Assembly: GCF_000374565.1 (NCBI RefSeq)
Contig: NZ_KB894693.1
Location: 1-64,000, forward strand
DNA length: 64,000 nucleotides
Direction: 5' to 3'
Source of the DNA: Siminovitchia fordii DSM 16014 = CIP 108821
GTDB lineage: Bacteria; Bacillota; Bacilli; Bacillales; Bacillaceae_C
Program-made: the position numbers and the translations under genes
Notes under the pieces: generated by a model
What the model was told of the DNA's origin: nothing
The model's input: only the letters and a program-made list of their open reading frames with translations
Database searches by the model: none
Part shown: positions 1-64,000 of the stretch, in pieces
How the letters are laid out: the number at the start of each line of letters is the position of its first letter
Numbering within the stretch: position 1 is the stretch's first letter

Positions 1-146
1 TGTCTGATCGGTTTCTCCGGATTGAAATCTTCCATGTCGGAATACTTTTTCACCGTCCGCCGATCTACCCCCATCTGCCGTGCTACTTCTGCATAGCTGC
101 GACCTTTTGTATTCGTTTCGTATCTGATATAATTAACTTCAGCCAT
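1..146 (-). CDS. istA: IS21-family transposase IstA, N-terminal fragment
   Basis: Only the first 48 codons are in the window; the gene runs off the left edge. The ATG at 144-146 follows a purine-rich AGGAGATG stretch. The peptide has the helix-turn-helix seen at the start of IstA proteins: residues around SYAEVARQMGVDRRTVKKY, then D/E-rich sequence. In IS21 elements IstA is the DDE transposase and is followed by the ATPase IstB, which would lie outside the window. Family assignment rests on this HTH alone, but the pattern is characteristic. Confidence 0.75.
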   Translation of the reverse strand, partial: MAEVNYIRYETNTKGRSYAEVARQMGVDRRTVKKYSDMEDFNPEKPIR

Positions 147-278
147 TGCTAACATCTCCTATACTACCTCCTGTAAAGATATGCCCAAACAGGAGTGTAT
201 GTATTTTTTCGGATGTTGGCAAGTGGCCTTTTTTATGTACATAAATTAGCTGCCGTTTCCTACATTTCTAGTGTGCCA
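1..278 (-). mobile_element. End of an IS21-family insertion sequence (partial)
   Basis: This is the terminal part of an IS21-like element whose remainder lies left of the window. It contains the start of the istA-type transposase and about 130 bases of non-coding end. The sequence changes character near 270-280, where a DUF2268 protease fragment begins in frame without its own start. Reading outward on the minus strand the tip would be TGGCACAC, beginning with the TG common in this family. The exact boundary is inferred; no target duplication can be checked because only one end is visible. Confidence 0.6.
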
Positions 279-733
279 TAAACAATATTCCAAGGATTCC
301 TGCTGTAATTGCACATGAATTCCATCATAATATCCGTTTTTCATATTTTGATTGGGATCATGGAGACGTTACCGTTGGTGATTACTTAATTATAGAGGGT
401 TTAGCTGAGTCATTTGCAAAAGAACTTTATGGAGAAGATCTTTTAGGACCTTGGGTTACATCTTTTGATAAAGAGGACTTGGAATATTCAAAAGAAGTTA
501 TAAAGGATGCTTTAGATATTAAAGGGTTTGCTGAGGTCAGCAGTTATATGTTTGGTGATACCATTGCAAAAGAACAAGGCTATCAACCTGTTGGCTTATC
601 ACCATTTGCTGGTTATGCAGTAGGCTACCAAGCAGTACAATCTTTCATGGAAACCAATAATGTGGGGATAGTAGAAGCTACCTTACTTGGCACAGATGAA
701 ATACTAAGCAATTGTGGACTGTTTTCTAAATAA
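279..733 (+). pseudogene. DUF2268-type predicted zinc protease, 5'-truncated by an IS
   Basis: The open frame can be read from about 279 to the stop at 731-733 but has no start codon or ribosome binding site until an internal ATG at 479. Upstream of that ATG the frame encodes AVIAHEFHHN, an HExxH zinc-protease motif, followed by a conserved EGLAE segment, which together are typical of DUF2268 proteins. The first half of the protein is missing and an IS21 end abuts the break. I infer that IS insertion, or recombination after it, removed the 5' half. About 150 codons of the original gene remain, including the predicted zinc site. Confidence 0.7.
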
Positions 734-848
734 CCTGTTTGTACTAATGAAGGCATTACTGCGATAGCTAAGTAATGCCTTTCTTATTTAACTGCAATTC
801 ATATGATTTTCTTATTAAATGCTCAATAAAACAAAGGGAAATGGAATA

Positions 849-1212
849 ATGACAATTAATATGCTCAATCTACCAAGTTTTAAGATTCTTGATATGAAGG
901 AGAGTGAATATGATTATAGGTTCTTAGTTGAAACTACATTGCCATCTCCTTCTTATTGCCCAAAATGTGGTACAGTTGCTAATCTATATAAGCATGGTAA
1001 AAAGGAACAATTATTCTTTGATTTGCCGATGCATGCTAAACGAGTTGGCATCTTCGTTAAAAATGTAATGGGTATGGGGATACATTCTTTGAATGTATCC
1101 CAGATATTGATGAAGGGCGTTCTGTTACCAATAGGCTAATTTAATTGGGTTCAAGGAGCAAGCAACCAGAATTTTATATTTAATAACTAATTGAGGACAA
1201 AAAAGATGTTGT
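849..1212 (+). pseudogene. ISL3-family transposase remnant, frameshifted
   Basis: The first 70 codons from the ATG at 849 match the start of ISL3 transposases: a zinc-finger-like CPKCGTVANLYKHGKK segment followed by a FFDLPMHAKRVG stretch. After about 1060 the frame shifts; the next reading frame gives DTFFECIPDIDEGRSVTNRLI, the continuation expected for this family, and then an in-frame stop. The catalytic DDE part is absent. It is a decayed element fragment in the same disturbed region as the IS21 end. Confidence 0.7.
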
Positions 1213-1399
1213 ATATAGCATAAAAAGGAATTCAAATGCCTATGTGGCGTTTAAACAGAATAAACTCCCTACGAAGCGATAAATGACGTATAAATATCAT
1301 ATGGTACTTGCTACCTCTATCTATTACTCATTCCAGTACAGGGGAGACCAATCGATTAGTAGAATCCACTGAAGGAGAAAGATCGTTCGGTTATATCAG

Positions 1400-2677
1400 T
1401 TAGTAATCTTTACCTTCCGCCGTCAATGAAGGCTTATTTATGTGAATTCCCATTAAATCTCCTGTAAGCATTGCTAACTTCGGTAATCTTCTTAAGCGTG
1501 AATGTAAAAGCCAAACGATAGAAACAAATAGAAATCCTAACCCTGCAAAAGAAAATGTTAGAGTACTACTGGTTACACTAGCAACATAACCACCAACTAT
1601 GGAACCAATTGGCATAGCAATCGCACTCATACTACCAGATACTGTATTTATACGACCCAAGAGTTCGTGTGGAACTACGGTTTGTAACGTTGTTGCAAAA
1701 ATGACATTTGTACCACCAATGGGAATCCATGCAAGTGCAAAACATACTATAGCGATAGATGTAATCGGAAATATTGCTGCAAGGATCCACAATAGTGCAC
1801 TAAAACAAAAGGATATTGTTACAAAAATACCTAACCGAAATCTTCCCATCCACGATCCGCATAATGCACCAACTAATCCACCAACAGACATAGCTGCCAA
1901 ATAAAAACCGTAAAACATCGGACCTCCTCGTACATCTGCAAGGGATGGCAAAATTGCCATAGCAGCCCCGATACAAAAATTTGCAACAATCGAACCAATT
2001 AAAAATACAGCAATTAATGAACGATAAACAACACGAAATCCTTCCTTTAAGTCAGTAATATATTGCAAAATCTTCTGTTTTCCAGTTCTGCTATCTTTTT
2101 GTTCAACCTTTCTAGGCAATTGTATCAAACTAAACAATATTGCTGCCATCGCAAAAATAATGGAATCGGCTAGATATAACAAAACTACTCCAAAAAAAGT
2201 GACAAGAATACCTGAAATAGCATTAAACACTAGATCAATTCCTTGATAGGCAAAAGCAAAATAAGAATTACCTTTAATTAAGTGCTTTTTTTCCAAAATG
2301 ATAGGTAATGCCTTTGTTTGTGATGGATAAGCGAATTGCTGAATAAATGAAGCGATTGGCATAATGATTAATACAAGCTGAACTGTTAACAAGTCAAAAT
2401 AGTATGTGATTGGAATTAAGAAAATCAATAATGTTTGAAGTAGTTGGGTAACGATTAACGTTTTTTTTACTTGCCATTGATCTACAAAAGGACCGGTAAT
2501 AAACTGAAATGAGGCAGGCAAAAGCGTTAGAAATCCCGCAAGTCCTGTGTAAAATGCATTTCCACCCAGCTTATAAACGAGCCACATTGTAGTGACATAA
2601 TACAAACTGTCCCCTATATTTGTTACAACCCTACCGATTAATAAAAGTAAATAATTTCTGTTCTTAACAATATCCAT
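1400..2677 (-). CDS. MFS transporter (drug-efflux type)
   Basis: A 425-residue major facilitator with about twelve hydrophobic segments and a short hydrophilic centre near residues 190-205. The start (NRNYLLLLIGRVVTNIGDSLYYV) and a loop with HELLGRINTV are typical of the macrolide/enterobactin-exporter-like MFS group. It probably exports a small molecule across the membrane; the substrate is unknown. The gene starts 14 bases after the stop of an ArsR-type regulator, with an AAGGGGA ribosome site overlapping that gap, so the two form an operon in which the regulator probably controls the pump. Confidence 0.85.
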   Translation of the reverse strand: MDIVKNRNYLLLLIGRVVTNIGDSLYYVTTMWLVYKLGGNAFYTGLAGFLTLLPASFQFITGPFVDQWQVKKTLIVTQLLQTLLIFLIPITYYFDLLTVQLVLIIMPIASFIQQFAYPSQTKALPIILEKKHLIKGNSYFAFAYQGIDLVFNAISGILVTFFGVVLLYLADSIIFAMAAILFSLIQLPRKVEQKDSRTGKQKILQYITDLKEGFRVVYRSLIAVFLIGSIVANFCIGAAMAILPSLADVRGGPMFYGFYLAAMSVGGLVGALCGSWMGRFRLGIFVTISFCFSALLWILAAIFPITSIAIVCFALAWIPIGGTNVIFATTLQTVVPHELLGRINTVSGSMSAIAMPIGSIVGGYVASVTSSTLTFSFAGLGFLFVSIVWLLHSRLRRLPKLAMLTGDLMGIHINKPSLTAEGKDY

Positions 2678-2691
2678 CCAACTCTTTCCCC

Positions 2692-3276
2692 TTATTCTTT
2701 CTCATCCGTTTGAAAACCAACGGTAGTAATATAATATTTATTTTTCTTACCCTTTGATTGTAGGCCCATATGGTGTAACTCTTTTAAAAGAGCATAATAC
2801 TTTATTTTCCATTGTTTAAATTGCTCTTCCGTTGCCTCCAGTTCCCAAGTAGAAGAAATAAAACGTCGTTCCAATGGTTTTTCATTCGGTTCTCTTGTTT
2901 CGAAGGATTCGGCGGGAGCTTCCCTAATTTCTTGTTTGGCACGTTCTAGAATTCCATACATTAATTGTTTGGTTGTATCTCTTATTTCCTTTTTTCTCGG
3001 AAGAAGTTTTTCAGAAATTTGGAAATCAGCCGCCACTGCTTGGTAAAACTTCTGTACAATACCATTTTTTTCTTCCGTTTTTACGATTTGGACTAACCCA
3101 TTTTTCTCCAATTCCTTTAGGTGATAATGGATCTTCCCGCGTGGGATTGACAAAATCTCAGAAAGTTGTTGACCAGTATAAGCACGCATCACCAAATGCA
3201 TCATCATTTCGGCACGTAACGGATCACTTAATGCTCTTAACTGATTAAAATCATCAATAATCAAATTATTTTTCAT
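2692..3276 (-). CDS. ArsR-type winged-helix regulator
   Basis: A DNA-binding regulator with a winged helix in the N-terminal 90 residues: ALSDPLRAEMMMHL, then a recognition region with IPRGKIHYHLKELEKNGLV. The C-terminal 100 residues are helical and charged and may bind a ligand or dimerise. No cysteine pair of the metal-sensing type is evident, so a metal sensor is unlikely. I place the start at the ATG at 3274-3276 with AAAGGGTGG about 11 bases upstream; a GTG at 3291 is the alternative. It is the first gene of a two-gene operon with the MFS transporter. Confidence 0.8.
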   Translation of the reverse strand: MKNNLIIDDFNQLRALSDPLRAEMMMHLVMRAYTGQQLSEILSIPRGKIHYHLKELEKNGLVQIVKTEEKNGIVQKFYQAVAADFQISEKLLPRKKEIRDTTKQLMYGILERAKQEIREAPAESFETREPNEKPLERRFISSTWELEATEEQFKQWKIKYYALLKELHHMGLQSKGKKNKYYITTVGFQTDEKE

Positions 3277-3675
3277 CTCTTTAATAACCACCCTTTGTAA
3301 AATAAACTAAAACGGTTAAAAATATTTGACTGTATTATACTATAAAAAATTAAAAAAAGGAAATGAATGTAAGCGTAAAATAGTCCACACCTACCTTTAG
3401 ATGTGGACTATTGTTATGATTTATTTAGCTTTATTAGGAAAGAAAAATTAGATCAACTCCTTCCTTGGTCCACAACAATTCCAGAAAACCCTGCAAAAAT
3501 AAGTAGCACTTTCCATATAGTTTATATTGATTGCTACTTGCCAGAACAGACATATGTCTCAAAGGAATATTATTATTTATCATTTTCGTTTTTTTGCTAC
3601 TTCAAAGTAAAGGTTTTCTTGTTCTCATAAAACTATTATTCTTTTAATAAAATATTCATTCCAATCTTTTAATCA
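3277..3675. other. Intergenic region with one perfect hairpin
   Basis: No convincing gene. The only clear structure is a 10-bp perfect inverted repeat (ATAGTCCACA at 3380-3389 and TGTGGACTAT at 3402-3411) with a 12-base loop. On the minus strand it is followed by TTTT and could terminate transcripts from the left-pointing GAP operon before the ArsR gene. A 75-codon open frame at 3403-3630 has no recognisable product and poor start context, and I do not call it. Confidence 0.5.
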
Positions 3676-4320
3676 TCAACTATTTATCAAAATAATTAAA
3701 CCAACAATAGCCATAATCCACGACAATGTTGCTCCCTGGTTTTTCTCTAACCTCAATTTTATTTTCATTAATGGTTCCCGAAGCCATTGTTTAAATAATA
3801 AATGTATTCCAATAAGAATGAGCGGTGGAAGTACCATAATGAAGTTATAACCTGCTAGTATGGGAATCCATTGAAATGGATTTAATTTGACTGTTGTCAT
3901 GATGCCGATAGCCGCAAAATAAGGTAATGCTGTCCCGACTTCAATTAAACCAGTCATTAAGCCAAGCATAACCATGGCCAACATACTTTTCGACTTCGGT
4001 TTATATGTTTTAGGGGTGGATTTAGCTGGTACAAAAAAACTCCCAATAAATAGCCCCAAACCTAAATAAAACATAAATTGACTGAGTATAACACTTTCAT
4101 CGAAACTCGGAAACTTCTGGAAAATACTTCCAACCCCCATCATTAAAAATATTCCTACAGTAAAATAAAAGATGCCAACCGTTAACAGATAAGCAAATAA
4201 CCTTCTAATTAATCGCTCCTCTTCCATAAGTAGCATATAAACAGTTACACTTAACGTTGTCGGACTCAATGTGTCCACTAAAGCTAATATGCCTATCGGA
4301 ATTAAAAATTCAAAACTCAC
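3676..4320 (-). CDS. GAP-family integral membrane protein
   Basis: A 214-residue membrane protein with about six hydrophobic helices. The N-terminus (IGILALVDTLSPTTLSVTVY) has the LD-SP-T pattern of the GAP family (Sap, sulfolipid-addressing protein), related to LysE-type exporters. It probably exports a small molecule or lipid-linked compound; substrate unknown. The start is GTG at 4318-4320 with AGGATG seven bases upstream. It lies 100 bases downstream of a DUF4097 lipoprotein and a MerR regulator on the same strand and is probably transcribed with them. Confidence 0.7.
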   Translation of the reverse strand: MSFEFLIPIGILALVDTLSPTTLSVTVYMLLMEEERLIRRLFAYLLTVGIFYFTVGIFLMMGVGSIFQKFPSFDESVILSQFMFYLGLGLFIGSFFVPAKSTPKTYKPKSKSMLAMVMLGLMTGLIEVGTALPYFAAIGIMTTVKLNPFQWIPILAGYNFIMVLPPLILIGIHLLFKQWLREPLMKIKLRLEKNQGATLSWIMAIVGLIILINS

Positions 4321-4421
4321 TTAATATCATCCTATTCTTACATTATTGGCTAAATATTCACAATAAGGCTTTTTACACAATAAACACAAAAACAATTAAT
4401 AGGATAGGAAAAGTACATCAA

Positions 4422-5072
4422 TTATCGTATAGAAATATTCCCCGAGGCTGTTTTTATTCCAATAAAATAAGTTCCTTCATTTGCTTTCCCTTCAATCGAT
4501 TTATCATTTTGCTTTTCTATGTCAATTGGTACAGTAATTGTTTGTAACCCACTTGCTGTCTTTGTCTGTAATTCAATGTCCGGTTGTATCGTATTCAACG
4601 ATACAACTACGTTTCCGCTCGATGTTGTAATATTTACATCACTATGGAAATCCTTGAAGTCTAGCGTAATATTCCCGCTTTTCTCATTTACTTCGATATT
4701 TGTTGTTTCAAGGTCTTCCGATGTTACATTTCCGGATGTTCCATTAATAATAACTTTTCCTGTAAAATCTTTTGAAATCTTGACTAGGAGTTGAGTATTC
4801 AAATTAATTTGCGGACCAATGTTAAAGATCTTTTCCTCCATAGATATGGATACTTCATTCGCCTTTTCGGATACATCAATATTTTTATTTGAGTGTAACA
4901 CTTCTAAATTTGACTGTTCTATACTGATTAGATGAACATTTTCACTTCCATGGTCAATGTAAATAGTATCAATACCATCAAGATCAATTGAGTGTACAAC
5001 TTCTTCTTGATTAAAATTACATCCCGTTAACAATATCATGCTTAAAAAAATAGTAATCAAATATTTTTTCAT
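4422..5072 (-). CDS. DUF4097 lipoprotein
   Basis: A secreted lipoprotein of 216 residues: MKKYLITIFLSMILLTGC is a signal peptide with the lipobox LTGC, so the mature protein should be anchored by Cys 18. The rest is a chain of short beta-strand repeats rich in S, G, N and T (ITLDFKDF, NVVVSLNT, ASGNISIR), the pattern of the DUF4097 beta-helix family, found in adhesin-like and stress-related proteins. The start at 5070-5072 is set by the GAGGGATAGAG ribosome site; a longer frame has no such site. It lies in a MerR-lipoprotein-GAP gene group. Its function is not known. Confidence 0.75.
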   Translation of the reverse strand: MKKYLITIFLSMILLTGCNFNQEEVVHSIDLDGIDTIYIDHGSENVHLISIEQSNLEVLHSNKNIDVSEKANEVSISMEEKIFNIGPQINLNTQLLVKISKDFTGKVIINGTSGNVTSEDLETTNIEVNEKSGNITLDFKDFHSDVNITTSSGNVVVSLNTIQPDIELQTKTASGLQTITVPIDIEKQNDKSIEGKANEGTYFIGIKTASGNISIR

Positions 5073-5145
5073 CTCTATCCCTCTTAAAAATAAAATTTTA
5101 TAAAAATCCATCTATTCTACCTTGAACAATTTTACAGATGAAACT

Positions 5146-5889
5146 TCAATGTCGCTTATTTTCATAAAAATCCCATGCCTCTTCTATTAAATTTAATATT
5201 TCCTGTTCTATCGGATAAAAGCCCATCTTTGTTGATTTTTCTGGTGATTTACGTATTTCCCATAATTTATTAAAAAAATCATCATTTTCACCAAATGTAT
5301 CTATGGCCTTTTCATACATACAATGTATAATTTGCTGAATTTCTGGAGAATTAGCACCCTTATGTTTGAATTTTTTCAAATCAACCAAATAGGAAATCCA
5401 TTCAAGAGAGTGCGGATCATCACTGTCCATTTTCGGTAATTTGTTAAGTAATTTCCTTTCACCTTGATGAAAATATTTATCACGAAATATATTTTGTTGT
5501 TCATTTTTACTCTGATACAATTGAATTAATTTATTTATATATGTCAAATCAACCGAATTCTCAATTTTTAGAGTGTTTAAGAGTCCTTTTAGCGTTTTTT
5601 CTATTTGAATAATTCTTTGTTTTTCTTGCAAAATATAGTTTAACTGATTTTTTAGTCCGATCTCCCAATCCCAGTTTTTATCAGATAACATCTCCTTTAT
5701 CTCGATTAAACGAAATCCTAAAGATTTTAAAAATTGGATTTCCTGAAGTTTTTTTAACTCCTTTTCACTATATAATCGATGCCCACCTTCTGTTTTTCCA
5801 GCTGGAGGCAATAAATTTATTTCATCATAATAACGCATTGTTCGAACAGAAACTCCAGTTTGTTTTGTTAATTCTTTAATTGAAATCAT
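5146..5889 (-). CDS. MerR-family regulator with TipAS-like C-terminal domain
   Basis: A 247-residue regulator. Residues 1-70 are a MerR winged helix (LTKQTGVSVRTMRYYDEINLLPPA, then GHRLYSEKELKKLQEIQFLKSLGF). Residues 80-115 form the dimerisation coiled coil. The remainder contains a helical domain resembling the TipAS antibiotic-recognition fold, with the pattern of W and F residues around WISYLVDLKKF and FNKLWEIRKSPE. Proteins of this type sense small molecules, often antibiotics, and activate promoters with an overlong spacer. Its own promoter shows that geometry, so it is probably self-regulated and controls the lipoprotein and GAP genes downstream. Confidence 0.85.
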   Translation of the reverse strand: MISIKELTKQTGVSVRTMRYYDEINLLPPAGKTEGGHRLYSEKELKKLQEIQFLKSLGFRLIEIKEMLSDKNWDWEIGLKNQLNYILQEKQRIIQIEKTLKGLLNTLKIENSVDLTYINKLIQLYQSKNEQQNIFRDKYFHQGERKLLNKLPKMDSDDPHSLEWISYLVDLKKFKHKGANSPEIQQIIHCMYEKAIDTFGENDDFFNKLWEIRKSPEKSTKMGFYPIEQEILNLIEEAWDFYENKRH

Positions 5890-5915
5890 TTCCCTATCAC
5901 CTCATTCTGACTATA

Positions 5916-5946
5916 AGTATATAAGATTACGTTACGTCACTTTCAA
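5916..5946 (-). promoter_or_regulatory. MerR-type promoter with 19-bp spacer
   Basis: On the minus strand, -35 TTGAAA (5941-5946) and -10 TATACT (5916-5921) are separated by 19 bases. The spacer contains ACGTAACGT, a repeated half-site. A 19-bp spacer is the hallmark of promoters that MerR proteins activate by twisting DNA. It lies about 30 bases before the MerR gene. Confidence 0.7.
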
Positions 5947-5966
5947 GTATCTCTTCTGGTCTTTGC

Positions 5967-6573
5967 TCAAAATATTTTTATTCCCATATAAATTGCAATG
6001 CACCAAATTAATATCGCAGAAATTTTATTTATCCATTTTAGAATAGTTTCATTTTTATTAAATCGGCCAACTCTTTTCCCAGCAATAGCTAAGGCAAAGA
6101 ACCAAACCCAAGAAACTACAATACAGGCAATTGTAAAAATCCATTTTTCATGATTTTGATAGAGCAATGAGTTCGTCCCAATTACCCCTATCGTATCCAA
6201 AATGGCATATGGATTTAGTAAGGACACGGAAGCAGCAAACGTAATTTGCCTTATTGGAGAAAATTGTTTATTTTCTGCATCGTTCAGTTCAGATCTATCC
6301 TTCCACATTAGCCAACCTATATAAATTAAGAAAATAAATCCTATTGTATATAATAAAACACGAACCCATTCAAAACTTAAAAATAATAATCGATACACCT
6401 GCTACTGCCAATGAAATAAGAATCGTATCACAAATACCAGCCGATATAACAGCTGGAAATGCAGACATAACTTTTTTATGAGTTGCTCCTTGATTAAAAA
6501 TAAAAATATTTTGTACTCCTAAAGGAATTATTAATCCAAAAGCTAAAATGATTCCATGAACCAATGCTTCCAT
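5967..6573 (-). pseudogene. LysE/ArgO-type amino-acid exporter, frameshifted
   Basis: Two overlapping frames encode consecutive parts of one LysE-family exporter. The first covers ALVHGIILAFGLIIPLGVQNIFIFNQG to AVAGVSIII; the second continues with LSFEWVRVLLYTIGF to the end. Removing one base from the run of five A (plus strand 6379-6383) would restore a continuous protein of about 200 residues with six membrane helices. The start ATG at 6571-6573 follows GGGAGG. The gene diverges from a MocR regulator, the usual partner, which is broken in the same way. A sequencing error at the homopolymer is the main alternative. Confidence 0.8.
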
Positions 6574-6625
6574 CTTTTTCCCTCCCATCGTATTTTAGAA
6601 TAAGGGAATTTACTCTGTTTGTCTC

Positions 6626-6655
6626 CAACCAATTGGTTGAAAAAATAGCCAACCA
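6626..6655. promoter_or_regulatory. Probable MocR operator between divergent genes
   Basis: A perfect 14-bp palindrome CAACCAATTGGTTG (6626-6639) is followed ten bases later by a third copy of the half-site, CCAACCA (6649-6655). It lies between the divergent exporter and MocR genes. MocR/GntR regulators commonly bind repeats of this size in such divergent intervals, so this is the natural candidate operator. Confidence 0.6.
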
Positions 6656-6693
6656 TTTCATATAATTATTAAAAATACGAGGAGGGTTGAAAG

Positions 6694-8143
6694 ATGGGTA
6701 ATATAGAATGGAAGCCGAAAAAATCCTCATCATTACCTTTACATCTACAAATCTACAATTACATAAAAAGGAAAATTTTGAATGGAAAATGGTCTATTGG
6801 AATGAAGTTACCGTCACAAAGAAACTTAGCAAAACAGTTTGATGTTAACCGAAGTACAATTATTATGGCTCTTGAAGAACTTTCCGCAGATGGTTTAATT
6901 GAATCGAAAGTTGGAAGTGGTACAACAGTAATAAATAATACTTGGGGAGTTCTAGCATCGTCACCTCCACCTAATTGGATTGATTATGTACGTTCTGGTA
7001 TTCATAAGCCCAATAATAACAGCGTACAAAAAATTAATGAGGCTGAAACAAATCCTCATATAATTCGACTAGGAACCGGTGAACTTTCCCCCGAACTGTT
7101 ATCTTGTAATCAACTAACAAAACTGTTGCAAATGGATATGAGAAGTAACCTATCTTTAGGGTATGAAGAACCTAAAGGGAGCATTCACCTCAGGAAAACA
7201 ATTTGTGATTATTTAAAAGAAAAGGGCATCGAAACTTCGCCTTCATCTATATTGATTGTTTCCGGCGGTTTACAAGCTTTACAATTGATTTCAATCGGTC
7301 TGTTACAACGGGGTTCAGTTATTTTTCATGAATCACCTTCATATCTTAATTCTATTCATGTTTTTTCAATCTGCCGGCATGAATTTATTCGGTATACCTA
7401 TGGATGAGGAAGGGATTAAATATGCATCCATTGGTCGTTTAAAACGACAGCACAACCCTGCTTTAATCTATACAATACCATCGTTCCACAATCCAACAGG
7501 CACTCTAATGTCTGAAAGAAGGAGAAAACAACTTTCGGAAGACTGTCAAAAAGCTTCTCTTCCTATAATTGAAGATGATGTTTATGGTGATTTGTGGTTT
7601 GAACAACCACCGCCTAAACCACTAAAAGCAAATGATAAGCAAGGTAGTGTACTTTATATTGGAAGTGTATCTAAGACATTCAGTCCAGGCCTGCGGATTG
7701 GCTGGATTGTTGGGCCCGAACCTGTTGTTATCAACCGACTTGCTGACATTAAAATGCAAACAGATTACGGCTCAAGTTCTATTTCACAATTTTTAGTAAA
7801 TAAATGGCTTAAAAATGGGTATGAAGAGGACTTAACTTTAGTTAGGAGTGAATTAAAATGTAGAAGGGATTATATGATTGAAATTTTAAATACTTATTTT
7901 TCTAATATAGTTACATGGAATATTCCAAGTGGGGGATTTTATATTTGGCTAAAAATCACTCCTAGTATTTCCAATAGGAAGTTATTTGAAAAAGCTCTTC
8001 AAGAGGGAATACTGCTAAATCCAGGTAATATATATGATAAGGACGATCATACACATTTACGGTTGTCCTATTCCTATGCAACTTTAGATCAAATTAAAAA
8101 AGGCCTCAAAAGAATATCGGAATTAATCATTGAAATGATGTAG
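6694..8143 (+). pseudogene. MocR-type (GntR plus aminotransferase) regulator, frameshifted
   Basis: The first frame (start 6694, GGAGG eight bases upstream) encodes a GntR winged helix (GMKLPSQRNLAKQFDVNRST) and the beginning of a class I aminotransferase-like domain. The second frame carries the rest, including the PLP-lysine segment GSVSKTFSPGLRIGW. The two join at a run of six T (7361-7366): one T fewer would give an uninterrupted protein of about 480 residues, the usual length. MocR proteins sense an amine or amino acid through PLP and control a neighbouring transporter, here the divergent LysE-type exporter. Either a real mutation or a homopolymer error explains the break. Confidence 0.85.
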
Positions 8144-8267
8144 AATCTATGAAACGATTATAACTTATGTATTAGTGTATTATTATACCGGTTTAAAATC
8201 CTTAAATTGAGTTACTGGTTCGTGAAGTAATTTCAAACAATTTCCTTGGTATTAAGATAGGCAGAAC

Positions 8268-8305
8268 AAGGACTTTCCAATCCCTACTATAGTTAGAAAG
8301 TCCTT
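8268..8305 (+). terminator. Hairpin terminator after the MocR gene
   Basis: AAGGACTTT (8268-8276) pairs with AAAGTCCTT (8297-8305) with a 20-base loop and short T tract. It lies about 125 bases after the MocR stop codon. Confidence 0.6.
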
Positions 8306-8349
8306 TTCACTTATCTCCTTTCATAATATGAAAGCTATATAGTTTTCAT

Positions 8350-9288
8350 TTAGTTAATACGAGTTACCATGGTAGAATATTCTCCAGTCTCTACAGTATA
8401 AGAATCAAATGTGGATATTAAAATCTCTTCCATAAATTAAAGGCCTGGCGCATAAATAAAACTTCCACCAATTTTTAAGGATTTTAATATCTCCATATAC
8501 TTTGTTGCATACTTTTCATAATCTCCATCAGGTCTCAAGTGATGGTGCATAAAATGATTTGAAAATGCCATATGAGAAATGACAGTTCCCCAAGTGTCTG
8601 GAACGTACGTATACTCAAGCCAATCCACTTGATATATTTTATTGTTCAGATTCTGAACATTTCGATCCAACCCGTATACAACTATGTCATTTTTCCTTAA
8701 AAAGTGAAAAAGGTTTGCCTGTTGTCCACATCCAATATCTAAAACAGGCTGTTTAACCTTTGACAAATAGATACCTAATAATCTCATTTGAAACTCAGAA
8801 GTATATTCAGCACATTTTATTTCAAGTACATCCGGGCTTTCCCTATACTTTTTAAATATCTCTTTACCGTTTGAATCTAATAAAAAGCTCTGTAGATTTT
8901 TATAATGGGAACGAAACAACTGATCAATTTCTTCTTCAGATACTTCCTTTTGATTACAAATTTCATATACCTGTTGAAGCAGAGCTTCATAGACTTTTTG
9001 AAGTTGAAGATAATCCTTTTGGGAAAAATTTAAATATTGATTCACCTCAACGAATAAACGAATCGTTTTATCTGAAATGTATTTTGCCAATTTTTGAGTT
9101 GTGTCATTTAAATGTGCAGTTTCTATAAAATTTGCGATATCTTTGGATTTTTGTTTAAATAAAGCACTAGTTTCTTTGGAAGAATTTAAAACGAATCGTC
9201 CATTTGTCAACTCATAAAAAAGACTTTTATTTCGATTGTGGAATAACTGTTGTTCGATTAAATTTTGAAAGTCTGATATGGTAAACAT
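8350..9288 (-). pseudogene. SAM-dependent methyltransferase with in-frame stop
   Basis: The intact part encodes about 283 residues: a helical N-terminal half of unknown kind, then a class I methyltransferase domain with the SAM-binding PVLDIGCGQQANLFHFL motif and the following strand VVYGLDRN. The frame meets TAA at 8437-8439, straight after GGSFIYAPGL. The same frame then stays open for 28 more codons (FMEEILISTFDSYTVETGEY and on) to a second stop at 8350-8352. Those codons look like the last helix and beta hairpin of a methyltransferase fold, so I think a sense codon mutated to stop. The start is placed at 9286-9288 by AGGAGA. Substrate unknown; the truncated product may be unstable. Confidence 0.7.
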
Positions 9289-9441
9289 TTTCTCTCTCCT
9301 ATCCAAAGCCACATTATTCATTGAACTTCTATCATGGTAAATTTGTTAACCGTATATTTAGTTTGAATAGATCAAGAAGACCTTTGTTTAATTTTCAGAA
9401 TCTTGTTCATAAAGGTATTCCCTCATACTTATAATTTCTTT

Positions 9442-10356
9442 TTATTTTTTCACCGCATGAACATAGTGAATTGTCTCAAAGGCCGATAGGTAATCTTTTC
9501 GGTTTTCAAAGTATAGATTTTGAATTTTTGAAGGTGATAAATGTTCATAGATGAGCAAACCAGATTTTTCTAATATTCCCTTGATTTCAGAGTATGGAAA
9601 ACACGATTTCATTGGCTCTCCACCTACCGCAGCCATTTTCACCATGTTTTCTACTCTATTAGAAAATCCTTTCTCCTCAAAAAGTTTTTCATCGGCATAG
9701 TCGAAAACAATCGAGCTCCCAGATGGGACTTCAGCGAATAATTTCTCAATCAAGCTTGATAGTTCATCTTTCGTTAAATAATAAGATACACCCAGTAAAC
9801 TAATAAATGTTTTTTCATAGCTAAAGCCCTTCCCAAAAAGTTTTTCGTACGAAAATATTTTCGTGAAATCCATCGGAATAAAATGAAGATTCTTCGGTAT
9901 TTTTAAATCAACTTCAACCAATCTTTGTACTTTAAATTCCTGTGTAAATGGATGATCAATTTCAAATATTTCAAGAGTGTTTTCCAATTCAGGGTGTCGT
10001 AAACAAAAAGTATCTAAGCCTGCCCCGAGTATGACATATTGCTTTACCCCAAATTTAATTTCATTTTGTAATACATTTTCGCAATACGCAGCACGTGCTA
10101 AAGATGTCGGTGATAACTGAACTTGTGTAATCCATTTTAAAATTTCCTCCGGATTACCTTTATATTTTTTCGCAATTTCTTTGTTAAAGAACTGAATGCC
10201 TTGAACCATATTCTTTTTAATGTCATGATATTCTTTTTGTGAAATTAAGTCTTTAGCTATAAAATCATCAAAAATTTTTGGTGTATCGAATTGACTATGG
10301 TAAGCTCTACCAAAAGCTGATATTAATGAAGTTAAACTTGATTCATTTTGTTTCAT
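9442..10356 (-). CDS. LCM-family SAM-dependent methyltransferase
   Basis: A 304-residue protein of the leucine carboxyl methyltransferase family, which in bacteria includes O-methyltransferases of secondary metabolism as well as unassigned members. The signature VILGAGLDTFCLRHPEL is the SAM-binding loop, followed by an acidic strand (FEIDHPFTQ) and SYYLTKDEL. Start at ATG 10354-10356, with GGAGG ten bases upstream. It neighbours another methyltransferase gene (broken) and a truncated tet(L)-like gene on the same strand. Substrate unknown; a role in modifying a small carboxylic acid is only an inference from the family. Confidence 0.8.
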   Translation of the reverse strand: MKQNESSLTSLISAFGRAYHSQFDTPKIFDDFIAKDLISQKEYHDIKKNMVQGIQFFNKEIAKKYKGNPEEILKWITQVQLSPTSLARAAYCENVLQNEIKFGVKQYVILGAGLDTFCLRHPELENTLEIFEIDHPFTQEFKVQRLVEVDLKIPKNLHFIPMDFTKIFSYEKLFGKGFSYEKTFISLLGVSYYLTKDELSSLIEKLFAEVPSGSSIVFDYADEKLFEEKGFSNRVENMVKMAAVGGEPMKSCFPYSEIKGILEKSGLLIYEHLSPSKIQNLYFENRKDYLSAFETIHYVHAVKK

Positions 10357-10410
10357 GTAATAATCGCCTCCATTAAAATAGTGATAAAACAAGACAATCT
10401 TCCATCTAAA

Positions 10411-10542
10411 TTAATAAAAGCTAATTTCTTCATAATCAATTTCATAAACATATTGCTGAATAACTGATTTTCTACTTGGATGAATTTTGTTTATAAATTT
10501 AATAAATTGATCCTGCCATTCACTTTCAATCTCCCTCGTATA
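10411..10542 (-). pseudogene. Short gene remnant downstream of the truncated tet(L)-like gene
   Basis: A 43-codon open segment without a start codon follows the premature end of the tet(L)-like gene and stops at 10411-10413. It encodes charged sequence around SEWQDQFIKFINKIHPSR and ends in EIDYEEISFY. The composition looks coding, and it is not the missing Tet(L) end, which would be hydrophobic. I take it as the 3' remnant of another gene joined here by the deletion or recombination that truncated tet(L). I do not recognise the family. Confidence 0.35.
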
Positions 10543-10548
10543 TTATAT

Positions 10549-11511
10549 TTAGGCTCTATCAACAAGTACCCCCCCAATATAACCGAAAATAATAACACTC
10601 ACTGTTCCAGGAAAAATAATCCCACTCCCAATTGCTGCAGCACTTAATTGATAGACATCTTTCATCATGTAAGGGACCATAGAGACAAATCCTGCTACTG
10701 TACCAAATATAAGTCCTCCGCAAATGATTCCAGTCATAAATGAAACATTTTTCCCCAATGCAGGATCAACAAAAGGGTTAGATATTCTCAAAATATGTTT
10801 GACAAATATCAGGAAAGAAAGAATGCTAATGACTAGAAAGGAAATTCTATAAGATGTCATAAAAAGCATAAAAAATACAATGCCTACAGACATATAGATA
10901 ATTCCTACAATATCAAAAGAGCCTTTGACTATTTCTTCCTTTTTTAATAGTTTTATAAGGAATGGAACAGTGATAATCGTAACAGTTGGAAGAAGCAGTA
11001 AATAAGACCAATGGGTATAATGGGCAATCAATCCACCAATAGCTGGTCCGACACCTTCCCCCATTGCTACGATAGATCCAATAAAACCAAATGCTTTTCC
11101 CCTATTCCCTTTTGGAATATAACGTGCAACAACAACCATCACGAGTGCTGGAAATGCAGCCGCACCAGCCCCCTGAATAAACCGAGCCAAAATAAGTATG
11201 GGAAAGACAGAATGTCCTGCAAACCCAATGACCGATCCGAAGCAATTCACTATAATCCCAAATAGGAGTAGCTTTTTGATACCCAACTGATCTGATAACT
11301 TTCCATAAACAGCGGTTCCTATGGAAAATGTTAATATAAAAGCTGTGTTTACCCAGTTTGTACTTGCTGGTGATTGATTAAAATCACTGGAAATTTCAGG
11401 TAATGAGACGTTCAAAACCATTTCATTTAAAACGCTGAAAAAAGAAAGAACACAAAGCCACCATAAAAGTTGATTATGGCGCAAGATTGACTGTGAATAA
11501 GATGAATTCAC
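10549..11511 (-). pseudogene. tet(L): tet(L)-like tetracycline efflux gene, 3'-truncated
   Basis: The 320 residues closely resemble the N-terminal two thirds of Tet(L): start region [20 protein letters not shown], motif [14 protein letters not shown], the antiporter motif [12 protein letters not shown], and [19 protein letters not shown]. The family is about 458 residues with 14 membrane helices. Here the frame ends abruptly after [11 protein letters not shown] where other members continue, so the last third is missing and resistance is unlikely. The start is GTG at 11509-11511 with GGAGG, as in tet(L), and the regulatory leader peptide upstream is intact. This suggests a recent loss. Confidence 0.85.
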
Positions 11512-11544
11512 AATTTACCCTCCAATAATGAGGGCAGACGTAGT

Positions 11545-11607
11545 TTATAGGGTCATTGATACGCTCCCCTCTTTAGCTTGTACCCAATTATACTTATTGC
11601 ACTTCAT
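11545..11607 (-). CDS. tet(L) leader peptide
   Basis: A 20-codon frame, ATG at 11605-11607 to TAA at 11545-11547, encodes MKCNKYNWVQAKEGSVSMTL. This matches the known tet(L)/tet(K) leader peptide pattern (MKCN, VQ, KEGSVS, TL). In those genes ribosome stalling or reinitiation on the leader, promoted by tetracycline, frees translation of the efflux gene. A GGGGGAG site precedes it, and the stop lies 33 bases before the GTG of the efflux gene. It is intact although the gene it controls is truncated. Confidence 0.85.
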   Translation of the reverse strand: MKCNKYNWVQAKEGSVSMTL

Positions 11608-11858
11608 AATAACTCCCCCTAGATATGATTCGAATATTTTATCATATACAGCTTGTAGTTTTCAATTTTCATAATTTAAACATAACAGTCCTTTATAGAA
11701 TAGAGCATAATCAAACATTTAGCATTGGCGAATACAAAAATTTTATCGTCACTATACGGGATCGTGTTTAGTACCGAATATGGTTGAGCCTGAATAATAA
11801 AAGCCACAAACAATCCATTCGTTCTAGTCTTGTATCTGGTGTGATTTTTTAATATTAA

Positions 11859-12092
11859 TTACCTAACCTCATAATGATTAATTCTTGTATGTGCCTGCTT
11901 TGCTGATTCCCCAACCCATTCCACACATTAGACAAATGTCTCGACTGCCTTTGAATGAATGCGATGATTGTTCACACCTTTCATCATATAGCCTAATTCT
12001 GTTTTTACCGCTGCACTTTCTTGTCCGTTTTCTATGACTGAAAGCCTACATACTGTCCCTAATTCGACTGCCAAACGACACCTATTTTTCAC
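11859..12092 (-). pseudogene. Unrecognised small gene or remnant with internal stop
   Basis: From a GTG at 12090-12092, with AAGGA just upstream, a 54-codon frame runs to TAA at 11928-11930, encoding sequence such as AVELGTVCRLSVIENGQES and GYMMKGVNNHRIHSKAVETFV. The same frame then stays open for 22 more codons (CVEWVGESAKQAHTRINHYEVR) to 11859. The two parts read like one protein interrupted by a stop. I do not recognise the family. It could be a real 54-residue peptide, but location among other decayed genes favours a remnant. Confidence 0.4.
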
Positions 12093-12122
12093 GATTCCTT
12101 AAGAAATCTCGGTGCAATACGT

Positions 12123-12162
12123 AAATCCCCAAACCCTTAAAGCATTGAGGATTTGGGGATTT
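12123..12162. terminator. Strong hairpin terminator
   Basis: AAATCCCCAAA (12123-12133) pairs with TTTGGGGATTT (12152-12162), followed by TTTT on the plus strand and preceded by weaker T-rich sequence on the minus strand. It lies about 60 bases beyond the end of the DUF1697 gene and probably terminates that transcript. Confidence 0.7.
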
Positions 12163-12222
12163 TTCATTTGACTATGGTTCGTAATATGGGTTCGTTACAC
12201 TCTCGGAAACCGCGTACAAATA

Positions 12223-12771
12223 CTATTGATTTTGTGCTGTTTGCATCAGTTCATATATTTTACGTGCAGTATTTACATTTCTAACCGTTATTTTCTTGTA
12301 TAGGTTTGTGCCAATCATTTTTGTCATCCCGCTTTTGGTTACATTTTTCTTGTCAACTGACCACAAAATTGCGCCAGTCACATATTTAACAGTATCAATT
12401 TCGGGTTTGATAACCAGCTTGCCTAGAACTGACTCACCATCAACATCGTCCCATAAAAACATCACATCACTTTTCATCAGTTGATCGTTTTTCCATGTTT
12501 CAGGAAGGGAATCCATAATGATTTTAAAATCATCATGACTGCGGACCATCACTTTAATGTGCATTCCAAAATCTTCGTATATCGCTTTTTCCAAAATATG
12601 AGCTATTTCCGATTTCGAAAAACCATCATGTATAAAGATAATATTGCCTGAATTGATATAGGTTACAACCGATTCCATCCCAACCCGTTCAAACGTTTGT
12701 TTCAGCAATTTCATATCAATTTTATTTTTCCCGCCAACATTGATCCCCCGAAGAAGTGCAACATAAACCAT
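12223..12771 (-). CDS. DUF1697 protein
   Basis: A 182-residue protein of the DUF1697 family, recognised by the opening MVYVALLRGINVGGKNKIDM and by ESVVTYINSGNIIF. Members are compact alpha/beta proteins present in many bacteria; no function is established that I can state. The start at 12769-12771 follows GGGGAGG by six bases; a longer frame from 12807 has no ribosome site. It stands alone between a terminator and an inverted repeat. Confidence 0.85.
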   Translation of the reverse strand: MVYVALLRGINVGGKNKIDMKLLKQTFERVGMESVVTYINSGNIIFIHDGFSKSEIAHILEKAIYEDFGMHIKVMVRSHDDFKIIMDSLPETWKNDQLMKSDVMFLWDDVDGESVLGKLVIKPEIDTVKYVTGAILWSVDKKNVTKSGMTKMIGTNLYKKITVRNVNTARKIYELMQTAQNQ

Positions 12772-12848
12772 AACGTTCCTCCCCGAACTACATTTTATTA
12801 AGACCATTATACATGGTTTTTAATGATACATGTTCTACGAAATGGTCA

Positions 12849-12888
12849 TTTATCAACAAACGGAGAGAGCATATCGTTTGTTGATAAA
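12849..12888. repeat. Perfect 14-bp inverted repeat between czcD and the DUF1697 gene
   Basis: TTTATCAACAAACG (12849-12862) and its exact complement CGTTTGTTGATAAA (12875-12888) are separated by 12 bases. It lies 60 bases after czcD and 80 bases before the DUF1697 start, all on the minus strand. There is no long T tract, so it could be a weak terminator for czcD or an operator for the DUF1697 gene. Confidence 0.6.
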
Positions 12889-12946
12889 TAAATATGCTTT
12901 TCGACTTGTTCTAAAGGGGAATATATAACGAATGACATTTATAACT

Positions 12947-13906
12947 TTAATGGTCATGAACGTGATGATCTTCTGTTAAATCGTAATTTTTCTTACAAAT
13001 AATTGAATTTTCATGAAGGTGACTTGTATTTTCAATTTGAATGGTAACATGGCCGATTCCCTTATGTTGCAATTGATGTTCAATCGCATGTATGATCTTT
13101 TGACTTTCTTCTACAGTTAAACTTCCATCAACAACTGCATGACAGGAAAGTGCGTGCTGACCACTTGTGATGCTCCAGACATGTAAATCGTGGATATGAG
13201 TAACCCCTTTTACTTCCTTGATTGCGGAAATGACTTCATCTATTGCAATATTTCTTGGAGTTCCTTCCATTAAGACATGTAATGCATCTCCTGTAACACG
13301 CCATCCACTTCCTAATACTAAAATGGCAACAATGACACTTGCCAGAGGATCCGCCCACCCCCAATTGAAGAACATAATAAGCAAAGCAGCAATAATAGCT
13401 CCAATAGATCCAAGCATATCTCCAATTACATGTAGGTAGGCTGCTCGCAAGTTAAGATTTTCTTCTGTATCACCACCGCGAATCAATAACCAGGCAACAA
13501 ATATATTCACCAGTAATCCGATAATTGCAATGATTAGCATTCCATTTGACGCTACTTCAGGCGGATTTGTAAATCGATAATATGCTTCATAAAAAATATA
13601 TAAAGCTATGGCTATAAGCGTGACACCATTAAACACAGCTGCCAGTATTTCAAATCGTTTATAACCGTAAGTTTTGCTATAATTTGCCGCCCGCTCACCT
13701 AACGTGAATGCAAGTAAACCTATTCCTAAAGAAATGGAGTCACTTAACATATGTCCGGCATCCGATAACAAAGCAAGACTATTTGTAATAAATCCACCTA
13801 TAACCTCCACAATCATATAAGCCGTAATGATGAAAAAGCTGATCATTAATACTTTTTTATTTGCACCATGTGTATGGTTATGATCATGTCCGTGATGGTG
13901 TCCCAT
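12947..13906 (-). CDS. czcD: Cation diffusion facilitator CzcD
   Basis: A 319-residue zinc/cobalt/cadmium exporter of the CDF family, acting as a metal/proton antiporter in the cell membrane. The N-terminus is His-rich (MGHHHGHDHNHTHG), then six membrane helices, with transport-site motifs SDAGHMLSD in helix II and HVIGDMLGS in helix V. The cytoplasmic domain (THIHDLHVWSITSGQHALSCH) has metal-binding His residues, and the tail is also His-rich. Start at 13904-13906 with AGGAGG. In B. subtilis czcD is repressed by CzrA; here a decayed czrA-like gene lies directly upstream while operator-like sites remain. Confidence 0.9.
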   Translation of the reverse strand: MGHHHGHDHNHTHGANKKVLMISFFIITAYMIVEVIGGFITNSLALLSDAGHMLSDSISLGIGLLAFTLGERAANYSKTYGYKRFEILAAVFNGVTLIAIALYIFYEAYYRFTNPPEVASNGMLIIAIIGLLVNIFVAWLLIRGGDTEENLNLRAAYLHVIGDMLGSIGAIIAALLIMFFNWGWADPLASVIVAILVLGSGWRVTGDALHVLMEGTPRNIAIDEVISAIKEVKGVTHIHDLHVWSITSGQHALSCHAVVDGSLTVEESQKIIHAIEHQLQHKGIGHVTIQIENTSHLHENSIICKKNYDLTEDHHVHDH

Positions 13907-13931
13907 CTTTAAAACCTCCTAATTTATCAAT

Positions 13932-13951
13932 ATATGTACATATGTTCATAT
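13932..13951 (-). promoter_or_regulatory. CzrA-like operator before czcD
   Basis: The imperfect palindrome ATATGTACATATGTTCATAT lies about 26 bases before the czcD start. Its halves resemble a second site at 14233-14252, and the A+T-rich shape with ATATGA halves fits operators of the ArsR/SmtB type. It overlaps the last codons of the decayed czrA-like gene. Confidence 0.5.
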
Positions 13952-14220
13952 AAAAATCAAATGATAAACATCATCATCTTCTGGTGTGTTGTCATCACAA
14001 GTATGAAAACGTCGTTGTTGCAGAATCTGTATTTCTAGCAAAAAACGTAAATGATTCAAGACAGTTTATTCTTCAATGCCTAACATGTCCGGTATTTGAT
14101 TTACAGAAAGGAAATATACCAGATGAGAATCGTGTCTGATCCCTAAAGAAGGTTGGGATACAACTAAAAAGGTACTGCATCTAAATCCTCTTCATCATCT
14201 TCTTACTCCTTCATGACCAT
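13946..14220 (-). pseudogene. czrA: Decayed czrA-like ArsR/SmtB metal repressor
   Basis: Starting from ATG 14218-14220 behind a GGAGGTGTCA site, the frames encode EDDEEDLD, then SVNQIPDMLGIEE, a stop, TVLNHLRFLL, QILQQRRFHTCDD and DDDVYHLI. These correspond in order to the acidic N-terminus, recognition helix (usually STVSHQLRFL), wing and metal-site end of CzrA. Several stops and at least one frameshift interrupt the gene, and the segment for the first helices is largely lost. It is the expected repressor gene immediately upstream of czcD, now non-functional, so czcD may be unrepressed or controlled by another repressor. Confidence 0.7.
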
Positions 14221-14232
14221 TGACACCTCCTT

Positions 14233-14252
14233 ATATGAATACATTATCATAT
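14233..14252 (-). promoter_or_regulatory. CzrA-like operator upstream of the czrA remnant
   Basis: ATATGAATACATTATCATAT is an imperfect palindrome with ATATGA half-sites, 13 bases before the former czrA start. It resembles the site at 13932-13951 and would have served autorepression. Confidence 0.5.
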
Positions 14253-14404
14253 AGACATATTTAATTCAAGCGGCATTACTATATAAAGTAATATCCCTTC
14301 TCGTTCAATAAATGACGTACTCGATAAAAACAGTATGGATCATTCGTTTTGGAAGACTTTTCGCACATTTAAAAAGATACATATATCTTGTGCAATAATT
14401 TCTC

Positions 14405-14435
14405 TTGAACCTCTGGTTACGTGAGGTTTTATAAT
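14405..14435 (+). promoter_or_regulatory. MerR-type promoter with 19-bp spacer and dyad
   Basis: -35 TTGAAC (14405-14410) and a perfect -10 TATAAT (14430-14435) are separated by 19 bases. A dyad, AACCTC (14408-14413) with GAGGTT (14423-14428), lies across the spacer. This is the architecture MerR proteins act on; the MerR gene itself starts 32 bases downstream, so it probably activates its own transcription. Confidence 0.8.
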
Positions 14436-14466
14436 GAACATATACTTTTTTATGGGAGGAATTTTG

Positions 14467-15234
14467 ATGAATCGAAATCATAAGTACTCCATAGGTGAGT
14501 TTTCAGAAAAGACAGGAATATCCATTCGCACGTTGCATTATTATGATGAAATCGGTCTTTTAAAACCAGAAAAGCATCCTTCCTCCGGTCACCGGATTTA
14601 CAATCATCATGATATTCTAACCTTACAGAAAATCGTCAGCCTGAAGTTCCTGGGCTATAGCCTGGATAAGATTGCTGACCTGTTGGATGAATCGAATATT
14701 ACAGTGGATTTAAATGAGACTTTATCTCTGCACTTGCAAGAATTAGAAAGGAAAAAAGAACAAATCGAACTATCAATGGCTGCGATTAATAGAGTTATTA
14801 AGTTACTGAAAGAAGAAGGGGAAGTGGACAGCACCATTTTGTTCAGCCTCATCAATAGTATGCAAACGGAAAATATACAAAAAGAATGGATGGAACGGCA
14901 CATGTTAACGGATGTAGCGGAAGAATTATTAAAGAAAACAGAGGAAGAGAAAATCACCTTGGATCAGACCTTTATTCAAATGGCTAAGAAAGTAAAACAA
15001 TTTTACGGTAAACCTGTAGAGGATCCACAAGTACAAGAAATGATTAAATCGTATCTAGAAGCATCTTTTGAGTTTCTTGGTGAGGATTTGATACTAAAGC
15101 TGGCGGATGCTGACGTGGAAGAACTGGATATTCAAGAGCTGGAAGAAATGACACCTTCTCCATTTACAGATGATGAGCAGAAATGGCTCAATCAAGCGAT
15201 GGAATATTATATGGAAATCAACGGAACCCCATAA
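14467..15234 (+). CDS. MerR-family regulator (drug-sensor type)
   Basis: A 255-residue regulator: MerR winged helix in residues 1-75 (IGEFSEKTGISIRTLHYYDEI, GHRIYNHHDILTLQKIVSLKFLGYS), a long coiled coil (residues 90-125, with LHLQELERKKEQIELSM), and a helical C-terminal domain with acidic patches. Start at 14467 behind GGGAGGA. No cysteine metal site is visible, so it probably senses an organic molecule. It stands alone; its target may be only itself or a distant gene. It is related in layout to the MerR protein encoded at 34031-34771. Confidence 0.85.
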   Translation: MNRNHKYSIGEFSEKTGISIRTLHYYDEIGLLKPEKHPSSGHRIYNHHDILTLQKIVSLKFLGYSLDKIADLLDESNITVDLNETLSLHLQELERKKEQIELSMAAINRVIKLLKEEGEVDSTILFSLINSMQTENIQKEWMERHMLTDVAEELLKKTEEEKITLDQTFIQMAKKVKQFYGKPVEDPQVQEMIKSYLEASFEFLGEDLILKLADADVEELDIQELEEMTPSPFTDDEQKWLNQAMEYYMEINGTP

Positions 15235-15538
15235 GGTACGCCATAAAAAAACAGGAATATCATTATGAGAATGAAAGTTGATTCATACGGTTCATTAAAG
15301 TTATGTTTGTTTTTCAAAAAAATGAACATATAGAGGAATCACACTTAAATTCTGGACAATTAACAGCAATTACTTCATTCAAAGCAAGTGCGGTCAGCAA
15401 AGTTAACTGTAACCTGAAAATAGAAAAATACTGTTTGGTCTTATAGCAATTGATGATGTTTCTCTGCGGGTTTGCTAAAATAACAGCAAATAATTTCACT
15501 AAGTTATATGCTTGGTTGGGAGAAACTTTTTAAGGAGA
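15235..15538. other. Intergenic region without recognisable features
   Basis: A+T-rich sequence between the MerR gene and a small hypothetical gene. A 61-codon frame on the minus strand (15314-15499) has no good start context and no family resemblance. I see no promoter or terminator I can defend. Confidence 0.4.
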
Positions 15539-15742
15539 GTGATCCGAATCAATCGAAGACAGGTAATAGATCAAATGAATCAATGTACACCCGATGAATT
15601 GGCAGAATGGCGGAAACATGCTGTGAAGTGTCTGAACTATTTTCTAAAGTACCGAAATGATTATGAGATTGAAGAATGCAATTTTGTGATATCCCAGATT
15701 GATCAAAGAATAAGTGGGATAACAGATATGGAAAAAACATAG
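15539..15742 (+). CDS. Small hypothetical protein
   Basis: A short frame of about 67 codons from GTG 15539 (or 56 codons from ATG 15575), ending in QIDQRISGITDMEKT. It is charged and probably alpha-helical (TPDELAEWRKHAVKCLNYFLKYRNDYEIEECNFV), without signal peptide or membrane segment. AAGGAG lies directly before the GTG, which is unusually close. A terminator follows 10 bases after the stop, which supports a real transcription unit. I do not recognise the family. Confidence 0.45.
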   Translation: MIRINRRQVIDQMNQCTPDELAEWRKHAVKCLNYFLKYRNDYEIEECNFVISQIDQRISGITDMEKT

Positions 15743-15752
15743 AGTCATGAAA

Positions 15753-15794
15753 AAGGCTATACAGAAATCAATTTTCATGATTCTGTACAGCCTT
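15753..15794. terminator. Bidirectional terminator between convergent genes
   Basis: AAGGCT-A-TACAGAAATCA pairs with TGATTCTGTA-C-AGCCTT across a short loop. It lies between the small gene at 15742 and the convergent SDR gene ending at 15799 and can serve both. Confidence 0.75.
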
Positions 15795-15798
15795 CCGT

Positions 15799-16497
15799 TT
15801 ATACCGGCCTCACGGTAATTTCATTGACATTCACATAATCAGGTTGAGTGACTGCATACATAACGGCTTTCGCAATGTCTTCGGCCTTAAGTTTTTTACG
15901 GTCGGAGGCACTCTTGCTCAACCGGGTGTCCACCATTCCCGGAGAAATATTCGTAACACGGACTCCGGTTCGTGCAAGCTCTTTTTCAAGGCCTGTTGAA
16001 ATGGCACGTACTGCAAATTTGGTTGCACTGTATACTGTGCTCGTTTTCGTTACCTCCAGCCCTGAAACTGAGGCAATATTGACGATATGACCGCTTGACC
16101 GCTCAAGCATGGAGGGCAAGACCGCATTGATGCCATACAGCACTCCTTTGATATTCACATCAATCATACTCTCCCACTCTTCCACTTTTCCAGATTGGAC
16201 CGCAGCTGACAGCATCTGCCCTGCATTATTGACAAAAACATCAATGCTTCCGAAGGCTTCTTCCACTTTTTTCACCAGGTTCTCAACATCTTCCCTGTTG
16301 GATATATCCGTCCGGACGGCAAGGGCTTTTCCATTTCCTTGACTGCTTATAACCTGTTCCACTTCTTTCAATTTATCGATCCGGCGAGCTGCAAGAACAA
16401 CATTTGCCCCCTCACCGGACAATACTTTAGCGATTGCCGCCCCAATGCCGCTGCTGGCACCTGTAATAATGGCCGTTTTCCCTTGTAATGACTTCAT
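15799..16497 (-). CDS. Short-chain dehydrogenase/reductase
   Basis: A 232-residue classical SDR with an NAD(P)-binding Rossmann fold: TGASSGIGAAIA glycine motif near residue 12, NNAG near 90, Ser of VNIASVSG and the catalytic YSATK near 155. The RRIDKLKEVE after strand two suggests NADP(H) preference. The family is close to YdfG/YwfD-type oxidoreductases acting on hydroxy acids, alcohols or carbonyls; the substrate cannot be told from sequence. Start at 16495-16497 behind GGGGGAA. It stands alone, ending at a shared terminator. Confidence 0.85.
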   Translation of the reverse strand: MKSLQGKTAIITGASSGIGAAIAKVLSGEGANVVLAARRIDKLKEVEQVISSQGNGKALAVRTDISNREDVENLVKKVEEAFGSIDVFVNNAGQMLSAAVQSGKVEEWESMIDVNIKGVLYGINAVLPSMLERSSGHIVNIASVSGLEVTKTSTVYSATKFAVRAISTGLEKELARTGVRVTNISPGMVDTRLSKSASDRKKLKAEDIAKAVMYAVTQPDYVNVNEITVRPV

Positions 16498-16904
16498 TTC
16501 GATTCCCCCTCAACTATACTTTTACTGTGAGTGTACCACTTGTGTTGGCTGTAATAAAGAAATGAAAACAGTACCCGAGAAACCAAAATGACTTTATTTT
16601 GCTTTCGATGAATTTTGGTCTTAACATTCCGGCATTAAAAATAGAAAATATCATAGCAAAGTAAAACCATGATGAAGTATGTATATCCATCTTCAAATGC
16701 CTTTACGACTTCTACGTATACTAATACATAAAAACACGAGGCAAATAGCGAGCTTATTCCCATATTCCTTCTTACAAATCAAAAAGAAATATGTTCCTTA
16801 AAGTTTTTTTAGTTTGATAGAAGTAAAGATTCAGGCATGATACTATGATTATTGAAGCATGTCCATTTTTCCATCACAAACTACGTAAAGTCGAGGGACA
16901 CCAA
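16498..16904. other. Divergent intergenic region
   Basis: About 400 A+T-rich bases between the divergent SDR and EamA genes. It should hold both promoters, but I cannot single out convincing -35/-10 pairs, repeats or a riboswitch. No credible gene. Confidence 0.4.
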
Positions 16905-17822
16905 ATGAGTTCGAATGATTCAGCGTTGGCCTACTCAAGAGTCACCGGAATCTCCATGGTATTGACCGGCGCAGCCTTGTGGGGAGTTTCCGGAACTGTT
17001 GCCCAATATCTTTTTCATCAACATGGTTTTACTGCGGAGTGGCTTGTTGTCATACGTCTGCTTCTGTCAGGTGTTTTATTGCTGGGCTTTGCTTATCAAA
17101 AGGAAGGACACCGTGTTTGGGCTGTTTGGAAGAGTAAAAAAGAGGCATTCAGCCTTGTGGCGTTCAGTATCCTTGGCATGCTCGCCGTCCAATATACATA
17201 CTTTGCCGCAATTACACATAGCAACGCAGCAACGGCAACCATCCTCCAGTATTTGGGGCCTGTCATTATCACGATCTATGTGGCGGTCAAAGGGAAGCGG
17301 CTTCCGACAGGAAGAGAGATTTCAGCTGTTGTTTTGGCTGTTATCGGAACATTTCTTCTTGTTACACAAGGGAACATTAGCAGCTTGTCCATATCCGGCT
17401 GGGCATTATTTTGGGGATTAAGCTCTGCGGTCGCACTGGCTTTTTATACACTTCAGCCCAACAATCTTTTGAAAAAATGGGGATCCATGATTATTGTGGG
17501 TTGGGGCATGCTAGTCGGAGGAATTGGTTTCAGTTTTGTGCACCCGCCCTGGAGGCTAGTCGGTCAATGGTCGCCTTCGGCCTTGATGGCTGTAGTGTTT
17601 ATCGTCATTTTCGGGACTCTGATCGCCTTTTACTGCTATCTTGAAAGCCTGAAATACCTCAGTGCTTCGGAAACTAGCCTGCTGGCATCCATTGAGCCTT
17701 TATCTGCGACATTTACTTCAGTCGTCTGGTTGAATATAAGCTTCGGCCTGCCGGAATGGTCAGGTACATTTTGCATTATTGCCACGGTAGTGCTCTTATC
17801 ATTGAGCAGATCTAAAAACTAA
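16905..17822 (+). CDS. EamA/DMT-superfamily transporter
   Basis: A 305-residue membrane protein with ten predicted helices in two EamA repeats. The first begins GAALWGVSGTVAQYLF; the second begins WALFWGLSSAVALAFYTL and contains ESLKYLSASETSLLASIEPL, the typical end of the second repeat. These drug/metabolite transporters export amino acids or other metabolites. Start at ATG 16905 with GAGGGA eight bases upstream; the frame opens earlier at 16845 without a site. Base composition is richer in G+C than the surrounding decayed region. Confidence 0.85.
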   Translation: MSSNDSALAYSRVTGISMVLTGAALWGVSGTVAQYLFHQHGFTAEWLVVIRLLLSGVLLLGFAYQKEGHRVWAVWKSKKEAFSLVAFSILGMLAVQYTYFAAITHSNAATATILQYLGPVIITIYVAVKGKRLPTGREISAVVLAVIGTFLLVTQGNISSLSISGWALFWGLSSAVALAFYTLQPNNLLKKWGSMIIVGWGMLVGGIGFSFVHPPWRLVGQWSPSALMAVVFIVIFGTLIAFYCYLESLKYLSASETSLLASIEPLSATFTSVVWLNISFGLPEWSGTFCIIATVVLLSLSRSKN

Positions 17823-17895
17823 AAAGAGCATGACAAGGCCTCTGCCTTTTCAAATCCACGCCCTCCTTCATATTTTATATAATAAGGGGGTGTTT

Positions 17896-18189
17896 GTGTT
17901 GGCTCGAATACATCAACGAAAACGAGGGCTTTGCCTATTTCCCGGGTATAAATGGTGTGGTCCGGGATGCAGCGGTCCTGAAGGCCCCATCAATGATGTG
18001 GATGCATGCTGCATGAGACACGACATTTGTCTTAAACGCGGAATTCATCCCTGCCTATGTGATGAAAGGTTCATTGAATGTCTACTTACAAAGTGTGATT
18101 CGAACACTTCCAAGGGTAGGATTGCAACAATTATGTATATTTTCATGCGAATCAAGGCCTCTTCATTTTGTTGGGGCTACAGACGATAG
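17896..18189 (+). CDS. Small phospholipase A2-like protein
   Basis: A cysteine-rich protein of about 97 residues. It contains the calcium-loop pattern WCGPGCSGPEGP followed by the catalytic helix DACCMRHDIC, the CCxxHD signature of phospholipase A2 proteins, including the bacterial and parvovirus VP1-type group. Six further cysteines follow (PCLCDE, ECLLTKC). No signal peptide is visible. A ribosome site AAGGGGG at 17884 fits a start at GTG 17896 or TTG 17899; the longer frame from 17830 is unlikely. It would hydrolyse the sn-2 ester of phospholipids if active. Such short stand-alone versions occur in Bacillus, role unknown. Confidence 0.7.
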   Translation: MLARIHQRKRGLCLFPGYKWCGPGCSGPEGPINDVDACCMRHDICLKRGIHPCLCDERFIECLLTKCDSNTSKGRIATIMYIFMRIKASSFCWGYRR

Positions 18190-18221
18190 GAAAAATACTA
18201 AAGCCGGTCTCGTATTATGAT

Positions 18222-18325
18222 ATGTTCCCCTTTAAGTAGACAGGTAAAAAAGTAAAACCTGGATGCTTAAAGGGGAACATTTTTAAGTCTAAACGAAGCT
18301 ATACCATTGAATATAAGGTAAAAGG
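18222..18325 (+). mobile_element. Possible IS3-family left-end remnant with 15-bp inverted repeat
   Basis: ATGTTCCCCTTTAAG (18222-18236) and its exact complement (18266-18280) flank 29 bases that themselves contain ACAGGT/ACCTGG. Just after, the frame reads KSKRSYTIEYKVKG, like the beginning of an IS3-type OrfA. The segment CCCTTTAAGTAGACAG resembles the end of the IS3 remnant at 27418-27443. I infer a broken end of such an element; no transposase continues. Confidence 0.45.
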
Positions 18326-18474
18326 TATTAACAGCTTATCAACGCCAGCAACATAAGCAAACGCAAAATACGAACACCTTTACGTTACAGCTTTAGCCCC
18401 ACTGGCTTTCCTTTGGGTGCTTGTTTGAGTTTTCTTCGACTTAGCTTGTTTTCCAGCTTTGGTTCCTGCTTTAA

Positions 18475-18837
18475 CCTGTCACAAAGCAAAACTATTACAT
18501 GGTGCAGGGGAAATGAAGGAATACGACCAGTTAGGAATGGGAAACTATGTTTTGGCCGGACACCGAATGAAGAAAAAAGGATTGTTATTTTATGATATAG
18601 TTCGTCTAAATAACGGTGATAAGGTATACGTTACGGATAAAAAAAAGATTTATGAATATCAAGTAGCACAAACAGATCATTAAAGAAAATGAAACAACAA
18701 TCATGGAGGAAAATGGTAAGGACGAAATCACCTTAATAACTTGCGATATACCAAGTGAACCTGAAAACAGAGTAGCCGTAAGGGGAGATCTTATTAATTC
18801 TTTTCCATTCAATGAGGATTTTAAAAATAGAGAATAG
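18475..18837 (+). pseudogene. Sortase remnant, 5'-truncated and frameshifted
   Basis: The first frame encodes HGAGEMKEYDQLGMGNYVLAGH and DIVRLNNGDKVYVTD, the middle of a class A-type sortase including the catalytic histidine in AGH. After a frameshift near 18670 the next frame continues with IMEENGKDEITLITCD, containing the TLxTC active-site cysteine, then RVAVRGDLI with the conserved arginine. The N-terminal membrane anchor is absent; the sequence before 18475 is unrelated. Sortases attach LPxTG-type proteins to the cell wall. All three catalytic residues remain recognisable, so the gene broke fairly recently. Confidence 0.75.
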
Positions 18838-19002
18838 AAGATTTTAGAATGTTTAATTACTTAAAAAGTGTATCAAATGAAATGAAAAAAGTTTCTTGGT
18901 TAGGTAAAAAAGTTAAATTTTAGGAGAAGCCTATATAAAGAGTTCATCATTAAAACATTTGGATAGACCTATTTCGAATCCATGAGAGATTTTTTCAAAA
19001 AT

Positions 19003-19036
19003 AGTAGCACAAGCCATGATTTTGGCCTGTGCTACT
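19003..19036 (-). terminator. Terminator of the HyuA/DUF917 operon
   Basis: GTAGCACA with GCC pairs with GGC and TGTGCTAC around an 8-base loop. On the minus strand it is followed by TATTTTTG. It lies 15 bases past the HyuA stop and probably ends the whole operon. Confidence 0.8.
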
Positions 19037-19051
19037 AATGTTTGTATATAG

Positions 19052-20614
19052 CTACCTTGCTAGTTCCCCTGCTGCCTTGACTCTTACTCGTGTCGCATTT
19101 CCAGGTAGATAGGCAAGTGGAACATCTTCAATATCCACAATGTCGCATGTATTGGGATCAGCTCCTGCCTCAACGGCTTCATTGACCGCCATTTGTTTTG
19201 CCAGCTCCAGAGTTTTTTCCCGGCCAAGCTCATCCAAAGAGAACACTCTTTCTACTTGACCGCTTACTTGAGCAATGGCAGAACCAATGGCGTTGGCAAC
19301 CCCATGGTTTTTCGGGCGAATGACTTCTGAGGCTCCTTCCAATGTTGCGGGTACAAGTATACTTCCACCGCCGACCAAAATGACTGGAACAGGATCCGCA
19401 CTGGTTTTCATGCGGTCCACCGCCAATTCCACCATGGAAGTCATTTCCGCATAAATGCTTTCCAGTAATGTCCGATCCAAATGGCGGACCTTTTCAGGAT
19501 CTCCAATTTCAGCTTTTCCAAGAGCCACGACGACATCTGTGGTCGTCAACGTATCACCGCCGAAAACGAGTGCCTTCTCCGTTAAACGGTAACCTACGCT
19601 GTCCGGTCCAATCGAAAATTCTCCATTCTCTCGAATTCGGACAATCGTTCCTCCACCCAGTCCGACAGAAACCAAATCTGGCATACGAAAGTTTGTCCGA
19701 GCACCTCCAATTTCAACAGCGAGAGACGATTCTCTAGGAAAAGAGCTCACGAGGACTCCGACGTCAGTAGTCGTTCCTCCCACATCGACAACAATCGCAT
19801 CGTCATGACCGGATAAATAAGATGCACCGCGTAAACTGTTCGTCGGGCCACAGGCAACAGTCAAGATCGGATATTTTAATGCATAGTCCACAGACATAAG
19901 GGTTCCGTCATTTTGACCTAAAAATACCCGGGCATCATGGATGCCTTCTTCCCTTAACGCATTGACAAACCCGTTAATTGTTGTTTTGGCTACATTCACG
20001 ACCGAAGCATTTAAAATCGTTGCATTTTCCCTTTCAAGAAGGCCGACGCTGCCGATCTCACATGAAAGTGATACGGGTAATTCTTCTCCCATTACTTCTT
20101 GCATAATTTCAGCTGCCCGTTCCTCATGACTTCGTGAAACTGGTGAGAACACAGACGTGATGGCAATGGAATCAACCTGCCCCTTCACTTCTTCAGCAAT
20201 GCGATACAGTTCTTGTTCATCAAGCGGCATAATTTCCCGCCCGTCAAATTCATGTCCGCCTTGAACAATATAAACATATTTTCCTAGCTTTTCCCGTAAA
20301 TCATCTGGCACTCCAATAAGCGGTTTGACCGCAAGCGTTGCGGGAGCACCTAAACGGATAACTGCGATTGAATTTAATCTTTTCCTTTCAACAATAGCAT
20401 TCGTTGCATGAGTAGTCCCAAGCATGGCATACTTAATGTCAGAAAGTGGAACATTAGAAGAAGTGATGACTTCCTTCATTGCCTTATATATTCCCGTACT
20501 GACGTCTTCCGTTGTCGGTGTTTTCGTTTCTGCTATGACATTGAAATCCTCATCCAAAATAACTGCATCCGTATTCGTCCCGCCAACATCAATTCCTATT
20601 CGATAAATGCCCAT
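19052..20614 (-). CDS. Hydantoinase/oxoprolinase A-type ATPase (HyuA-like)
   Basis: A 520-residue protein of the HyuA/oxoprolinase family. The N-terminal domain starts YRIGIDVGGTNTDAVIL, and a second phosphate-binding motif, VVDVGGTTTDVGVL, follows near residue 280; both belong to an actin/hexokinase-like ATPase fold. Related enzymes use ATP to open the cyclic amide of hydantoins or 5-oxoproline, usually with a HyuB partner. No HyuB is present; the partner is the DUF917 protein encoded immediately upstream, whose stop TAA overlaps this ATG by one base. It is the last gene of the probable DUF1177-to-HyuA operon. Confidence 0.85.
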   Translation of the reverse strand: MGIYRIGIDVGGTNTDAVILDEDFNVIAETKTPTTEDVSTGIYKAMKEVITSSNVPLSDIKYAMLGTTHATNAIVERKRLNSIAVIRLGAPATLAVKPLIGVPDDLREKLGKYVYIVQGGHEFDGREIMPLDEQELYRIAEEVKGQVDSIAITSVFSPVSRSHEERAAEIMQEVMGEELPVSLSCEIGSVGLLERENATILNASVVNVAKTTINGFVNALREEGIHDARVFLGQNDGTLMSVDYALKYPILTVACGPTNSLRGASYLSGHDDAIVVDVGGTTTDVGVLVSSFPRESSLAVEIGGARTNFRMPDLVSVGLGGGTIVRIRENGEFSIGPDSVGYRLTEKALVFGGDTLTTTDVVVALGKAEIGDPEKVRHLDRTLLESIYAEMTSMVELAVDRMKTSADPVPVILVGGGSILVPATLEGASEVIRPKNHGVANAIGSAIAQVSGQVERVFSLDELGREKTLELAKQMAVNEAVEAGADPNTCDIVDIEDVPLAYLPGNATRVRVKAAGELAR

Positions 20615-21708
20615 TATTGTCCAGCTCCTCCTACCATTAACTTCTCAACGGGGACATAATCCACATCGTAACCGAAATAAGATGGGCCGCATGTATCAAT
20701 ACCTTTTTCCGTTCTCCATTTCGGATCACACGGTATTCCAATGACAACGCAGCGAGCCCCATATCTTAATCCTTCCGTAGTGATTGGAAGTCCAGTCTCC
20801 GCATCCAGCACCGCAATTAAATCAGGTGTTACACATAACAGGCGATCTTTCGTTTTTGCGATCAAATGCTCATTTTGGAACCGAAGCTCAAGAGTTTCAC
20901 CTTTATAATCCGCCAATCCTTCGATGGCAGCCATTCCCCTTGTAAAACCAGTCTCCGTTTTACGATTAATATCTGTTACTTTTCCCTGAAACAGTTCAAA
21001 TCCCTTTGTCAGTTCGAGCACTTTCTCAATTGGATCATAGCCCCCAGCTTTGGCAAGGCGGATAGAGCGGCCTATCTCTTCTTCCAACTGCAAAATATTA
21101 TGGATACCGCTTTCCTTTAAATTTTTTCCTCTCATAGGATAAATGGCCATCATAACAGACCCGCCCATTTGAATCGTAGCGTTTCTTGCGATTCTTTCGG
21201 CCCATAAATTATCAATCGTATTCAGCAATGAGGCGTTTCCTTTTTCATCAGCAATCACCATAGGGGTTGCTGAAACTCCATCCAAATAAAAGGTTGTCAT
21301 TTGTAATTCCGGAAAAGCTCGCCCCATTCCATCAACGTCTACTACTGGCAATTTCAGTGTTGCCGCAAGTGCCAAAGGAAGCATGGAATTAATGCCCCCG
21401 GCTTCTATAGGAATGGTAGCAACAATTTTTTCCCCAAGATAAGATTCAAGCGTTTTAAACGTTGCCAATGCCTCTGTACCGCTTGGAGCTTTTTCCACCA
21501 TCACCGTCGGCGCTCCCATCATGCCCGTCGGCACAATTAAATCATCATCGCCAATTTCGTCTATGGATAGAAGTTTAATCGGACCATTTTCTTCAACTGC
21601 CTGTAAAGCCATCAACTTTCCAATATGAGGGTCACCTCCCCCTCCAGTTCCAAGCAACGCCGCACCAACAGCAATATCCTCAATCTCTTCTTTTCCAATA
21701 AACCTCAT
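20614..21708 (-). CDS. DUF917 protein
   Basis: A 364-residue protein typical of DUF917: opening IAVGAALLGTGGGGDPHIG, then DDDLIVPTGMMGAPTVMVEKAPSG and ETGLPITTEGLRYGARCVVIG near the C-terminus. DUF917 occurs as a separate protein or fused to hydantoinase A-type domains, so it is probably the second subunit of a hydantoinase-like enzyme. Its biochemical role is not established. Start at 21706-21708 behind GAGGG. Its stop overlaps the hyuA-like start, which indicates translational coupling. It lies 100 bases downstream of the permease gene. Confidence 0.85.
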   Translation of the reverse strand: MRFIGKEEIEDIAVGAALLGTGGGGDPHIGKLMALQAVEENGPIKLLSIDEIGDDDLIVPTGMMGAPTVMVEKAPSGTEALATFKTLESYLGEKIVATIPIEAGGINSMLPLALAATLKLPVVDVDGMGRAFPELQMTTFYLDGVSATPMVIADEKGNASLLNTIDNLWAERIARNATIQMGGSVMMAIYPMRGKNLKESGIHNILQLEEEIGRSIRLAKAGGYDPIEKVLELTKGFELFQGKVTDINRKTETGFTRGMAAIEGLADYKGETLELRFQNEHLIAKTKDRLLCVTPDLIAVLDAETGLPITTEGLRYGARCVVIGIPCDPKWRTEKGIDTCGPSYFGYDVDYVPVEKLMVGGAGQ

Positions 21709-21810
21709 ATGTTGATCCCTCTTTTTCAGTTTTTTCAGACTCCCCTGGATAGGATAGAAGTTGTCTTATCCTTTGTGAAGTTAAAAGGATGGACTGGCCA
21801 AATTCTCAAA

Positions 21811-23139
21811 TTATTTATAGGTTTTCACTTCACCATACGTTACTTTTTTACCGCGGTGGACTATAGCATTTAGCAGCCAGTACAGGAAGCCGCCTGCAAC
21901 AAGTGAGTTGACAGAAGGTATCCCCCAGTGAATGGTCAAACCAATGGCAATTGATGCAATCCAAGCAATCAGTGTGATTGGATTCCATGCCTCATACGTT
22001 TCCGGCAATACACCTTTTTCACGGGATTCTTTTAATTCTTTCGCATAGCGTTTAACAATAAAGTACTCCACTGTCATAATGCCTCCTACAGGCGGCAGTG
22101 CTACACCCAGCAATACAAGGAAGCTTTCGAACGCTCCTAAAATTCCTAGCACAGAAAATAGTGTACCAATCAAACCGAGAATAATTGTAACAAGCGTCCG
22201 GTTTACTCGCTTCCCAAAGCCGAGATCAATCAAATTAACGACACCGAGAGAAGAAGAGTATAAGTTCCAGTCGTTAATCTTCAATGTAGCCGTAATTAAT
22301 ATGATCGTTCCAATAATACCGCTTGTACCCATAACGATTGAGATGACATCGGATGTCTTTGCTGCATGGGCTAGAAGAACACCTACCAAACCAATAATAT
22401 ATTCCCCGAATGTAATGCCAATGACTGTTTGCTTAATCACGTCACCAACAGAACGGTTAAAACGGCTCATATCAGGTGTAATGATGGCACCAGCGATAAA
22501 TCCACCCGCAACCATACTCGCACCAACAGCCAGTGGAATTTCAGGACCCGGCACCGGCAAAGCAATCAGCTCTCCGAATGAAAACTGTGTCAATACGTTG
22601 CTGATTGAATAAAAAACTACAAGTAAGAAAAGTGGAACTGTTACATATGCAGTAAATCCCAAGGACAAAATGCCAAACAATACAATAAGTGTCACAGACA
22701 CCCCTGTAACAATCGACCAAAGCCAGACTGGACCGCCTACAATTTGATGGATTCCGTTGGCAAATACCTCATTTTGAATTCCAAACCATCCGATCATAGA
22801 GATAGCGATCACTAGACTCAACAAGAAAGAACCCAGTTTTCCAAAGCCTGCCCATCTAACTAATAAAGTGGTACTCAACCCTTCTCTCATACCGGCAATT
22901 CCCACAAAAATGGACACAACTTCCAAAATGACCGCTCCTAGGGTAATAGCCCAAAAAGCAGTCCAAAAATCCATACCGTAACCAAGCGCAGCACCCAGTA
23001 AAAATTGGGAGAGAGCAGAGATTTGTCCAAATCGCATCGTAGCAATGCCAAACCAGTGCTTTCTCTCACTTTTTGGAACCCGGGATAATGCATAATCATC
23101 ATATTTTTCCCCAATTGTCACTTCCTCTTCCTTTTTCAC
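21811..23139 (-). CDS. NCS1-family nucleobase/hydantoin-type permease
   Basis: A membrane transporter of about 442 residues in the NCS1 family (cytosine, allantoin, hydantoin permeases), with about twelve helices. MRFGQISALSQFLLGAALGYG and GGFIAGAIITPDMSRFNR are typical segments. It should import the substrate of the pathway with sodium or protons. I choose the GTG at 23137-23139, preceded by AAGGGTGG; a longer frame to 23241 reads through an IS-like hairpin (RGNVSSLSSIKIWAQIRQG) and is unlikely to be translated. The short N-terminal part is charged (KKEEEVTIGEKYDDYALSRVP). Confidence 0.85.
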   Translation of the reverse strand: MKKEEEVTIGEKYDDYALSRVPKSERKHWFGIATMRFGQISALSQFLLGAALGYGMDFWTAFWAITLGAVILEVVSIFVGIAGMREGLSTTLLVRWAGFGKLGSFLLSLVIAISMIGWFGIQNEVFANGIHQIVGGPVWLWSIVTGVSVTLIVLFGILSLGFTAYVTVPLFLLVVFYSISNVLTQFSFGELIALPVPGPEIPLAVGASMVAGGFIAGAIITPDMSRFNRSVGDVIKQTVIGITFGEYIIGLVGVLLAHAAKTSDVISIVMGTSGIIGTIILITATLKINDWNLYSSSLGVVNLIDLGFGKRVNRTLVTIILGLIGTLFSVLGILGAFESFLVLLGVALPPVGGIMTVEYFIVKRYAKELKESREKGVLPETYEAWNPITLIAWIASIAIGLTIHWGIPSVNSLVAGGFLYWLLNAIVHRGKKVTYGEVKTYK

Positions 23140-23197
23140 GCCTTTCTCCACCCTTCTTTTATCAAATGCGCCTTGGCGTATTTGCGCCCAGATTTTT

Positions 23198-23347
23198 ATC
23201 GAGCTTAAGCTCGATACATTTCCTCTGAAAACCCGTGGCATCCGCCAGAGGCTTTAACTTCATTCAGCCGGGGTTTGCCCCCTACTAAGTAGACCCATTC
23301 ATCTCACCACTTACAGATGTGGGAGACTTCTGCTGAATGAAGTTAAA
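23198..23347 (-). mobile_element. Structured repeat resembling an IS200/IS605 right end, inside the operon
   Basis: Between the nitrilase stop and the permease start lies a highly folded stretch. Features: a perfect 16-bp inverted repeat (TTTAACTTCATTCAGC 23253-23268; complement 23332-23347), GGGG/CCCC hairpin at 23270-23281, a CATCT/AGATG hairpin inside CCCA/TGGG near 23294-23323, CCTCTG/CAGAGG, and the perfect palindrome ATCGAGCTTAAGCTCGAT (23198-23215). This layout fits the non-coding end of IS200/IS605-type elements, which also forms the omega RNA of TnpB. No transposase is present. The right arm contains the nitrilase stop codon. An operon-internal regulatory RNA is the alternative. Confidence 0.5.
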
Positions 23348-24149
23348 TGTAAATATCAGGCTTTCTATCCCTCAAATAAGAAATTTGGGTTCTAAATGTG
23401 TTAATTTCATCCAAATCAATTGTCACTACCTCTACAGTTTCCTCACCATCAGGAAGCTGCGCAATCACTTGTCCTCTTGGGTTACACACTTTACTCCCAC
23501 CAAATAAATACAAATCCCCTTCGTGCCCGAAACGGTTTACGCCGATCGTGAAAAAAATATTCTCCAATGCGCGTTGAGGGACATTTAATTCCCACATATC
23601 TTTATCTTGGACTCTCCATGCTGAGGGCATAAACACAAACTCGGCCCCATTCAGGCATAAAGAGCGACAAGCTTCGGGAAAACCAATATCATAACAAATG
23701 GCGATTCCAAATTTTCCATATTTTGTGTCGAAAATGGGGTAATCAGAGCCTTCTTTAAAATACATCCTTTCTTTTGCCCATAAATGTGTCTTGGCAAAGC
23801 TTCCAAGTAAATCTCCTTCATCATCAAAAACAAGAGCTGAATTATACAAAATCCCTTCCAAATCCCGCTTTTCTCCAAAAGGCGCTACCACATATACTTT
23901 ATTTTCTCGAGCTGCTTCCGCCATCTTTTCAACAGTATAGTCATAGTATTGAAGTGCCAATAAACTTACATCATCACCGAGCAGATCTAAATTATAGCCT
24001 GTGGAAAAAAGCTCAGGAAGACAAACAATATAGGCTCCCTTTTCAGCTGCCAGCTTGATTTTCTCAGCTGCTTTTTTTACATTGTACTCAACGTCACCGA
24101 GCTTACTATCAAACTGGATAATACCGATATTGACTCTCCTGCTGTTCAC
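23343..24149 (-). CDS. Carbon-nitrogen hydrolase (nitrilase superfamily)
   Basis: A 268-residue amidohydrolase of the nitrilase fold. The catalytic triad is visible: Glu in LPELFSTGYN (residue about 47), Lys in FAKTHLW (about 119) and Cys in GIAICYDIGFPE (about 152). Family members cleave amides, N-carbamoyl compounds or nitriles. The length fits omega-amidase, beta-ureidopropionase-like and N-carbamoyl amidase groups. Start GTG at 24147-24149 with AAGGAG. It begins 15 bases after DUF1177 and ends within the structured repeat. In context it probably hydrolyses the linear product formed when a ring is opened, but that is inference. Confidence 0.85.
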   Translation of the reverse strand: MNSRRVNIGIIQFDSKLGDVEYNVKKAAEKIKLAAEKGAYIVCLPELFSTGYNLDLLGDDVSLLALQYYDYTVEKMAEAARENKVYVVAPFGEKRDLEGILYNSALVFDDEGDLLGSFAKTHLWAKERMYFKEGSDYPIFDTKYGKFGIAICYDIGFPEACRSLCLNGAEFVFMPSAWRVQDKDMWELNVPQRALENIFFTIGVNRFGHEGDLYLFGGSKVCNPRGQVIAQLPDGEETVEVVTIDLDEINTFRTQISYLRDRKPDIYI

Positions 24150-24164
24150 TTTTCAGGACTCCTT

Positions 24165-25115
24165 TCAAACTTGCTCGGGCTGTCTGCCAAAGGTCTGCAG
24201 TTTTTTCATTGAACCATACAATTTTTTTAGCTTTGCAAACTCATCCTTATTATAAAATTCGCATTTTCCGCTGGTATATTCTTTGGCTACCTCGATGGCG
24301 AAGCGGACTGCCTCGGCGATATCAACCTCACGACTCGCTCCTGTTCCGCATCCCGGCACCACTGATTTAGCCGTTATAGCCACTCCGACCACCGGGACAT
24401 CCGTTGCCACAGAGGGTTGTAAAATACTGTTTAAATGGTACAGTCCGTTCCCATATGGAGTGATATCCTGCATTGTCACGCCAAAGGTTACCGGAAAATC
24501 CCCCGTCGTCATTTCCATGATTCGTAAAAGATCATCACTAAAACGTAATATATAACCTTCCTTTACAGTAGGAGAAATGGCTATCCCCAAATGGTTTACA
24601 ATTTTATTTCCTTTGGTAGTATCAATCGAAAGAATGGCTTCCATTTCCTCAAGCACTTCATGTCGATTCATCTCCATCATGTCAACGGGTGAGCCCATAA
24701 AATCAACCGGTTCATGCGGCTCAATTGGAGCATCAGGACAAATATGTGTCGTTATATACACATCCCCAGGAAGACGGTCCCCATTCGAAGCCATATTCAC
24801 TAATTTGAATGCAACAGTAATGGCAGCGATTGCACCATCCCCGTCGGAAACGGATCCGATTCTGAATGGACGTGCTCCAAGTCCCCCGAGTCTCCCAACA
24901 ATCCCCAGTGTCGGCGCCGACCCTCCATCACTTTTTCCATTCGTTCCTTTGATTAAAATTTTGATAAAATCAGTCGAAGCCCCAGTCGCTCCGACAACGG
25001 TTTCATAAGATGATTCACAATGTGGCAAACCTTTAAAAATATTGACAACCTTTTTGCCATTTATATAAGCTTCGTCCAACAGCTCCATTATTTCCATCGT
25101 ATATTTCAAAGACAC
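24165..25115 (-). CDS. DUF1177 protein
   Basis: A 316-residue protein matching DUF1177: TGASTDFIKILIKGTNG, TLGIVGRLGGLGARPFRIG, SVSDGDGAIAA, GDVYITTHICPDAP, PVDFMGSPVDMMEMN, ILSIDTTKGNKIVNH and DITPYGNGLYHLNSILQP are highly conserved-looking. His and Asp clusters (THICPDAPIEPHEP) suggest a metal site, which would suit a hydrolase or isomerase, but no activity is established to my knowledge. Start GTG at 25113-25115. It is the first gene of the operon, 54 bases behind a promoter. DUF1177 genes are often near hydantoinase-like and DUF917 genes, which the context here repeats. Confidence 0.8.
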   Translation of the reverse strand: MSLKYTMEIMELLDEAYINGKKVVNIFKGLPHCESSYETVVGATGASTDFIKILIKGTNGKSDGGSAPTLGIVGRLGGLGARPFRIGSVSDGDGAIAAITVAFKLVNMASNGDRLPGDVYITTHICPDAPIEPHEPVDFMGSPVDMMEMNRHEVLEEMEAILSIDTTKGNKIVNHLGIAISPTVKEGYILRFSDDLLRIMEMTTGDFPVTFGVTMQDITPYGNGLYHLNSILQPSVATDVPVVGVAITAKSVVPGCGTGASREVDIAEAVRFAIEVAKEYTSGKCEFYNKDEFAKLKKLYGSMKKLQTFGRQPEQV

Positions 25116-25168
25116 CAGACATCACCATCCATCTAAATATTCTGTCTATTTATGTGGTACTTAAAAAA

Positions 25169-25197
25169 ATTATAAATTTTACGGATGGTGCTGTACA
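25169..25197 (-). promoter_or_regulatory. Sigma-A-type promoter of the DUF1177 operon
   Basis: On the minus strand, TGTACA (25192-25197, four of six matches to TTGACA) and a perfect TATAAT (25169-25174) are 17 bases apart. It is 54 bases upstream of the DUF1177 start. Upstream, GTGGGAAAA near 25207 and TTTTCCTTCCCAC near 25225-25237 form an imperfect dyad that could bind the regulator encoded next door. Confidence 0.65.
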
Positions 25198-25251
25198 TGT
25201 CCATAGTGGGAAAACATACACACATTTTCCTTCCCACCATGCACAAAAAAA

Positions 25252-25278
25252 GATCAACAAGCCTATTGCTCGTTGACC
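25252..25278 (-). terminator. Terminator overlapping the end of the PucR-type gene
   Basis: GATCAACAAGC (25252-25262) pairs with GCTCGTTGACC (25268-25278), and on the minus strand a run of seven T follows. The stop codon of the regulator lies inside the hairpin, so the regulator is transcribed separately from the operon downstream. Confidence 0.8.
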
Positions 25279-26837
25279 CTTTTTATTTTAAGACAGAATT
25301 GCAGTATAAATATATGCTCGGAGTTATCCAAATCCATGTTCAAAAGCGATTTTATTTTTAACAGCCGATTTGTCATCGTTCTCCGATGAATATATAATTT
25401 TTCAGCTGCCCTGGACGCATTTCCATTTTCTTGTAGATACATGATCAGCGTTTCCATCAGCTCCGGATCCCCCTCGCTTTTAAGCGGTCCTAGTATTTGT
25501 TGAGCGTATTCCCGTGCTGAGGAATCCTGGCTTAATTTGATAAAAAATTCGTAAATGCCCAGTTGATAATAGGAATATATTTTATTGTCGGGATAATATT
25601 CACGACCAAAATCCATCATATTTGTAACGGCCTTCACTTTTGCATCCAGCTCGTTAAAATGGTAGAAAACCGGGCTGATTCCTACATAAGTGTCAGGCAC
25701 AGGGAAATGGTCAGCAATGTTGGATACCTCTTCTACTATCTCCTCCATCGACCGTAATTCCGAGAGAATCAGGAGAACATACATTTCTTCTTTTTCAAAA
25801 ATAAAGGATTGCTCCACATTTGGTATCTGGTCAAGCAAGTCCAACCATTTTTTCTGAAGCATACAATCATAATCAACAACCCTGGAGGATCCTAAAGGGA
25901 GTTTTTGATTTTCCTTAACATAAAGAATTACTTTTGCTTTTAGGTTGGAATGATTTGAAATGGCTCTTTTGAACTTATCCACTCGCGACATGCAATGCTT
26001 TTGCATTTCAACCAACTCAGACATAACTATCTCGTAGAGTTTATGCTGAATCGCTTCGATAGATTTTTTACTCAATGAATTCATCAAAGCCTGGTTATGA
26101 AATGGTAAATGAATAAAAGCAAATATTTCCTGCCTTGTATAGAGTGGAATGATCAATCGGCTTAACTTCCCCGGCAAATATATGTAGAAATGGTCATCCC
26201 TCAAGATACGATCTTTCCATCTTCTTAAGTTGTCTTGATACTCAGAATGAGTTGGCGGGGAAAAAACCATGCCCGTTTTTCTCCATGGATCACGATAAAA
26301 CCGGCCACTTGAATATAAAAGAAGTCCTTGCACATCTTCTATATAAACAGATCCGCCATTTAGGATCGCAGACAGATACTCCAACGCTTCCTCTACACTA
26401 TTAAATATCATGTCCTTAAATGAATGAAGAGCATTGTTATCTGCAGAGGCATCTCCTTCCTGGCGCAGTAGCCCATAAAGTGGTGTAAGCAGATCAATGT
26501 AAGCGACCCATTTGGGAATTGTAATGATTGGAAAATCATGTCTCTCAGCTAACTCGATCAATTCATTCGACAGTTTTTCAACGAATCTTCCGACTTTAAT
26601 CACTATTCCAGCAGCCTTTTTCTCAATTAAACCCGAGATAATATCCAACCACCTCTCCGGGTTATCCTTTACTGAGTAAAAATTTGTAATAACAAGGAGC
26701 CCTTCTGTAGCCCACTCCTCTACTTCAGGAACTTCCATCACTTCGATAAAGCGAACTTCTTGCTCTAATCCCTGGTGCCCTGCTGATAAGCTGCCATCTA
26801 ATGCTTGAACAACTTCCAATACATCCCATACTTTCAC
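25263..26837 (-). CDS. PucR-family transcriptional regulator
   Basis: A regulator of 524 residues. The N-terminal half is the PucR ligand-sensing domain (VWDVLEVVQALDGSLSAGHQGL, EEWATEGLLVITNFYSV). The C-terminal 60 residues carry the PucR-type helix-turn-helix with ETLIMYLQENGNASRAAEKL followed by YIHRRTMTNRLLKIKSLL. PucR activates purine catabolism in B. subtilis; homologues control various nitrogen-compound pathways. I set the start at GTG 26835-26837, seven bases after AAAGGAG; an in-frame ATG at 26855 is weaker. It lies just upstream of the DUF1177 operon on the same strand and is its obvious regulator. Confidence 0.85.
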   Translation of the reverse strand: MKVWDVLEVVQALDGSLSAGHQGLEQEVRFIEVMEVPEVEEWATEGLLVITNFYSVKDNPERWLDIISGLIEKKAAGIVIKVGRFVEKLSNELIELAERHDFPIITIPKWVAYIDLLTPLYGLLRQEGDASADNNALHSFKDMIFNSVEEALEYLSAILNGGSVYIEDVQGLLLYSSGRFYRDPWRKTGMVFSPPTHSEYQDNLRRWKDRILRDDHFYIYLPGKLSRLIIPLYTRQEIFAFIHLPFHNQALMNSLSKKSIEAIQHKLYEIVMSELVEMQKHCMSRVDKFKRAISNHSNLKAKVILYVKENQKLPLGSSRVVDYDCMLQKKWLDLLDQIPNVEQSFIFEKEEMYVLLILSELRSMEEIVEEVSNIADHFPVPDTYVGISPVFYHFNELDAKVKAVTNMMDFGREYYPDNKIYSYYQLGIYEFFIKLSQDSSAREYAQQILGPLKSEGDPELMETLIMYLQENGNASRAAEKLYIHRRTMTNRLLKIKSLLNMDLDNSEHIFILQFCLKIKRVNEQ

Positions 26838-27034
26838 CGCAATTCTCCTTTTCATTACTGTTTCCACCATTATACAAAATCTAAAAGAAAGCCGTTTCAT
26901 TTACACGACTGAAGTCATGAGGATTCTCAGTTGAATAATAAAATAAATCACTTTCGATCACAAGTTCATCATATCAATGGGGAGCAGCTGTTGGTTTTAT
27001 TTGTCCACTATTGTTTATCCAAAGATAAAGACTA

Positions 27035-27443
27035 CCTGAAACAGCTGATTACTACGGAGTATCTTATCAGCAGGTTTATCAATGGGTAAGAAAGTACGAA
27101 GCCAGCGGAATTGAAGCGCTGCAGGATAGACGCGGGAGAATTAAGACCGAAGAGGAATTAACAGCAGAAGAAAAAATAATGACGCAAAGTATGTCCAAGG
27201 TGGGATGGTGTATTGACAATGGCCCTATGGAGTCCTTTTGGGGAACACTGAAGGGTGAAAATACTTTTTAAACAAGTATGGAAGCTTTGAAGAGGTGCAC
27301 AGGCAATTGATGAGTACATCCACTTCTATAATCATGAACGTCTCAGAAAAGATTTAACGGCCTTAGCCCCATGATATACAGGGCTAAAGCCGCTTAGTTA
27401 CCTTTTTATTATTTCCGCTGCCTACTTGACAAAGGGTAGTTCA
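27035..27443 (+). mobile_element. IS3-family remnant with orfA-orfB internal deletion
   Basis: The frame reads ADYYGVSYQQVYQWVRKYE, ASGIEALQDRRGR, typical of the IS3 OrfA helix-turn-helix, and passes directly in frame into MSKVGWCIDNGPMESFWGTLK, the C-terminal catalytic part of OrfB. Everything between is deleted. After a stop, another frame gives AIDEYIHFYNHERLRKDLTALAP, the end of OrfB. An end-like sequence, CTGCCTACTTGACAAAGGG, follows at 27418-27436. The element is dead. It separates the catabolic island from the tyrS core region. Confidence 0.8.
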
Positions 27444-27481
27444 TTATCGAAACCGGCTTTTTTCCTGTTAAGGAAACTATA

Positions 27482-28765
<1,284 letters not shown>

Positions 28766-28772
28766 TTAAAAT

Positions 28773-29003
28773 AAAAAACGTCCCTTCGTAAAAACGAAGG
28801 GACGACTTGTTTATCGCGTTACCACCCAACTTGGGAAAATTGATTTCCCCACTCTGAAAAAATAACGGTTCTACACCGTTTACCGCTACTTACAATTCAC
28901 GGCAAAAGCTCCCGGAAGTAATTCGCCGAATGCTGTTTGTACCGGTTTTCACCAACCACCGGCTCTCTTGTTGACAGGGACAGCCCGACTACTTAGTCCG
29001 TTC
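28773..29003 (-). promoter_or_regulatory. T-box leader of tyrS (tyrosine specifier)
   Basis: The minus strand has the conserved T-box bases GGGTGGTAACGCG (28815-28827) followed by a terminator, CGTCCCTTCGT/ACGAAGGGACG (28779-28804) with T6. Upstream, stem I can be seen with ACCGGT and GAACGG elements, and TAC at 28939-28941 is the likely specifier codon for tyrosine. Uncharged tRNA-Tyr binding would favour the antiterminator and allow tyrS expression. The upper boundary is approximate. Confidence 0.85.
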
Positions 29004-29087
29004 CTTGCTTTGATATTAGATTATGAAAAGTATTGTAACCATTTTAAATGGGATTGTCAAATTCCTCCGAAAAAGGGAACTTCCTTA

Positions 29088-29096
29088 TGCTATAAT
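29088..29096 (+). promoter_or_regulatory. Extended -10 promoter of the penicillin-binding protein gene
   Basis: TGCTATAAT (29088-29096) is a perfect extended -10 element, 30 bases upstream of the ATG. No good -35 box lies 17 bases ahead, which extended -10 promoters tolerate. Confidence 0.6.
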
Positions 29097-29126
29097 AGTG
29101 ATGATTTCCAGGAGGTATTTTTTATT

Positions 29127-32100
29127 ATGTATAATTTTTTTAATAAATTGCGTGAACGTGCCAAGCAATTCTCGGACGGATTGGATAACAAGGAACTTAG
29201 CAAGAAAGCCAGGATCACCTATGGAGTTACATGGAATATCATTCTGTTAACGGTGATTCTGTTTTTCCTTGGCGGTGTTTTTGCGGGAGGAGTGGGAGCA
29301 GGTTATTTTGCCTCTCTTGTAAAAAACGAGGAAGTCCGGCCGGCCGCCAGCATGAAAAACGATATTTTTCAATATGAGGAAACATCCAAGCTTTATTTTG
29401 CCGATAATATCTATCTTGGAAAACTCCAGTCGGACATTGACAGAGAGAAGGTCAAGATTAAGGACGTATCTGATTATTTGAAGAAAGCCATCATAGCAAC
29501 AGAGGATGAATATTTTTATGAGCATGACGGCGTCGTTCCAAAAGCTTTGATGAGGGCTGTTTATCAGGAATTGACAAACTCGGCCGTTCAATCAGGCGGA
29601 AGTACGTTAACACAACAATTGATCAAGAATCAGATTTTAACGAATGAAGTATCGTTTGACCGTAAAGCAAAAGAAATTTTGCTTGCCTTACGTATTGAAA
29701 AATTACTTGAAAAAGATGAAATTTTAGAAGCGTATTTGAATGTAACGACATTCGGACGAAACTCATCCGGACAAAACGTCGGCGGGGTCCAGGCGGCTGC
29801 AAGAGGCATTTTTGGCGTTGATGCGAAAGAACTCAACTTACCCCAATCAGCCTTTATTGCCGGTTTGCCACAGAGCCCTTTCATGTATACCCCATTTGCA
29901 CAGGGAGGCGGGGTCAAAGAGAAGAGCCTGCTTGAGCCCGGCTTGAACCGGATGAAAACCGTTCTGTTTAGGATGTACAGTGAAGATTATATTACGAAAG
30001 AGGAATATGACAAGGCATTAAAATATGATATTGTGGCCGATTTCACCAAACCTCAGCCAAGACCATTCGAAAAATATCCTTGGCTTACTACAGAAATTGA
30101 GGAGCGTGGAATTGAGGTCTTGACGGAGGTGCTTGCCAAAAAAGACGGCTACAGCAAAAAAGACCTTGAGAAAAATGGTGGAAGACTGCAAGAAAAATAT
30201 GAAAAACTCGCAAGGCGGGATATCAGGCAAAACGGCTATCATATCCACTCTACCATCAATAAAGAAATATACGACAAGTTTCAAAAAATTAAAGATGAAT
30301 ATCAAAATTACGGCTATACGAAAGTCAGCCAGGTAAAGAATAAAGAAACTGGAAAAATGGAAGAGAAAATCGAGCCTGTTCAAATCGGCGCTATTCTTAT
30401 TGAAAATAAAACCGGAAAGATTTTAAGTTTTGTTGGTGGGCGTGATTATAAGTTGGAAGCGCAGAATCATGCCACCCAGGCGAAGCGGCAAAATGGTTCA
30501 ACGATGAAACCGCTGCTTGTCTATGCCCCTGCGATGGAAATGGGTCTGAGTGCTCCAGGTGCCGTCGTGGCAGATATTCCAATTTCAGTCGGCGGGAAAG
30601 CGTTCAGAAACTATAGCGGCCGATATTATGGACTTGTCTCATCCCGGGAAGCGTTGGCCAAATCACATAACGCTTCGGCAATCTATACGTATTTGAAAAC
30701 AATCGATAAAAAGCCATATAAATATTTGGAAAAAATGGGAATAACCTCTTTGACAGAAACCGATAAAACTACTTATGCAGCCGCGCTTGGTGGTGTTCAA
30801 AATGGTATCTCTGTTGAGGAAAACACGAATGCTTTTACCACATTCGCCAATGGCGGGAAATTTGTCGATGCTTACATGATTGATAAAATTACGGATGCTA
30901 ATGGAAAAGTCGTTTACGAACATAAAGTAAAACCAGTAGACGTCTTCAGCCCTCAAACAGCTTATTTAATGACCGACATGATGAGAGACGTGTTCAGGTA
31001 TGGGACAGCTTCCGCTGTGCCAGGAATGCTGAAGTTTTCTTCCGACTGGGCAGGAAAAACCGGTACGACAAACGGTCCCAACGATTCATGGCTGATCGGC
31101 TCAAATCCAAAAGTAACTTTCGGTACATGGATTGGTTACGATGAACCGGCACCTCTTTCCAGTGATGGAAGCGAGAGCATGCGGAATTATGGGATCTGGG
31201 CAAGGCTGATCAATGGCGCTTATGATGTTGCTCCAGATCTGATCAAAACGGATGACAGGTTCAAAATGCCTGGAGGCATTGTCAGTCGGTCATACTGCGC
31301 GATATCCGGACTGCTTCCGTCAAAAGCTTGTTCGAGTCTCGGCCTTGTCAAATCAGATATATATAACGCAAAGTATGTTCCGTCAAGAGTGGATGACAGC
31401 CTGGGTAATGGACGCTACGTGACAGCGGGAGGCAGGAAATATATGGCCCTTCCGAATACGCCTGGAGAATTCACTAAACCAGGAGGAATGCTAAGTCCTG
31501 AATTCATCAAGCGGATTTCCCTTGGAAGATCAATCGATCCTTCCTATCTGATCCCGCCAAACGACGAACGGTGGAAGAGTCTTCTTGCTGCAGGAGCCGT
31601 CCTTAAGGATGATGGAAAAGCACCAGCAGCCGTAAACGCATCTGTTTCCGGCGGTACCATCTCATGGAGCCCTTCTCCGAGCCATGACGTAGTCGGTTAT
31701 CGCGTGTATTCCGGATCCGGCAAGAAAATTGCTTCTGTCATGTCAGATGGGGCCTTGTCTCAAAAGGTCGGAAGCGGCTCATATTATGTCGTAGCAGTAG
31801 ATATAGCCGGTCGGGAATCAGCCCCTTCCAATAATGTTGGTGCAAAAAAAGAAGAGGAAAAAGAGAAAAAAGAGGTAAAAGCGACTGAAATATCCTCTGC
31901 TGCCGTCCAGAAAGAAAAAGAAAAGAAGGAACAGGCTTTAAAAGAAAAAACGGAAAAAGAAAATGCCGCAGCAGAGAAAAAGAAACAAGAAGAGCAAAGA
32001 AAGCAAGAAGAGCAAAAGAAGAAGCAAGAGGAAGAACAGAAGAAAAAACTAGAGGAAGAAAAGAAACGACAGGAAGAGCAACAGAAAAAGCAAGAAGAGG

Positions 32101-32150
32101 AAAAAAAGCAAGAGCAGGAGAATCAAAACAAAGAAAATGAGGGGAATTAA
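29127..32150 (+). CDS. Class A penicillin-binding protein (PBP1A family)
   Basis: A 1007-residue bifunctional peptidoglycan synthase. A short cytoplasmic part and one membrane helix (about residues 30-58) precede the glycosyltransferase domain, with EDEYFYEHDGV and GGSTLTQQLIKNQ (about 153-165). The transpeptidase domain has the active serine in NGSTMK (about 456), SHN near 513 and KTGTTN near 642. Residues about 830-905 look like a fibronectin type III domain, and the last 100 residues are an extreme Lys/Glu/Gln-rich tail. The start at 29127 follows AGGAGG; a longer frame overlaps the tyrS leader. It is divergent from tyrS. Confidence 0.92.
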   Translation: MYNFFNKLRERAKQFSDGLDNKELSKKARITYGVTWNIILLTVILFFLGGVFAGGVGAGYFASLVKNEEVRPAASMKNDIFQYEETSKLYFADNIYLGKLQSDIDREKVKIKDVSDYLKKAIIATEDEYFYEHDGVVPKALMRAVYQELTNSAVQSGGSTLTQQLIKNQILTNEVSFDRKAKEILLALRIEKLLEKDEILEAYLNVTTFGRNSSGQNVGGVQAAARGIFGVDAKELNLPQSAFIAGLPQSPFMYTPFAQGGGVKEKSLLEPGLNRMKTVLFRMYSEDYITKEEYDKALKYDIVADFTKPQPRPFEKYPWLTTEIEERGIEVLTEVLAKKDGYSKKDLEKNGGRLQEKYEKLARRDIRQNGYHIHSTINKEIYDKFQKIKDEYQNYGYTKVSQVKNKETGKMEEKIEPVQIGAILIENKTGKILSFVGGRDYKLEAQNHATQAKRQNGSTMKPLLVYAPAMEMGLSAPGAVVADIPISVGGKAFRNYSGRYYGLVSSREALAKSHNASAIYTYLKTIDKKPYKYLEKMGITSLTETDKTTYAAALGGVQNGISVEENTNAFTTFANGGKFVDAYMIDKITDANGKVVYEHKVKPVDVFSPQTAYLMTDMMRDVFRYGTASAVPGMLKFSSDWAGKTGTTNGPNDSWLIGSNPKVTFGTWIGYDEPAPLSSDGSESMRNYGIWARLINGAYDVAPDLIKTDDRFKMPGGIVSRSYCAISGLLPSKACSSLGLVKSDIYNAKYVPSRVDDSLGNGRYVTAGGRKYMALPNTPGEFTKPGGMLSPEFIKRISLGRSIDPSYLIPPNDERWKSLLAAGAVLKDDGKAPAAVNASVSGGTISWSPSPSHDVVGYRVYSGSGKKIASVMSDGALSQKVGSGSYYVVAVDIAGRESAPSNNVGAKKEEEKEKKEVKATEISSAAVQKEKEKKEQALKEKTEKENAAAEKKKQEEQRKQEEQKKKQEEEQKKKLEEEKKRQEEQQKKQEEEKKQEQENQNKENEGN

Positions 32151-32171
32151 AAACTCCCCTTCTTCCTGAAA

Positions 32172-32210
32172 AAAGCGCTGGGACTTTTCTATAAGTCGCC
32201 AGCGCTTTTT
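32172..32210 (+). terminator. Terminator after the penicillin-binding protein gene
   Basis: AAAGCGCTGG (32172-32181) pairs with CCAGCGCTTT (32199-32208) and is followed by T residues. It starts 22 bases after the stop codon. Confidence 0.85.
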
Positions 32211-32286
32211 GTACATAGATATACCTGTTGTTTTCTACTGTTGACCCGATTCAAACAGCTGTTTTTCAGTCTAAATACAGGGGTAT

Positions 32287-34029
32287 CTACATTGCAGTTT
32301 TGGTTTTCATTTGCTGATGGACAAGCTTTTGGTACAAATCGTGAGAGCCCATTAATTGCGCGTGCGTCCCGATCCCTGTGACGTTCCCTTCTTCAATAAC
32401 AATAATTTGATCTGCCTCCATTACTGTGGATAGGCGGTGGGCAATCATAAGTGTTGTTCGGCCCTCCATTAAATGCTGCAAAGCGCTTTGAACAAGCATT
32501 TCTGATTCACTATCCAAGTTGGAGGTTGCTTCGTCCAGTAACAGAATTTTGGGATTCCGAAGCAATGCACGGGCAATCGCAACTCTTTGCCGCTGGCCGC
32601 CAGATAGTTTGATTCCGCGTTCTCCAACTTCTGTATCATATTGATTTGGGAGATTTTCTATGAATCCTGCAGCATTGGCAAGCTCAGCGGCATGGCGAAG
32701 TTCAACTTCATCCACGGATCTTTTGAGCCCGTAACATATATTATCTTTTATTGTTCCAGACATTATTGGGCTTTCCTGTGATACGTAGCCAATTTGTTCA
32801 CGCCAGTTTGTAAGCTGAAGATTTTGTATGTCTGTCTTCCCTATTTTAATACTTCCCTGTTGGGGTTCATAGAACCGCTCAATCAAAGAAAAAATGGTTG
32901 TTTTCCCTGAGCCGCTTGGTCCCACAAATGCGACAGTTTGCCCAGGCTTGATATGAAAGCTCAGATCCTTCAATATTGATTTTCCACTCTCATATTCGAA
33001 ACAAACTTGGTCAAAGATAATGGTTTCTTCGTGATTTGTTTTCCCATTACTATCATTTTTTTCAATCGGCAAATCCAATACCTTTTGTATTCGCTCAGTT
33101 GCTCCCATGGCTTTTTGATAGTTTGTAAAAAATGTGGCAAGCTGGCTGAAGGGAATAACGATCTGAAACATGTAGATGATAATTGCAACAAGTGAGCCCG
33201 CTGTTAGATCTCCCGATGCCACACGTGCACCTCCGTACCCTATTAAGATAACAAGTACAATCATCAGGATAGTGGTCATAAAAGGTGAAACGATTGATTG
33301 AATTTTCGCTTCCTTTAAACCGAAACGGAATAATTCATTAATTCCTTTGTAGCCTTTTTTCCTTTCCAGCAATTGTCCGTTATAGGATTTTACTAATCTG
33401 ATATCGCTGAGGACGCGTCCGAGATGTGCACTGAATGAAGCGAGTTCATCTTGTGTTTGTTTGGATATCGAGTAAATCTTTTTTCCTAAAGGAAACAGAA
33501 CAATCATCGATATAGGGATGGAGCAAAGCATGATCAGGGTCATTTTCCAATCTATCAAAACTAAAATGATCAGGGAGCCAATGATAGAGACAATCCCTGA
33601 AACGGATGAAACCAGGTGGTTGGTAATGAGCATTTTGACTGTGTTCGTATCCTGGGTAACACGGCTCATCGTTTCTCCAGATTGGTGTTTATCGAAATAT
33701 GGAATCGGCAATTCAAGTATATGATCCCAAAGTTTTTTTCTGATATTGGAGACAAATTGTTCACCAATATAGGACATTAAATAAAAGGAAACACCTCCTG
33801 AAATAGTTTGAACGATAAATGCCCCTGATAATAGGAAAATCAAACTCATTTCTATACCGGATTTGGCAACTTGATCCACTAAATTCTTGGTGAATAACGG
33901 GACAATTAAACTTGCACCTGTTTCAATAAGGCTTAATGCCACAGCAAAGATAAGTACCCAGATAGCAGGTTTGCCAATTTTTACGAGGTGAAGAAAACCG
34001 GATTCCGTTTTTTTGTGTGTCGTTTCCAT
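32287..34029 (-). CDS. ABC multidrug exporter, BmrA-like half-transporter
   Basis: A 580-residue fused exporter: six membrane helices in residues 1-320, then a nucleotide-binding domain with Walker A GPSGSGKT (about 372), Q-loop, signature LSGGQRQRVAIARALL (about 475) and Walker B ILLLDEATSNLD. It works as a homodimer exporting lipophilic compounds; sequence and layout match BmrA of B. subtilis and LmrA. The start follows the stop of a MerR regulator by one base, with AAAGGATG inside the end of that gene, so translation is probably coupled. The regulator probably senses a drug and induces both genes. Confidence 0.9.
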   Translation of the reverse strand: METTHKKTESGFLHLVKIGKPAIWVLIFAVALSLIETGASLIVPLFTKNLVDQVAKSGIEMSLIFLLSGAFIVQTISGGVSFYLMSYIGEQFVSNIRKKLWDHILELPIPYFDKHQSGETMSRVTQDTNTVKMLITNHLVSSVSGIVSIIGSLIILVLIDWKMTLIMLCSIPISMIVLFPLGKKIYSISKQTQDELASFSAHLGRVLSDIRLVKSYNGQLLERKKGYKGINELFRFGLKEAKIQSIVSPFMTTILMIVLVILIGYGGARVASGDLTAGSLVAIIIYMFQIVIPFSQLATFFTNYQKAMGATERIQKVLDLPIEKNDSNGKTNHEETIIFDQVCFEYESGKSILKDLSFHIKPGQTVAFVGPSGSGKTTIFSLIERFYEPQQGSIKIGKTDIQNLQLTNWREQIGYVSQESPIMSGTIKDNICYGLKRSVDEVELRHAAELANAAGFIENLPNQYDTEVGERGIKLSGGQRQRVAIARALLRNPKILLLDEATSNLDSESEMLVQSALQHLMEGRTTLMIAHRLSTVMEADQIIVIEEGNVTGIGTHAQLMGSHDLYQKLVHQQMKTKTAM

Positions 34030-34030
34030 A

Positions 34031-34771
34031 TCAATTCATCCTTTGACTGTAATATATCTCCATTGCCTTCTGTAGTGACTTTTCCTCTTGTTCAGTAAAT
34101 GGTGATGCAAAAAGAGATGGATTATCATCGATGGGTATAGTCTCCAATTCCTCAAGATCAAAATCATTACCGAGCAGATCAAACACGATTGTAACCAATT
34201 CATGAATAACCTCCTGTAATTCAGAGTCATCCGGTTTGCGAGTGTGAATTAAATCTTTAACTTTCTGAATGAGAAGTGTTGCTTCTTTATTTACTTCGCC
34301 CCCTTTTGTTTCATACATTTCCATCACATGATTGACCGTCTGCTCGGGGAAGTAATCCCTCATCCAATCAAATTGTTTTTTTTCATTTAAGATGCTATGA
34401 ATAAGGAAATATAAGACTCGGGTGTCCATTTCTCCTTCCTCGATGATTTCAATCGCATTGTCCAATGCTTTGATTACCTGGTTCAAATGTTCTTGTTTTT
34501 GAATCATAAGTTGTCTTTGGAACTTTAACGAATCCTGTAAATTTGCTTTTTTATCATTTAATAAAGGTTCAATGTCCTCAAGAGTAAACCCTAAATATTT
34601 CAATGAAATAATCAGTTGAAGAGGCAACATATCTTTTTCTTCATAATATCGCCTCCCTGCTTCAGAAACCCTGCTAGGTTTTAATAAATTTTTTTCATCA
34701 TAATATCTCAGAGCCCTTTGCGTGACTCCGGTTAACTTTGAAAACTCACCAATGGAAAAGTATTTTTTCAA
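34031..34771 (-). CDS. MerR-family regulator of the ABC exporter
   Basis: A 246-residue regulator with MerR winged helix (FSIGEFSKLTGVTQRALRYYD, GRRYYEEKDMLPLQLIISLKYLGF), a coiled coil around residues 85-115, and a helical C-terminal domain. The start is TTG at 34769-34771 with GGAGG seven bases upstream; a longer frame from 34936 runs through the promoter and is not real. It heads a two-gene operon with the BmrA-like exporter and has its own MerR-type promoter. Its domain layout and C-terminal sequence (PSLFASPFTEQEEKSLQKAMEIYY) resemble the MerR protein encoded at 14467-15234, so they are probably paralogues. Confidence 0.88.
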   Translation of the reverse strand: MKKYFSIGEFSKLTGVTQRALRYYDEKNLLKPSRVSEAGRRYYEEKDMLPLQLIISLKYLGFTLEDIEPLLNDKKANLQDSLKFQRQLMIQKQEHLNQVIKALDNAIEIIEEGEMDTRVLYFLIHSILNEKKQFDWMRDYFPEQTVNHVMEMYETKGGEVNKEATLLIQKVKDLIHTRKPDDSELQEVIHELVTIVFDLLGNDFDLEELETIPIDDNPSLFASPFTEQEEKSLQKAMEIYYSQRMN

Positions 34772-34805
34772 AGCGACTCCCTCCGTTCCATTATTTACTA
34801 CTTCT

Positions 34806-34836
34806 ACCTTACATCTTAACGTAACGTTAGAATCAA
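34806..34836 (-). promoter_or_regulatory. MerR-type promoter with 19-bp spacer
   Basis: On the minus strand, TTGATT (34831-34836) and TAAGGT (34806-34811) are 19 bases apart. The spacer holds TAACGTTACGTTA, a dyad-like element that shares AACGT repeats with the site at 5922-5940. It lies 35 bases before the MerR start. Confidence 0.7.
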
Positions 34837-35029
34837 ACATTTTTTGGTGATTAACTGTTTTTTTATTAAAAAAGCAAGGGGCGGCTCGGTCACATACAGG
34901 CGAGTTTAACTCAAAATGCAGAAACACCTTTGACAACCATAATAATTCCCGATAGCAAACTACGATTTAAATCACATTCCTTGAATTGTTAAATCCAGCT
35001 TGCGATGAGATAAATATTACTACTTATAA

Positions 35030-35180
35030 TCCAAGCCTCAAGTCTGCTGCCGAATACGTCTTGTAGCTTCGGTTCTTGCCAGTCCGTTGTCTGGTTTAGT
35101 CAAGCTGGTTCTCACCAGCGGAGAAAATACGTTGCCTTACATTAAAAGCCCCCATCTTAAAATCAGATAGGGCCTTTAGG
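35030..35180 (-). other. Possible IS605/TnpB 3'-end remnant
   Basis: On the minus strand a frame ends with RIFSAGENQLD and a stop, which resembles the extreme C-terminus of TnpB-type OrfB proteins. After it come short hairpins (CCAG/CTGG) and G+C-rich sequence different from the surroundings. A hairpin at 35149-35179 (AAGCCCCCATCT with AGATAGGGCCTT) could be a terminator. The upstream coding part is absent. I hold this as a tentative reading. Confidence 0.35.
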
Positions 35181-35827
35181 TATTGAATGATTTAAAAAAA
35201 TAATGGATTACTCTCTTTTTATATCATCTTAGCATTTCGAAATGGAGAAAAAGTTTAAATGGAGAAAGGTTCTGAAAGAAAAATCCCTGCATTGCATATT
35301 TCAGCAAGTTGGTCCATATGGTCCAGCTAACATTTCATTCAATGGAAAGGTTAAAGAACTGGGCTAAGGGGAGAAATCTTACAAGATAATGCTGAAACTA
35401 CTCTTGAAAAATGCAGATATGATGCTTTCAATGGACTATCAGATCAATGGTTCAATTTGCGAAAGTGAACTGCCGAAGGGAAAATATGTTATTTTTAAAA
35501 TTAAACATACAAAAGAAGCTATTAAACAGCATGGAGGGAAAGGAAATTTCTCCTGATACACAACAGTGGGTATCTGCTTAACAACAGAACTATTTGGAAC
35601 ATCATAGGGGCTTTGATTCGCAATGCTAAGTGCGAAATATATGTAACTGTATAACGGCAATAGGTTTGATAGTTTGTGTGTCCCATCACTAAGTACATAA
35701 ATGGGAAAGAAGAACAAGCCACTTATCAGTAAAGATAAATGTTTTGTTCTTCTTTCAATTATCCTGCCTCTTGTTTTAAAAAACCTATGACCTCATATGC
35801 CGAACATGTGGCGTGGGACTTCTTTAT
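35181..35827. other. Intergenic region with a degraded plus-strand coding remnant
   Basis: No intact gene. In the plus strand, short open stretches can be read, such as MEKGSERKIPALHISASW (from about 35260), TLEKCRYDAFNGLSDQW and ESELPKGKYVIFKIKHTKEAIKQHGGKGNFS (about 35459-35555), in different frames. The last resembles the effector-binding (GyrI-like) domain of AraC-type regulators. I read this as a heavily decayed gene, at low confidence. No terminator for the acsA gene is certain here. Confidence 0.35.
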
Positions 35828-37546
35828 TTAGTCCTCCATCGTTGAGAGGTCACCCGTCGGCAAGTTCAACTCCCATGCCTTCAGGACGCGGCGCATGATT
35901 TTACCGCTTCGTGTCTTTGGAAGTTTGTCTTTAAATTCAATTTCCCTTGGAGCAGCATGTGCTGCAAGCCCTGTTTTGACAAACTCGCGGATGTCCTCTT
36001 TCAATTCATCCGATGGCTCATATCCTTCGTTCAAAGCCACAAATGCCTTGATAATTTCGCCTCGGACCGGATCGGGTTTTCCAATAACGCCGGCTTCAGC
36101 AATCGCAGTGTGCTCAAGAAGTTTGCTTTCCACTTCAAAAGGCCCTACTCTTTCTCCAGATGTCATGATCACATCATCTACCCTGCCTTGGAACCAAAGG
36201 TATCCATCTTCATCCATGTAAGCTGAATCGCCGGAAATATACCAGCCCCCCGGCAGGAAGTAAGATTCATATTTTTCTGGGTTGTTCCAAACTTTCCGCA
36301 TCATGGAAGGCCACCCTTTTTTGATTGCCAGGTTCCCCATCCTGTTTGGTGGCAGGACATTCCCCTGATTGTCAACGATGGCAACCTCAATACCCGGAAA
36401 AGGCTTCCCCATGGAACCCGGTTTGATTTCCATACAAGGATAATTTGCAATGACATGAGCTCCCGTTTCTGTCATCCACCATGTATCATGAATCCGCTTG
36501 CTGAATACTTTCATTCCCCATCGGATCACTTCCGGATTTAGCGGCTCACCAACACTGAGAATATGTCGCAATGAAGACAAATCAAATTTATTCACCAGTT
36601 CATCACCAGCGCTCATCAGCATTCTGAATGCTGTGGGGGCACTGTACCAAACGGTTACACCAAAATCTTCAATGGTCTGGTACCAGTTTTCCGGCTTGAA
36701 ACGGCCTCCTGTAATAACATTTGACGTTCCAGTCAACCATGGTCCAAATATTCCGTAGGACGTACCTGTCACCCAGCCCGGATCCGCCGTACACCAATAA
36801 ATATCTGTTTCCTGCAAGTCGAGAACCCAGCGTGCAGTGTGATAATGTTGAATCATGGCATTATGGACATGAAGTACTCCTTTGGGTCTACCGGTCGATC
36901 CGGAAGTGTAGTGAAGGATTAGGCCATCTTCCCTGTCAACCCATTCAATATCCAGATCTTGGTCCGCTTCAGTCATTTTCTTGTTGAAATCAACAAAAGG
37001 ACCGGCTTCCTCCACATCTTTGCCTACGATGAAAATGGTCTTTAAATGCGGCAGTTCTTCAACCGGTACGCGGCTGATCAATTCTGGGGTTGTAATCAAT
37101 ACCTTTGCTTCGCTGTCCTCCAGCCTATCCTTTACAGCCCCTTCCATGAACGCTTCAAAAAGAGGACCTACGATGGCTCCAAGTTTGATTGCTCCAAGAA
37201 CGGAAAAATACAGTTCCGGAGAACGGGGCATAAATATGAAAACACGATCCCCTTTTTCTACATGACCGTACTTTTTTAATACATTGCCTGCTTTATTACT
37301 CCAATTTTTCATCTCATTAAACGTATATTTTTCATATCTATTTTCATCTCTGTAAAACAAAGCAACTTTATTCTTCCGAAAGGACTCTGCGTGGCGGTCA
37401 ATGGCTTCATATGCCATATTGACCTTTCCTGTTTCAGCCCAAGAAAAAACTTTCTCGGCCTCTTTCCAATCAAAAATTTTGTATGCTTCTTGATAATCTT
37501 GTAGATTATAGATGCCTTTTGCGACTGGTAACGGTTCCACTTTCAT
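35828..37546 (-). CDS. acsA: Acetyl-CoA synthetase
   Basis: A 572-residue adenylate-forming enzyme converting acetate, ATP and CoA to acetyl-CoA. Motifs: YTSGSTGRPKG (P-loop, about residue 215), the aromatic motif DTWWMTETG near 355, and the C-terminal KTRSGKIMRR near 550 with the lysine that AcuA acetylates. Start at 37544-37546 behind GGAGG. As in B. subtilis it is divergent from acuABC, whose products control it by reversible acetylation. A cre-like site lies in the shared intergenic region. Confidence 0.95.
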   Translation of the reverse strand: MKVEPLPVAKGIYNLQDYQEAYKIFDWKEAEKVFSWAETGKVNMAYEAIDRHAESFRKNKVALFYRDENRYEKYTFNEMKNWSNKAGNVLKKYGHVEKGDRVFIFMPRSPELYFSVLGAIKLGAIVGPLFEAFMEGAVKDRLEDSEAKVLITTPELISRVPVEELPHLKTIFIVGKDVEEAGPFVDFNKKMTEADQDLDIEWVDREDGLILHYTSGSTGRPKGVLHVHNAMIQHYHTARWVLDLQETDIYWCTADPGWVTGTSYGIFGPWLTGTSNVITGGRFKPENWYQTIEDFGVTVWYSAPTAFRMLMSAGDELVNKFDLSSLRHILSVGEPLNPEVIRWGMKVFSKRIHDTWWMTETGAHVIANYPCMEIKPGSMGKPFPGIEVAIVDNQGNVLPPNRMGNLAIKKGWPSMMRKVWNNPEKYESYFLPGGWYISGDSAYMDEDGYLWFQGRVDDVIMTSGERVGPFEVESKLLEHTAIAEAGVIGKPDPVRGEIIKAFVALNEGYEPSDELKEDIREFVKTGLAAHAAPREIEFKDKLPKTRSGKIMRRVLKAWELNLPTGDLSTMED

Positions 37547-37666
37547 CAGGCGAATCCTCCTTCATAAGAATTATTTGTCCATTATAATACAATCGACAAA
37601 ATTCCACAATAAGTCAATTTTTTGAAAAAAATTATGTTTACTTTTAACTCTACCCCATTTCTATAA

Positions 37667-37681
37667 ATGGAAGCGTTCTTT
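37667..37681. promoter_or_regulatory. CcpA cre-like box
   Basis: ATGGAAGCGTTCTTT matches the catabolite-responsive consensus WTGNAANCGNWNNCW at all but one constrained position (T instead of C near the end). It is 121 bases upstream of acsA. acsA and acuABC are CcpA-regulated in B. subtilis, and ccpA itself is in this window. Confidence 0.6.
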
Positions 37682-38113
37682 TAATCGTGTATAATGAAGA
37701 TTACCCTTCATGATTCTGCCGAAAATACTCGTGATTCCAATCATGGGATGAGATCAACCGGCTCCCGGTCATGGGAGATTAATTTTTGCCCTCTCAATTG
37801 ACCAAAATATGTTAATTCGCAACCAAATAAACTCTGAATATTCCATAAAATGAATGATTATATTTAGGGTATATGTTACCCTATATTTGAGGTGCCCTTA
37901 ACGTTCGAATGTGGAGTTGTTCTGTTTGTCATACTTGCTTTGACCGATCATGATTCAGCGTTTTTAACCCTGGTAAAACATTCTAGCAAAAGGTCACAGA
38001 CTATAATTTTTAGATGAGAGATAGAAAACGAGAACTCCAGGGACTATAGATAGCTTGGTGATTAATGGAAATCACTGATTGTCATATATCCACGACGTAT
38101 CAAGTATACTCTC

Positions 38114-38152
38114 TTCCCATAATTTCGTGACTTACTCATGAAATTATGGGAA
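38114..38152 (+). repeat. Perfect 13-bp hairpin just before acuA
   Basis: TTCCCATAATTTC (38114-38126) and GAAATTATGGGAA (38140-38152) flank a 13-base loop. It ends 9 bases before the acuA ribosome site. No T tract follows, so it is unlikely to terminate; it could stabilise the mRNA, restrict translation or be a protein-binding dyad. Confidence 0.65.
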
Positions 38153-38174
38153 GTAAGTATTTGGAGGTGTCCGA

Positions 38175-38807
38175 ATGGATCATCGCAAAACCTACAATAC
38201 CATGGAGTTAAAGACAAAGAACGGTACCCTGCTAATAGAGGGCCCCATTCACGCGGGACAGCTGGATGATCTTGAGTTTCATCAGGACCTAGTCTCATTT
38301 AGACCGGCACCCCAGCAGCATAAGGCATTGGTTGAAATTGCCGAACTGCCCGAAGGCAGGATTGTTATAGCACGGGAACATGATGTAATCATCGGCTATG
38401 TTACCTTTTTATATCCCGATCCGCTTGAACGATGGTCTGAAGGCAATATGGCTGATCTGATCGAACTTGGGGCAATTGAAGTCATACCAAGGTTCCGTGG
38501 GCAAGGGGTAGGAAAAGAGCTCCTGAAAGTCTCCATGATGGATGATGCGATGGAAGATTATATCATCATTACAACAGAGTATTATTGGCACTGGGACTTA
38601 AAAGGTACTGGACTATCAGTGTGGGAATATCGAAAAGTCATGGAAAAAATGATGAACGCGGGGGGCTTGGAATGGTATGCCACGGACGACCCGGAAATTT
38701 GCTCCCACCCTGCAAATTGCTTGATGGTGCGGGTAGGGAAAAGAGTCGGCCAAAAATCTATTCAGCAATTTGACCGACTTCGGTTTATGAACCGGTTCAT
38801 GTATTAG
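38175..38807 (+). CDS. acuA: AcuA, protein acetyltransferase acting on AcsA
   Basis: A 210-residue GNAT-fold enzyme that acetylates the active-site lysine of AcsA and so switches it off. The acetyl-CoA-binding part is recognisable in IELGAIEVIPRFRGQGVGKELL (about residues 95-116). Start at 38175 with GGAGG seven bases upstream. First gene of acuABC, divergent from acsA, which is the arrangement known in B. subtilis. Confidence 0.93.
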   Translation: MDHRKTYNTMELKTKNGTLLIEGPIHAGQLDDLEFHQDLVSFRPAPQQHKALVEIAELPEGRIVIAREHDVIIGYVTFLYPDPLERWSEGNMADLIELGAIEVIPRFRGQGVGKELLKVSMMDDAMEDYIIITTEYYWHWDLKGTGLSVWEYRKVMEKMMNAGGLEWYATDDPEICSHPANCLMVRVGKRVGQKSIQQFDRLRFMNRFMY

Positions 38808-38882
38808 ACCGAGGGAGCGACTGGTATTAACCTAACTCTTTTCGAGCATTGTTTTCATACATTTAAAAAGGAGTTGAAGTCC

Positions 38883-39530
38883 TTGATAGTGGAACAAATC
38901 ATGACAAAAAACGTGTTTACTCTCTCCCCTAAAGATACGGTAAAATCTGCATTAACTCTTATGAGAGAAAATAAAATTCGCCATCTGCCCCTCTTAGATG
39001 GAAAAGGCAGAGTGGCTGGGCTTGTAACAGAGCGTGATATAAAAAGCGCTTTGCCTTCTTTTTTAAAAGGGGAAGCTCTGGAAGAACATCTTTATGCGCC
39101 TTTATCAACCTTAATGAACAGCAATGTGATTACAGGACACCCCCTGGACTTTGTAGAAGAAATCTCCGTTCTCTTTTATCATCATAAAATCGGCTGCCTT
39201 CCCATCATAAACAATCAGCAACTCGTCGGGATTATTACAAGTACTGATCTTCTCCACACGATGGTTGAATTGACTGGAGCAAATAAACCCGGATCACAGA
39301 TCGAAGTCCGTGTAAAAAACCGTCCAGGAGCTTTGTATGAAGTCACCGGCGTCTTCCGTATACACCTTGTTAATGTCCATAGCGTCCTTATCTATCCTGA
39401 TCCAGATGATGAGGATTACCAGATCCTTGTTTTCCGGATCGCCACCATCAACCCGATCCCCGTCATTGATGCTTTAAGGAAAGAGGGCCTTCATGTGCTG
39501 TGGCCAAACATGCCAGGGATGTCACCATGA
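38883..39530 (+). CDS. acuB: AcuB, CBS-ACT domain protein
   Basis: A 215-residue protein with two CBS domains (IVEQIMTKNVFTLSPKDTV and LSTLMNSNVITGHPLDFVEEI) and a C-terminal ACT-like domain (IEVRVKNRPGALYEVTGVF). CBS pairs bind adenine nucleotides; AcuB's precise role in acetoin/acetate use is not settled. I prefer TTG at 38883 as start, giving the usual MIVEQIM beginning, with AAGGAG nine bases ahead; an earlier TTG at 38874 is too close to that site. The stop overlaps the acuC start as ATGA. Confidence 0.92.
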   Translation: MIVEQIMTKNVFTLSPKDTVKSALTLMRENKIRHLPLLDGKGRVAGLVTERDIKSALPSFLKGEALEEHLYAPLSTLMNSNVITGHPLDFVEEISVLFYHHKIGCLPIINNQQLVGIITSTDLLHTMVELTGANKPGSQIEVRVKNRPGALYEVTGVFRIHLVNVHSVLIYPDPDDEDYQILVFRIATINPIPVIDALRKEGLHVLWPNMPGMSP

Positions 39531-40708
39531 AAAACGACTCTGTATTCATCTACTCCGACAATTTATTGAAATATCGATTTTCGGAACACCATCCGTTCAA
39601 TCAATTCCGTTTAAAACTGACCCTCGAATTGTTGGAAGCACTGGAAGCAATATCTAAAAGCGAAATCGTGGAGCCAAGGCAGGCAACCGATGATGAATTG
39701 ATGCTGAATCATGACCCGTCTTTTATTCAGGCAGTAAAGCAGGCTGGGATCGGAAACCTGTCCAATGTTCGTGCAGAGAGTTTTGGGCTTGGTACCGAAG
39801 ATACTCCAATTTTTCCGGGGATGCATGAAGCCAGTTCATGGATTGTCGGTGGCACTCTTACGGCTGTTGACTATGTGATGGAAGGTCGAACAAAGCATGC
39901 CCTGAATTTAGGCGGGGGTCTGCATCATGGTTTCAGGGGAAAAGCATCCGGTTTCTGTGTGTATAATGACTGTTCCGTGGCCATCAAATATATTCAAAAA
40001 AAATATAAGGCTAGAGTACTTTATGTCGATACGGATGCTCATCACGGCGACGGTGTGCAATGGTCTTTTTATGATGATGACAGTGTCTGTACGTTTTCCA
40101 TTCATGAGACAGGAAGATATTTGTTTCCCGGAACTGGGCAAAGTAATGAATGGGGCCAAGGAAAAGGCTATGGTTTTTCGTTCAATATACCATTGGATGC
40201 ATTCACAGAAGATGATTCATTTGTTGATGCCTATACTGGAGCCTTTAAGGAAATTGCCGAATATTTCAAGCCGGATGTCATCCTGACTCAAAACGGGGCT
40301 GATGCGCATTACTATGACCCGCTCACCCATTTATCTGTGACCATGAAATCATACCGTGAGATTCCCAAGATTGCTCATGAAGTTGCCCACCAATATTGTG
40401 AAGGAAGATGGATCGCTGTTGGAGGCGGCGGTTATGACATTTGGCGGGTAGTCCCGCGTGCATGGTCCCTTATTTGGCTGGAAATGACCGGACAACATGT
40501 TTCTGGACCCCTTCCGGAAAGCTGGATCAAAAAATGGCAGCCCCATACTGGGCTGCCACTCTCTGAACAATGGGGCGATCCTCCGGATATGTATAAGCCA
40601 ATTCCAAGAAAACAGGAGATTACGGAAAAAAATCAGCAAACTGTTGATCGGTCTTTACTTTATCTACGAGAGCAGCTAAAACAGAAAAACAAAAGTCCGG
40701 ACAATTGA
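39527..40708 (+). CDS. acuC: AcuC, protein deacetylase of the histone deacetylase family
   Basis: A 393-residue zinc hydrolase that removes acetyl groups from AcsA and reactivates it. Conserved segments include LGGGLHHGFRGKASGFCVYND (active-site His pair), VDTDAHHGDGVQ with metal ligands, and NGADAHYYDP. Start at ATG 39527, overlapping the acuB stop, giving MKNDSVFIYS; an earlier in-frame ATG at 39500 lies inside acuB. Last gene of the operon, ended by a shared hairpin. Confidence 0.95.
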   Translation: MKNDSVFIYSDNLLKYRFSEHHPFNQFRLKLTLELLEALEAISKSEIVEPRQATDDELMLNHDPSFIQAVKQAGIGNLSNVRAESFGLGTEDTPIFPGMHEASSWIVGGTLTAVDYVMEGRTKHALNLGGGLHHGFRGKASGFCVYNDCSVAIKYIQKKYKARVLYVDTDAHHGDGVQWSFYDDDSVCTFSIHETGRYLFPGTGQSNEWGQGKGYGFSFNIPLDAFTEDDSFVDAYTGAFKEIAEYFKPDVILTQNGADAHYYDPLTHLSVTMKSYREIPKIAHEVAHQYCEGRWIAVGGGGYDIWRVVPRAWSLIWLEMTGQHVSGPLPESWIKKWQPHTGLPLSEQWGDPPDMYKPIPRKQEITEKNQQTVDRSLLYLREQLKQKNKSPDN

Positions 40709-40724
40709 AACGAGCCTGTCCGGA
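40694..40724. terminator. Bidirectional terminator between acuC and ccpA
   Basis: GTCCGGACA (40694-40702) pairs with TGTCCGGAC (40716-40724). The minus strand side is followed by TTTTGTTTTT, a strong terminator for ccpA; the plus side has a weaker T-rich tail for acuC. Confidence 0.8.
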
Positions 40725-40742
40725 CCCCTTATTTTATCTTGC

Positions 40743-41741
40743 TTATTTTGTTGAACCTCTCAACTCAATCCTATGAGGGAGAACGACAATATTTTCCTGA
40801 ACCTTCTCTTTGTTCATATACTTGGTCAGAAGCCTCATGGAAACTGCCCCAATATCATATAGCGGCTGAACAATAGAACTCAACTGAGGGCGCACCATGA
40901 GTGCAAGCTTGGTGTTGTCTGAGGTAATGACCTCAATGTCTTCCGGAACGGACAATCCGTCATCCTGCGCACCATGCATGACACCCAATGCCATTTCATC
41001 ATCGCCTGACACGATGGCTGTCGGCCTGTCATTGAGTTCTTTTAGCTTTTGCCATCCTTCCAGACCTGATTCATACGTATACCCACCTTCAATGACATAA
41101 TCGTCACGGAGTTCCAAGCCGGCTTTTTCCAAGGCCTGTTTATAGCCGACAAGTTTTTCACCGTGGTTGATCAAGTCGCGCATCGGTCCCATCGCAAAAG
41201 CAATTTTTTTATGGCCCTTTTCAATAAAATAAGTTGTTGCATCAAAAGTTGCCTGGCGATAGTCAATATTTACAGATGGTATTGTCTTGGTTTCCTCAAT
41301 TGAACCCGCCAAGACAATAGGTACTGGCGAACGTTTCAATTCCTGTACGAAGTCATCTGTAATATTTTGACTCATGACGATGAGCCCGTCGACTTGTTTA
41401 CCAAGCATCGTATTCAACAGATGCAGTTCTTTATTTACGTTTTGGTCGGAGTTACTCAAGATAATATTATACTTATACATCGTAGCAATGTCCTCGATTC
41501 CTCGGGCAAGCTCCGCGTAAAAAATATTGGCAATATCCGGAATAATTACTCCTACAGTTGTCGTTTTCTTGCTGGCAAGACCACGGGCAACTGCATTTGG
41601 TCTGTACTCCAGCCTTTCGATCACTTCAAGCACTTTTTTCCTGGTGGCCGGTTTTACGTTTGGATTCCCGTTAACCACTCTCGATACAGTGGCCATTGAT
41701 ACATTTGCCTCACGCGCCACATCATATATCGTAATATTCAT
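40743..41741 (-). CDS. ccpA: Catabolite control protein A
   Basis: A 332-residue LacI-family repressor, the master regulator of carbon catabolite control in Firmicutes; with phosphorylated HPr it binds cre sites. The N-terminus [29 protein letters not shown] is the typical LacI helix-turn-helix and hinge region ([17 protein letters not shown]), followed by a periplasmic-binding-like effector domain. Start at ATG 41739-41741 behind GGAGA. Its position near acuABC is conserved; the aroA (DAHP synthase) gene that follows in B. subtilis is absent here. Confidence 0.95.
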
Positions 41742-41891
41742 CCTTATCACTCTCCTGTATACAACTACGCCAACATGGTTATTTTAGTTTCATTTATTAT
41801 ATATATTTTTCTATTCTTTCATAATCATACGCCAGAGTATCATTAGCTTGCAAACCTTTGTACTTCTCGTCATGAAAAATTCACAAAAAAT

Positions 41892-41919
41892 AAGGACGGC
41901 TTAAAGAATAGCCGCCCTT
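41892..41919 (-). terminator. Terminator of the ytxGH operon
   Basis: AAGGACGGCT (41892-41901) pairs with AGCCGCCCTT (41910-41919) and is followed on the minus strand by ATTTTTTG. Confidence 0.8.
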
Positions 41920-41942
41920 TACTTATGGATCTATAGAGTTAT

Positions 41943-42425
41943 TCACTGATTTGCCTTTTTAGAAATTTCATCTTCTGTTTGCGAAGCTGATGATTGGGCC
42001 CTGTCAACAGCTTTTTTTGTATTGTCCGCAGTCAAGTCGACTGTCTTATGAACGGTTTCCTGCAAATCATCCGCACCTTTTTTTGCATTTTCTGCTACTT
42101 CGTCGACTGACGTCTTGGCAGTATTGCGGATTTGATCAGCTTTATCTTTTACCGTTTCAGCCAGGCTATTGCCCTTCTCCATGGCCGTCTGGCGGATTTG
42201 GTTCGTTTTTTCCATTGCGGTGGATGTCAGATCTGAACTTTTTTCCATGACCGTCTCTTTCCATTCACCGGATTTTTCTCTCAGAATATCCACTTGTTCG
42301 CTTAAATCACTGCGCAGTTCCCTGCCGGATTTCGGAGCGATCAATAAAGCAGTAGCTGCTCCTACAATACTTCCTACCAATATTCCTGTCAGAAAATTAC
42401 CAGTACCGTTTTCTTGATTGTTCAT
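41943..42425 (-). CDS. ytxH: YtxH-family general stress protein
   Basis: A 160-residue YtxH protein: a glycine-rich membrane-spanning start (FLTGILVGSIVGAATALLIAPKSGRELR), then a long amphipathic helical tail with repeated EK/KT units, like LEA-type proteins. It belongs to the sigma-B stress response in B. subtilis. Start at 42423-42425 with AAGGAGG; a longer frame into ytxG is not real. It follows ytxG by 35 bases in one operon. The ytxJ gene of B. subtilis is not found next to it. Confidence 0.88.
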   Translation of the reverse strand: MNNQENGTGNFLTGILVGSIVGAATALLIAPKSGRELRSDLSEQVDILREKSGEWKETVMEKSSDLTSTAMEKTNQIRQTAMEKGNSLAETVKDKADQIRNTAKTSVDEVAENAKKGADDLQETVHKTVDLTADNTKKAVDRAQSSASQTEDEISKKANQ

Positions 42426-42460
42426 TCTATATTCATCCTCCTTAATAGATTGAATTCGCC

Positions 42461-42967
42461 TTACCCTTTTCCGCCTTCCAACTGTTGAGTATGGATGACA
42501 ACCTCTGATTGGTTGTCCTTGTTTTTGTCGTTTGATTTTTTCTTCTCTGTCCATCTATCTTTCAGTTCTTTTAAAGCGGTGCCCCATTGAACAATTTGAA
42601 CGATTTTATCTTCGTTCCTTACTACGGCGGAAGATACAGATCTCGTTACTTTTTGTAAAGAAGTATTCAGATCCGAAACCGTGTTTCCTACGCCTTGAAC
42701 AGCATGTCCAACACCTTGGATACCATCAACCACTGTTTCCAGTTTTTCTGTTTTTTGCTGAATATCTTCAGCTAAGGCGTTCGTTTTATGTAGGAGCATC
42801 GTTGTTTCACCCGTAACTCCCTTTAGTTGATTTTCAAGCCCATCCAATGTTTCTGATACACTTTTCAATGTTACTGTCACTGCTTTTAACGTTTTTGTCA
42901 AGCTGACTACAAGAATTAAGAATGCGATCGCTATCAAAGCTACACTTAAATAAAGAATGATTTTCAT
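42461..42967 (-). CDS. ytxG: YtxG, DUF948 general stress protein
   Basis: A 168-residue protein with one N-terminal membrane helix ([20 protein letters not shown]) and a helical DUF948 body of heptad-like repeats ([36 protein letters not shown]), then a charged tail. Start at 42965-42967 with AAAGG five bases ahead. First gene of ytxGH, behind a site resembling a sigma-B promoter; function in stress is not defined. Confidence 0.88.
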
Positions 42968-42999
42968 CAGTACCTTTACACCTCCTGTATACAACAACT

Positions 43000-43025
43000 C
43001 TACCCCTGTTTATTATAAATTAAAC
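43000..43025 (-). promoter_or_regulatory. Sigma-B-type promoter of ytxGH
   Basis: On the minus strand, GTTTAA (43020-43025) and GGGTAG (43000-43005) are 14 bases apart, close to the sigma-B consensus GTTTAA-N(12-15)-GGGTAT. It lies 33 bases before the ytxG start. ytxGH homologues are stress-induced in B. subtilis, which supports it. Confidence 0.7.
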
Positions 43026-43103
43026 AGACACTTAAACATCTTCTTGACTAAACTCAACATTCCCTTTATTTTCCCTAAAAAAACATAAAATCTTCACTTT
43101 TTC

Positions 43104-43146
43104 GATAAAAAAAGAAGATGCAACAAACGCACCTTCTTTTTTTATC
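43104..43146 (-). terminator. Terminator after murC
   Basis: GATAAAAAAAGAAG (43104-43117) and CTTCTTTTTTTATC (43133-43146) are exact complements, with TGC/GCA extending the stem. Built-in A and T tracts make it bidirectional. Confidence 0.85.
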
Positions 43147-43166
43147 GTAGACAGGTGACAGATCGC

Positions 43167-44486
43167 TTATTGAGCTTTTTTCAGCTGTTGCTGCAGCAGG
43201 CTTTCATATGCGACCTGAAATTTCTGTATATCTCCCGCCCCCATGAAAATTAGCACCGAATCATCAAGCATCAAAAGAGGGGATGTGTCTTCTTCTTTAA
43301 GGATTTCTGCCCCTTCAATTTTTGCTTTTAAATCGTCTATTGTCAGTTCTCCATGATTTTCGCGGGCCGAACCGAAAATGTCACATAAGTATACCTGATT
43401 TGCTTCGCCTAAACTTTCACCAAACTCCTGTAAAAATGTCCGGGTTCTTGTAAAAGTATGAGGCTGGAACACAGCGACAATCGGACGATCCGGATATTTC
43501 TGCCTTGCTGCATTGATCGTCGCTTTTATCTCAACTGGGTGATGAGCGTAATCATCAATAAGGATTTGGTTCCCAAGCCGTTTCTCAGTAAACCGACGTT
43601 TCACTCCATTGAAAGTCAATAATTGCCGCTTCAAGATTTTCGTGTCCAGCTCTTCATAGTGACATAGCGCAATTACAGCGAGCGCGTTTAATATATTATG
43701 ATCCCCGTACGCAGGAATTTCAAAGGATGCATAAAAGTGATTTCGTACAAACACATCAAATTTTGTCCCAGCCGTTGATTTTTCAATATTTCGTGCTTGG
43801 AAATCATTTCCTTCTCCAAAGCCGTAAAACAGGACGGGGACGCCTGCCTGGATCTTTTGCAGCTGTTCATCATCGCCGAAAGCAATGATCGCCTTATTGA
43901 CCTGCAGGGCCATCTCTTGAAATGCCTGAAATACATCATCCACATTGGTAAAGTAATCGGGATGATCAAAGTCGATATTTGTCATAATAGCGTAGTCAGG
44001 GTGGTATGATAAAAAGTGTCTGCGATACTCACATGCTTCAAAAACAAAATAAGCCGCATTCCTTTCCCCTTTTCCAGTACCATCCCCAATCAAGAATGAA
44101 GTGGGTTTCGCACCTTTCATAACATGAGCAAGGAGACCAGTCGTCGATGTTTTTCCATGTGATCCCGTAACCCCGATGCTTGTAAAGTTTTTCATGTACT
44201 CGCCCAAAAATGTGTGATAACGGATAACTTCAATTCCCTGTTTTAATGCCTCATCAATTTCTTCATGTGAATCTGAAAAAGCATTTCCCGCAATTACAGT
44301 CATTCCAGGTTTTATATTTTCACGATTAAAAGGTAAAATTTTTATTTTCAAATCATCAAGCGCTTCTTGGGTGAAAAAATATTTTTCCACGTCGGACCCC
44401 TGCACCTTATATCCCGAATTGTGAAGAATTTGTGCGAGAGCGCTCATTCCGGTGCCTTTGATACCGACGAAATGGTATACAGTCAT
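43167..44486 (-). CDS. murC: UDP-N-acetylmuramate-L-alanine ligase
   Basis: The 439-residue MurC ligase that adds L-alanine to UDP-MurNAc in peptidoglycan precursor synthesis. Visible motifs: N-terminal nucleotide loop [19 protein letters not shown]-binding [15 protein letters not shown] (about residue 108), [13 protein letters not shown] and [12 protein letters not shown] in the C-terminal domain. Start at 44484-44486 with GGAGG. It lies between ytxG and sftA as in B. subtilis, though a nicotinate phosphoribosyltransferase gene is inserted toward sftA. Confidence 0.95.
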
Positions 44487-44693
44487 AGCAGAACCTCCAG
44501 CGATCGTCTATCTGTATGTATTATATGAAAAACATTGAATTTTGCTCAAATGCCATTCAGCCTTGGTCTTCTTATTATGAACTGCCGGCTATACTCGTAT
44601 GTAGGCATTACAGATAGTTTTTTATTATGCCATTATAACATTGATTAAAAACAGTTACTATTCATTCGTTGTCTTTGTATCAAAAAGCGAACA

Positions 44694-45791
44694 TCAGTCG
44701 ACCTTTTCAAGCCGCGGGTTGGGACGATATCTTCTTCCCGCCTTCGCAGAATGCTCTCCGTTCAATAACACACAGTCTCCAGTGAAACCGATATTGATTT
44801 TTAACAAGCTGCTGCCTATCCCGTACATATCGACCGGGACTCCCAGATTTTCAAACTCGGTAATTCTCTCCACATTAAAACCGCCTGAAACCACAATTTT
44901 GACATGTTGGAATCCTTCGTGATCCAAAGCTTCTCTCAAGGCAAAGATGAGCGTTGCATTCACACCGCGCGGATCAAAGGTGCCAAGCAAATGTTGATTT
45001 CTAAGAAAGTATTTATCGATCATAGTTCTTGATGTGTCCACCCGGACCCCTTTCAGCTCTGAACCAAATTCGCGGGCAAGTTTTAGAGAATCGGTGATAA
45101 CATCATTATTATAATCGACAAGCGTTAATAGTTCATCTTCAGGAAATGTTTCATGGTATGCCTTGGCGGCTGCTACAATATCACCGCTAAAGAGCTGTAT
45201 CATTGCATGAGGCATCGTTCCCATACCCTTCTTCCCCCACCATTCGTTCATCGCCGGTGTTGCCTGGGCTGTCGATCCCCCGATATATGCAGCATATCCA
45301 TCACCGGCCTGCTGTGTGAAATGGTCGTCACGATCCCCCATAAATATCACGGGTTTTTGTTTACCAGATATGGCTGCCGCCTTTGAAACATTATAGACAT
45401 TTGTTGCCACGGATGTACGTCTTGAAAGGATGCCATCAATGATTCCCTCAAGGTAGCCGAAGTTCTGGTAAGGGCCCGTTACAGTAAGGACCGTTTCAAA
45501 AGGGGTTATCTTATCTCCATCCTTCAGCGAATAAATTTCCAGGTTTTCAGGATCTTTCGCGAAATTTTTCAAAAGGGCAATGGCTTCGTCTGTCCCACAT
45601 AGAACAGCTTCTTTCCTTTGAAAAAATTGCATTGTCACGATGTTATCTTTTTTATAACGCTCTGCGATTTCTCTTGTTTTTAAAAAATATACAGCCGAAA
45701 ACCAGCCATCTTTCACACGCTCATCAAATTTAAAGGTTTTATTGGTCAATCTCTTTATTTTGCCCTGAAGCTTCAGTTCGATTTCCTTCAT
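44694..45791 (-). CDS. Nicotinate phosphoribosyltransferase
   Basis: A 365-residue enzyme of the nicotinate/quinolinate phosphoribosyltransferase family, forming nicotinate mononucleotide from nicotinate and PRPP in NAD salvage. Supporting segments: DGDKITPFETVLTVTGPY, ILSRRTSVATNVYNV, FMGDRDDHFTQQAGDGYAAY, the conserved VDYNNDVITDSLKLA and VVSGGFNVERI. Length fits the shorter group. Start at 45789-45791 with AAGGAG; the longer frame has no site. It is an addition between murC and sftA relative to B. subtilis. Confidence 0.88.
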   Translation of the reverse strand: MKEIELKLQGKIKRLTNKTFKFDERVKDGWFSAVYFLKTREIAERYKKDNIVTMQFFQRKEAVLCGTDEAIALLKNFAKDPENLEIYSLKDGDKITPFETVLTVTGPYQNFGYLEGIIDGILSRRTSVATNVYNVSKAAAISGKQKPVIFMGDRDDHFTQQAGDGYAAYIGGSTAQATPAMNEWWGKKGMGTMPHAMIQLFSGDIVAAAKAYHETFPEDELLTLVDYNNDVITDSLKLAREFGSELKGVRVDTSRTMIDKYFLRNQHLLGTFDPRGVNATLIFALREALDHEGFQHVKIVVSGGFNVERITEFENLGVPVDMYGIGSSLLKINIGFTGDCVLLNGEHSAKAGRRYRPNPRLEKVD

Positions 45792-45878
45792 GTCGGATAC
45801 TCCTTGTGCTACTTTAATCTCCATTAAAAAAGGGGAAGCCTTAGTTCCCCATTAACAAATAGAATAACATTTTATCCT

Positions 45879-48935
<3,057 letters not shown>

Positions 48936-49057
48936 ATTCAACCACTCTTTCTTTCATTTAAGGTAATATCTGTCATCCATTCATTATAACAAAAAAACGA
49001 ATAATAATTGATGGGTTTGGAACATTAAAAACGATTTTAAAAAAGGAGGTTACTAAA

Positions 49058-49636
49058 ATGAAATTTATAAAACCGTTCATTTTTGCAGGTTTAATATCTG
49101 TGGTACTGGTCGGATGCGGCACCGCAAATAATAACGACCGGTTTACAAGTGATGACAACCGTCCTCTTGGAGTCCGTTACGACCCTACGGATAACCGTGA
49201 CGATGCTGATAACATGAACGACGGCATCGGGGTGAACGATAACCGGAATGGTGTAAATGATAACAGAAATGATGGACTTGACAATGCAGGAGACAATAAC
49301 CGTAACATCGACCTTGCAGATGACGTTGCCGACAAAGTGACCGACTTGAAAGAGGTTGACGATGCAAGTGTACTTGTAACGAACCGCAACGCCTATGTAG
49401 CAGTGAAGCTCAGTGACCAGGGTAACAGAAAAATGAACAATGATCTACAGAAGAAAATTTCTCGTACGGTAAGAGATACTAAACATGATTTTGACAATGT
49501 GTACATTTCCGAGAACCCTGACTTTTACGACCGTATGAGAGGATATGGGAATGACATTCGGAACGGTCGTCCAATAGGCGGTTTCTTTGATGAATTTACC
49601 GAGACTGTACAACGTGTATTTCCTAACGCCAGATAA
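49058..49636 (+). CDS. YhcN/YlaJ-family sporulation lipoprotein
   Basis: A 192-residue lipoprotein. FIFAGLISVVLVGCG is a signal peptide with lipobox LVGC (Cys about 20). A low-complexity middle rich in N, D and R (DNRNGVNDNRNDGLDN) precedes the conserved YhcN/YlaJ domain: DLADDVADKVTDLKEVDDASVLVTNRNAYVAV. Members are spore-membrane lipoproteins with roles in germination or outgrowth in B. subtilis. Start at 49058 behind GGAGG. It is divergent from sftA and likely under a late forespore sigma factor, which I cannot locate. Confidence 0.85.
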   Translation: MKFIKPFIFAGLISVVLVGCGTANNNDRFTSDDNRPLGVRYDPTDNRDDADNMNDGIGVNDNRNGVNDNRNDGLDNAGDNNRNIDLADDVADKVTDLKEVDDASVLVTNRNAYVAVKLSDQGNRKMNNDLQKKISRTVRDTKHDFDNVYISENPDFYDRMRGYGNDIRNGRPIGGFFDEFTETVQRVFPNAR

Positions 49637-49962
49637 ATAAAAGGGCAAGCATCCGTTTAACAACGTACAAATTGGAGCACTCCCATCGAGATAAAGAAAA
49701 AAAGAAATACGAGTATACCCGCTTTTCGGCGCAAAGCTATACGATGGAAAGAAGGGTAGTTTGCCTTCTTTAACTTGCTCCGATAGCACTCGTTAACTTA
49801 TTGAAATCCCTCTGCTTTAACTTCCTTGAAAAAGTCTACACAGGGAAAGCGGAAGTTTTCGAGGAAAGGTGAGTAGGGTTTCCCCAGTCACTGGGCACTG
49901 GAAGTAATTACCTAAAATGCCGAAATTTCACAATGAAATTTCGGCATTTTTCATTCGTTGCA
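49637..49962. other. Intergenic region with a terminator
   Basis: No gene. A perfect 14-bp hairpin, ATGCCGAAATTTCA (49917-49930) with TGAAATTTCGGCAT (49934-49947), followed by T residues on the plus strand and usable in both directions, lies between the lipoprotein gene and convergent yciI-like gene. The remaining 280 bases show nothing I can name. Confidence 0.6.
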
Positions 49963-50229
49963 TTATGCGTCGGAGACCATGTCCCATTCATGTATTTCAT
50001 AAGTTCTAGCATCATTTACAACATAGGGATCTTGCTTTACCCATGACTCAACTTGTTCAAGATTTTCACCTTGATAAATGACAAGGCCGCCTGCTCCGTC
50101 AGTAAAACGGCCAAACATTGCCACTTTCTTTTCTTTTTTCATCCTTGCCAGGAATTCCAAATGTGCCGGCCGGTGCTGCTGGCTTTTTTCTTCATCCTTC
50201 ATTGGTAAAAAAACAGCATAATAGTTCAT
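49963..50229 (-). CDS. YciI-family protein
   Basis: An 88-residue protein of the YciI family, recognised by MNYYAVFLPMKDEEKSQQHRPAHLEFLARM and DPYVVNDARTYEIHEW. The fold is a ferredoxin-like dimer with a conserved His-Asp pair, of uncertain enzymatic role. Start at 50227-50229 behind GGAGG. It precedes no clear operon partner; the 2-hydroxyacid dehydrogenase gene ends 70 bases upstream on the same strand. Confidence 0.8.
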   Translation of the reverse strand: MNYYAVFLPMKDEEKSQQHRPAHLEFLARMKKEKKVAMFGRFTDGAGGLVIYQGENLEQVESWVKQDPYVVNDARTYEIHEWDMVSDA

Positions 50230-50299
50230 TCTTCTCCCTCCAACTTTACTTTTATTGACGTATTATATCATGCCCACAAGCCTTGTTAACAGCCGGCTG

Positions 50300-51262
50300 T
50301 TAGTTCACTCTTTTTACATCACCGGAACCAACAAGAACATTATGTAAATTATCTACGGCCAATTCCGCCATTTTCATTCTAGTCGCTATGCTGGCGCTCC
50401 CAATATGCGGCAAGGTGACAACATTGGGGAGTGTCAACAATGGATGGCTGAGATCCATAGGTTCTTTTTCAAATACATCTAATCCCGCAGCCCATATGGT
50501 TTCATTTTTCAATGCAATATATAGGGCGGATTCATCCACAATTCCTCCTCGGGCTGTATTGATCAAAATAGCAGTCTTTTTCATAAGCGCCAGCTCTTTG
50601 GCAGAGATCAGATGATGGACCTTTTCGCTGTACGGCAGTAAAATGCTTATAAAATCCGATTCTTTTAACACCTCATTTAGTTCTGCAAATCGGGCGCCGG
50701 TTTCTCCTTCTGCAGAAGGCTTTCGCGATCGGTTATAATAAAGAATATTCATTCCGAATCCGGCTGCTCGTTTTGCAACCGCCTGTCCAATTCGGCCAAA
50801 ACCGACGATTCCAAGCGTCGCTCCATGGATATCCATGCCTGTCAATTGCAGCGGAGACCATGTTTCCCATTTGCCTTTACGGAGATAATCGGATGCCTCA
50901 ACCAGCCTTCTTGCTGTCGCCATCATTAAAGCAAATGTCAGATCAGCCGTTGTTTCCGTCAAAACCCCTGGTGTATTTGTAACAATAATCCCTTTTTTAG
51001 AAGCTGTCTCCACATCGACATTATTATAGCCAACCGCCATGTTGCTTATCACTTTTAGATTCGGAGCAGCATCCATCACCTCTTCATCTATCGTTTCGGT
51101 CAACATACAAAGCAATCCGTGGGCATCGCTTACCCGTTCAAGCAATACTTGTCTCGGAACTGCCTCTTCTTCTTGCTCCCACATGATAACATTAAAGTTT
51201 TCCTCCAGTTTTTTTACTGTACTGGAGGGAAGCTTTCGCGTTATATATATTGTTTCTTTCAA
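50300..51262 (-). CDS. D-isomer-specific 2-hydroxyacid dehydrogenase
   Basis: A 320-residue NAD(P)-dependent dehydrogenase of the glyoxylate/hydroxypyruvate reductase type. The nucleotide loop is LGIVGFGRIGQAVAKRA (about 148), and the catalytic residues are Arg in NTARGGIVDE (about 235), Glu in FEKEPMD (about 264) and His in LPHIGSAS (about 283). Arg after strand two (YYNRSRKP) suggests NADPH. It probably reduces glyoxylate or hydroxypyruvate. Start is TTG at 51260-51262 with GAGGAG. Standing near yciI it may be co-transcribed with it. Confidence 0.9.
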   Translation of the reverse strand: MKETIYITRKLPSSTVKKLEENFNVIMWEQEEEAVPRQVLLERVSDAHGLLCMLTETIDEEVMDAAPNLKVISNMAVGYNNVDVETASKKGIIVTNTPGVLTETTADLTFALMMATARRLVEASDYLRKGKWETWSPLQLTGMDIHGATLGIVGFGRIGQAVAKRAAGFGMNILYYNRSRKPSAEGETGARFAELNEVLKESDFISILLPYSEKVHHLISAKELALMKKTAILINTARGGIVDESALYIALKNETIWAAGLDVFEKEPMDLSHPLLTLPNVVTLPHIGSASIATRMKMAELAVDNLHNVLVGSGDVKRVN

Positions 51263-51384
51263 AAGTCTTTCTCCTCTCCATATTCCTTTTTATCATCTTA
51301 CAGTATTATTTCGACCACTTGACGCAAATTTCCTTTTCAGCAAGCTCACAAGAAACTATACTCATGGAGAAAGGAGCTGATGCA

Positions 51385-51831
51385 GTGAAGGTTCATTTGA
51401 ATATCGATCCCGGCGTCGAAGAAGATGAAATCGTGATATCTATCAAAGAAATGAATACAAAAGTGGAAAAAATATTATCCATCATAAACGAAGATGATGC
51501 GAACGAGTTCATCCCCCTACAAAGGGAGGAGCGGATATATTTAATGGAGCCAAAGGAAGTTTCCCATGTTTTTTCAGAAGATAATAAATGCTTTGCATTC
51601 AAAGGCAAGGAGAAATACCGTTATAAAGAAACTTTGAAGCAATTCGAAGAACAGTACAATCATCATGATTTCATAAGAATTTCTAAATATTGTCTCGCAA
51701 ATATAACTTGGATGGAATATTTTGAAGCCACTTTCGGAGGGAGCTTAGTCGTTGTCTTCAAAAACGGTGAAAAAGAGATCGTTTCTCGGAAATATGCAAA
51801 GGAATTAAAAAAATCACTTTTTAAGGAGTGA
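51385..51831 (+). CDS. LytTR-domain transcriptional regulator
   Basis: A 148-residue protein with a short N-terminal part (VHLNIDPGVEEDEIVISIKEM) and a C-terminal LytTR DNA-binding domain containing the typical FIRISKYCLANI and IVSRKYAKELKKSL. No receiver domain is present. Start GTG 51385 with AAAGGAG eight bases ahead; upstream frame to 51250 lies across the divergent promoter. It is followed after 6 bases by a DUF3021 membrane protein. Such LytTR-DUF3021 pairs are two-gene membrane-linked regulators of nearby ABC exporters, here possibly the YxlFG pair. Confidence 0.82.
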   Translation: MKVHLNIDPGVEEDEIVISIKEMNTKVEKILSIINEDDANEFIPLQREERIYLMEPKEVSHVFSEDNKCFAFKGKEKYRYKETLKQFEEQYNHHDFIRISKYCLANITWMEYFEATFGGSLVVVFKNGEKEIVSRKYAKELKKSLFKE

Positions 51832-51837
51832 ATCATT

Positions 51838-52242
51838 ATGCTGGTCTTGAAAGCAATCAGAAATATCTTAATCGGTTTCGGTATAGCAAATATTTCTCTG
51901 CTGATCTTCATTTTATTTGCCGGTTCTTACGGTTGGACCCAAATGGATATGGCGTTATTAAGAACCCAGGTCATTGGAAGCATGGCTTATGGAGCTTTGT
52001 GCGGAATCGTTTCCCTGGTACATGAAAGCAACCAATTGTCACTGTTTACTAAATCAAGTATTCAATTCTTTGGTTTTGTGGCTGGCTATGGAATATTCGG
52101 ATACTCTTTAGGTTGGTTTCATTCCCTTGAAAACATGCTCCTTATGTTCGGAATCTATATCGTTATTTATGTGCTCATTTGGCTTTCATTCTATTTTTTC
52201 CAAAGGAGATTGGCCGACGAGTTGAATAAAGGGATTAAATAG
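51838..52242 (+). CDS. DUF3021 membrane protein
   Basis: A 134-residue protein with four predicted membrane helices (NILIGFGIANISLLIFILFAG, VIGSMAYGALCGIVSLV, FFGFVAGYGIFGYSL, FGIYIVIYVLIWLSFYFF). It matches DUF3021, the common partner of LytTR regulators and probably their membrane-bound inhibitor or sensor. Start ATG 51838 with AGGAG in the stop region of the upstream gene, so the two are translationally linked. Confidence 0.8.
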   Translation: MLVLKAIRNILIGFGIANISLLIFILFAGSYGWTQMDMALLRTQVIGSMAYGALCGIVSLVHESNQLSLFTKSSIQFFGFVAGYGIFGYSLGWFHSLENMLLMFGIYIVIYVLIWLSFYFFQRRLADELNKGIK

Positions 52243-52318
52243 TGACCGGAATTTTTGAAGAGCGTTTTAAAAGAGATTGAGCAGCCGGTATGTCCCAGGC
52301 ATCCGACTGCTCCGACGT

Positions 52319-53095
52319 TCAATAGCTTTCGTATTTTTTAAAGGAGAAAATGGACAGCAGCACCAAACCAAATATCAAAGCTAAGCTTACAAACATCATC
52401 ACCCCAATAGATTCTTCCCACTTGCCAGTCAGCAGTACGCTGCCCGCTTGATTTAGGGCATTGGCAGGACTCCATCCCATATATTTCGGAAAAAGCGTAC
52501 CGAGAATTGACAAGGTGGCGACTGTCATGATACTCAGCCCGGCGATTCCTCCGTTTTTCTTCATCAATGTCCCGAGGAAAAGAGTAATAGATAGGGTCAA
52601 TAAAATCCAAAGACTGTAAACTCCCAAACTGGAGATGAACCTTTTAAATTCCACCTGATTGAATAAGAGGTTCGTATAATAATAGGCCAGACCATAACTT
52701 AAGGCAAACGAAAGCAGAAAAATCAATGCCTGAGCCACCCATTTACTGAAAATATATTCAAAAGGTTCAACAGGTCTCGCCATAACCAGCGAGAGTGAAT
52801 CGCTGTTGCGCTCATTTGATATGACACCCATTGCACTCAAAACAAAAATGGCTGTCCCGATCATCCCGAATTGCGATAAAGTTCCCGCTAAGACTTCCTC
52901 ACCGGATGGAACGGGAAATTCGATGACGGCACCGTCCGGAAGATTGCCGGCCATTTCCAAAATCTCAGGCATGAAGTACGTACTGATTGGCTGGGAAACA
53001 GCTAATAAGGACAAAACGACAGGGAGCCAAATAAGCTTCTTGTCACGCCAAGCCTCCAGCCATTCTTTTTTAAAAAGGGTTGTAAAAGTTCTCAT
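52319..53095 (-). CDS. yxlG: YxlG, ABC transporter permease of the sigY operon
   Basis: A 258-residue ABC-2-type permease with about six helices (FTTLFKKEWLEAWRDKKLIWLPVVLSLLA; ISNERNSDSLSLVMARPV; WILLTLSITLFLGTLM). It pairs with the ATPase YxlF; its start overlaps the yxlF stop by four bases. Last gene of the sigma-Y operon. The transported substance is unknown; in B. subtilis the YxlFG pair has no assigned substrate that I can name. Confidence 0.85.
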   Translation of the reverse strand: MRTFTTLFKKEWLEAWRDKKLIWLPVVLSLLAVSQPISTYFMPEILEMAGNLPDGAVIEFPVPSGEEVLAGTLSQFGMIGTAIFVLSAMGVISNERNSDSLSLVMARPVEPFEYIFSKWVAQALIFLLSFALSYGLAYYYTNLLFNQVEFKRFISSLGVYSLWILLTLSITLFLGTLMKKNGGIAGLSIMTVATLSILGTLFPKYMGWSPANALNQAGSVLLTGKWEESIGVMMFVSLALIFGLVLLSIFSFKKYESY

Positions 53096-53982
53096 TGTTC
53101 CATCAACTCCAGATAAGCATCTTCCAATGTACGTCCATTTTCAGCAAATTGAGTGATCGTGAAACCTTTTGCCATACAATCTCTTAGCAAATGGTTCCGA
53201 TCATCCGAATTCCTAAGTCTGAGTTCAACCAAGCATGGTGAAGAAAAAGAACATTCCGCAATATAGTCTTTTGATCTTAGCCATTCTCCCATTTCTTCCT
53301 TTGTCTCCAAAATTACACGATTTTCTCCCCGGATGTTCCTTAGATCAACAAGATTACCGCTCCACTTCATTCTCCCGCCTTTTAACATGATGATCTCATC
53401 ACAAACCTGCTCAGCATCATGCAGCACATGAGTTGAAAATAATATGGCCATCCTCTTTTTCAGTTCATTCATTATTTCCAGTACATCCCTTCTGCCGGAA
53501 GGGTCCAGGGCAGAAACCGGTTCATCCAAAATCAATAATTTTGGTTCATGAATCATTGCCTGCGCCAAACCGAGCCGTTGCTTCATCCCTCCGGAAAAAC
53601 CCCCTATCTTTTTGTTCTTTGCATCTTCTAACCCTGCAAATGAGAGCATTTCTTCGATTTTTTCCTTTAATTGTTTTTTGGGGATCTGAGAAAGCCTTCC
53701 TGAAAACTCCAGGTATTCTTTCGCACTCATCCATGAAAAAAAAGCGGGGTATTGCGGCAAGTATCCAATAAACCTCCGGTCGATATTTTCCTTGCCCCCA
53801 AACCGAATATTCCCGGAAGTCGGAGTCAATAACCCTGCGAGCATCTGCAATGTAGTGGTTTTCCCCGCTCCGTTCGGTCCCAGCAAGGCAACACATTCAT
53901 TACCTTTTATGTTTAGGTCTAACTGCTCTACCGCCGTATGAACTCCAAACTTTTTTGTTAACTTTTCTACTGTCAGTAACAT
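53092..53982 (-). CDS. yxlF: YxlF, ABC transporter ATPase of the sigY operon
   Basis: A 296-residue ATPase: Walker A LLGPNGAGKTTTLQML (about 38), Q-loop in YLPQYPAF, signature FSGGMKQRLGLAQAM (about 130), Walker B LLILDEPVSALDP. The C-terminal 90 residues are a typical extension of this ABC subfamily. Start at 53980-53982; it follows the yxlE gene by 13 bases. With YxlG it forms an exporter-like pair. Confidence 0.88.
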   Translation of the reverse strand: MLLTVEKLTKKFGVHTAVEQLDLNIKGNECVALLGPNGAGKTTTLQMLAGLLTPTSGNIRFGGKENIDRRFIGYLPQYPAFFSWMSAKEYLEFSGRLSQIPKKQLKEKIEEMLSFAGLEDAKNKKIGGFSGGMKQRLGLAQAMIHEPKLLILDEPVSALDPSGRRDVLEIMNELKKRMAILFSTHVLHDAEQVCDEIIMLKGGRMKWSGNLVDLRNIRGENRVILETKEEMGEWLRSKDYIAECSFSSPCLVELRLRNSDDRNHLLRDCMAKGFTITQFAENGRTLEDAYLELMEQ

Positions 53983-53995
53983 GTAATGTCTTCTC

Positions 53996-54187
53996 CTAAC
54001 CTTGTTTTTTCCGGCCGATGATAAAATAAAGAACCGGTCCGATCAAATTGATAAAGAGGATAATAAGGACCCACACCCATTTGGGGCCGTTTGTATTCTG
54101 TTCCTTAAGGCAACTGATAAGAGCCGTAATCACCAATATAAGATCTAATACGATAATGGGAGCAACTAATTCCCATGAAATTGGCAT
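53996..54187 (-). CDS. yxlE: YxlE, small membrane protein of the sigY operon
   Basis: A 63-residue protein with two membrane helices (ELVAPIIVLDLILVITALI; WVWVLIILFINLIGPVLYFIIG) of the PLDc_N type. Position fourth in the operon and size match YxlE of B. subtilis, which helps hold SigY inactive. Start at 54185-54187 with GGAGG in the upstream spacing. Confidence 0.82.
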   Translation of the reverse strand: MPISWELVAPIIVLDLILVITALISCLKEQNTNGPKWVWVLIILFINLIGPVLYFIIGRKKQG

Positions 54188-54203
54188 AACAATCCCTCCA
54201 AAC

Positions 54204-54404
54204 CTAATGATTCATTTTTTTCCTGTACGGCCTGATCACAATAAAATAATAAAATATAGACGGAAATGGGAACTGGATCAATCCCCATACCCCCCAAAAC
54301 CAAGCGTATGCCCCTTTTTTCTTGGCATCTATAAAAAGAAGGATACTTTGTGTCAACATAATGGGAGATACCAACACAAGTGCAAAAAGCTGTTCAGAAT
54401 CCAT
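54204..54404 (-). CDS. yxlD: YxlD, small membrane protein of the sigY operon
   Basis: A 66-residue protein with two membrane segments (QLFALVLVSPIMLTQSILLF; YAWFWGVWGLIQFPFPSIFYYFI). Matches YxlD of B. subtilis, part of the SigY anti-sigma system. Start ATG 54402-54404 (another ATG directly before) with GAGGTG; it overlaps the end of yxlC by 11 bases, so translation is coupled. Confidence 0.82.
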   Translation of the reverse strand: MDSEQLFALVLVSPIMLTQSILLFIDAKKKGAYAWFWGVWGLIQFPFPSIFYYFIVIRPYRKKMNH

Positions 54405-54729
54405 CATCCAACACCTCACTCAAGCTCCTGCGGCGTTTTTTTTCTGCAGTATAAATAATTGGAATGGCAATAAAAGCCATTATCTGCACCCATAAAAAAA
54501 CCACTGGAACCCTTAATGAGACAACGAAGTACGTGGCCAAGATGATCAAGGCTGTAAAAATAAAGATGGCCAGTTCACGCATCCACGCCTTTTTACGCTG
54601 TCTTTTGAACTGAGTCAAAGTATGCATCAGCTCGTATTGCCGCGGGGCTTCAGCTTGATGTGCATCCTCCAGCTTTTTCATATCATGCATTAAACGATCT
54701 ATCCAATCTTTTTCATTGCCTTCCTTCAA
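54394..54729 (-). CDS. yxlC: YxlC, anti-sigma factor component
   Basis: A 111-residue protein: a charged cytoplasmic N-terminal half ([23 protein letters not shown]) that would contact SigY, then two membrane helices ([37 protein letters not shown]). Position directly after sigY, overlapping its stop by four bases, and size fit YxlC, the principal negative regulator of SigY in B. subtilis. Start is TTG at 54727-54729. Confidence 0.85.
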
Positions 54730-55259
54730 TCAGACCACTCCTTTCGTATTTTGCTTAGCCCGGTATGCACCCGGGACTTGGCAGTCCCTTCTTTAATATT
54801 CAGCATCTTGGAAATTTCGGCATAAGAATATCCGTAATAATGCCTAAGCAGGATTGGAGCTTTCAATTCCGGATCAAGTCCCGAAAACAGTTCCAGATCT
54901 CCCGTCCAATCCTCTCCCTTCAGGGAAAGCTGCCATTTCATTTTTCGAATCGCTTCATTCCTTGCTTTTTCAACAATCCGCCTTTGTCTCTTTTCTTTTC
55001 GTTGCTGATCTAAATACAATCTTGAAGCTATGGCAATCAGCCAAGTCGAGAATTTTGATTCCTCTTTAAAGCTATGCAAATGAGTGTATGCCTTGATCAT
55101 TGTTTCCTGTATCAGATCTTCTGTAACATCCGGACGGAGACTCAGCTTGATTAAATATTTATATAAAAACATATAATTTTCTTGAAAAAGATGCGTAAAT
55201 GCTTCATCTTTTCCCTTTCTCGCTTCCCTGATAAGATCCTTTTCCACTTCTCTTTCCAA
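54726..55259 (-). CDS. sigY: ECF sigma factor SigY
   Basis: A 177-residue extracytoplasmic-function sigma factor. Region 2 ([63 protein letters not shown]) and region 4 ([40 protein letters not shown]) are both complete. Identity as SigY rests on the following yxlCDEFG set and the autoregulatory promoter. The start is TTG at 55257-55259 with AAAGGGGG 11 bases ahead. It transcribes its own operon when released from YxlC-DE. Confidence 0.9.
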
Positions 55260-55296
55260 CCAACGCCAAGCCCCCTTTCTTTGCCTTCGATGATAT

Positions 55297-55322
55297 GACG
55301 TAAGTTTAGCAGAAACCGTTCA
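55297..55322 (-). promoter_or_regulatory. Sigma-Y autoregulatory promoter
   Basis: On the minus strand, TGAACG (55317-55322) and CGTC (55297-55300) are separated by 16 bases, an exact match to the SigY recognition pattern described for B. subtilis (TGAACG then CGTC). It lies 38 bases before sigY. Confidence 0.85.
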
Positions 55323-55362
55323 TTTAAATTTAAATGTTTTTTACATGATCCTTTTCAACATT

Positions 55363-55387
55363 GTTTGCCCATTTTTTTACAGGGTAA
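55363..55387 (+). promoter_or_regulatory. Sigma-B-like promoter of the gene at 55422
   Basis: GTTTGC (55363-55368) and GGGTAA (55382-55387), spaced by 13 bases, resemble a sigma-B promoter. It is 35 bases before the ATG. The match is good but not perfect at GTTTAA. Confidence 0.55.
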
Positions 55388-55421
55388 GTATCATGGAGAA
55401 ATAACTTACCTGGAGGTTTTT

Positions 55422-56606
55422 ATGGAAGTAAAAACGGTCGGTATTGTTTCTTCACCAGAACTCCCATATACGATTGCCAACATCATAAAAAAGAAATTTA
55501 AGCACGACCTTTCCAATTATATTGCAGAGGGCAAGTTTGAATGGCAGGTAGAAGTTGAACTTGATCTGCTCACTGGGGCAACTGAAAAGGTTGCGGAAGT
55601 TTTAGAAGCTGCTGAACATCTGAAAAAAAGGAACGGCTGGGACTTTGCCATATCCCTGACAGATCTGCCGATATATAACGGAAAAAGCATCGTACTTGCC
55701 GATGCGAATATTACTGCATGCACAGCTCAAATATCATTGCCTGCTTTCGGTTGGAGACCGACGCCAAACCGGGTTGAAATCATCATGCTTCATATGATAA
55801 AGGAATTATATTTCAGGCAAACGGAAGAGTATGAAAGAAATGATTTGGAACAAAAAGGAATAGGGCCGCGTGATCACAAAAAACAGAAAAGTTTTTTTAA
55901 TAAATTGGAGAAGCCTTTCCGATTCTCCGCTGTTCGAAGAATAGAATCGTCAAATAAGTCGGGTGAAACAACAGTCCGTTTTATCATCGTGCCAAAACTA
56001 AATGGATTGGCAAGGATTTTATTTGGGATGACCATTGCCAATCGTCCGTGGACCATATTGCCTTCCTTTAAAAATGTTGTAGCCATCGCTTTTGCCACCG
56101 GAGCATATGGCCTTATATTCCCGACACTTTGGAAGCTCAGCATTTCTTATGAAATCTATCGGTTCATCGGTCTCACGGCAACTGCTGTTCTCGGGATGGT
56201 TATTTGGATTATATTTGCCCATGACTTATGGGAGAAAAAAAGCAATGAAAATAAAAATCAGCTCAGGTGGATGTATAACTCAACGACAGTCCTTACATTA
56301 GGTACGTCGGTCGTTATATATTATATTGTGTTATTTTTACTCTTTCTTATCGCAGTCTCTGTCTTTGTTCCTCCGGACCTTTACCAAGCTGAGGCTGATA
56401 AAGCTGTAGGACCGCTGAATTATTTAAAACTCGCTTGGCTCGTCACCTCTGTTGCCACATTTGCTGGTGCAATCGGAGCAGGACTTGAAAATCCTGAAAG
56501 AGTCCGAAGAAGCACGTACAGTTATAGACAGTACAGCCGATATGAGGAGATAAAGGAAAAAGAAAAAAGCGGGAGGATGAAAAATAAAGGAAAAGACGAT
56601 TCGTAA
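55422..56606 (+). CDS. Unidentified membrane protein
   Basis: A 394-residue protein. Residues 1-130 are soluble alpha/beta (VKTVGIVSSPELPYTIANIIK; WDFAISLTDLPIYNGKSIVLADAN), then a basic linker (DHKKQKSFFNKLEKPFRFS), and about five membrane helices in residues 205-365 (FKNVVAIAFATGAYGLIFPTLW; FIGLTATAVLGMVIWIIF; VVIYYIVLFLLFLIAVSVFV). The tail is highly charged. I do not recognise the family; homologues in Bacillus have been annotated with a folate-dehydrogenase name, for which I see no motif. Start ATG 55422 behind GGAGG. It is divergent from sigY and may be in the general stress regulon. Confidence 0.7.
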   Translation: MEVKTVGIVSSPELPYTIANIIKKKFKHDLSNYIAEGKFEWQVEVELDLLTGATEKVAEVLEAAEHLKKRNGWDFAISLTDLPIYNGKSIVLADANITACTAQISLPAFGWRPTPNRVEIIMLHMIKELYFRQTEEYERNDLEQKGIGPRDHKKQKSFFNKLEKPFRFSAVRRIESSNKSGETTVRFIIVPKLNGLARILFGMTIANRPWTILPSFKNVVAIAFATGAYGLIFPTLWKLSISYEIYRFIGLTATAVLGMVIWIIFAHDLWEKKSNENKNQLRWMYNSTTVLTLGTSVVIYYIVLFLLFLIAVSVFVPPDLYQAEADKAVGPLNYLKLAWLVTSVATFAGAIGAGLENPERVRRSTYSYRQYSRYEEIKEKEKSGRMKNKGKDDS

Positions 56607-56709
56607 TGAAGCTATAAAACTTTTAAAATAGTGTACGTTTAAGAAACGATGTTTAGAGAACGGCAGCATAAACAAAGAATTAAGTTATATTATCAAGTAG
56701 AATAAAAGG

Positions 56710-56731
56710 CATGCCGTGTTCCCACGGCATG
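56710..56731. terminator. Bidirectional terminator before arsB
   Basis: CATGCCGTG (56710-56718) and CACGGCATG (56723-56731) form a tight hairpin followed by TTTAAT on the plus side and TTTTATT on the minus side. It lies between two convergent genes. Confidence 0.8.
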
Positions 56732-56743
56732 TTTAATGGTTAC

Positions 56744-58039
56744 TTAATAAATTAAAATGAGCCATATATACAGACCGGCCAATGTAATCAGAAGCGTCGG
56801 AACAGTTAAGATGATACCAACTTTAAAGTAATACCCCCAAGAAATATGTACTCCCTTCCCCTTCAACACATGCAGCCATAACAATGTGGCCAATGAGCCG
56901 ATCGGGGTGATTTTTGGCCCCAGATCTGTCCCGATGACGTTTGCGTAAATGAGCGCCTCTCTCACAATTCCATTTGTATTTGTCTCATCTATTGCCAGCG
57001 CATCAATCATGACAGTAGGTAAATTGTTCATGATGGAAGATAAAATGGCCGCTATAAAGCCAGTTCCTACCGTAGCTGAAAATAACCCTTGATCCGCTGT
57101 AACCTGTATCATTTTCGCCAATAGATTGGTCAATCCTACATTTTTTAGACCGTAAACGACTACATACATTCCGATTGAAAAAAACACAATGGCCCATGGT
57201 GCTCCTTTGAGGACAGCTTTCGTCTGAATCACTGGACTACCTTTGGCAATGATTAAAAACAGGATAGCCACCGCCCCCGCGATGAAAGAAACAGGAATAT
57301 GAGTCATTTCGCTGCCAAAATAGCCAATGAGTAATATGGCCAGTACTCCCCATGAAATGCGAAACAGCCGAACATCCCGGATCGCTTCCGAAGGCCTTTT
57401 TAGCCGATTCATATTATACACAGATGGAATGTTTTTCCGAAAATATATGTACAGTACCAGAATACTGGCTGCCAGGCTACATATATTGGGCACAACCATG
57501 CGAGTGGCGTATTCGGCAAAACCGATACCGAAAAAATCGGCTGAAATAATATTCGTAAGATTGCTTATGATAAAAGGAAGCGAAGTAGTATCGGCTATGA
57601 AGCCCGAAGCCATAATAAATGGAAGAATCATTTTATCCTGAAAGTCCAAGGCTCTGACCATCGCAAGGACGATCGGCGTTAAAATTAAAGCTGCACCGTC
57701 ATTGGCAAACAATGCAGATACTATTGCCCCCAAAAGGGCGACAAGGACAAACATTTTCACTCCGTTTCCCTGGGCGAACCGGGCCATATGCAGAGCAGCC
57801 CACTCAAAAAATCCAAGCTCATCCAAAATCAGGCTGATAATGATCAGAGCAACGAACGTAAGTGTGGCATTCCAAACAATGCCGGTTACATCTGCAACGT
57901 CACGCAGCGAGACAACTCCGGCAAGAAGTGCCAGGATTGCCCCCATACAGGCTGACCAGCCGATGGACAGCCCTTTTGGCTGCCAGATGACAAATATTAA
58001 CGTGATAATAAAAATGGATACAGCTAAAAACACAGACAT
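56744..58039 (-). CDS. arsB: Arsenite efflux transporter ArsB-like
   Basis: A 431-residue membrane protein of the ArsB/NhaD superfamily, about 12 helices. Supporting segments: [23 protein letters not shown] at the N-terminus, [24 protein letters not shown] and [22 protein letters not shown]. ArsB exports arsenite or antimonite in exchange for protons. No arsR or arsC lies nearby, which is unusual for an arsenic operon, so another anion substrate remains possible. Start at ATG 58037-58039; the longer frame begins ATGGAGCG at 58057. Confidence 0.82.
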
Positions 58040-58121
58040 TGACGGGCCACGCTCCATTCAAAAGATGCTTTTATTATAGCGTTTCTCAAGAAAAAGTTGT
58101 AATAATCAGAGAGTTCCCAGC

Positions 58122-58159
58122 AAAAAGCTGATTTTCCGAATCAGAAAATCAGCTTTTTC
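58122..58159 (-). terminator. Terminator of the SulP-universal stress operon
   Basis: AAAAAGCTGATTTTC (58122-58136) and GAAAATCAGCTTTTT (58144-58158) are exact complements; A and T tracts allow use in both directions. Confidence 0.85.
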
Positions 58160-58167
58160 AACCTTCT

Positions 58168-58587
58168 CTATTTTACTATCAGAACCGGACTTTCAACCCT
58201 TTTAGCCACTTTATGACTTACGCTGCCAAGGACCATTTCCTGAAGAGCATTCAAGCCCCTGCTTCCTACTATCACCATATCACATGTACTTTTATTGGCG
58301 TATTCCACAATAGCAGGCCCCGGATCACCATGGAGCATCGTTAATTTATAAGGGATGTCTTCCTTGACAAATACATCCTCAACCGGGACCAATTGTTTAC
58401 GGCGATCCGCTTCCAGCACTGCGCCGTCCCGGCTTTGTAAAACCTCGCTTTTGGATTTGGAATAGTCCACAACATAAATAATTTCAACTACGGTGCCCTC
58501 AGCCAATCTTGCAAGTTTTGCCGCCTCTTTCGCCGCACGGATTGAGTTTTCCGATCCGTCGGCTGCTACTAATAATCTTTTATACAT
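58168..58587 (-). CDS. Universal stress protein (UspA family)
   Basis: A 139-residue UspA-fold protein: YKRLLVAADGSENSIRAAKEAAKLA at the start and the ATP-binding C-terminal VGSRGLNALQEMVLGSVSHKVAKRVESPVLIV. It probably binds ATP and acts in stress signalling. Start at 58585-58587. It follows the SulP transporter gene by 32 bases on the same strand, an association often seen, suggesting control of the transporter. Confidence 0.88.
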   Translation of the reverse strand: MYKRLLVAADGSENSIRAAKEAAKLARLAEGTVVEIIYVVDYSKSKSEVLQSRDGAVLEADRRKQLVPVEDVFVKEDIPYKLTMLHGDPGPAIVEYANKSTCDMVIVGSRGLNALQEMVLGSVSHKVAKRVESPVLIVK

Positions 58588-58619
58588 TTCTGTATCCCTG
58601 CCTTCTCTTAAAGAAATTC

Positions 58620-60071
58620 CTATATTTCGGCTTTACCATGCACAGCCAACCGATTATATAGTTTGGAACTGGACTGATTCAGCCCCAACAGACTGACAGT
58701 TATTCCATTTTCTTTCAATTTTAATATGATTTTGTCTATGGCCGCAACTCCTGAATCATCCCATACATGTGATCTGCTGAAGTCAATGTCCACTTCTTTT
58801 ACTCCTTCGGGAACTTCGAAAGCTGAAGTCAGGTCATCAACAGAGGCAAAAAATATCTGCCCGCTCACATGATAAACACGCCTGCGGCCTTCTTCGAACA
58901 TTTTCACTTTTACTTTAGAGATTTTGGAAACGAAGAAAATCGCACTTAAGATGACACCGGAAAAAACACCTTTTGAAAGATCGCCGGTTGCCACAACAAC
59001 GGCTACTGTCACTACCATGACAATAGAATCCGTGATAGGCGCTTTTCTCAAGTATTTAAAAGAGCCCCAATCAAACGTTCCGATTGATACCATCATCATG
59101 ACGCCGACCAATGCAGCCATTGGAATTTGAACAACAATGTCACCAAGAACAAGGATGAGGAACATTAAAAACGCCCCTGCCACGAATGCTGACAGTCTTC
59201 CCCTTCCACCGGACTTCACATTAATGACAGACTGTCCGATCATGGCGCATCCTGCCATCCCACCAAAAAAACCTGTTACAAAGTTTGCAATTCCTTGTCC
59301 TCTCATTTCCATATTCTTGTCGCTTGCAGTATTGGTCATATCATCCAAAATAGATGCAGTCAGCAGCGATTCCAGCAAACCGACAACAGCAAGGGAAATA
59401 GAATACGGGAAAATAATTTTCAAAGTTTCAAAATTAAAAGGGACATCCGGAATTAAAAATGTAGGCAACGCCGCAGTTAAATGGCCCATGTCTCCAACCG
59501 TACGGACATCACTTTTTGTAGTGATGGCGATCACCGTGATTATGATAATGGCTACCAACGGGGATGGAACGACTCTGGTTACCCTAGGAAACAGATAAAT
59601 AATAGCGAGCGCTCCGGCAACCATTGCATACATAGGCCACTTGGCTCCTGTAAATTGCTCAAGCTGTGCCATAAAAATAAGTATAGCCAAGGCATTGACA
59701 AACCCAATCATTACGGGCCGGGGAACAAACTTCATAAACCTTGCCAATTTGCAAAGCCCAAAGAGGAATTGGATAATCCCTGTTAAAATGGTAGCTGCCA
59801 GCAGATATTTCAAACCATGGTCAGCGACCAAGGAGACAACCACCAATGCCATTGCTCCTGTTGCTGCCGATATCATGGCAGGACGCCCTCCGGCAAAAGC
59901 GATAACAACTGCCATCGTAAAAGAAGCATATAATCCTACCATCGGATCAACCCCCGCAATGATTGAAAAGGCTATAGCCTCCGGGATCAATGCAAGGGCA
60001 ACTACAATACCGGATAGAATATCACCTCTTACATTGCCGAACCATTGCTCTTTTAATGATAAAACCCTCAA
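58620..60071 (-). CDS. SulP-family anion transporter with STAS domain
   Basis: About 483 residues. The transmembrane part, 10-14 helices, contains [22 protein letters not shown], the SulP signature, and [22 protein letters not shown]. The C-terminal STAS domain (about residues 380-480) includes [22 protein letters not shown]. It may carry sulfate, bicarbonate or another anion; not determinable. I prefer TTG at 60069-60071 with GAGAG eight bases upstream; a longer frame reaches 60164. It is followed by a universal stress gene in one operon. Confidence 0.86.
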
Positions 60072-60184
60072 TCTATCATCTCTCTTCAAAATAAAAAATT
60101 GACCATGAACTCTCATCATGGTCACGACGAAAAACATATTAACATATTCAACAATACTTGTCATTACCTTTACAACAAAAGGAT

Positions 60185-60802
60185 TTATGCCATCTTAAGA
60201 GGAAAAGCTTGTCCTTCTTCATATTTTTGACCTTCCAAAACAAGAATCCCTTTTTTCTCAGGAGCATTCGGCAGCCCAAGCTCTTTTGCCGAACAGATCA
60301 TTCCACTTGATGCTATACCTCTCAGTTCCGCATCCTTGATGATCATTCCGCTTGGCATAACAGCTCCCACCTTCGCCACAACTACTTTTTGTCCGGCCTC
60401 CACATTAGGTGCCCCACAGACGATTTGGAGTTCCTCAGTACCTACATCCACCTTGCATATGCTAAGCTTGTCTGCGTTCGGATGTTTTTCTTTTTCCTTA
60501 ACATACCCTACAACAAACTTGGGTGACAGATCCGCTTTAACCCGTTCAACAAACCCGTTTTTAGTGAGAGCCTCATTAATCTTTTCAACCAGCTTTTCAC
60601 TCAGTTCAACCTGCCCTTTTGCGGCCACATCCACATAATTCGAAGCATTAAAAAGGTTGAAGCCTCCTGTAACATTTGATTTTTTATCAAATATCCTGAC
60701 AGCGTCCCCTTTTCTTTCGAATGTACGATTCTTATCATCAAATTCGTTCATTACAATAATTAACGTATCACCTACGCCACCACGATTGTAAAAAACATTC
60801 AT
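60185..60802 (-). CDS. ytpR: YtpR, tRNA-binding domain protein
   Basis: A 205-residue protein with an N-terminal DUF4479-like domain and a C-terminal tRNA-binding OB domain: [24 protein letters not shown] and [22 protein letters not shown] are as in the beta subunit of phenylalanyl-tRNA synthetase and related stand-alone proteins. Probably binds tRNA or RNA; exact role unknown. Start at 60800-60802, 5 bases after ytpQ, with GGGAG in the ytpQ end. Confidence 0.9.
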
Positions 60803-60807
60803 TCCCC

Positions 60808-61623
60808 TTACTCCTTCCCATCTTCCATTCGTTGGTTTTTCCCTAAAATAAAGACTGGTTCAAGCTTTCCTTCTTCATAAATAAAAGAAAGTGCAGTAAT
60901 TGGTACGAGACCTTTTGTGAAAAAACTCATGGTCATTTGTGCCAATATATCATAACCGGTCTTGTTCCGGATATCCGCTATAATCAATACATCTTGATGC
61001 GGAACAGCTACAGCCATGTCTCCCTTGATCTGCCCGGCTTTGTCCTCCAGAAACTTTTCATTTAAAATACGGCTTGCATCGTACCCATCATTTGTATTTA
61101 AAAAATAAAAGTCATTGTCCGCAACCGTATCTTTTTTCATTGCAGTGGAAAGCGAGCGCACGTTAAACCGGGCGATTTCCCGGATTTCCTTCGGATCGAG
61201 TCCTTCCTTTTCAATGAGTTGTTCATCGATCAACCTGTATGTCTTTCCGAGATCAAGCGCATAAAAGATCCTTGTTTCGGCTGTATGTTCATCTGTCAAA
61301 AATTTATTTCCATTTTCAGATTCCACAGGAAATGAAGTGGAGCGGATCACAGGATAAATTTTTTTCTCACTTCCTGCAACTGTCTGCTCTTTACCCATGA
61401 CATCCAATGCCTCTTCTACATAATAAACCACTTCATCAATAGCCTTTTCTTTATGTTCATGCCACTTGGCGACAATACCAGGCAACGCAATGTCGATTCC
61501 CTTACCTGTTCTTTCATTCTCAATACGGAGACTTTCCTTTTCACGGTCATATGTAAAAGTTCGGCCTTCTTTTTGAAGCCGACTTTCCAGCTCTTTGCTC
61601 ATTTTCCGTTCATTCATTTTCAT
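60808..61623 (-). CDS. ytpQ: YtpQ, DUF1444 protein
   Basis: A 271-residue protein matching DUF1444 (YtpQ): [56 protein letters not shown] and [17 protein letters not shown]. No catalytic motif is evident. Start at 61621-61623 with GGAGG. It lies upstream of ytpR in one operon. Function unknown. Confidence 0.9.
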
Positions 61624-61830
61624 GATTAACCCTCCTTGGCAATATGGGCTACATTACATAATACACGAAAACTCCAATTGCCAAAAGAAAGAGGCATGTT
61701 CCGTATCCGCGAGATGCCTCTTACTATTTTAAGCTGTCTTCGTATTACACCAATTCTCAATAAAAATATACGCCTTCACAGTGTTACATAAATTAGTGTA
61801 CGGCATTATTTCTACCATATCCGCCCAAAA

Positions 61831-61860
61831 AAAGAATGGAGACGCATTTCTCCATTCTTT
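61831..61860 (-). terminator. Terminator after ytpP
   Basis: AAAGAATGGAGA (61831-61842) and TCTCCATTCTTT (61849-61860) are exact complements, with T residues on the minus strand. A second hairpin (AAGAGGCAT near 61687 with ATGCCTCTT near 61714, then TTTC) follows before ytpQ, so ytpP and ytpQR may be separate transcripts. Confidence 0.8.
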
Positions 61861-61872
61861 CATCTTTTCATA

Positions 61873-62190
61873 TTAATTAGACAGACCATTGATAAAGTCC
61901 TCAATCTCTTCCAATGTCTTACGGTCTTTACTCACGAATCGTCCTGCCTCTTCACCTTCATGATAAGCGATAAAGCTTGGAATACCGAAAATATTTAACT
62001 CCTGGCATAGCTCCAGATATTTATCCCGGTCAACATATATGAAATTGTATTCGGGATAATCTGCTTCCAATCGTGGAAGGACAGGGTCAAGAAACCTGCA
62101 ATCCGGGCACCAGTCCGCAGAAAACATAAAGATCGTCCGTTCTTCATTCTTCATTTGTTCAAACTGTTCTTTTGATTGTAATTTCTCCAT
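61873..62190 (-). CDS. ytpP: YtpP, thioredoxin-like protein
   Basis: A 105-residue thioredoxin-fold protein with the active site WCPDC (residues about 27-31), cis-proline in FGIPSFIAY, and a final helix. In B. subtilis YtpP reduces low-molecular-weight disulfides. Start at 62188-62190, directly after the stop of the EIIC gene with GGAGG in its end, so the two are linked. Confidence 0.9.
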   Translation of the reverse strand: MEKLQSKEQFEQMKNEERTIFMFSADWCPDCRFLDPVLPRLEADYPEYNFIYVDRDKYLELCQELNIFGIPSFIAYHEGEEAGRFVSKDRKTLEEIEDFINGLSN

Positions 62191-62191
62191 A

Positions 62192-63208
62192 TCATTTACC
62201 TCCAGTATTGATGAGCATTTGGCCCGGCTTGATCCAGCCGCGCTTTCTCATATATTCCGATATGATTAAGCTTATCACAGCAGGCCCGATAAAATGGAGT
62301 ACAATGACTTGGATCAGTACACTGGCCGAAAAACCCATCGTTGTAAAGGTCATGATTTGCCCCACAAATCCACTGGTTCCCATACCGGCGCCCGCTGCGT
62401 TACTGGACATTCTCCATACAGTTGCACCAAAAGGAGCCAGTATCATTCCTGCAACAGTGGGAGGTATCAGTATGAGCGGGTAACGGATAATATTGGGGAC
62501 TTGCAACATCGAAGTTCCAAGTCCTATGGCAAGCAAACCGCCGACTTTGTTTTCCCTGTAGCTTGCAACTGCAAAACCGATCATCTGCGCGCTGCAGCCG
62601 ATGGTGGCAACACCTGCAGCAAGTCCATTCAAATCAAGCATCATGGCAATAGCCGCACTTGAAATGGGGGCCGTCAGTGCAAGCCCCATCAATGTTGCCA
62701 CGACAATTCCCATGACGATCGGGCGTTGATCGGTCGCCCACATGATCCAGCTTCCAAATACTGTCATGAATTTCGATATGGGCGCGCCAACAAACTTTGC
62801 CACGGCAAAACCTATACAAATGGTCACAAATGGTGTCACAATAATATCGACTTTCGTTTCTTTGCTGACCATTTTTCCTATTTCAGTAGAAACCAAAGCA
62901 GCCACATAACTTCCGGCAGGACCGCCAAAAGCTGCTCCCGCCGCCCCTGTTGCCACGGCTGCAAAGATAACGAGAGGAGGCGCGCCAAGCCCAAAAGCAA
63001 TCGCTGCACCTATTGCCGGTCCCATCAGCCCCATTGCCATTTCGCCCATCTCTACAAAGAATGGCCAATTTAGCTGCTGTCCCGCTGTTTTTATGATCAA
63101 CCCAATAATCAATGATGAAAATAATCCAAGTGCCATATAACTTAAAGCATCTATAAAATATGCTTTGGCAGTAAATTGAACCCCTTTGCGCTCTAAAAAC
63201 TTTTTCAT
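62192..63208 (-). CDS. PTS EIIC-type membrane protein (PTS_EIIC_2)
   Basis: A 338-residue membrane protein of the PTS_EIIC_2 group with about ten helices, e.g. IDALSYMALGLFSSLIIGLII, GPAIGAAIAFGLGAPPLVIFAA and LTAPISSAAIAMMLDL. These resemble EIIC transport domains but no EIIA or EIIB gene is adjacent, so sugar phosphorylation is unproven. Start at 63206-63208 with GGGGG. It lies just upstream of ytpP, spaced by one base. Confidence 0.82.
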   Translation of the reverse strand: MKKFLERKGVQFTAKAYFIDALSYMALGLFSSLIIGLIIKTAGQQLNWPFFVEMGEMAMGLMGPAIGAAIAFGLGAPPLVIFAAVATGAAGAAFGGPAGSYVAALVSTEIGKMVSKETKVDIIVTPFVTICIGFAVAKFVGAPISKFMTVFGSWIMWATDQRPIVMGIVVATLMGLALTAPISSAAIAMMLDLNGLAAGVATIGCSAQMIGFAVASYRENKVGGLLAIGLGTSMLQVPNIIRYPLILIPPTVAGMILAPFGATVWRMSSNAAGAGMGTSGFVGQIMTFTTMGFSASVLIQVIVLHFIGPAVISLIISEYMRKRGWIKPGQMLINTGGK

Positions 63209-63357
63209 TCCATATCCCCCAATATATTTTCCATATCCTTAACTAGTGTAAAGACAACTGTATGTTTTGTCTATCTCTTTTTTATATATTGGGTGATACA
63301 AAGTTAAAAAATACAGGCAAAAAGGAATTACCCATTGATATGGATAGGAAAGGAAGC

Positions 63358-64000
63358 TTATTCAGCGATATTGATGAACAATTCTTCTATATCAGGTACT
63401 TCTTTTATATATTCGGTATCGGCCAGCCACTGAACCACCTCTTCCCATAAATCTTCCGATTGGCTTCCGAACATCTCACCTTCCGCTTCCATACGCGGCA
63501 GCAGCTCAGCCAAACTTTCCTTTTCCACTTCCTCGTTTAAAGGGAAGTTTTCTTCGTCTTGGTTTTTAAGCAAAATATCAAGAGCCTGATCTGGTTTTTC
63601 CCTCATGAATTCATAGCCCTTTGTTGCTGCACGCCAGAAAGAGCGAATTTCATCTTGCTTAGTCTCCCACGTGTCGTCATTGGTGACAAAGAGCAACTCA
63701 TAATAACTAGGAACTCCATAATCTACTGGATTAAAATGATTCGTTTCAATTCCTTCAGCAGCAAGGACCGGCACCTCGTGGTTGATAAAGGCTCCGCTCA
63801 CTGCATCTACACGCTTCGTTGCAATTGCAGCGTTAAGTTCAAAGCCGATATCGGTCATTTTCACCTTGCCCATATCCCCGCCATCTGATTCCACAATCGT
63901 CTGGACAAGCGGTTCATTCACCGGTATTCCCGGCCAGCCCACCGTTTTGCCTTCAAGATCTTTTGGCCGTTTAATCCCGCTGTCTTTCAGGAATATAATA
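63358..64000 (-). CDS. ABC substrate-binding protein, NMT1/ThiY type (partial)
   Basis: The frame is open to the right edge of the window, so the N-terminal part is missing. The visible 213 residues match the C-terminal half of NMT1/THI5-like binding proteins: KDSGIKRPKDLEGKTVGWPGIP near the edge, then AIATKRVDAVSGAFINHEVPVL. They usually bind the thiamine precursor formylaminopyrimidine or related pyrimidines. The GTG near 63942 is internal. The thi-type permease and ATPase genes would lie outside the window if present. Confidence 0.78.
   Translation of the reverse strand, partial: IIFLKDSGIKRPKDLEGKTVGWPGIPVNEPLVQTIVESDGGDMGKVKMTDIGFELNAAIATKRVDAVSGAFINHEVPVLAAEGIETNHFNPVDYGVPSYYELLFVTNDDTWETKQDEIRSFWRAATKGYEFMREKPDQALDILLKNQDEENFPLNEEVEKESLAELLPRMEAEGEMFGSQSEDLWEEVVQWLADTEYIKEVPDIEELFINIAE

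Follow-up and report, generated by a model that had tools for sequence, protein, structure and literature searches.

Organization of the locus

The window (the whole stretch of 64 000 nucleotides of Siminovitchia fordii that was analysed) carries a six-gene set on its minus strand (19052–26900), encoding a PucR-type regulator, a DUF1177 protein, a nitrilase-fold amidase, an NCS1 permease, an S-Me-THD-like protein (formerly DUF917) and a short HyuA. All six products exceed the Pfam cut-offs of their families (PucR and HTH_30; DUF1177; CN_hydrolase; Transp_cyt_pur; S-Me-THD_N and S-Me-THD_C; Hydant_A_N and Hydantoinase_A), and the ORF list and Pfam agree with the families, strand and, exactly or nearly, the positions given in the first-pass annotation. 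The features are as follows.

25263–26900, minus strand: PucR-type transcriptional regulator, 545 residues from the first ATG (ORF; Pfam PucR and HTH_30)
25249–25282, minus strand: terminator-like hairpin at the end of PucR (fold; sister genomes)
25207–25236, no strand assigned: imperfect inverted repeat TGGGAA...TTTTCCCA, a candidate regulator site just upstream of the −35 element (by eye, in an alignment of four genomes)
25169–25197, minus strand: candidate sigma-A-type promoter TGTACA-17-TATAAT (motif scan; −10 element kept in four genomes)
24165–25115, minus strand: DUF1177 protein, 316 residues (ORF; Pfam, 442 bits; predicted zinc-exopeptidase-like fold)
23343–24149, minus strand: nitrilase-superfamily amidase, 268 residues (ORF; Pfam; E46, K120 and C152 motifs)
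about 23156–23345, minus strand: inserted dispersed repeat of about 185 bp, TTAACTTCATTCAGC...GGCGCATTTGAT, between the nitrilase and NCS1 genes
21811–23139, minus strand: NCS1 permease, CodB-like, 442 residues from GTG (ORF, open to 23241; Pfam; sister genomes)
20614–21708, minus strand: S-Me-THD-like protein (formerly DUF917), HyuA-paired subtype (ORF; Pfam)
19052–20614, minus strand: short HyuA, 520 residues (ORF; Pfam; motifs DVGGTNTD, DVGGTTTD and LVGGGS)
19002–19037, minus strand: intrinsic terminator behind HyuA (15-pair stem followed by a T-run)

The order and common strand of the five genes that follow PucR stand as first annotated, with a gap of 15 bp between DUF1177 and the nitrilase, a gap of 102 bp between NCS1 and S-Me-THD, and a 1 bp overlap of the S-Me-THD stop with the HyuA start, both in the window and in three sister genomes (loci L035–L037). 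The run is not an unbroken operon, as the dispersed repeat of about 185 bp separates the nitrilase from NCS1. This repeat has 15 matches in its own genome and is not present at this place in the three sister genomes compared. It is without a match at the gathering threshold in an Rfam search, no relatives were found among plasmids, and only one of 50 predicted pairs is changed on both sides, so that an RNA structure of the repeat is not shown. The one Rfam match in the window is a T-box. Since the ORF open from 23241 begins inside the repeat and the sister genomes point to the GTG at 23139, the permease probably starts at the latter. PucR, which is 90–97% identical in the three sister genomes, possibly uses an inner start instead of its first ATG. 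A foreign origin judged by base composition was considered and rejected, as the GC content of the island (42.7%) against that of its flanks (35.2% and 42.0%) is not telling.

The promoter previously proposed at 25169–25197 is present as a sequence, without any excess of such matches over chance (18 in the region compared with a mean of 18.2 in shuffles); it is supported by the conservation of TATAAT and the surrounding bases in three sister genomes, where the first hexamer reads TATACA, and not by the match count. The terminator scan returned 13 candidates compared with 7.1 in shuffles, and the one behind HyuA (19037–19002), which has the most pairs of all 13, matches the terminator noted earlier at 19003–19036. 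PucR was also said to have a terminator of its own; a hairpin of 14 pairs (25282–25249; −17.8 kcal/mol in a single-sequence fold) followed by T's is indeed found there and is kept in the sister genomes, and it is not among the 13 candidates of the scan.

The NCS1–S-Me-THD–HyuA cassette

NCS1, S-Me-THD and HyuA form a widespread cassette. Among 40 HyuA-centred loci (from a longer list, mostly its top), S-Me-THD is present in 39, NCS1 in 38 and DUF1177 in four; among 20 S-Me-THD-centred loci (chosen among high-scoring places), HyuA is present in all 20, NCS1 in 18 and DUF1177 in none. In locus L181 S-Me-THD was missed by tblastn and found by ORF comparison. The earlier remark that DUF917 accompanies HyuA agrees with these counts. 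A cluster of Asp/Glu/hydantoin racemases is represented in 12 of the 60 cassette loci, and one of M19 dipeptidases in two; by Pfam, no racemase is among the operon proteins of the window.

HyuA contains the Pfam ATPase domains, with motifs at positions 9, 277 and 413 that we take to be the phosphate and adenosine motifs, and is short, with 520 residues where the caprolactamase alpha model of NCBIfam spans 689 positions. As annotated before, no HyuB is encoded in the operon (ORFs and Pfam), and each of the three HyuB genes of the genome lies elsewhere, behind another HyuA-like ORF. The window protein shares its ATPase domain and putative phosphate motifs with the ATP-dependent HyuA/HyuB enzymes (hydantoinases, oxoprolinases, caprolactamase and acetophenone carboxylase) and differs from them in its length, in the lack of HyuB and in having as its neighbour a protein of another fold. 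Foldseek matches of the S-Me-THD model at E ≤ 0.001 consist of the two chains of PDB entry 2o3i only (TM 0.78), so the idea that DUF917 replaces HyuB fails as a structural equivalence; any replacement would be non-homologous. The cassette is defined here as one in which a hydantoinase-family ATPase occurs without its usual partner.

Both Pfam domains of S-Me-THD are matched well above cut-off (N domain, about 204–206 bits; C domain, 243 bits), and the predicted fold resembles that of the thiohydantoin desulfurase 2o3i. The protein belongs to the subtype paired with HyuA, which shares about 25% identity with the DUF1177-linked one. The description of the island as uncharacterised is fair for DUF1177, but DUF917 now has NCBIfam names derived from thiohydantoin desulfurases, whose cut-offs lie far above the scores obtained here: the window protein reaches 117 of 450 bits for S-methyl thiohydantoin desulfurase and 94 of 440 bits for the second equivalog. 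Desulfurization of a thiohydantoin or an ergothioneine-type compound by S-Me-THD, followed by ring opening by HyuA, would agree with the family matches; given these scores, and with no ergothionase or urocanate-hydratase-like family detected by Pfam among the operon proteins, we consider it very improbable.

The permease is closest among solved structures to CodB (7qoa, E = 1.5 × 10−30, compared with 1 × 10−7 for the hydantoin permease Mhp1), and its best NCBIfam model is cytosine permease, below cut-off. A nucleobase may therefore be the cargo, which, like the family name of PucR, would suit the salvage of nucleobase-derived nitrogen: a pyrimidine or related base would be imported, turned elsewhere into a dihydropyrimidine-type or hydantoin ring and opened by the cassette. 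No deaminase or dihydropyrimidine dehydrogenase family was detected by Pfam among the operon proteins, and DUF1177 is left unexplained, so that this route appears improbable. The nitrilase contains the CN_hydrolase domain with all of the Glu-Lys-Cys motifs, its best NCBIfam names falling under cut-off. Classic hydantoin-utilization clusters comprise a hydantoinase, a carbamoylase, a racemase and Mhp1. The window resembles them in its NCS1 permease, its likely ring-opening capacity and its nitrilase-fold amidase, which could act as a carbamoylase; it lacks an amidohydrolase-type hydantoinase (Pfam, operon proteins) and a racemase, has the ATPase HyuA instead, and its permease is CodB-like rather than Mhp1-like.

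DUF1177 and its usual surroundings

The DUF1177 protein matches Pfam PF06675 with 442 bits (cut-off 25 bits), and calling it uncharacterised was fair, as a search of 5.39 million open papers yielded a single one that names the family, once. Its predicted structure (pLDDT 84.6, pTM 0.89) has DapE, an M17 aminopeptidase and glutaminyl cyclase as its top Foldseek matches (best E = 4 × 10−8, with a query TM score of only about 0.5), which suggests a zinc-exopeptidase-like fold of the DapE/M20, M17 and glutaminyl cyclase kind. At the sequence level no kinship was detected with M20 or M29 proteins encoded alongside DUF1177 (a weak test with shallow profiles), a DUF1177 profile matched no PDB chain, and the HxD...EE metal ligands typical of M20 were not seen by eye. 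Residues D90, D92, H123, D164 and H226 are conserved in the family. The uncharacterised family thereby gains a likely fold class and, from what follows, a recurrent genomic setting and a role that can be put to the test.

DUF1177 usually sits among peptide-uptake genes, away from the cassette. Genes at a distance of up to 10 kb, on either strand, were scored as neighbours; many loci are cut by contig ends. In 80 named loci, the 80 best among at least 575 relatives and none below 62% identity, which tilts the sample towards Bacilli and close kin, AroM and a peptide transporter each occur in 77, a peptidase in 63, a racemase in 48 and a divergent S-Me-THD in 43. A broader sample, covering 40 further DUF1177-positive genomes out of 45 (G204, G274, G313, G433 and G447 were left out as fragments, short contigs or of low rank), yielded AroM in 26, a peptide transporter in 25, a peptidase in 21, and neither HyuA nor NCS1 in any. 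The cyclodipeptide oxidase (CDO) family CDOB, PF19585, was found by a tblastn query in eight of the 80 named loci, several of which also contain nitroreductase-family genes.

These surroundings raise the possibility that the DUF1177 home clusters import, racemize and open peptides or diketopiperazines, with peptidases finishing the task, and that the operon in the window represents a reduced form of such a cyclic-dipeptide or modified-peptide pathway. As described in section 6 of PMC11055893, CDO clusters without a cyclodipeptide synthase hold hydantoin racemases, DUF917, AroM, OPT, EamA, ABC peptide transporters and peptidases, which are the usual neighbours of DUF1177 and link the family to these clusters; DUF1177 itself is not mentioned in that section. 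Of the list given there, the window operon shares only S-Me-THD. It has NCS1 instead of OPT or Dpp and, by Pfam, no AroM, racemase or CDO; the absence of HyuA and NCS1 from the broader sample, 15 of whose 40 loci yielded no peptide transporter, also argues against a shortened peptide pathway, which we regard as a doubtful possibility.

DUF1177 of the window retains D90, D92, H123, H133, D164, H226 and E274 of the family. Residue 261 (alignment numbering, with the first residue left out) is Arg in the window and loci L035, L036 and L037 and is His in all 69 other rows of the alignment. DUF1177 may thus have lost or changed its activity in this clade, which, unlike the DUF1177–AroM peptide clusters, also lacks AroM (absent from L035–L037 and missing from all six genus genomes examined). 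That it persists there as a passenger or scaffold with its catalysis lost is nonetheless quite unlikely: the ORF is intact and 91–95% identical between species of the clade, the other family residues are retained, and Gln at position 261 in five of the 40 broader relatives indicates that this position may not be essential.

A composite island and its possible pathway

The island is a composite of the cassette and of DUF1177 from another setting. Conservation of the five genes as a single unit is rejected by the presence of DUF1177 in none of 20 and four of 40 cassette loci and by the lack of HyuA and NCS1 in the broader DUF1177 sample; the combination recurs more than once all the same. On the HyuA tree, whose rows were partly gathered through DUF1177 so that label counts are enriched, eight label changes explain DUF1177 beside the cassette and at least six are forced by starred (supported) branches; L042 and L043 are 91–95% identical in DNA and count as one event. 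DUF1177 has therefore been joined to the cassette repeatedly, on separate parts of the tree. Its absence from 36 of 40 and 20 of 20 cassette loci means that the core reaction can proceed without it. The nitrilase tracks DUF1177: it occurs in six of nine DUF1177 loci with HyuA and one of 71 without, and in two of four HyuA loci with DUF1177 and none of 36 without (Fisher tests on these counts ignore kinship). Nitrilases 50–53% identical occur in two Dpp–DUF1177–racemase loci without the cassette.

We consider it about an even chance (roughly 0.5) that the locus serves the PucR-controlled salvage of a small cyclic amide of the hydantoin, cyclic ureide or cyclic-dipeptide type, by uptake, ATP-driven opening and amide cleavage. 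In the order that we infer, NCS1 would import the ring. HyuA and S-Me-THD, whose genes overlap, would then act as a pair, perhaps as a complex: HyuA, which belongs to the hydantoinase/oxoprolinase ATPases, would activate a ring carbonyl at the expense of ATP, and S-Me-THD would supply the water for ring opening. The carbamoyl or amide nitrogen released in this way would be removed by the nitrilase-superfamily enzyme, and DUF1177, recruited from peptide-utilization clusters, might cleave an amide bond that is left. The uptake and ring-opening logic of the route proposed earlier is consistent with a cassette that travels together, with its overlapping genes and with the lack of HyuB; the five genes as one conserved unit are not upheld, and the CodB-like character of the permease counts against a cyclic-amide cargo.

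More speculatively, and with considerable doubt, DUF1177 could be an unrecognised family of metal-dependent hydrolases central to a widespread bacterial pathway that deals with cyclic or blocked peptides and comprises, besides DUF1177 itself, AroM, a racemase, S-Me-THD and a peptide transporter. In several Bacilli it would have been spliced onto the ring-opening pair of S-Me-THD and short HyuA, with S-Me-THD standing in for HyuB, and in the clade of the window it may have been retuned by loss of the near-universal His and of AroM. In loci L035–L037 the gene counted as a peptide transporter encodes a family-5 binding protein (with DppB in L036) and lies upstream of PucR.

Operon layout and the conserved cassette

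The island consists of six minus-strand genes, which were confirmed by the ORF list, the sequence and a Pfam scan.

Genes (from the ORF list and Pfam) and inserted repeat of the island
26900–25263, minus: PucR regulator
25115–24165, minus: DUF1177
24149–23343, minus: CN_hydrolase (nitrilase)
23156–23345, minus: dispersed repeat of ~185 bp, between nitrilase and NCS1
ends at 21811, minus: NCS1 permease
21708–20614, minus: S-Me-THD (DUF917, now 'S-Me-THD-like' in Pfam)
20614–19052, minus: HyuA

A strong terminator is present behind the operon at 19037–19002, and PucR ends in one of its own, a hairpin at 25282–25249 (−17.8 kcal/mol on folding), both as described in the first-pass annotation. The match for the promoter placed ahead of the operon is within chance (18 promoter-type matches in the region versus a mean of 18.2 in shuffles), but the three sister genomes retain its −10 TATAAT. 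The inverted repeat TGGGAA...TTTTCCCA at 25207–25236, located between PucR and this promoter and common by eye to all four genomes, is a candidate operator.

Cassette loci were sampled independently of DUF1177. The 20 S-Me-THD-centred loci from the phylum, picked among high-scoring places, contain HyuA in every case and NCS1 in 18, with DUF1177 and nitrilase each in 0/20. The 40 HyuA-centred loci from the class contain S-Me-THD (39), NCS1 (38), DUF1177 (4), nitrilase (2) and AroM (1). The conserved unit is therefore NCS1–S-Me-THD–short HyuA. The first-pass annotation had read the operon as a complete route for a cyclic ureide, lactam or related nitrogen compound; its core logic of uptake and ring opening is supported, and a complete conserved route is not borne out.

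The ATPase motifs are kept in the window HyuA. HyuB was correctly noted as missing: the operon has none, and each of the three HyuB genes in the genome immediately follows a different HyuA-like ORF. The gene pairing is compatible with DUF917 taking the place of HyuB, but any such replacement would be by an unrelated fold: the S-Me-THD model (pLDDT 87.7) has PDB entry 2o3i as its only match with E up to 0.001 (TM 0.78) and matches no HyuB at that threshold. We infer that S-Me-THD and HyuA form a physical complex. Many cassettes of the class sample (L148–L156, L158–L160 and L167) are doubled, with a second divergent S-Me-THD–HyuA pair a few kilobases away (mostly 29–39% identical, often with a sigma-54 activator); in some others HyuA is flanked by S-Me-THD on both sides.

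DUF1177: predicted fold and usual neighbours

The AlphaFold2 model of DUF1177 (pLDDT 84.6, pTM 0.89) matches DapE, M17 aminopeptidase and glutaminyl cyclase (best E 4e-8, TMq ~0.5), and the predicted fold is zinc-exopeptidase-like; sequence searches found no such relation. By eye, SDxDGAxAA...GDV..TTHICP occupies the place of SDMK...PDEE in M20 enzymes, with different residues. In the 40 broader relatives, His123, His133, Asp164, Asp216, His226, Asp264 and Glu274 (numbering omits the first residue) are kept in all, and Asp90 and Asp92 in all 39 rows covering them. Residue 261 is Arg in the window and its three sisters, His in 69/69 other rows of the alignment, and His (35/40) or Gln (5/40) in the broader relatives.

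In 80 named DUF1177 loci, the best 80 of at least 575 relatives, AroM is found in 77 (on the same strand and ≤400 nt away in 74), a peptide transporter (OPT, DppB or SBP5) in 77, a peptidase (M29-like, M20 or S51) in 63, an Asp/Glu racemase in 48, S-Me-THD in 48 (the divergent type in 43) and the CDOB family PF19585 in eight. The only loci without AroM are those of the window's sisters. In the broader sample (40 loci from the phylum, 51–67% identical) the counts are AroM 26, peptide transporter 25, peptidase 21 and racemase 24, with HyuA and NCS1 each in 0/40; in L242 and L248 DUF1177 lies amid housekeeping genes and in L255 within a branched-chain-amino-acid-type ABC operon. By hand count, S-Me-THD occurs in 24/46 DUF1177-positive genomes versus 40/352 others. 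The same neighbours are reported for clusters that encode a cyclodipeptide oxidase but no cyclodipeptide synthase (PMC11055893, section 6); DUF1177 goes unmentioned in that section.

The S-Me-THDs beside DUF1177 are of another subtype, scoring ~65–87 bits with S-Me-THD_N versus 206 for the HyuA-paired window type, to which they are 23–28% identical. Against the NCBIfam thiohydantoin desulfurase model (cut-off 440 bits), the DUF1177-linked protein of L043 scores 281 and that of the window 94; the DUF1177-linked type is the nearer to this model.

DUF1177 is present in 4/6 genomes of the window's genus, including its own (G003 and G005 are without it), and AroM in none of the six; AroM adjoins DUF1177 in G007, another surveyed genome. 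The window DUF1177 thus lacks its usual neighbour and carries an altered residue 261; as a putative enzyme, it would work in this state.

Joining of DUF1177 and nitrilase to the cassette

Loci in which DUF1177 and the cassette lie near one another are those of the window clade, L042/L043, L044, L050, L051 and L072 and, in the HyuA-centred sample, L170, L171, L177 and L180. L042 (Virgibacillus proomii) and L043 were counted as one event; the L043 contig is named Roseburia sp. 1XD42-34, probably wrongly, its cluster being 91–95% identical in DNA to L042. On the HyuA tree (72 rows) the label for DUF1177 beside the cassette needs eight changes, at least six of them forced by starred branches. DUF1177 does recur beside the cassette on separate branches, but it is not a conserved member across cassette loci (0/20 and 4/40). 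A genuine enzymatic role for DUF1177 in a composite that recurs is plausible but unproven.

Nitrilase (≥45% identity) accompanies DUF1177 in 6/9 loci with HyuA versus 1/71 without (p = 2e-6), or 3/6 versus 1/71 when the sisters are left out (p = 0.001); in cassette loci it occurs in 2/4 with DUF1177 versus 0/36 without (p = 0.008), one of the two being just 29% identical and ~5.6 kb from the cassette. All three p values ignore kinship. Since nitrilases 50–53% identical also occur in cassette-free DUF1177–Dpp–racemase loci (L235 and L238), the nitrilase seems to come with DUF1177 rather than with the cassette.

Block boundaries and the inserted repeat

The sisters, Bacillus norwichensis (L035), Bacillus sp. 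HF117_J1_D (L036) and Siminovitchia terrae (L037), carry all six genes in the window's order (90–99% identical). Within the compared 14001–30000, DNA similarity to L036 extends from ~18473 to 27001, the insert excepted, and none was detected outside these limits; the block has therefore probably travelled as one unit. Past PucR, at the edge of the shared block (~26950–27450, plus strand), lies a degraded insertion-sequence remnant that looks IS3-like by eye and has frame breaks; tyrS follows. Upstream of PucR, the sisters carry family-5 binding proteins and an acyl-CoA:6-APA acyltransferase-family protein, and L035 and L036 have Dpp-type transporter genes upstream of the operon; the binding-protein and DppB queries used there gave no matches in window 9001–42000. 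A T-box leader (28795–29014, minus strand, 143.6 bits) precedes the tyrosyl-tRNA synthetase-like ORF (named by eye), and a 119-residue ORF (17830–18189, plus strand) has weak phospholipase A2-like matches (Pfam E ~2e-5 to 8e-4).

The ~185 bp insert is absent at this position from all three sisters. It has 15 matches in its own genome (two partial) and, in 3/5 other genus genomes, 41 (G001), 64 (G002) and 42 (G004) matches, a few of them short, from 40 scored in each case out of 131, 602 and 330 first-look candidates, respectively; there are perhaps hundreds of copies in sister species, and none were found in G003 or G005. The window copy and 20 fetched copies have the same sharp ends, TTAACTTCATTCAGC...GGCGCATTTGAT, and flanks that are unrelated except in the L207/L208 pair. 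By eye, none of the long ORFs in ten own-genome regions could be recognised as a transposase. L035 (copies at 9574–9737 and 2633–2805) has the repeat in the PucR–DUF1177 spacer instead of the nitrilase–NCS1 gap; the repeat therefore entered the operon twice, separately in the window and in L035. In kind it is similar to the bcr repeats described for the Bacillus cereus group (PMC6542083).
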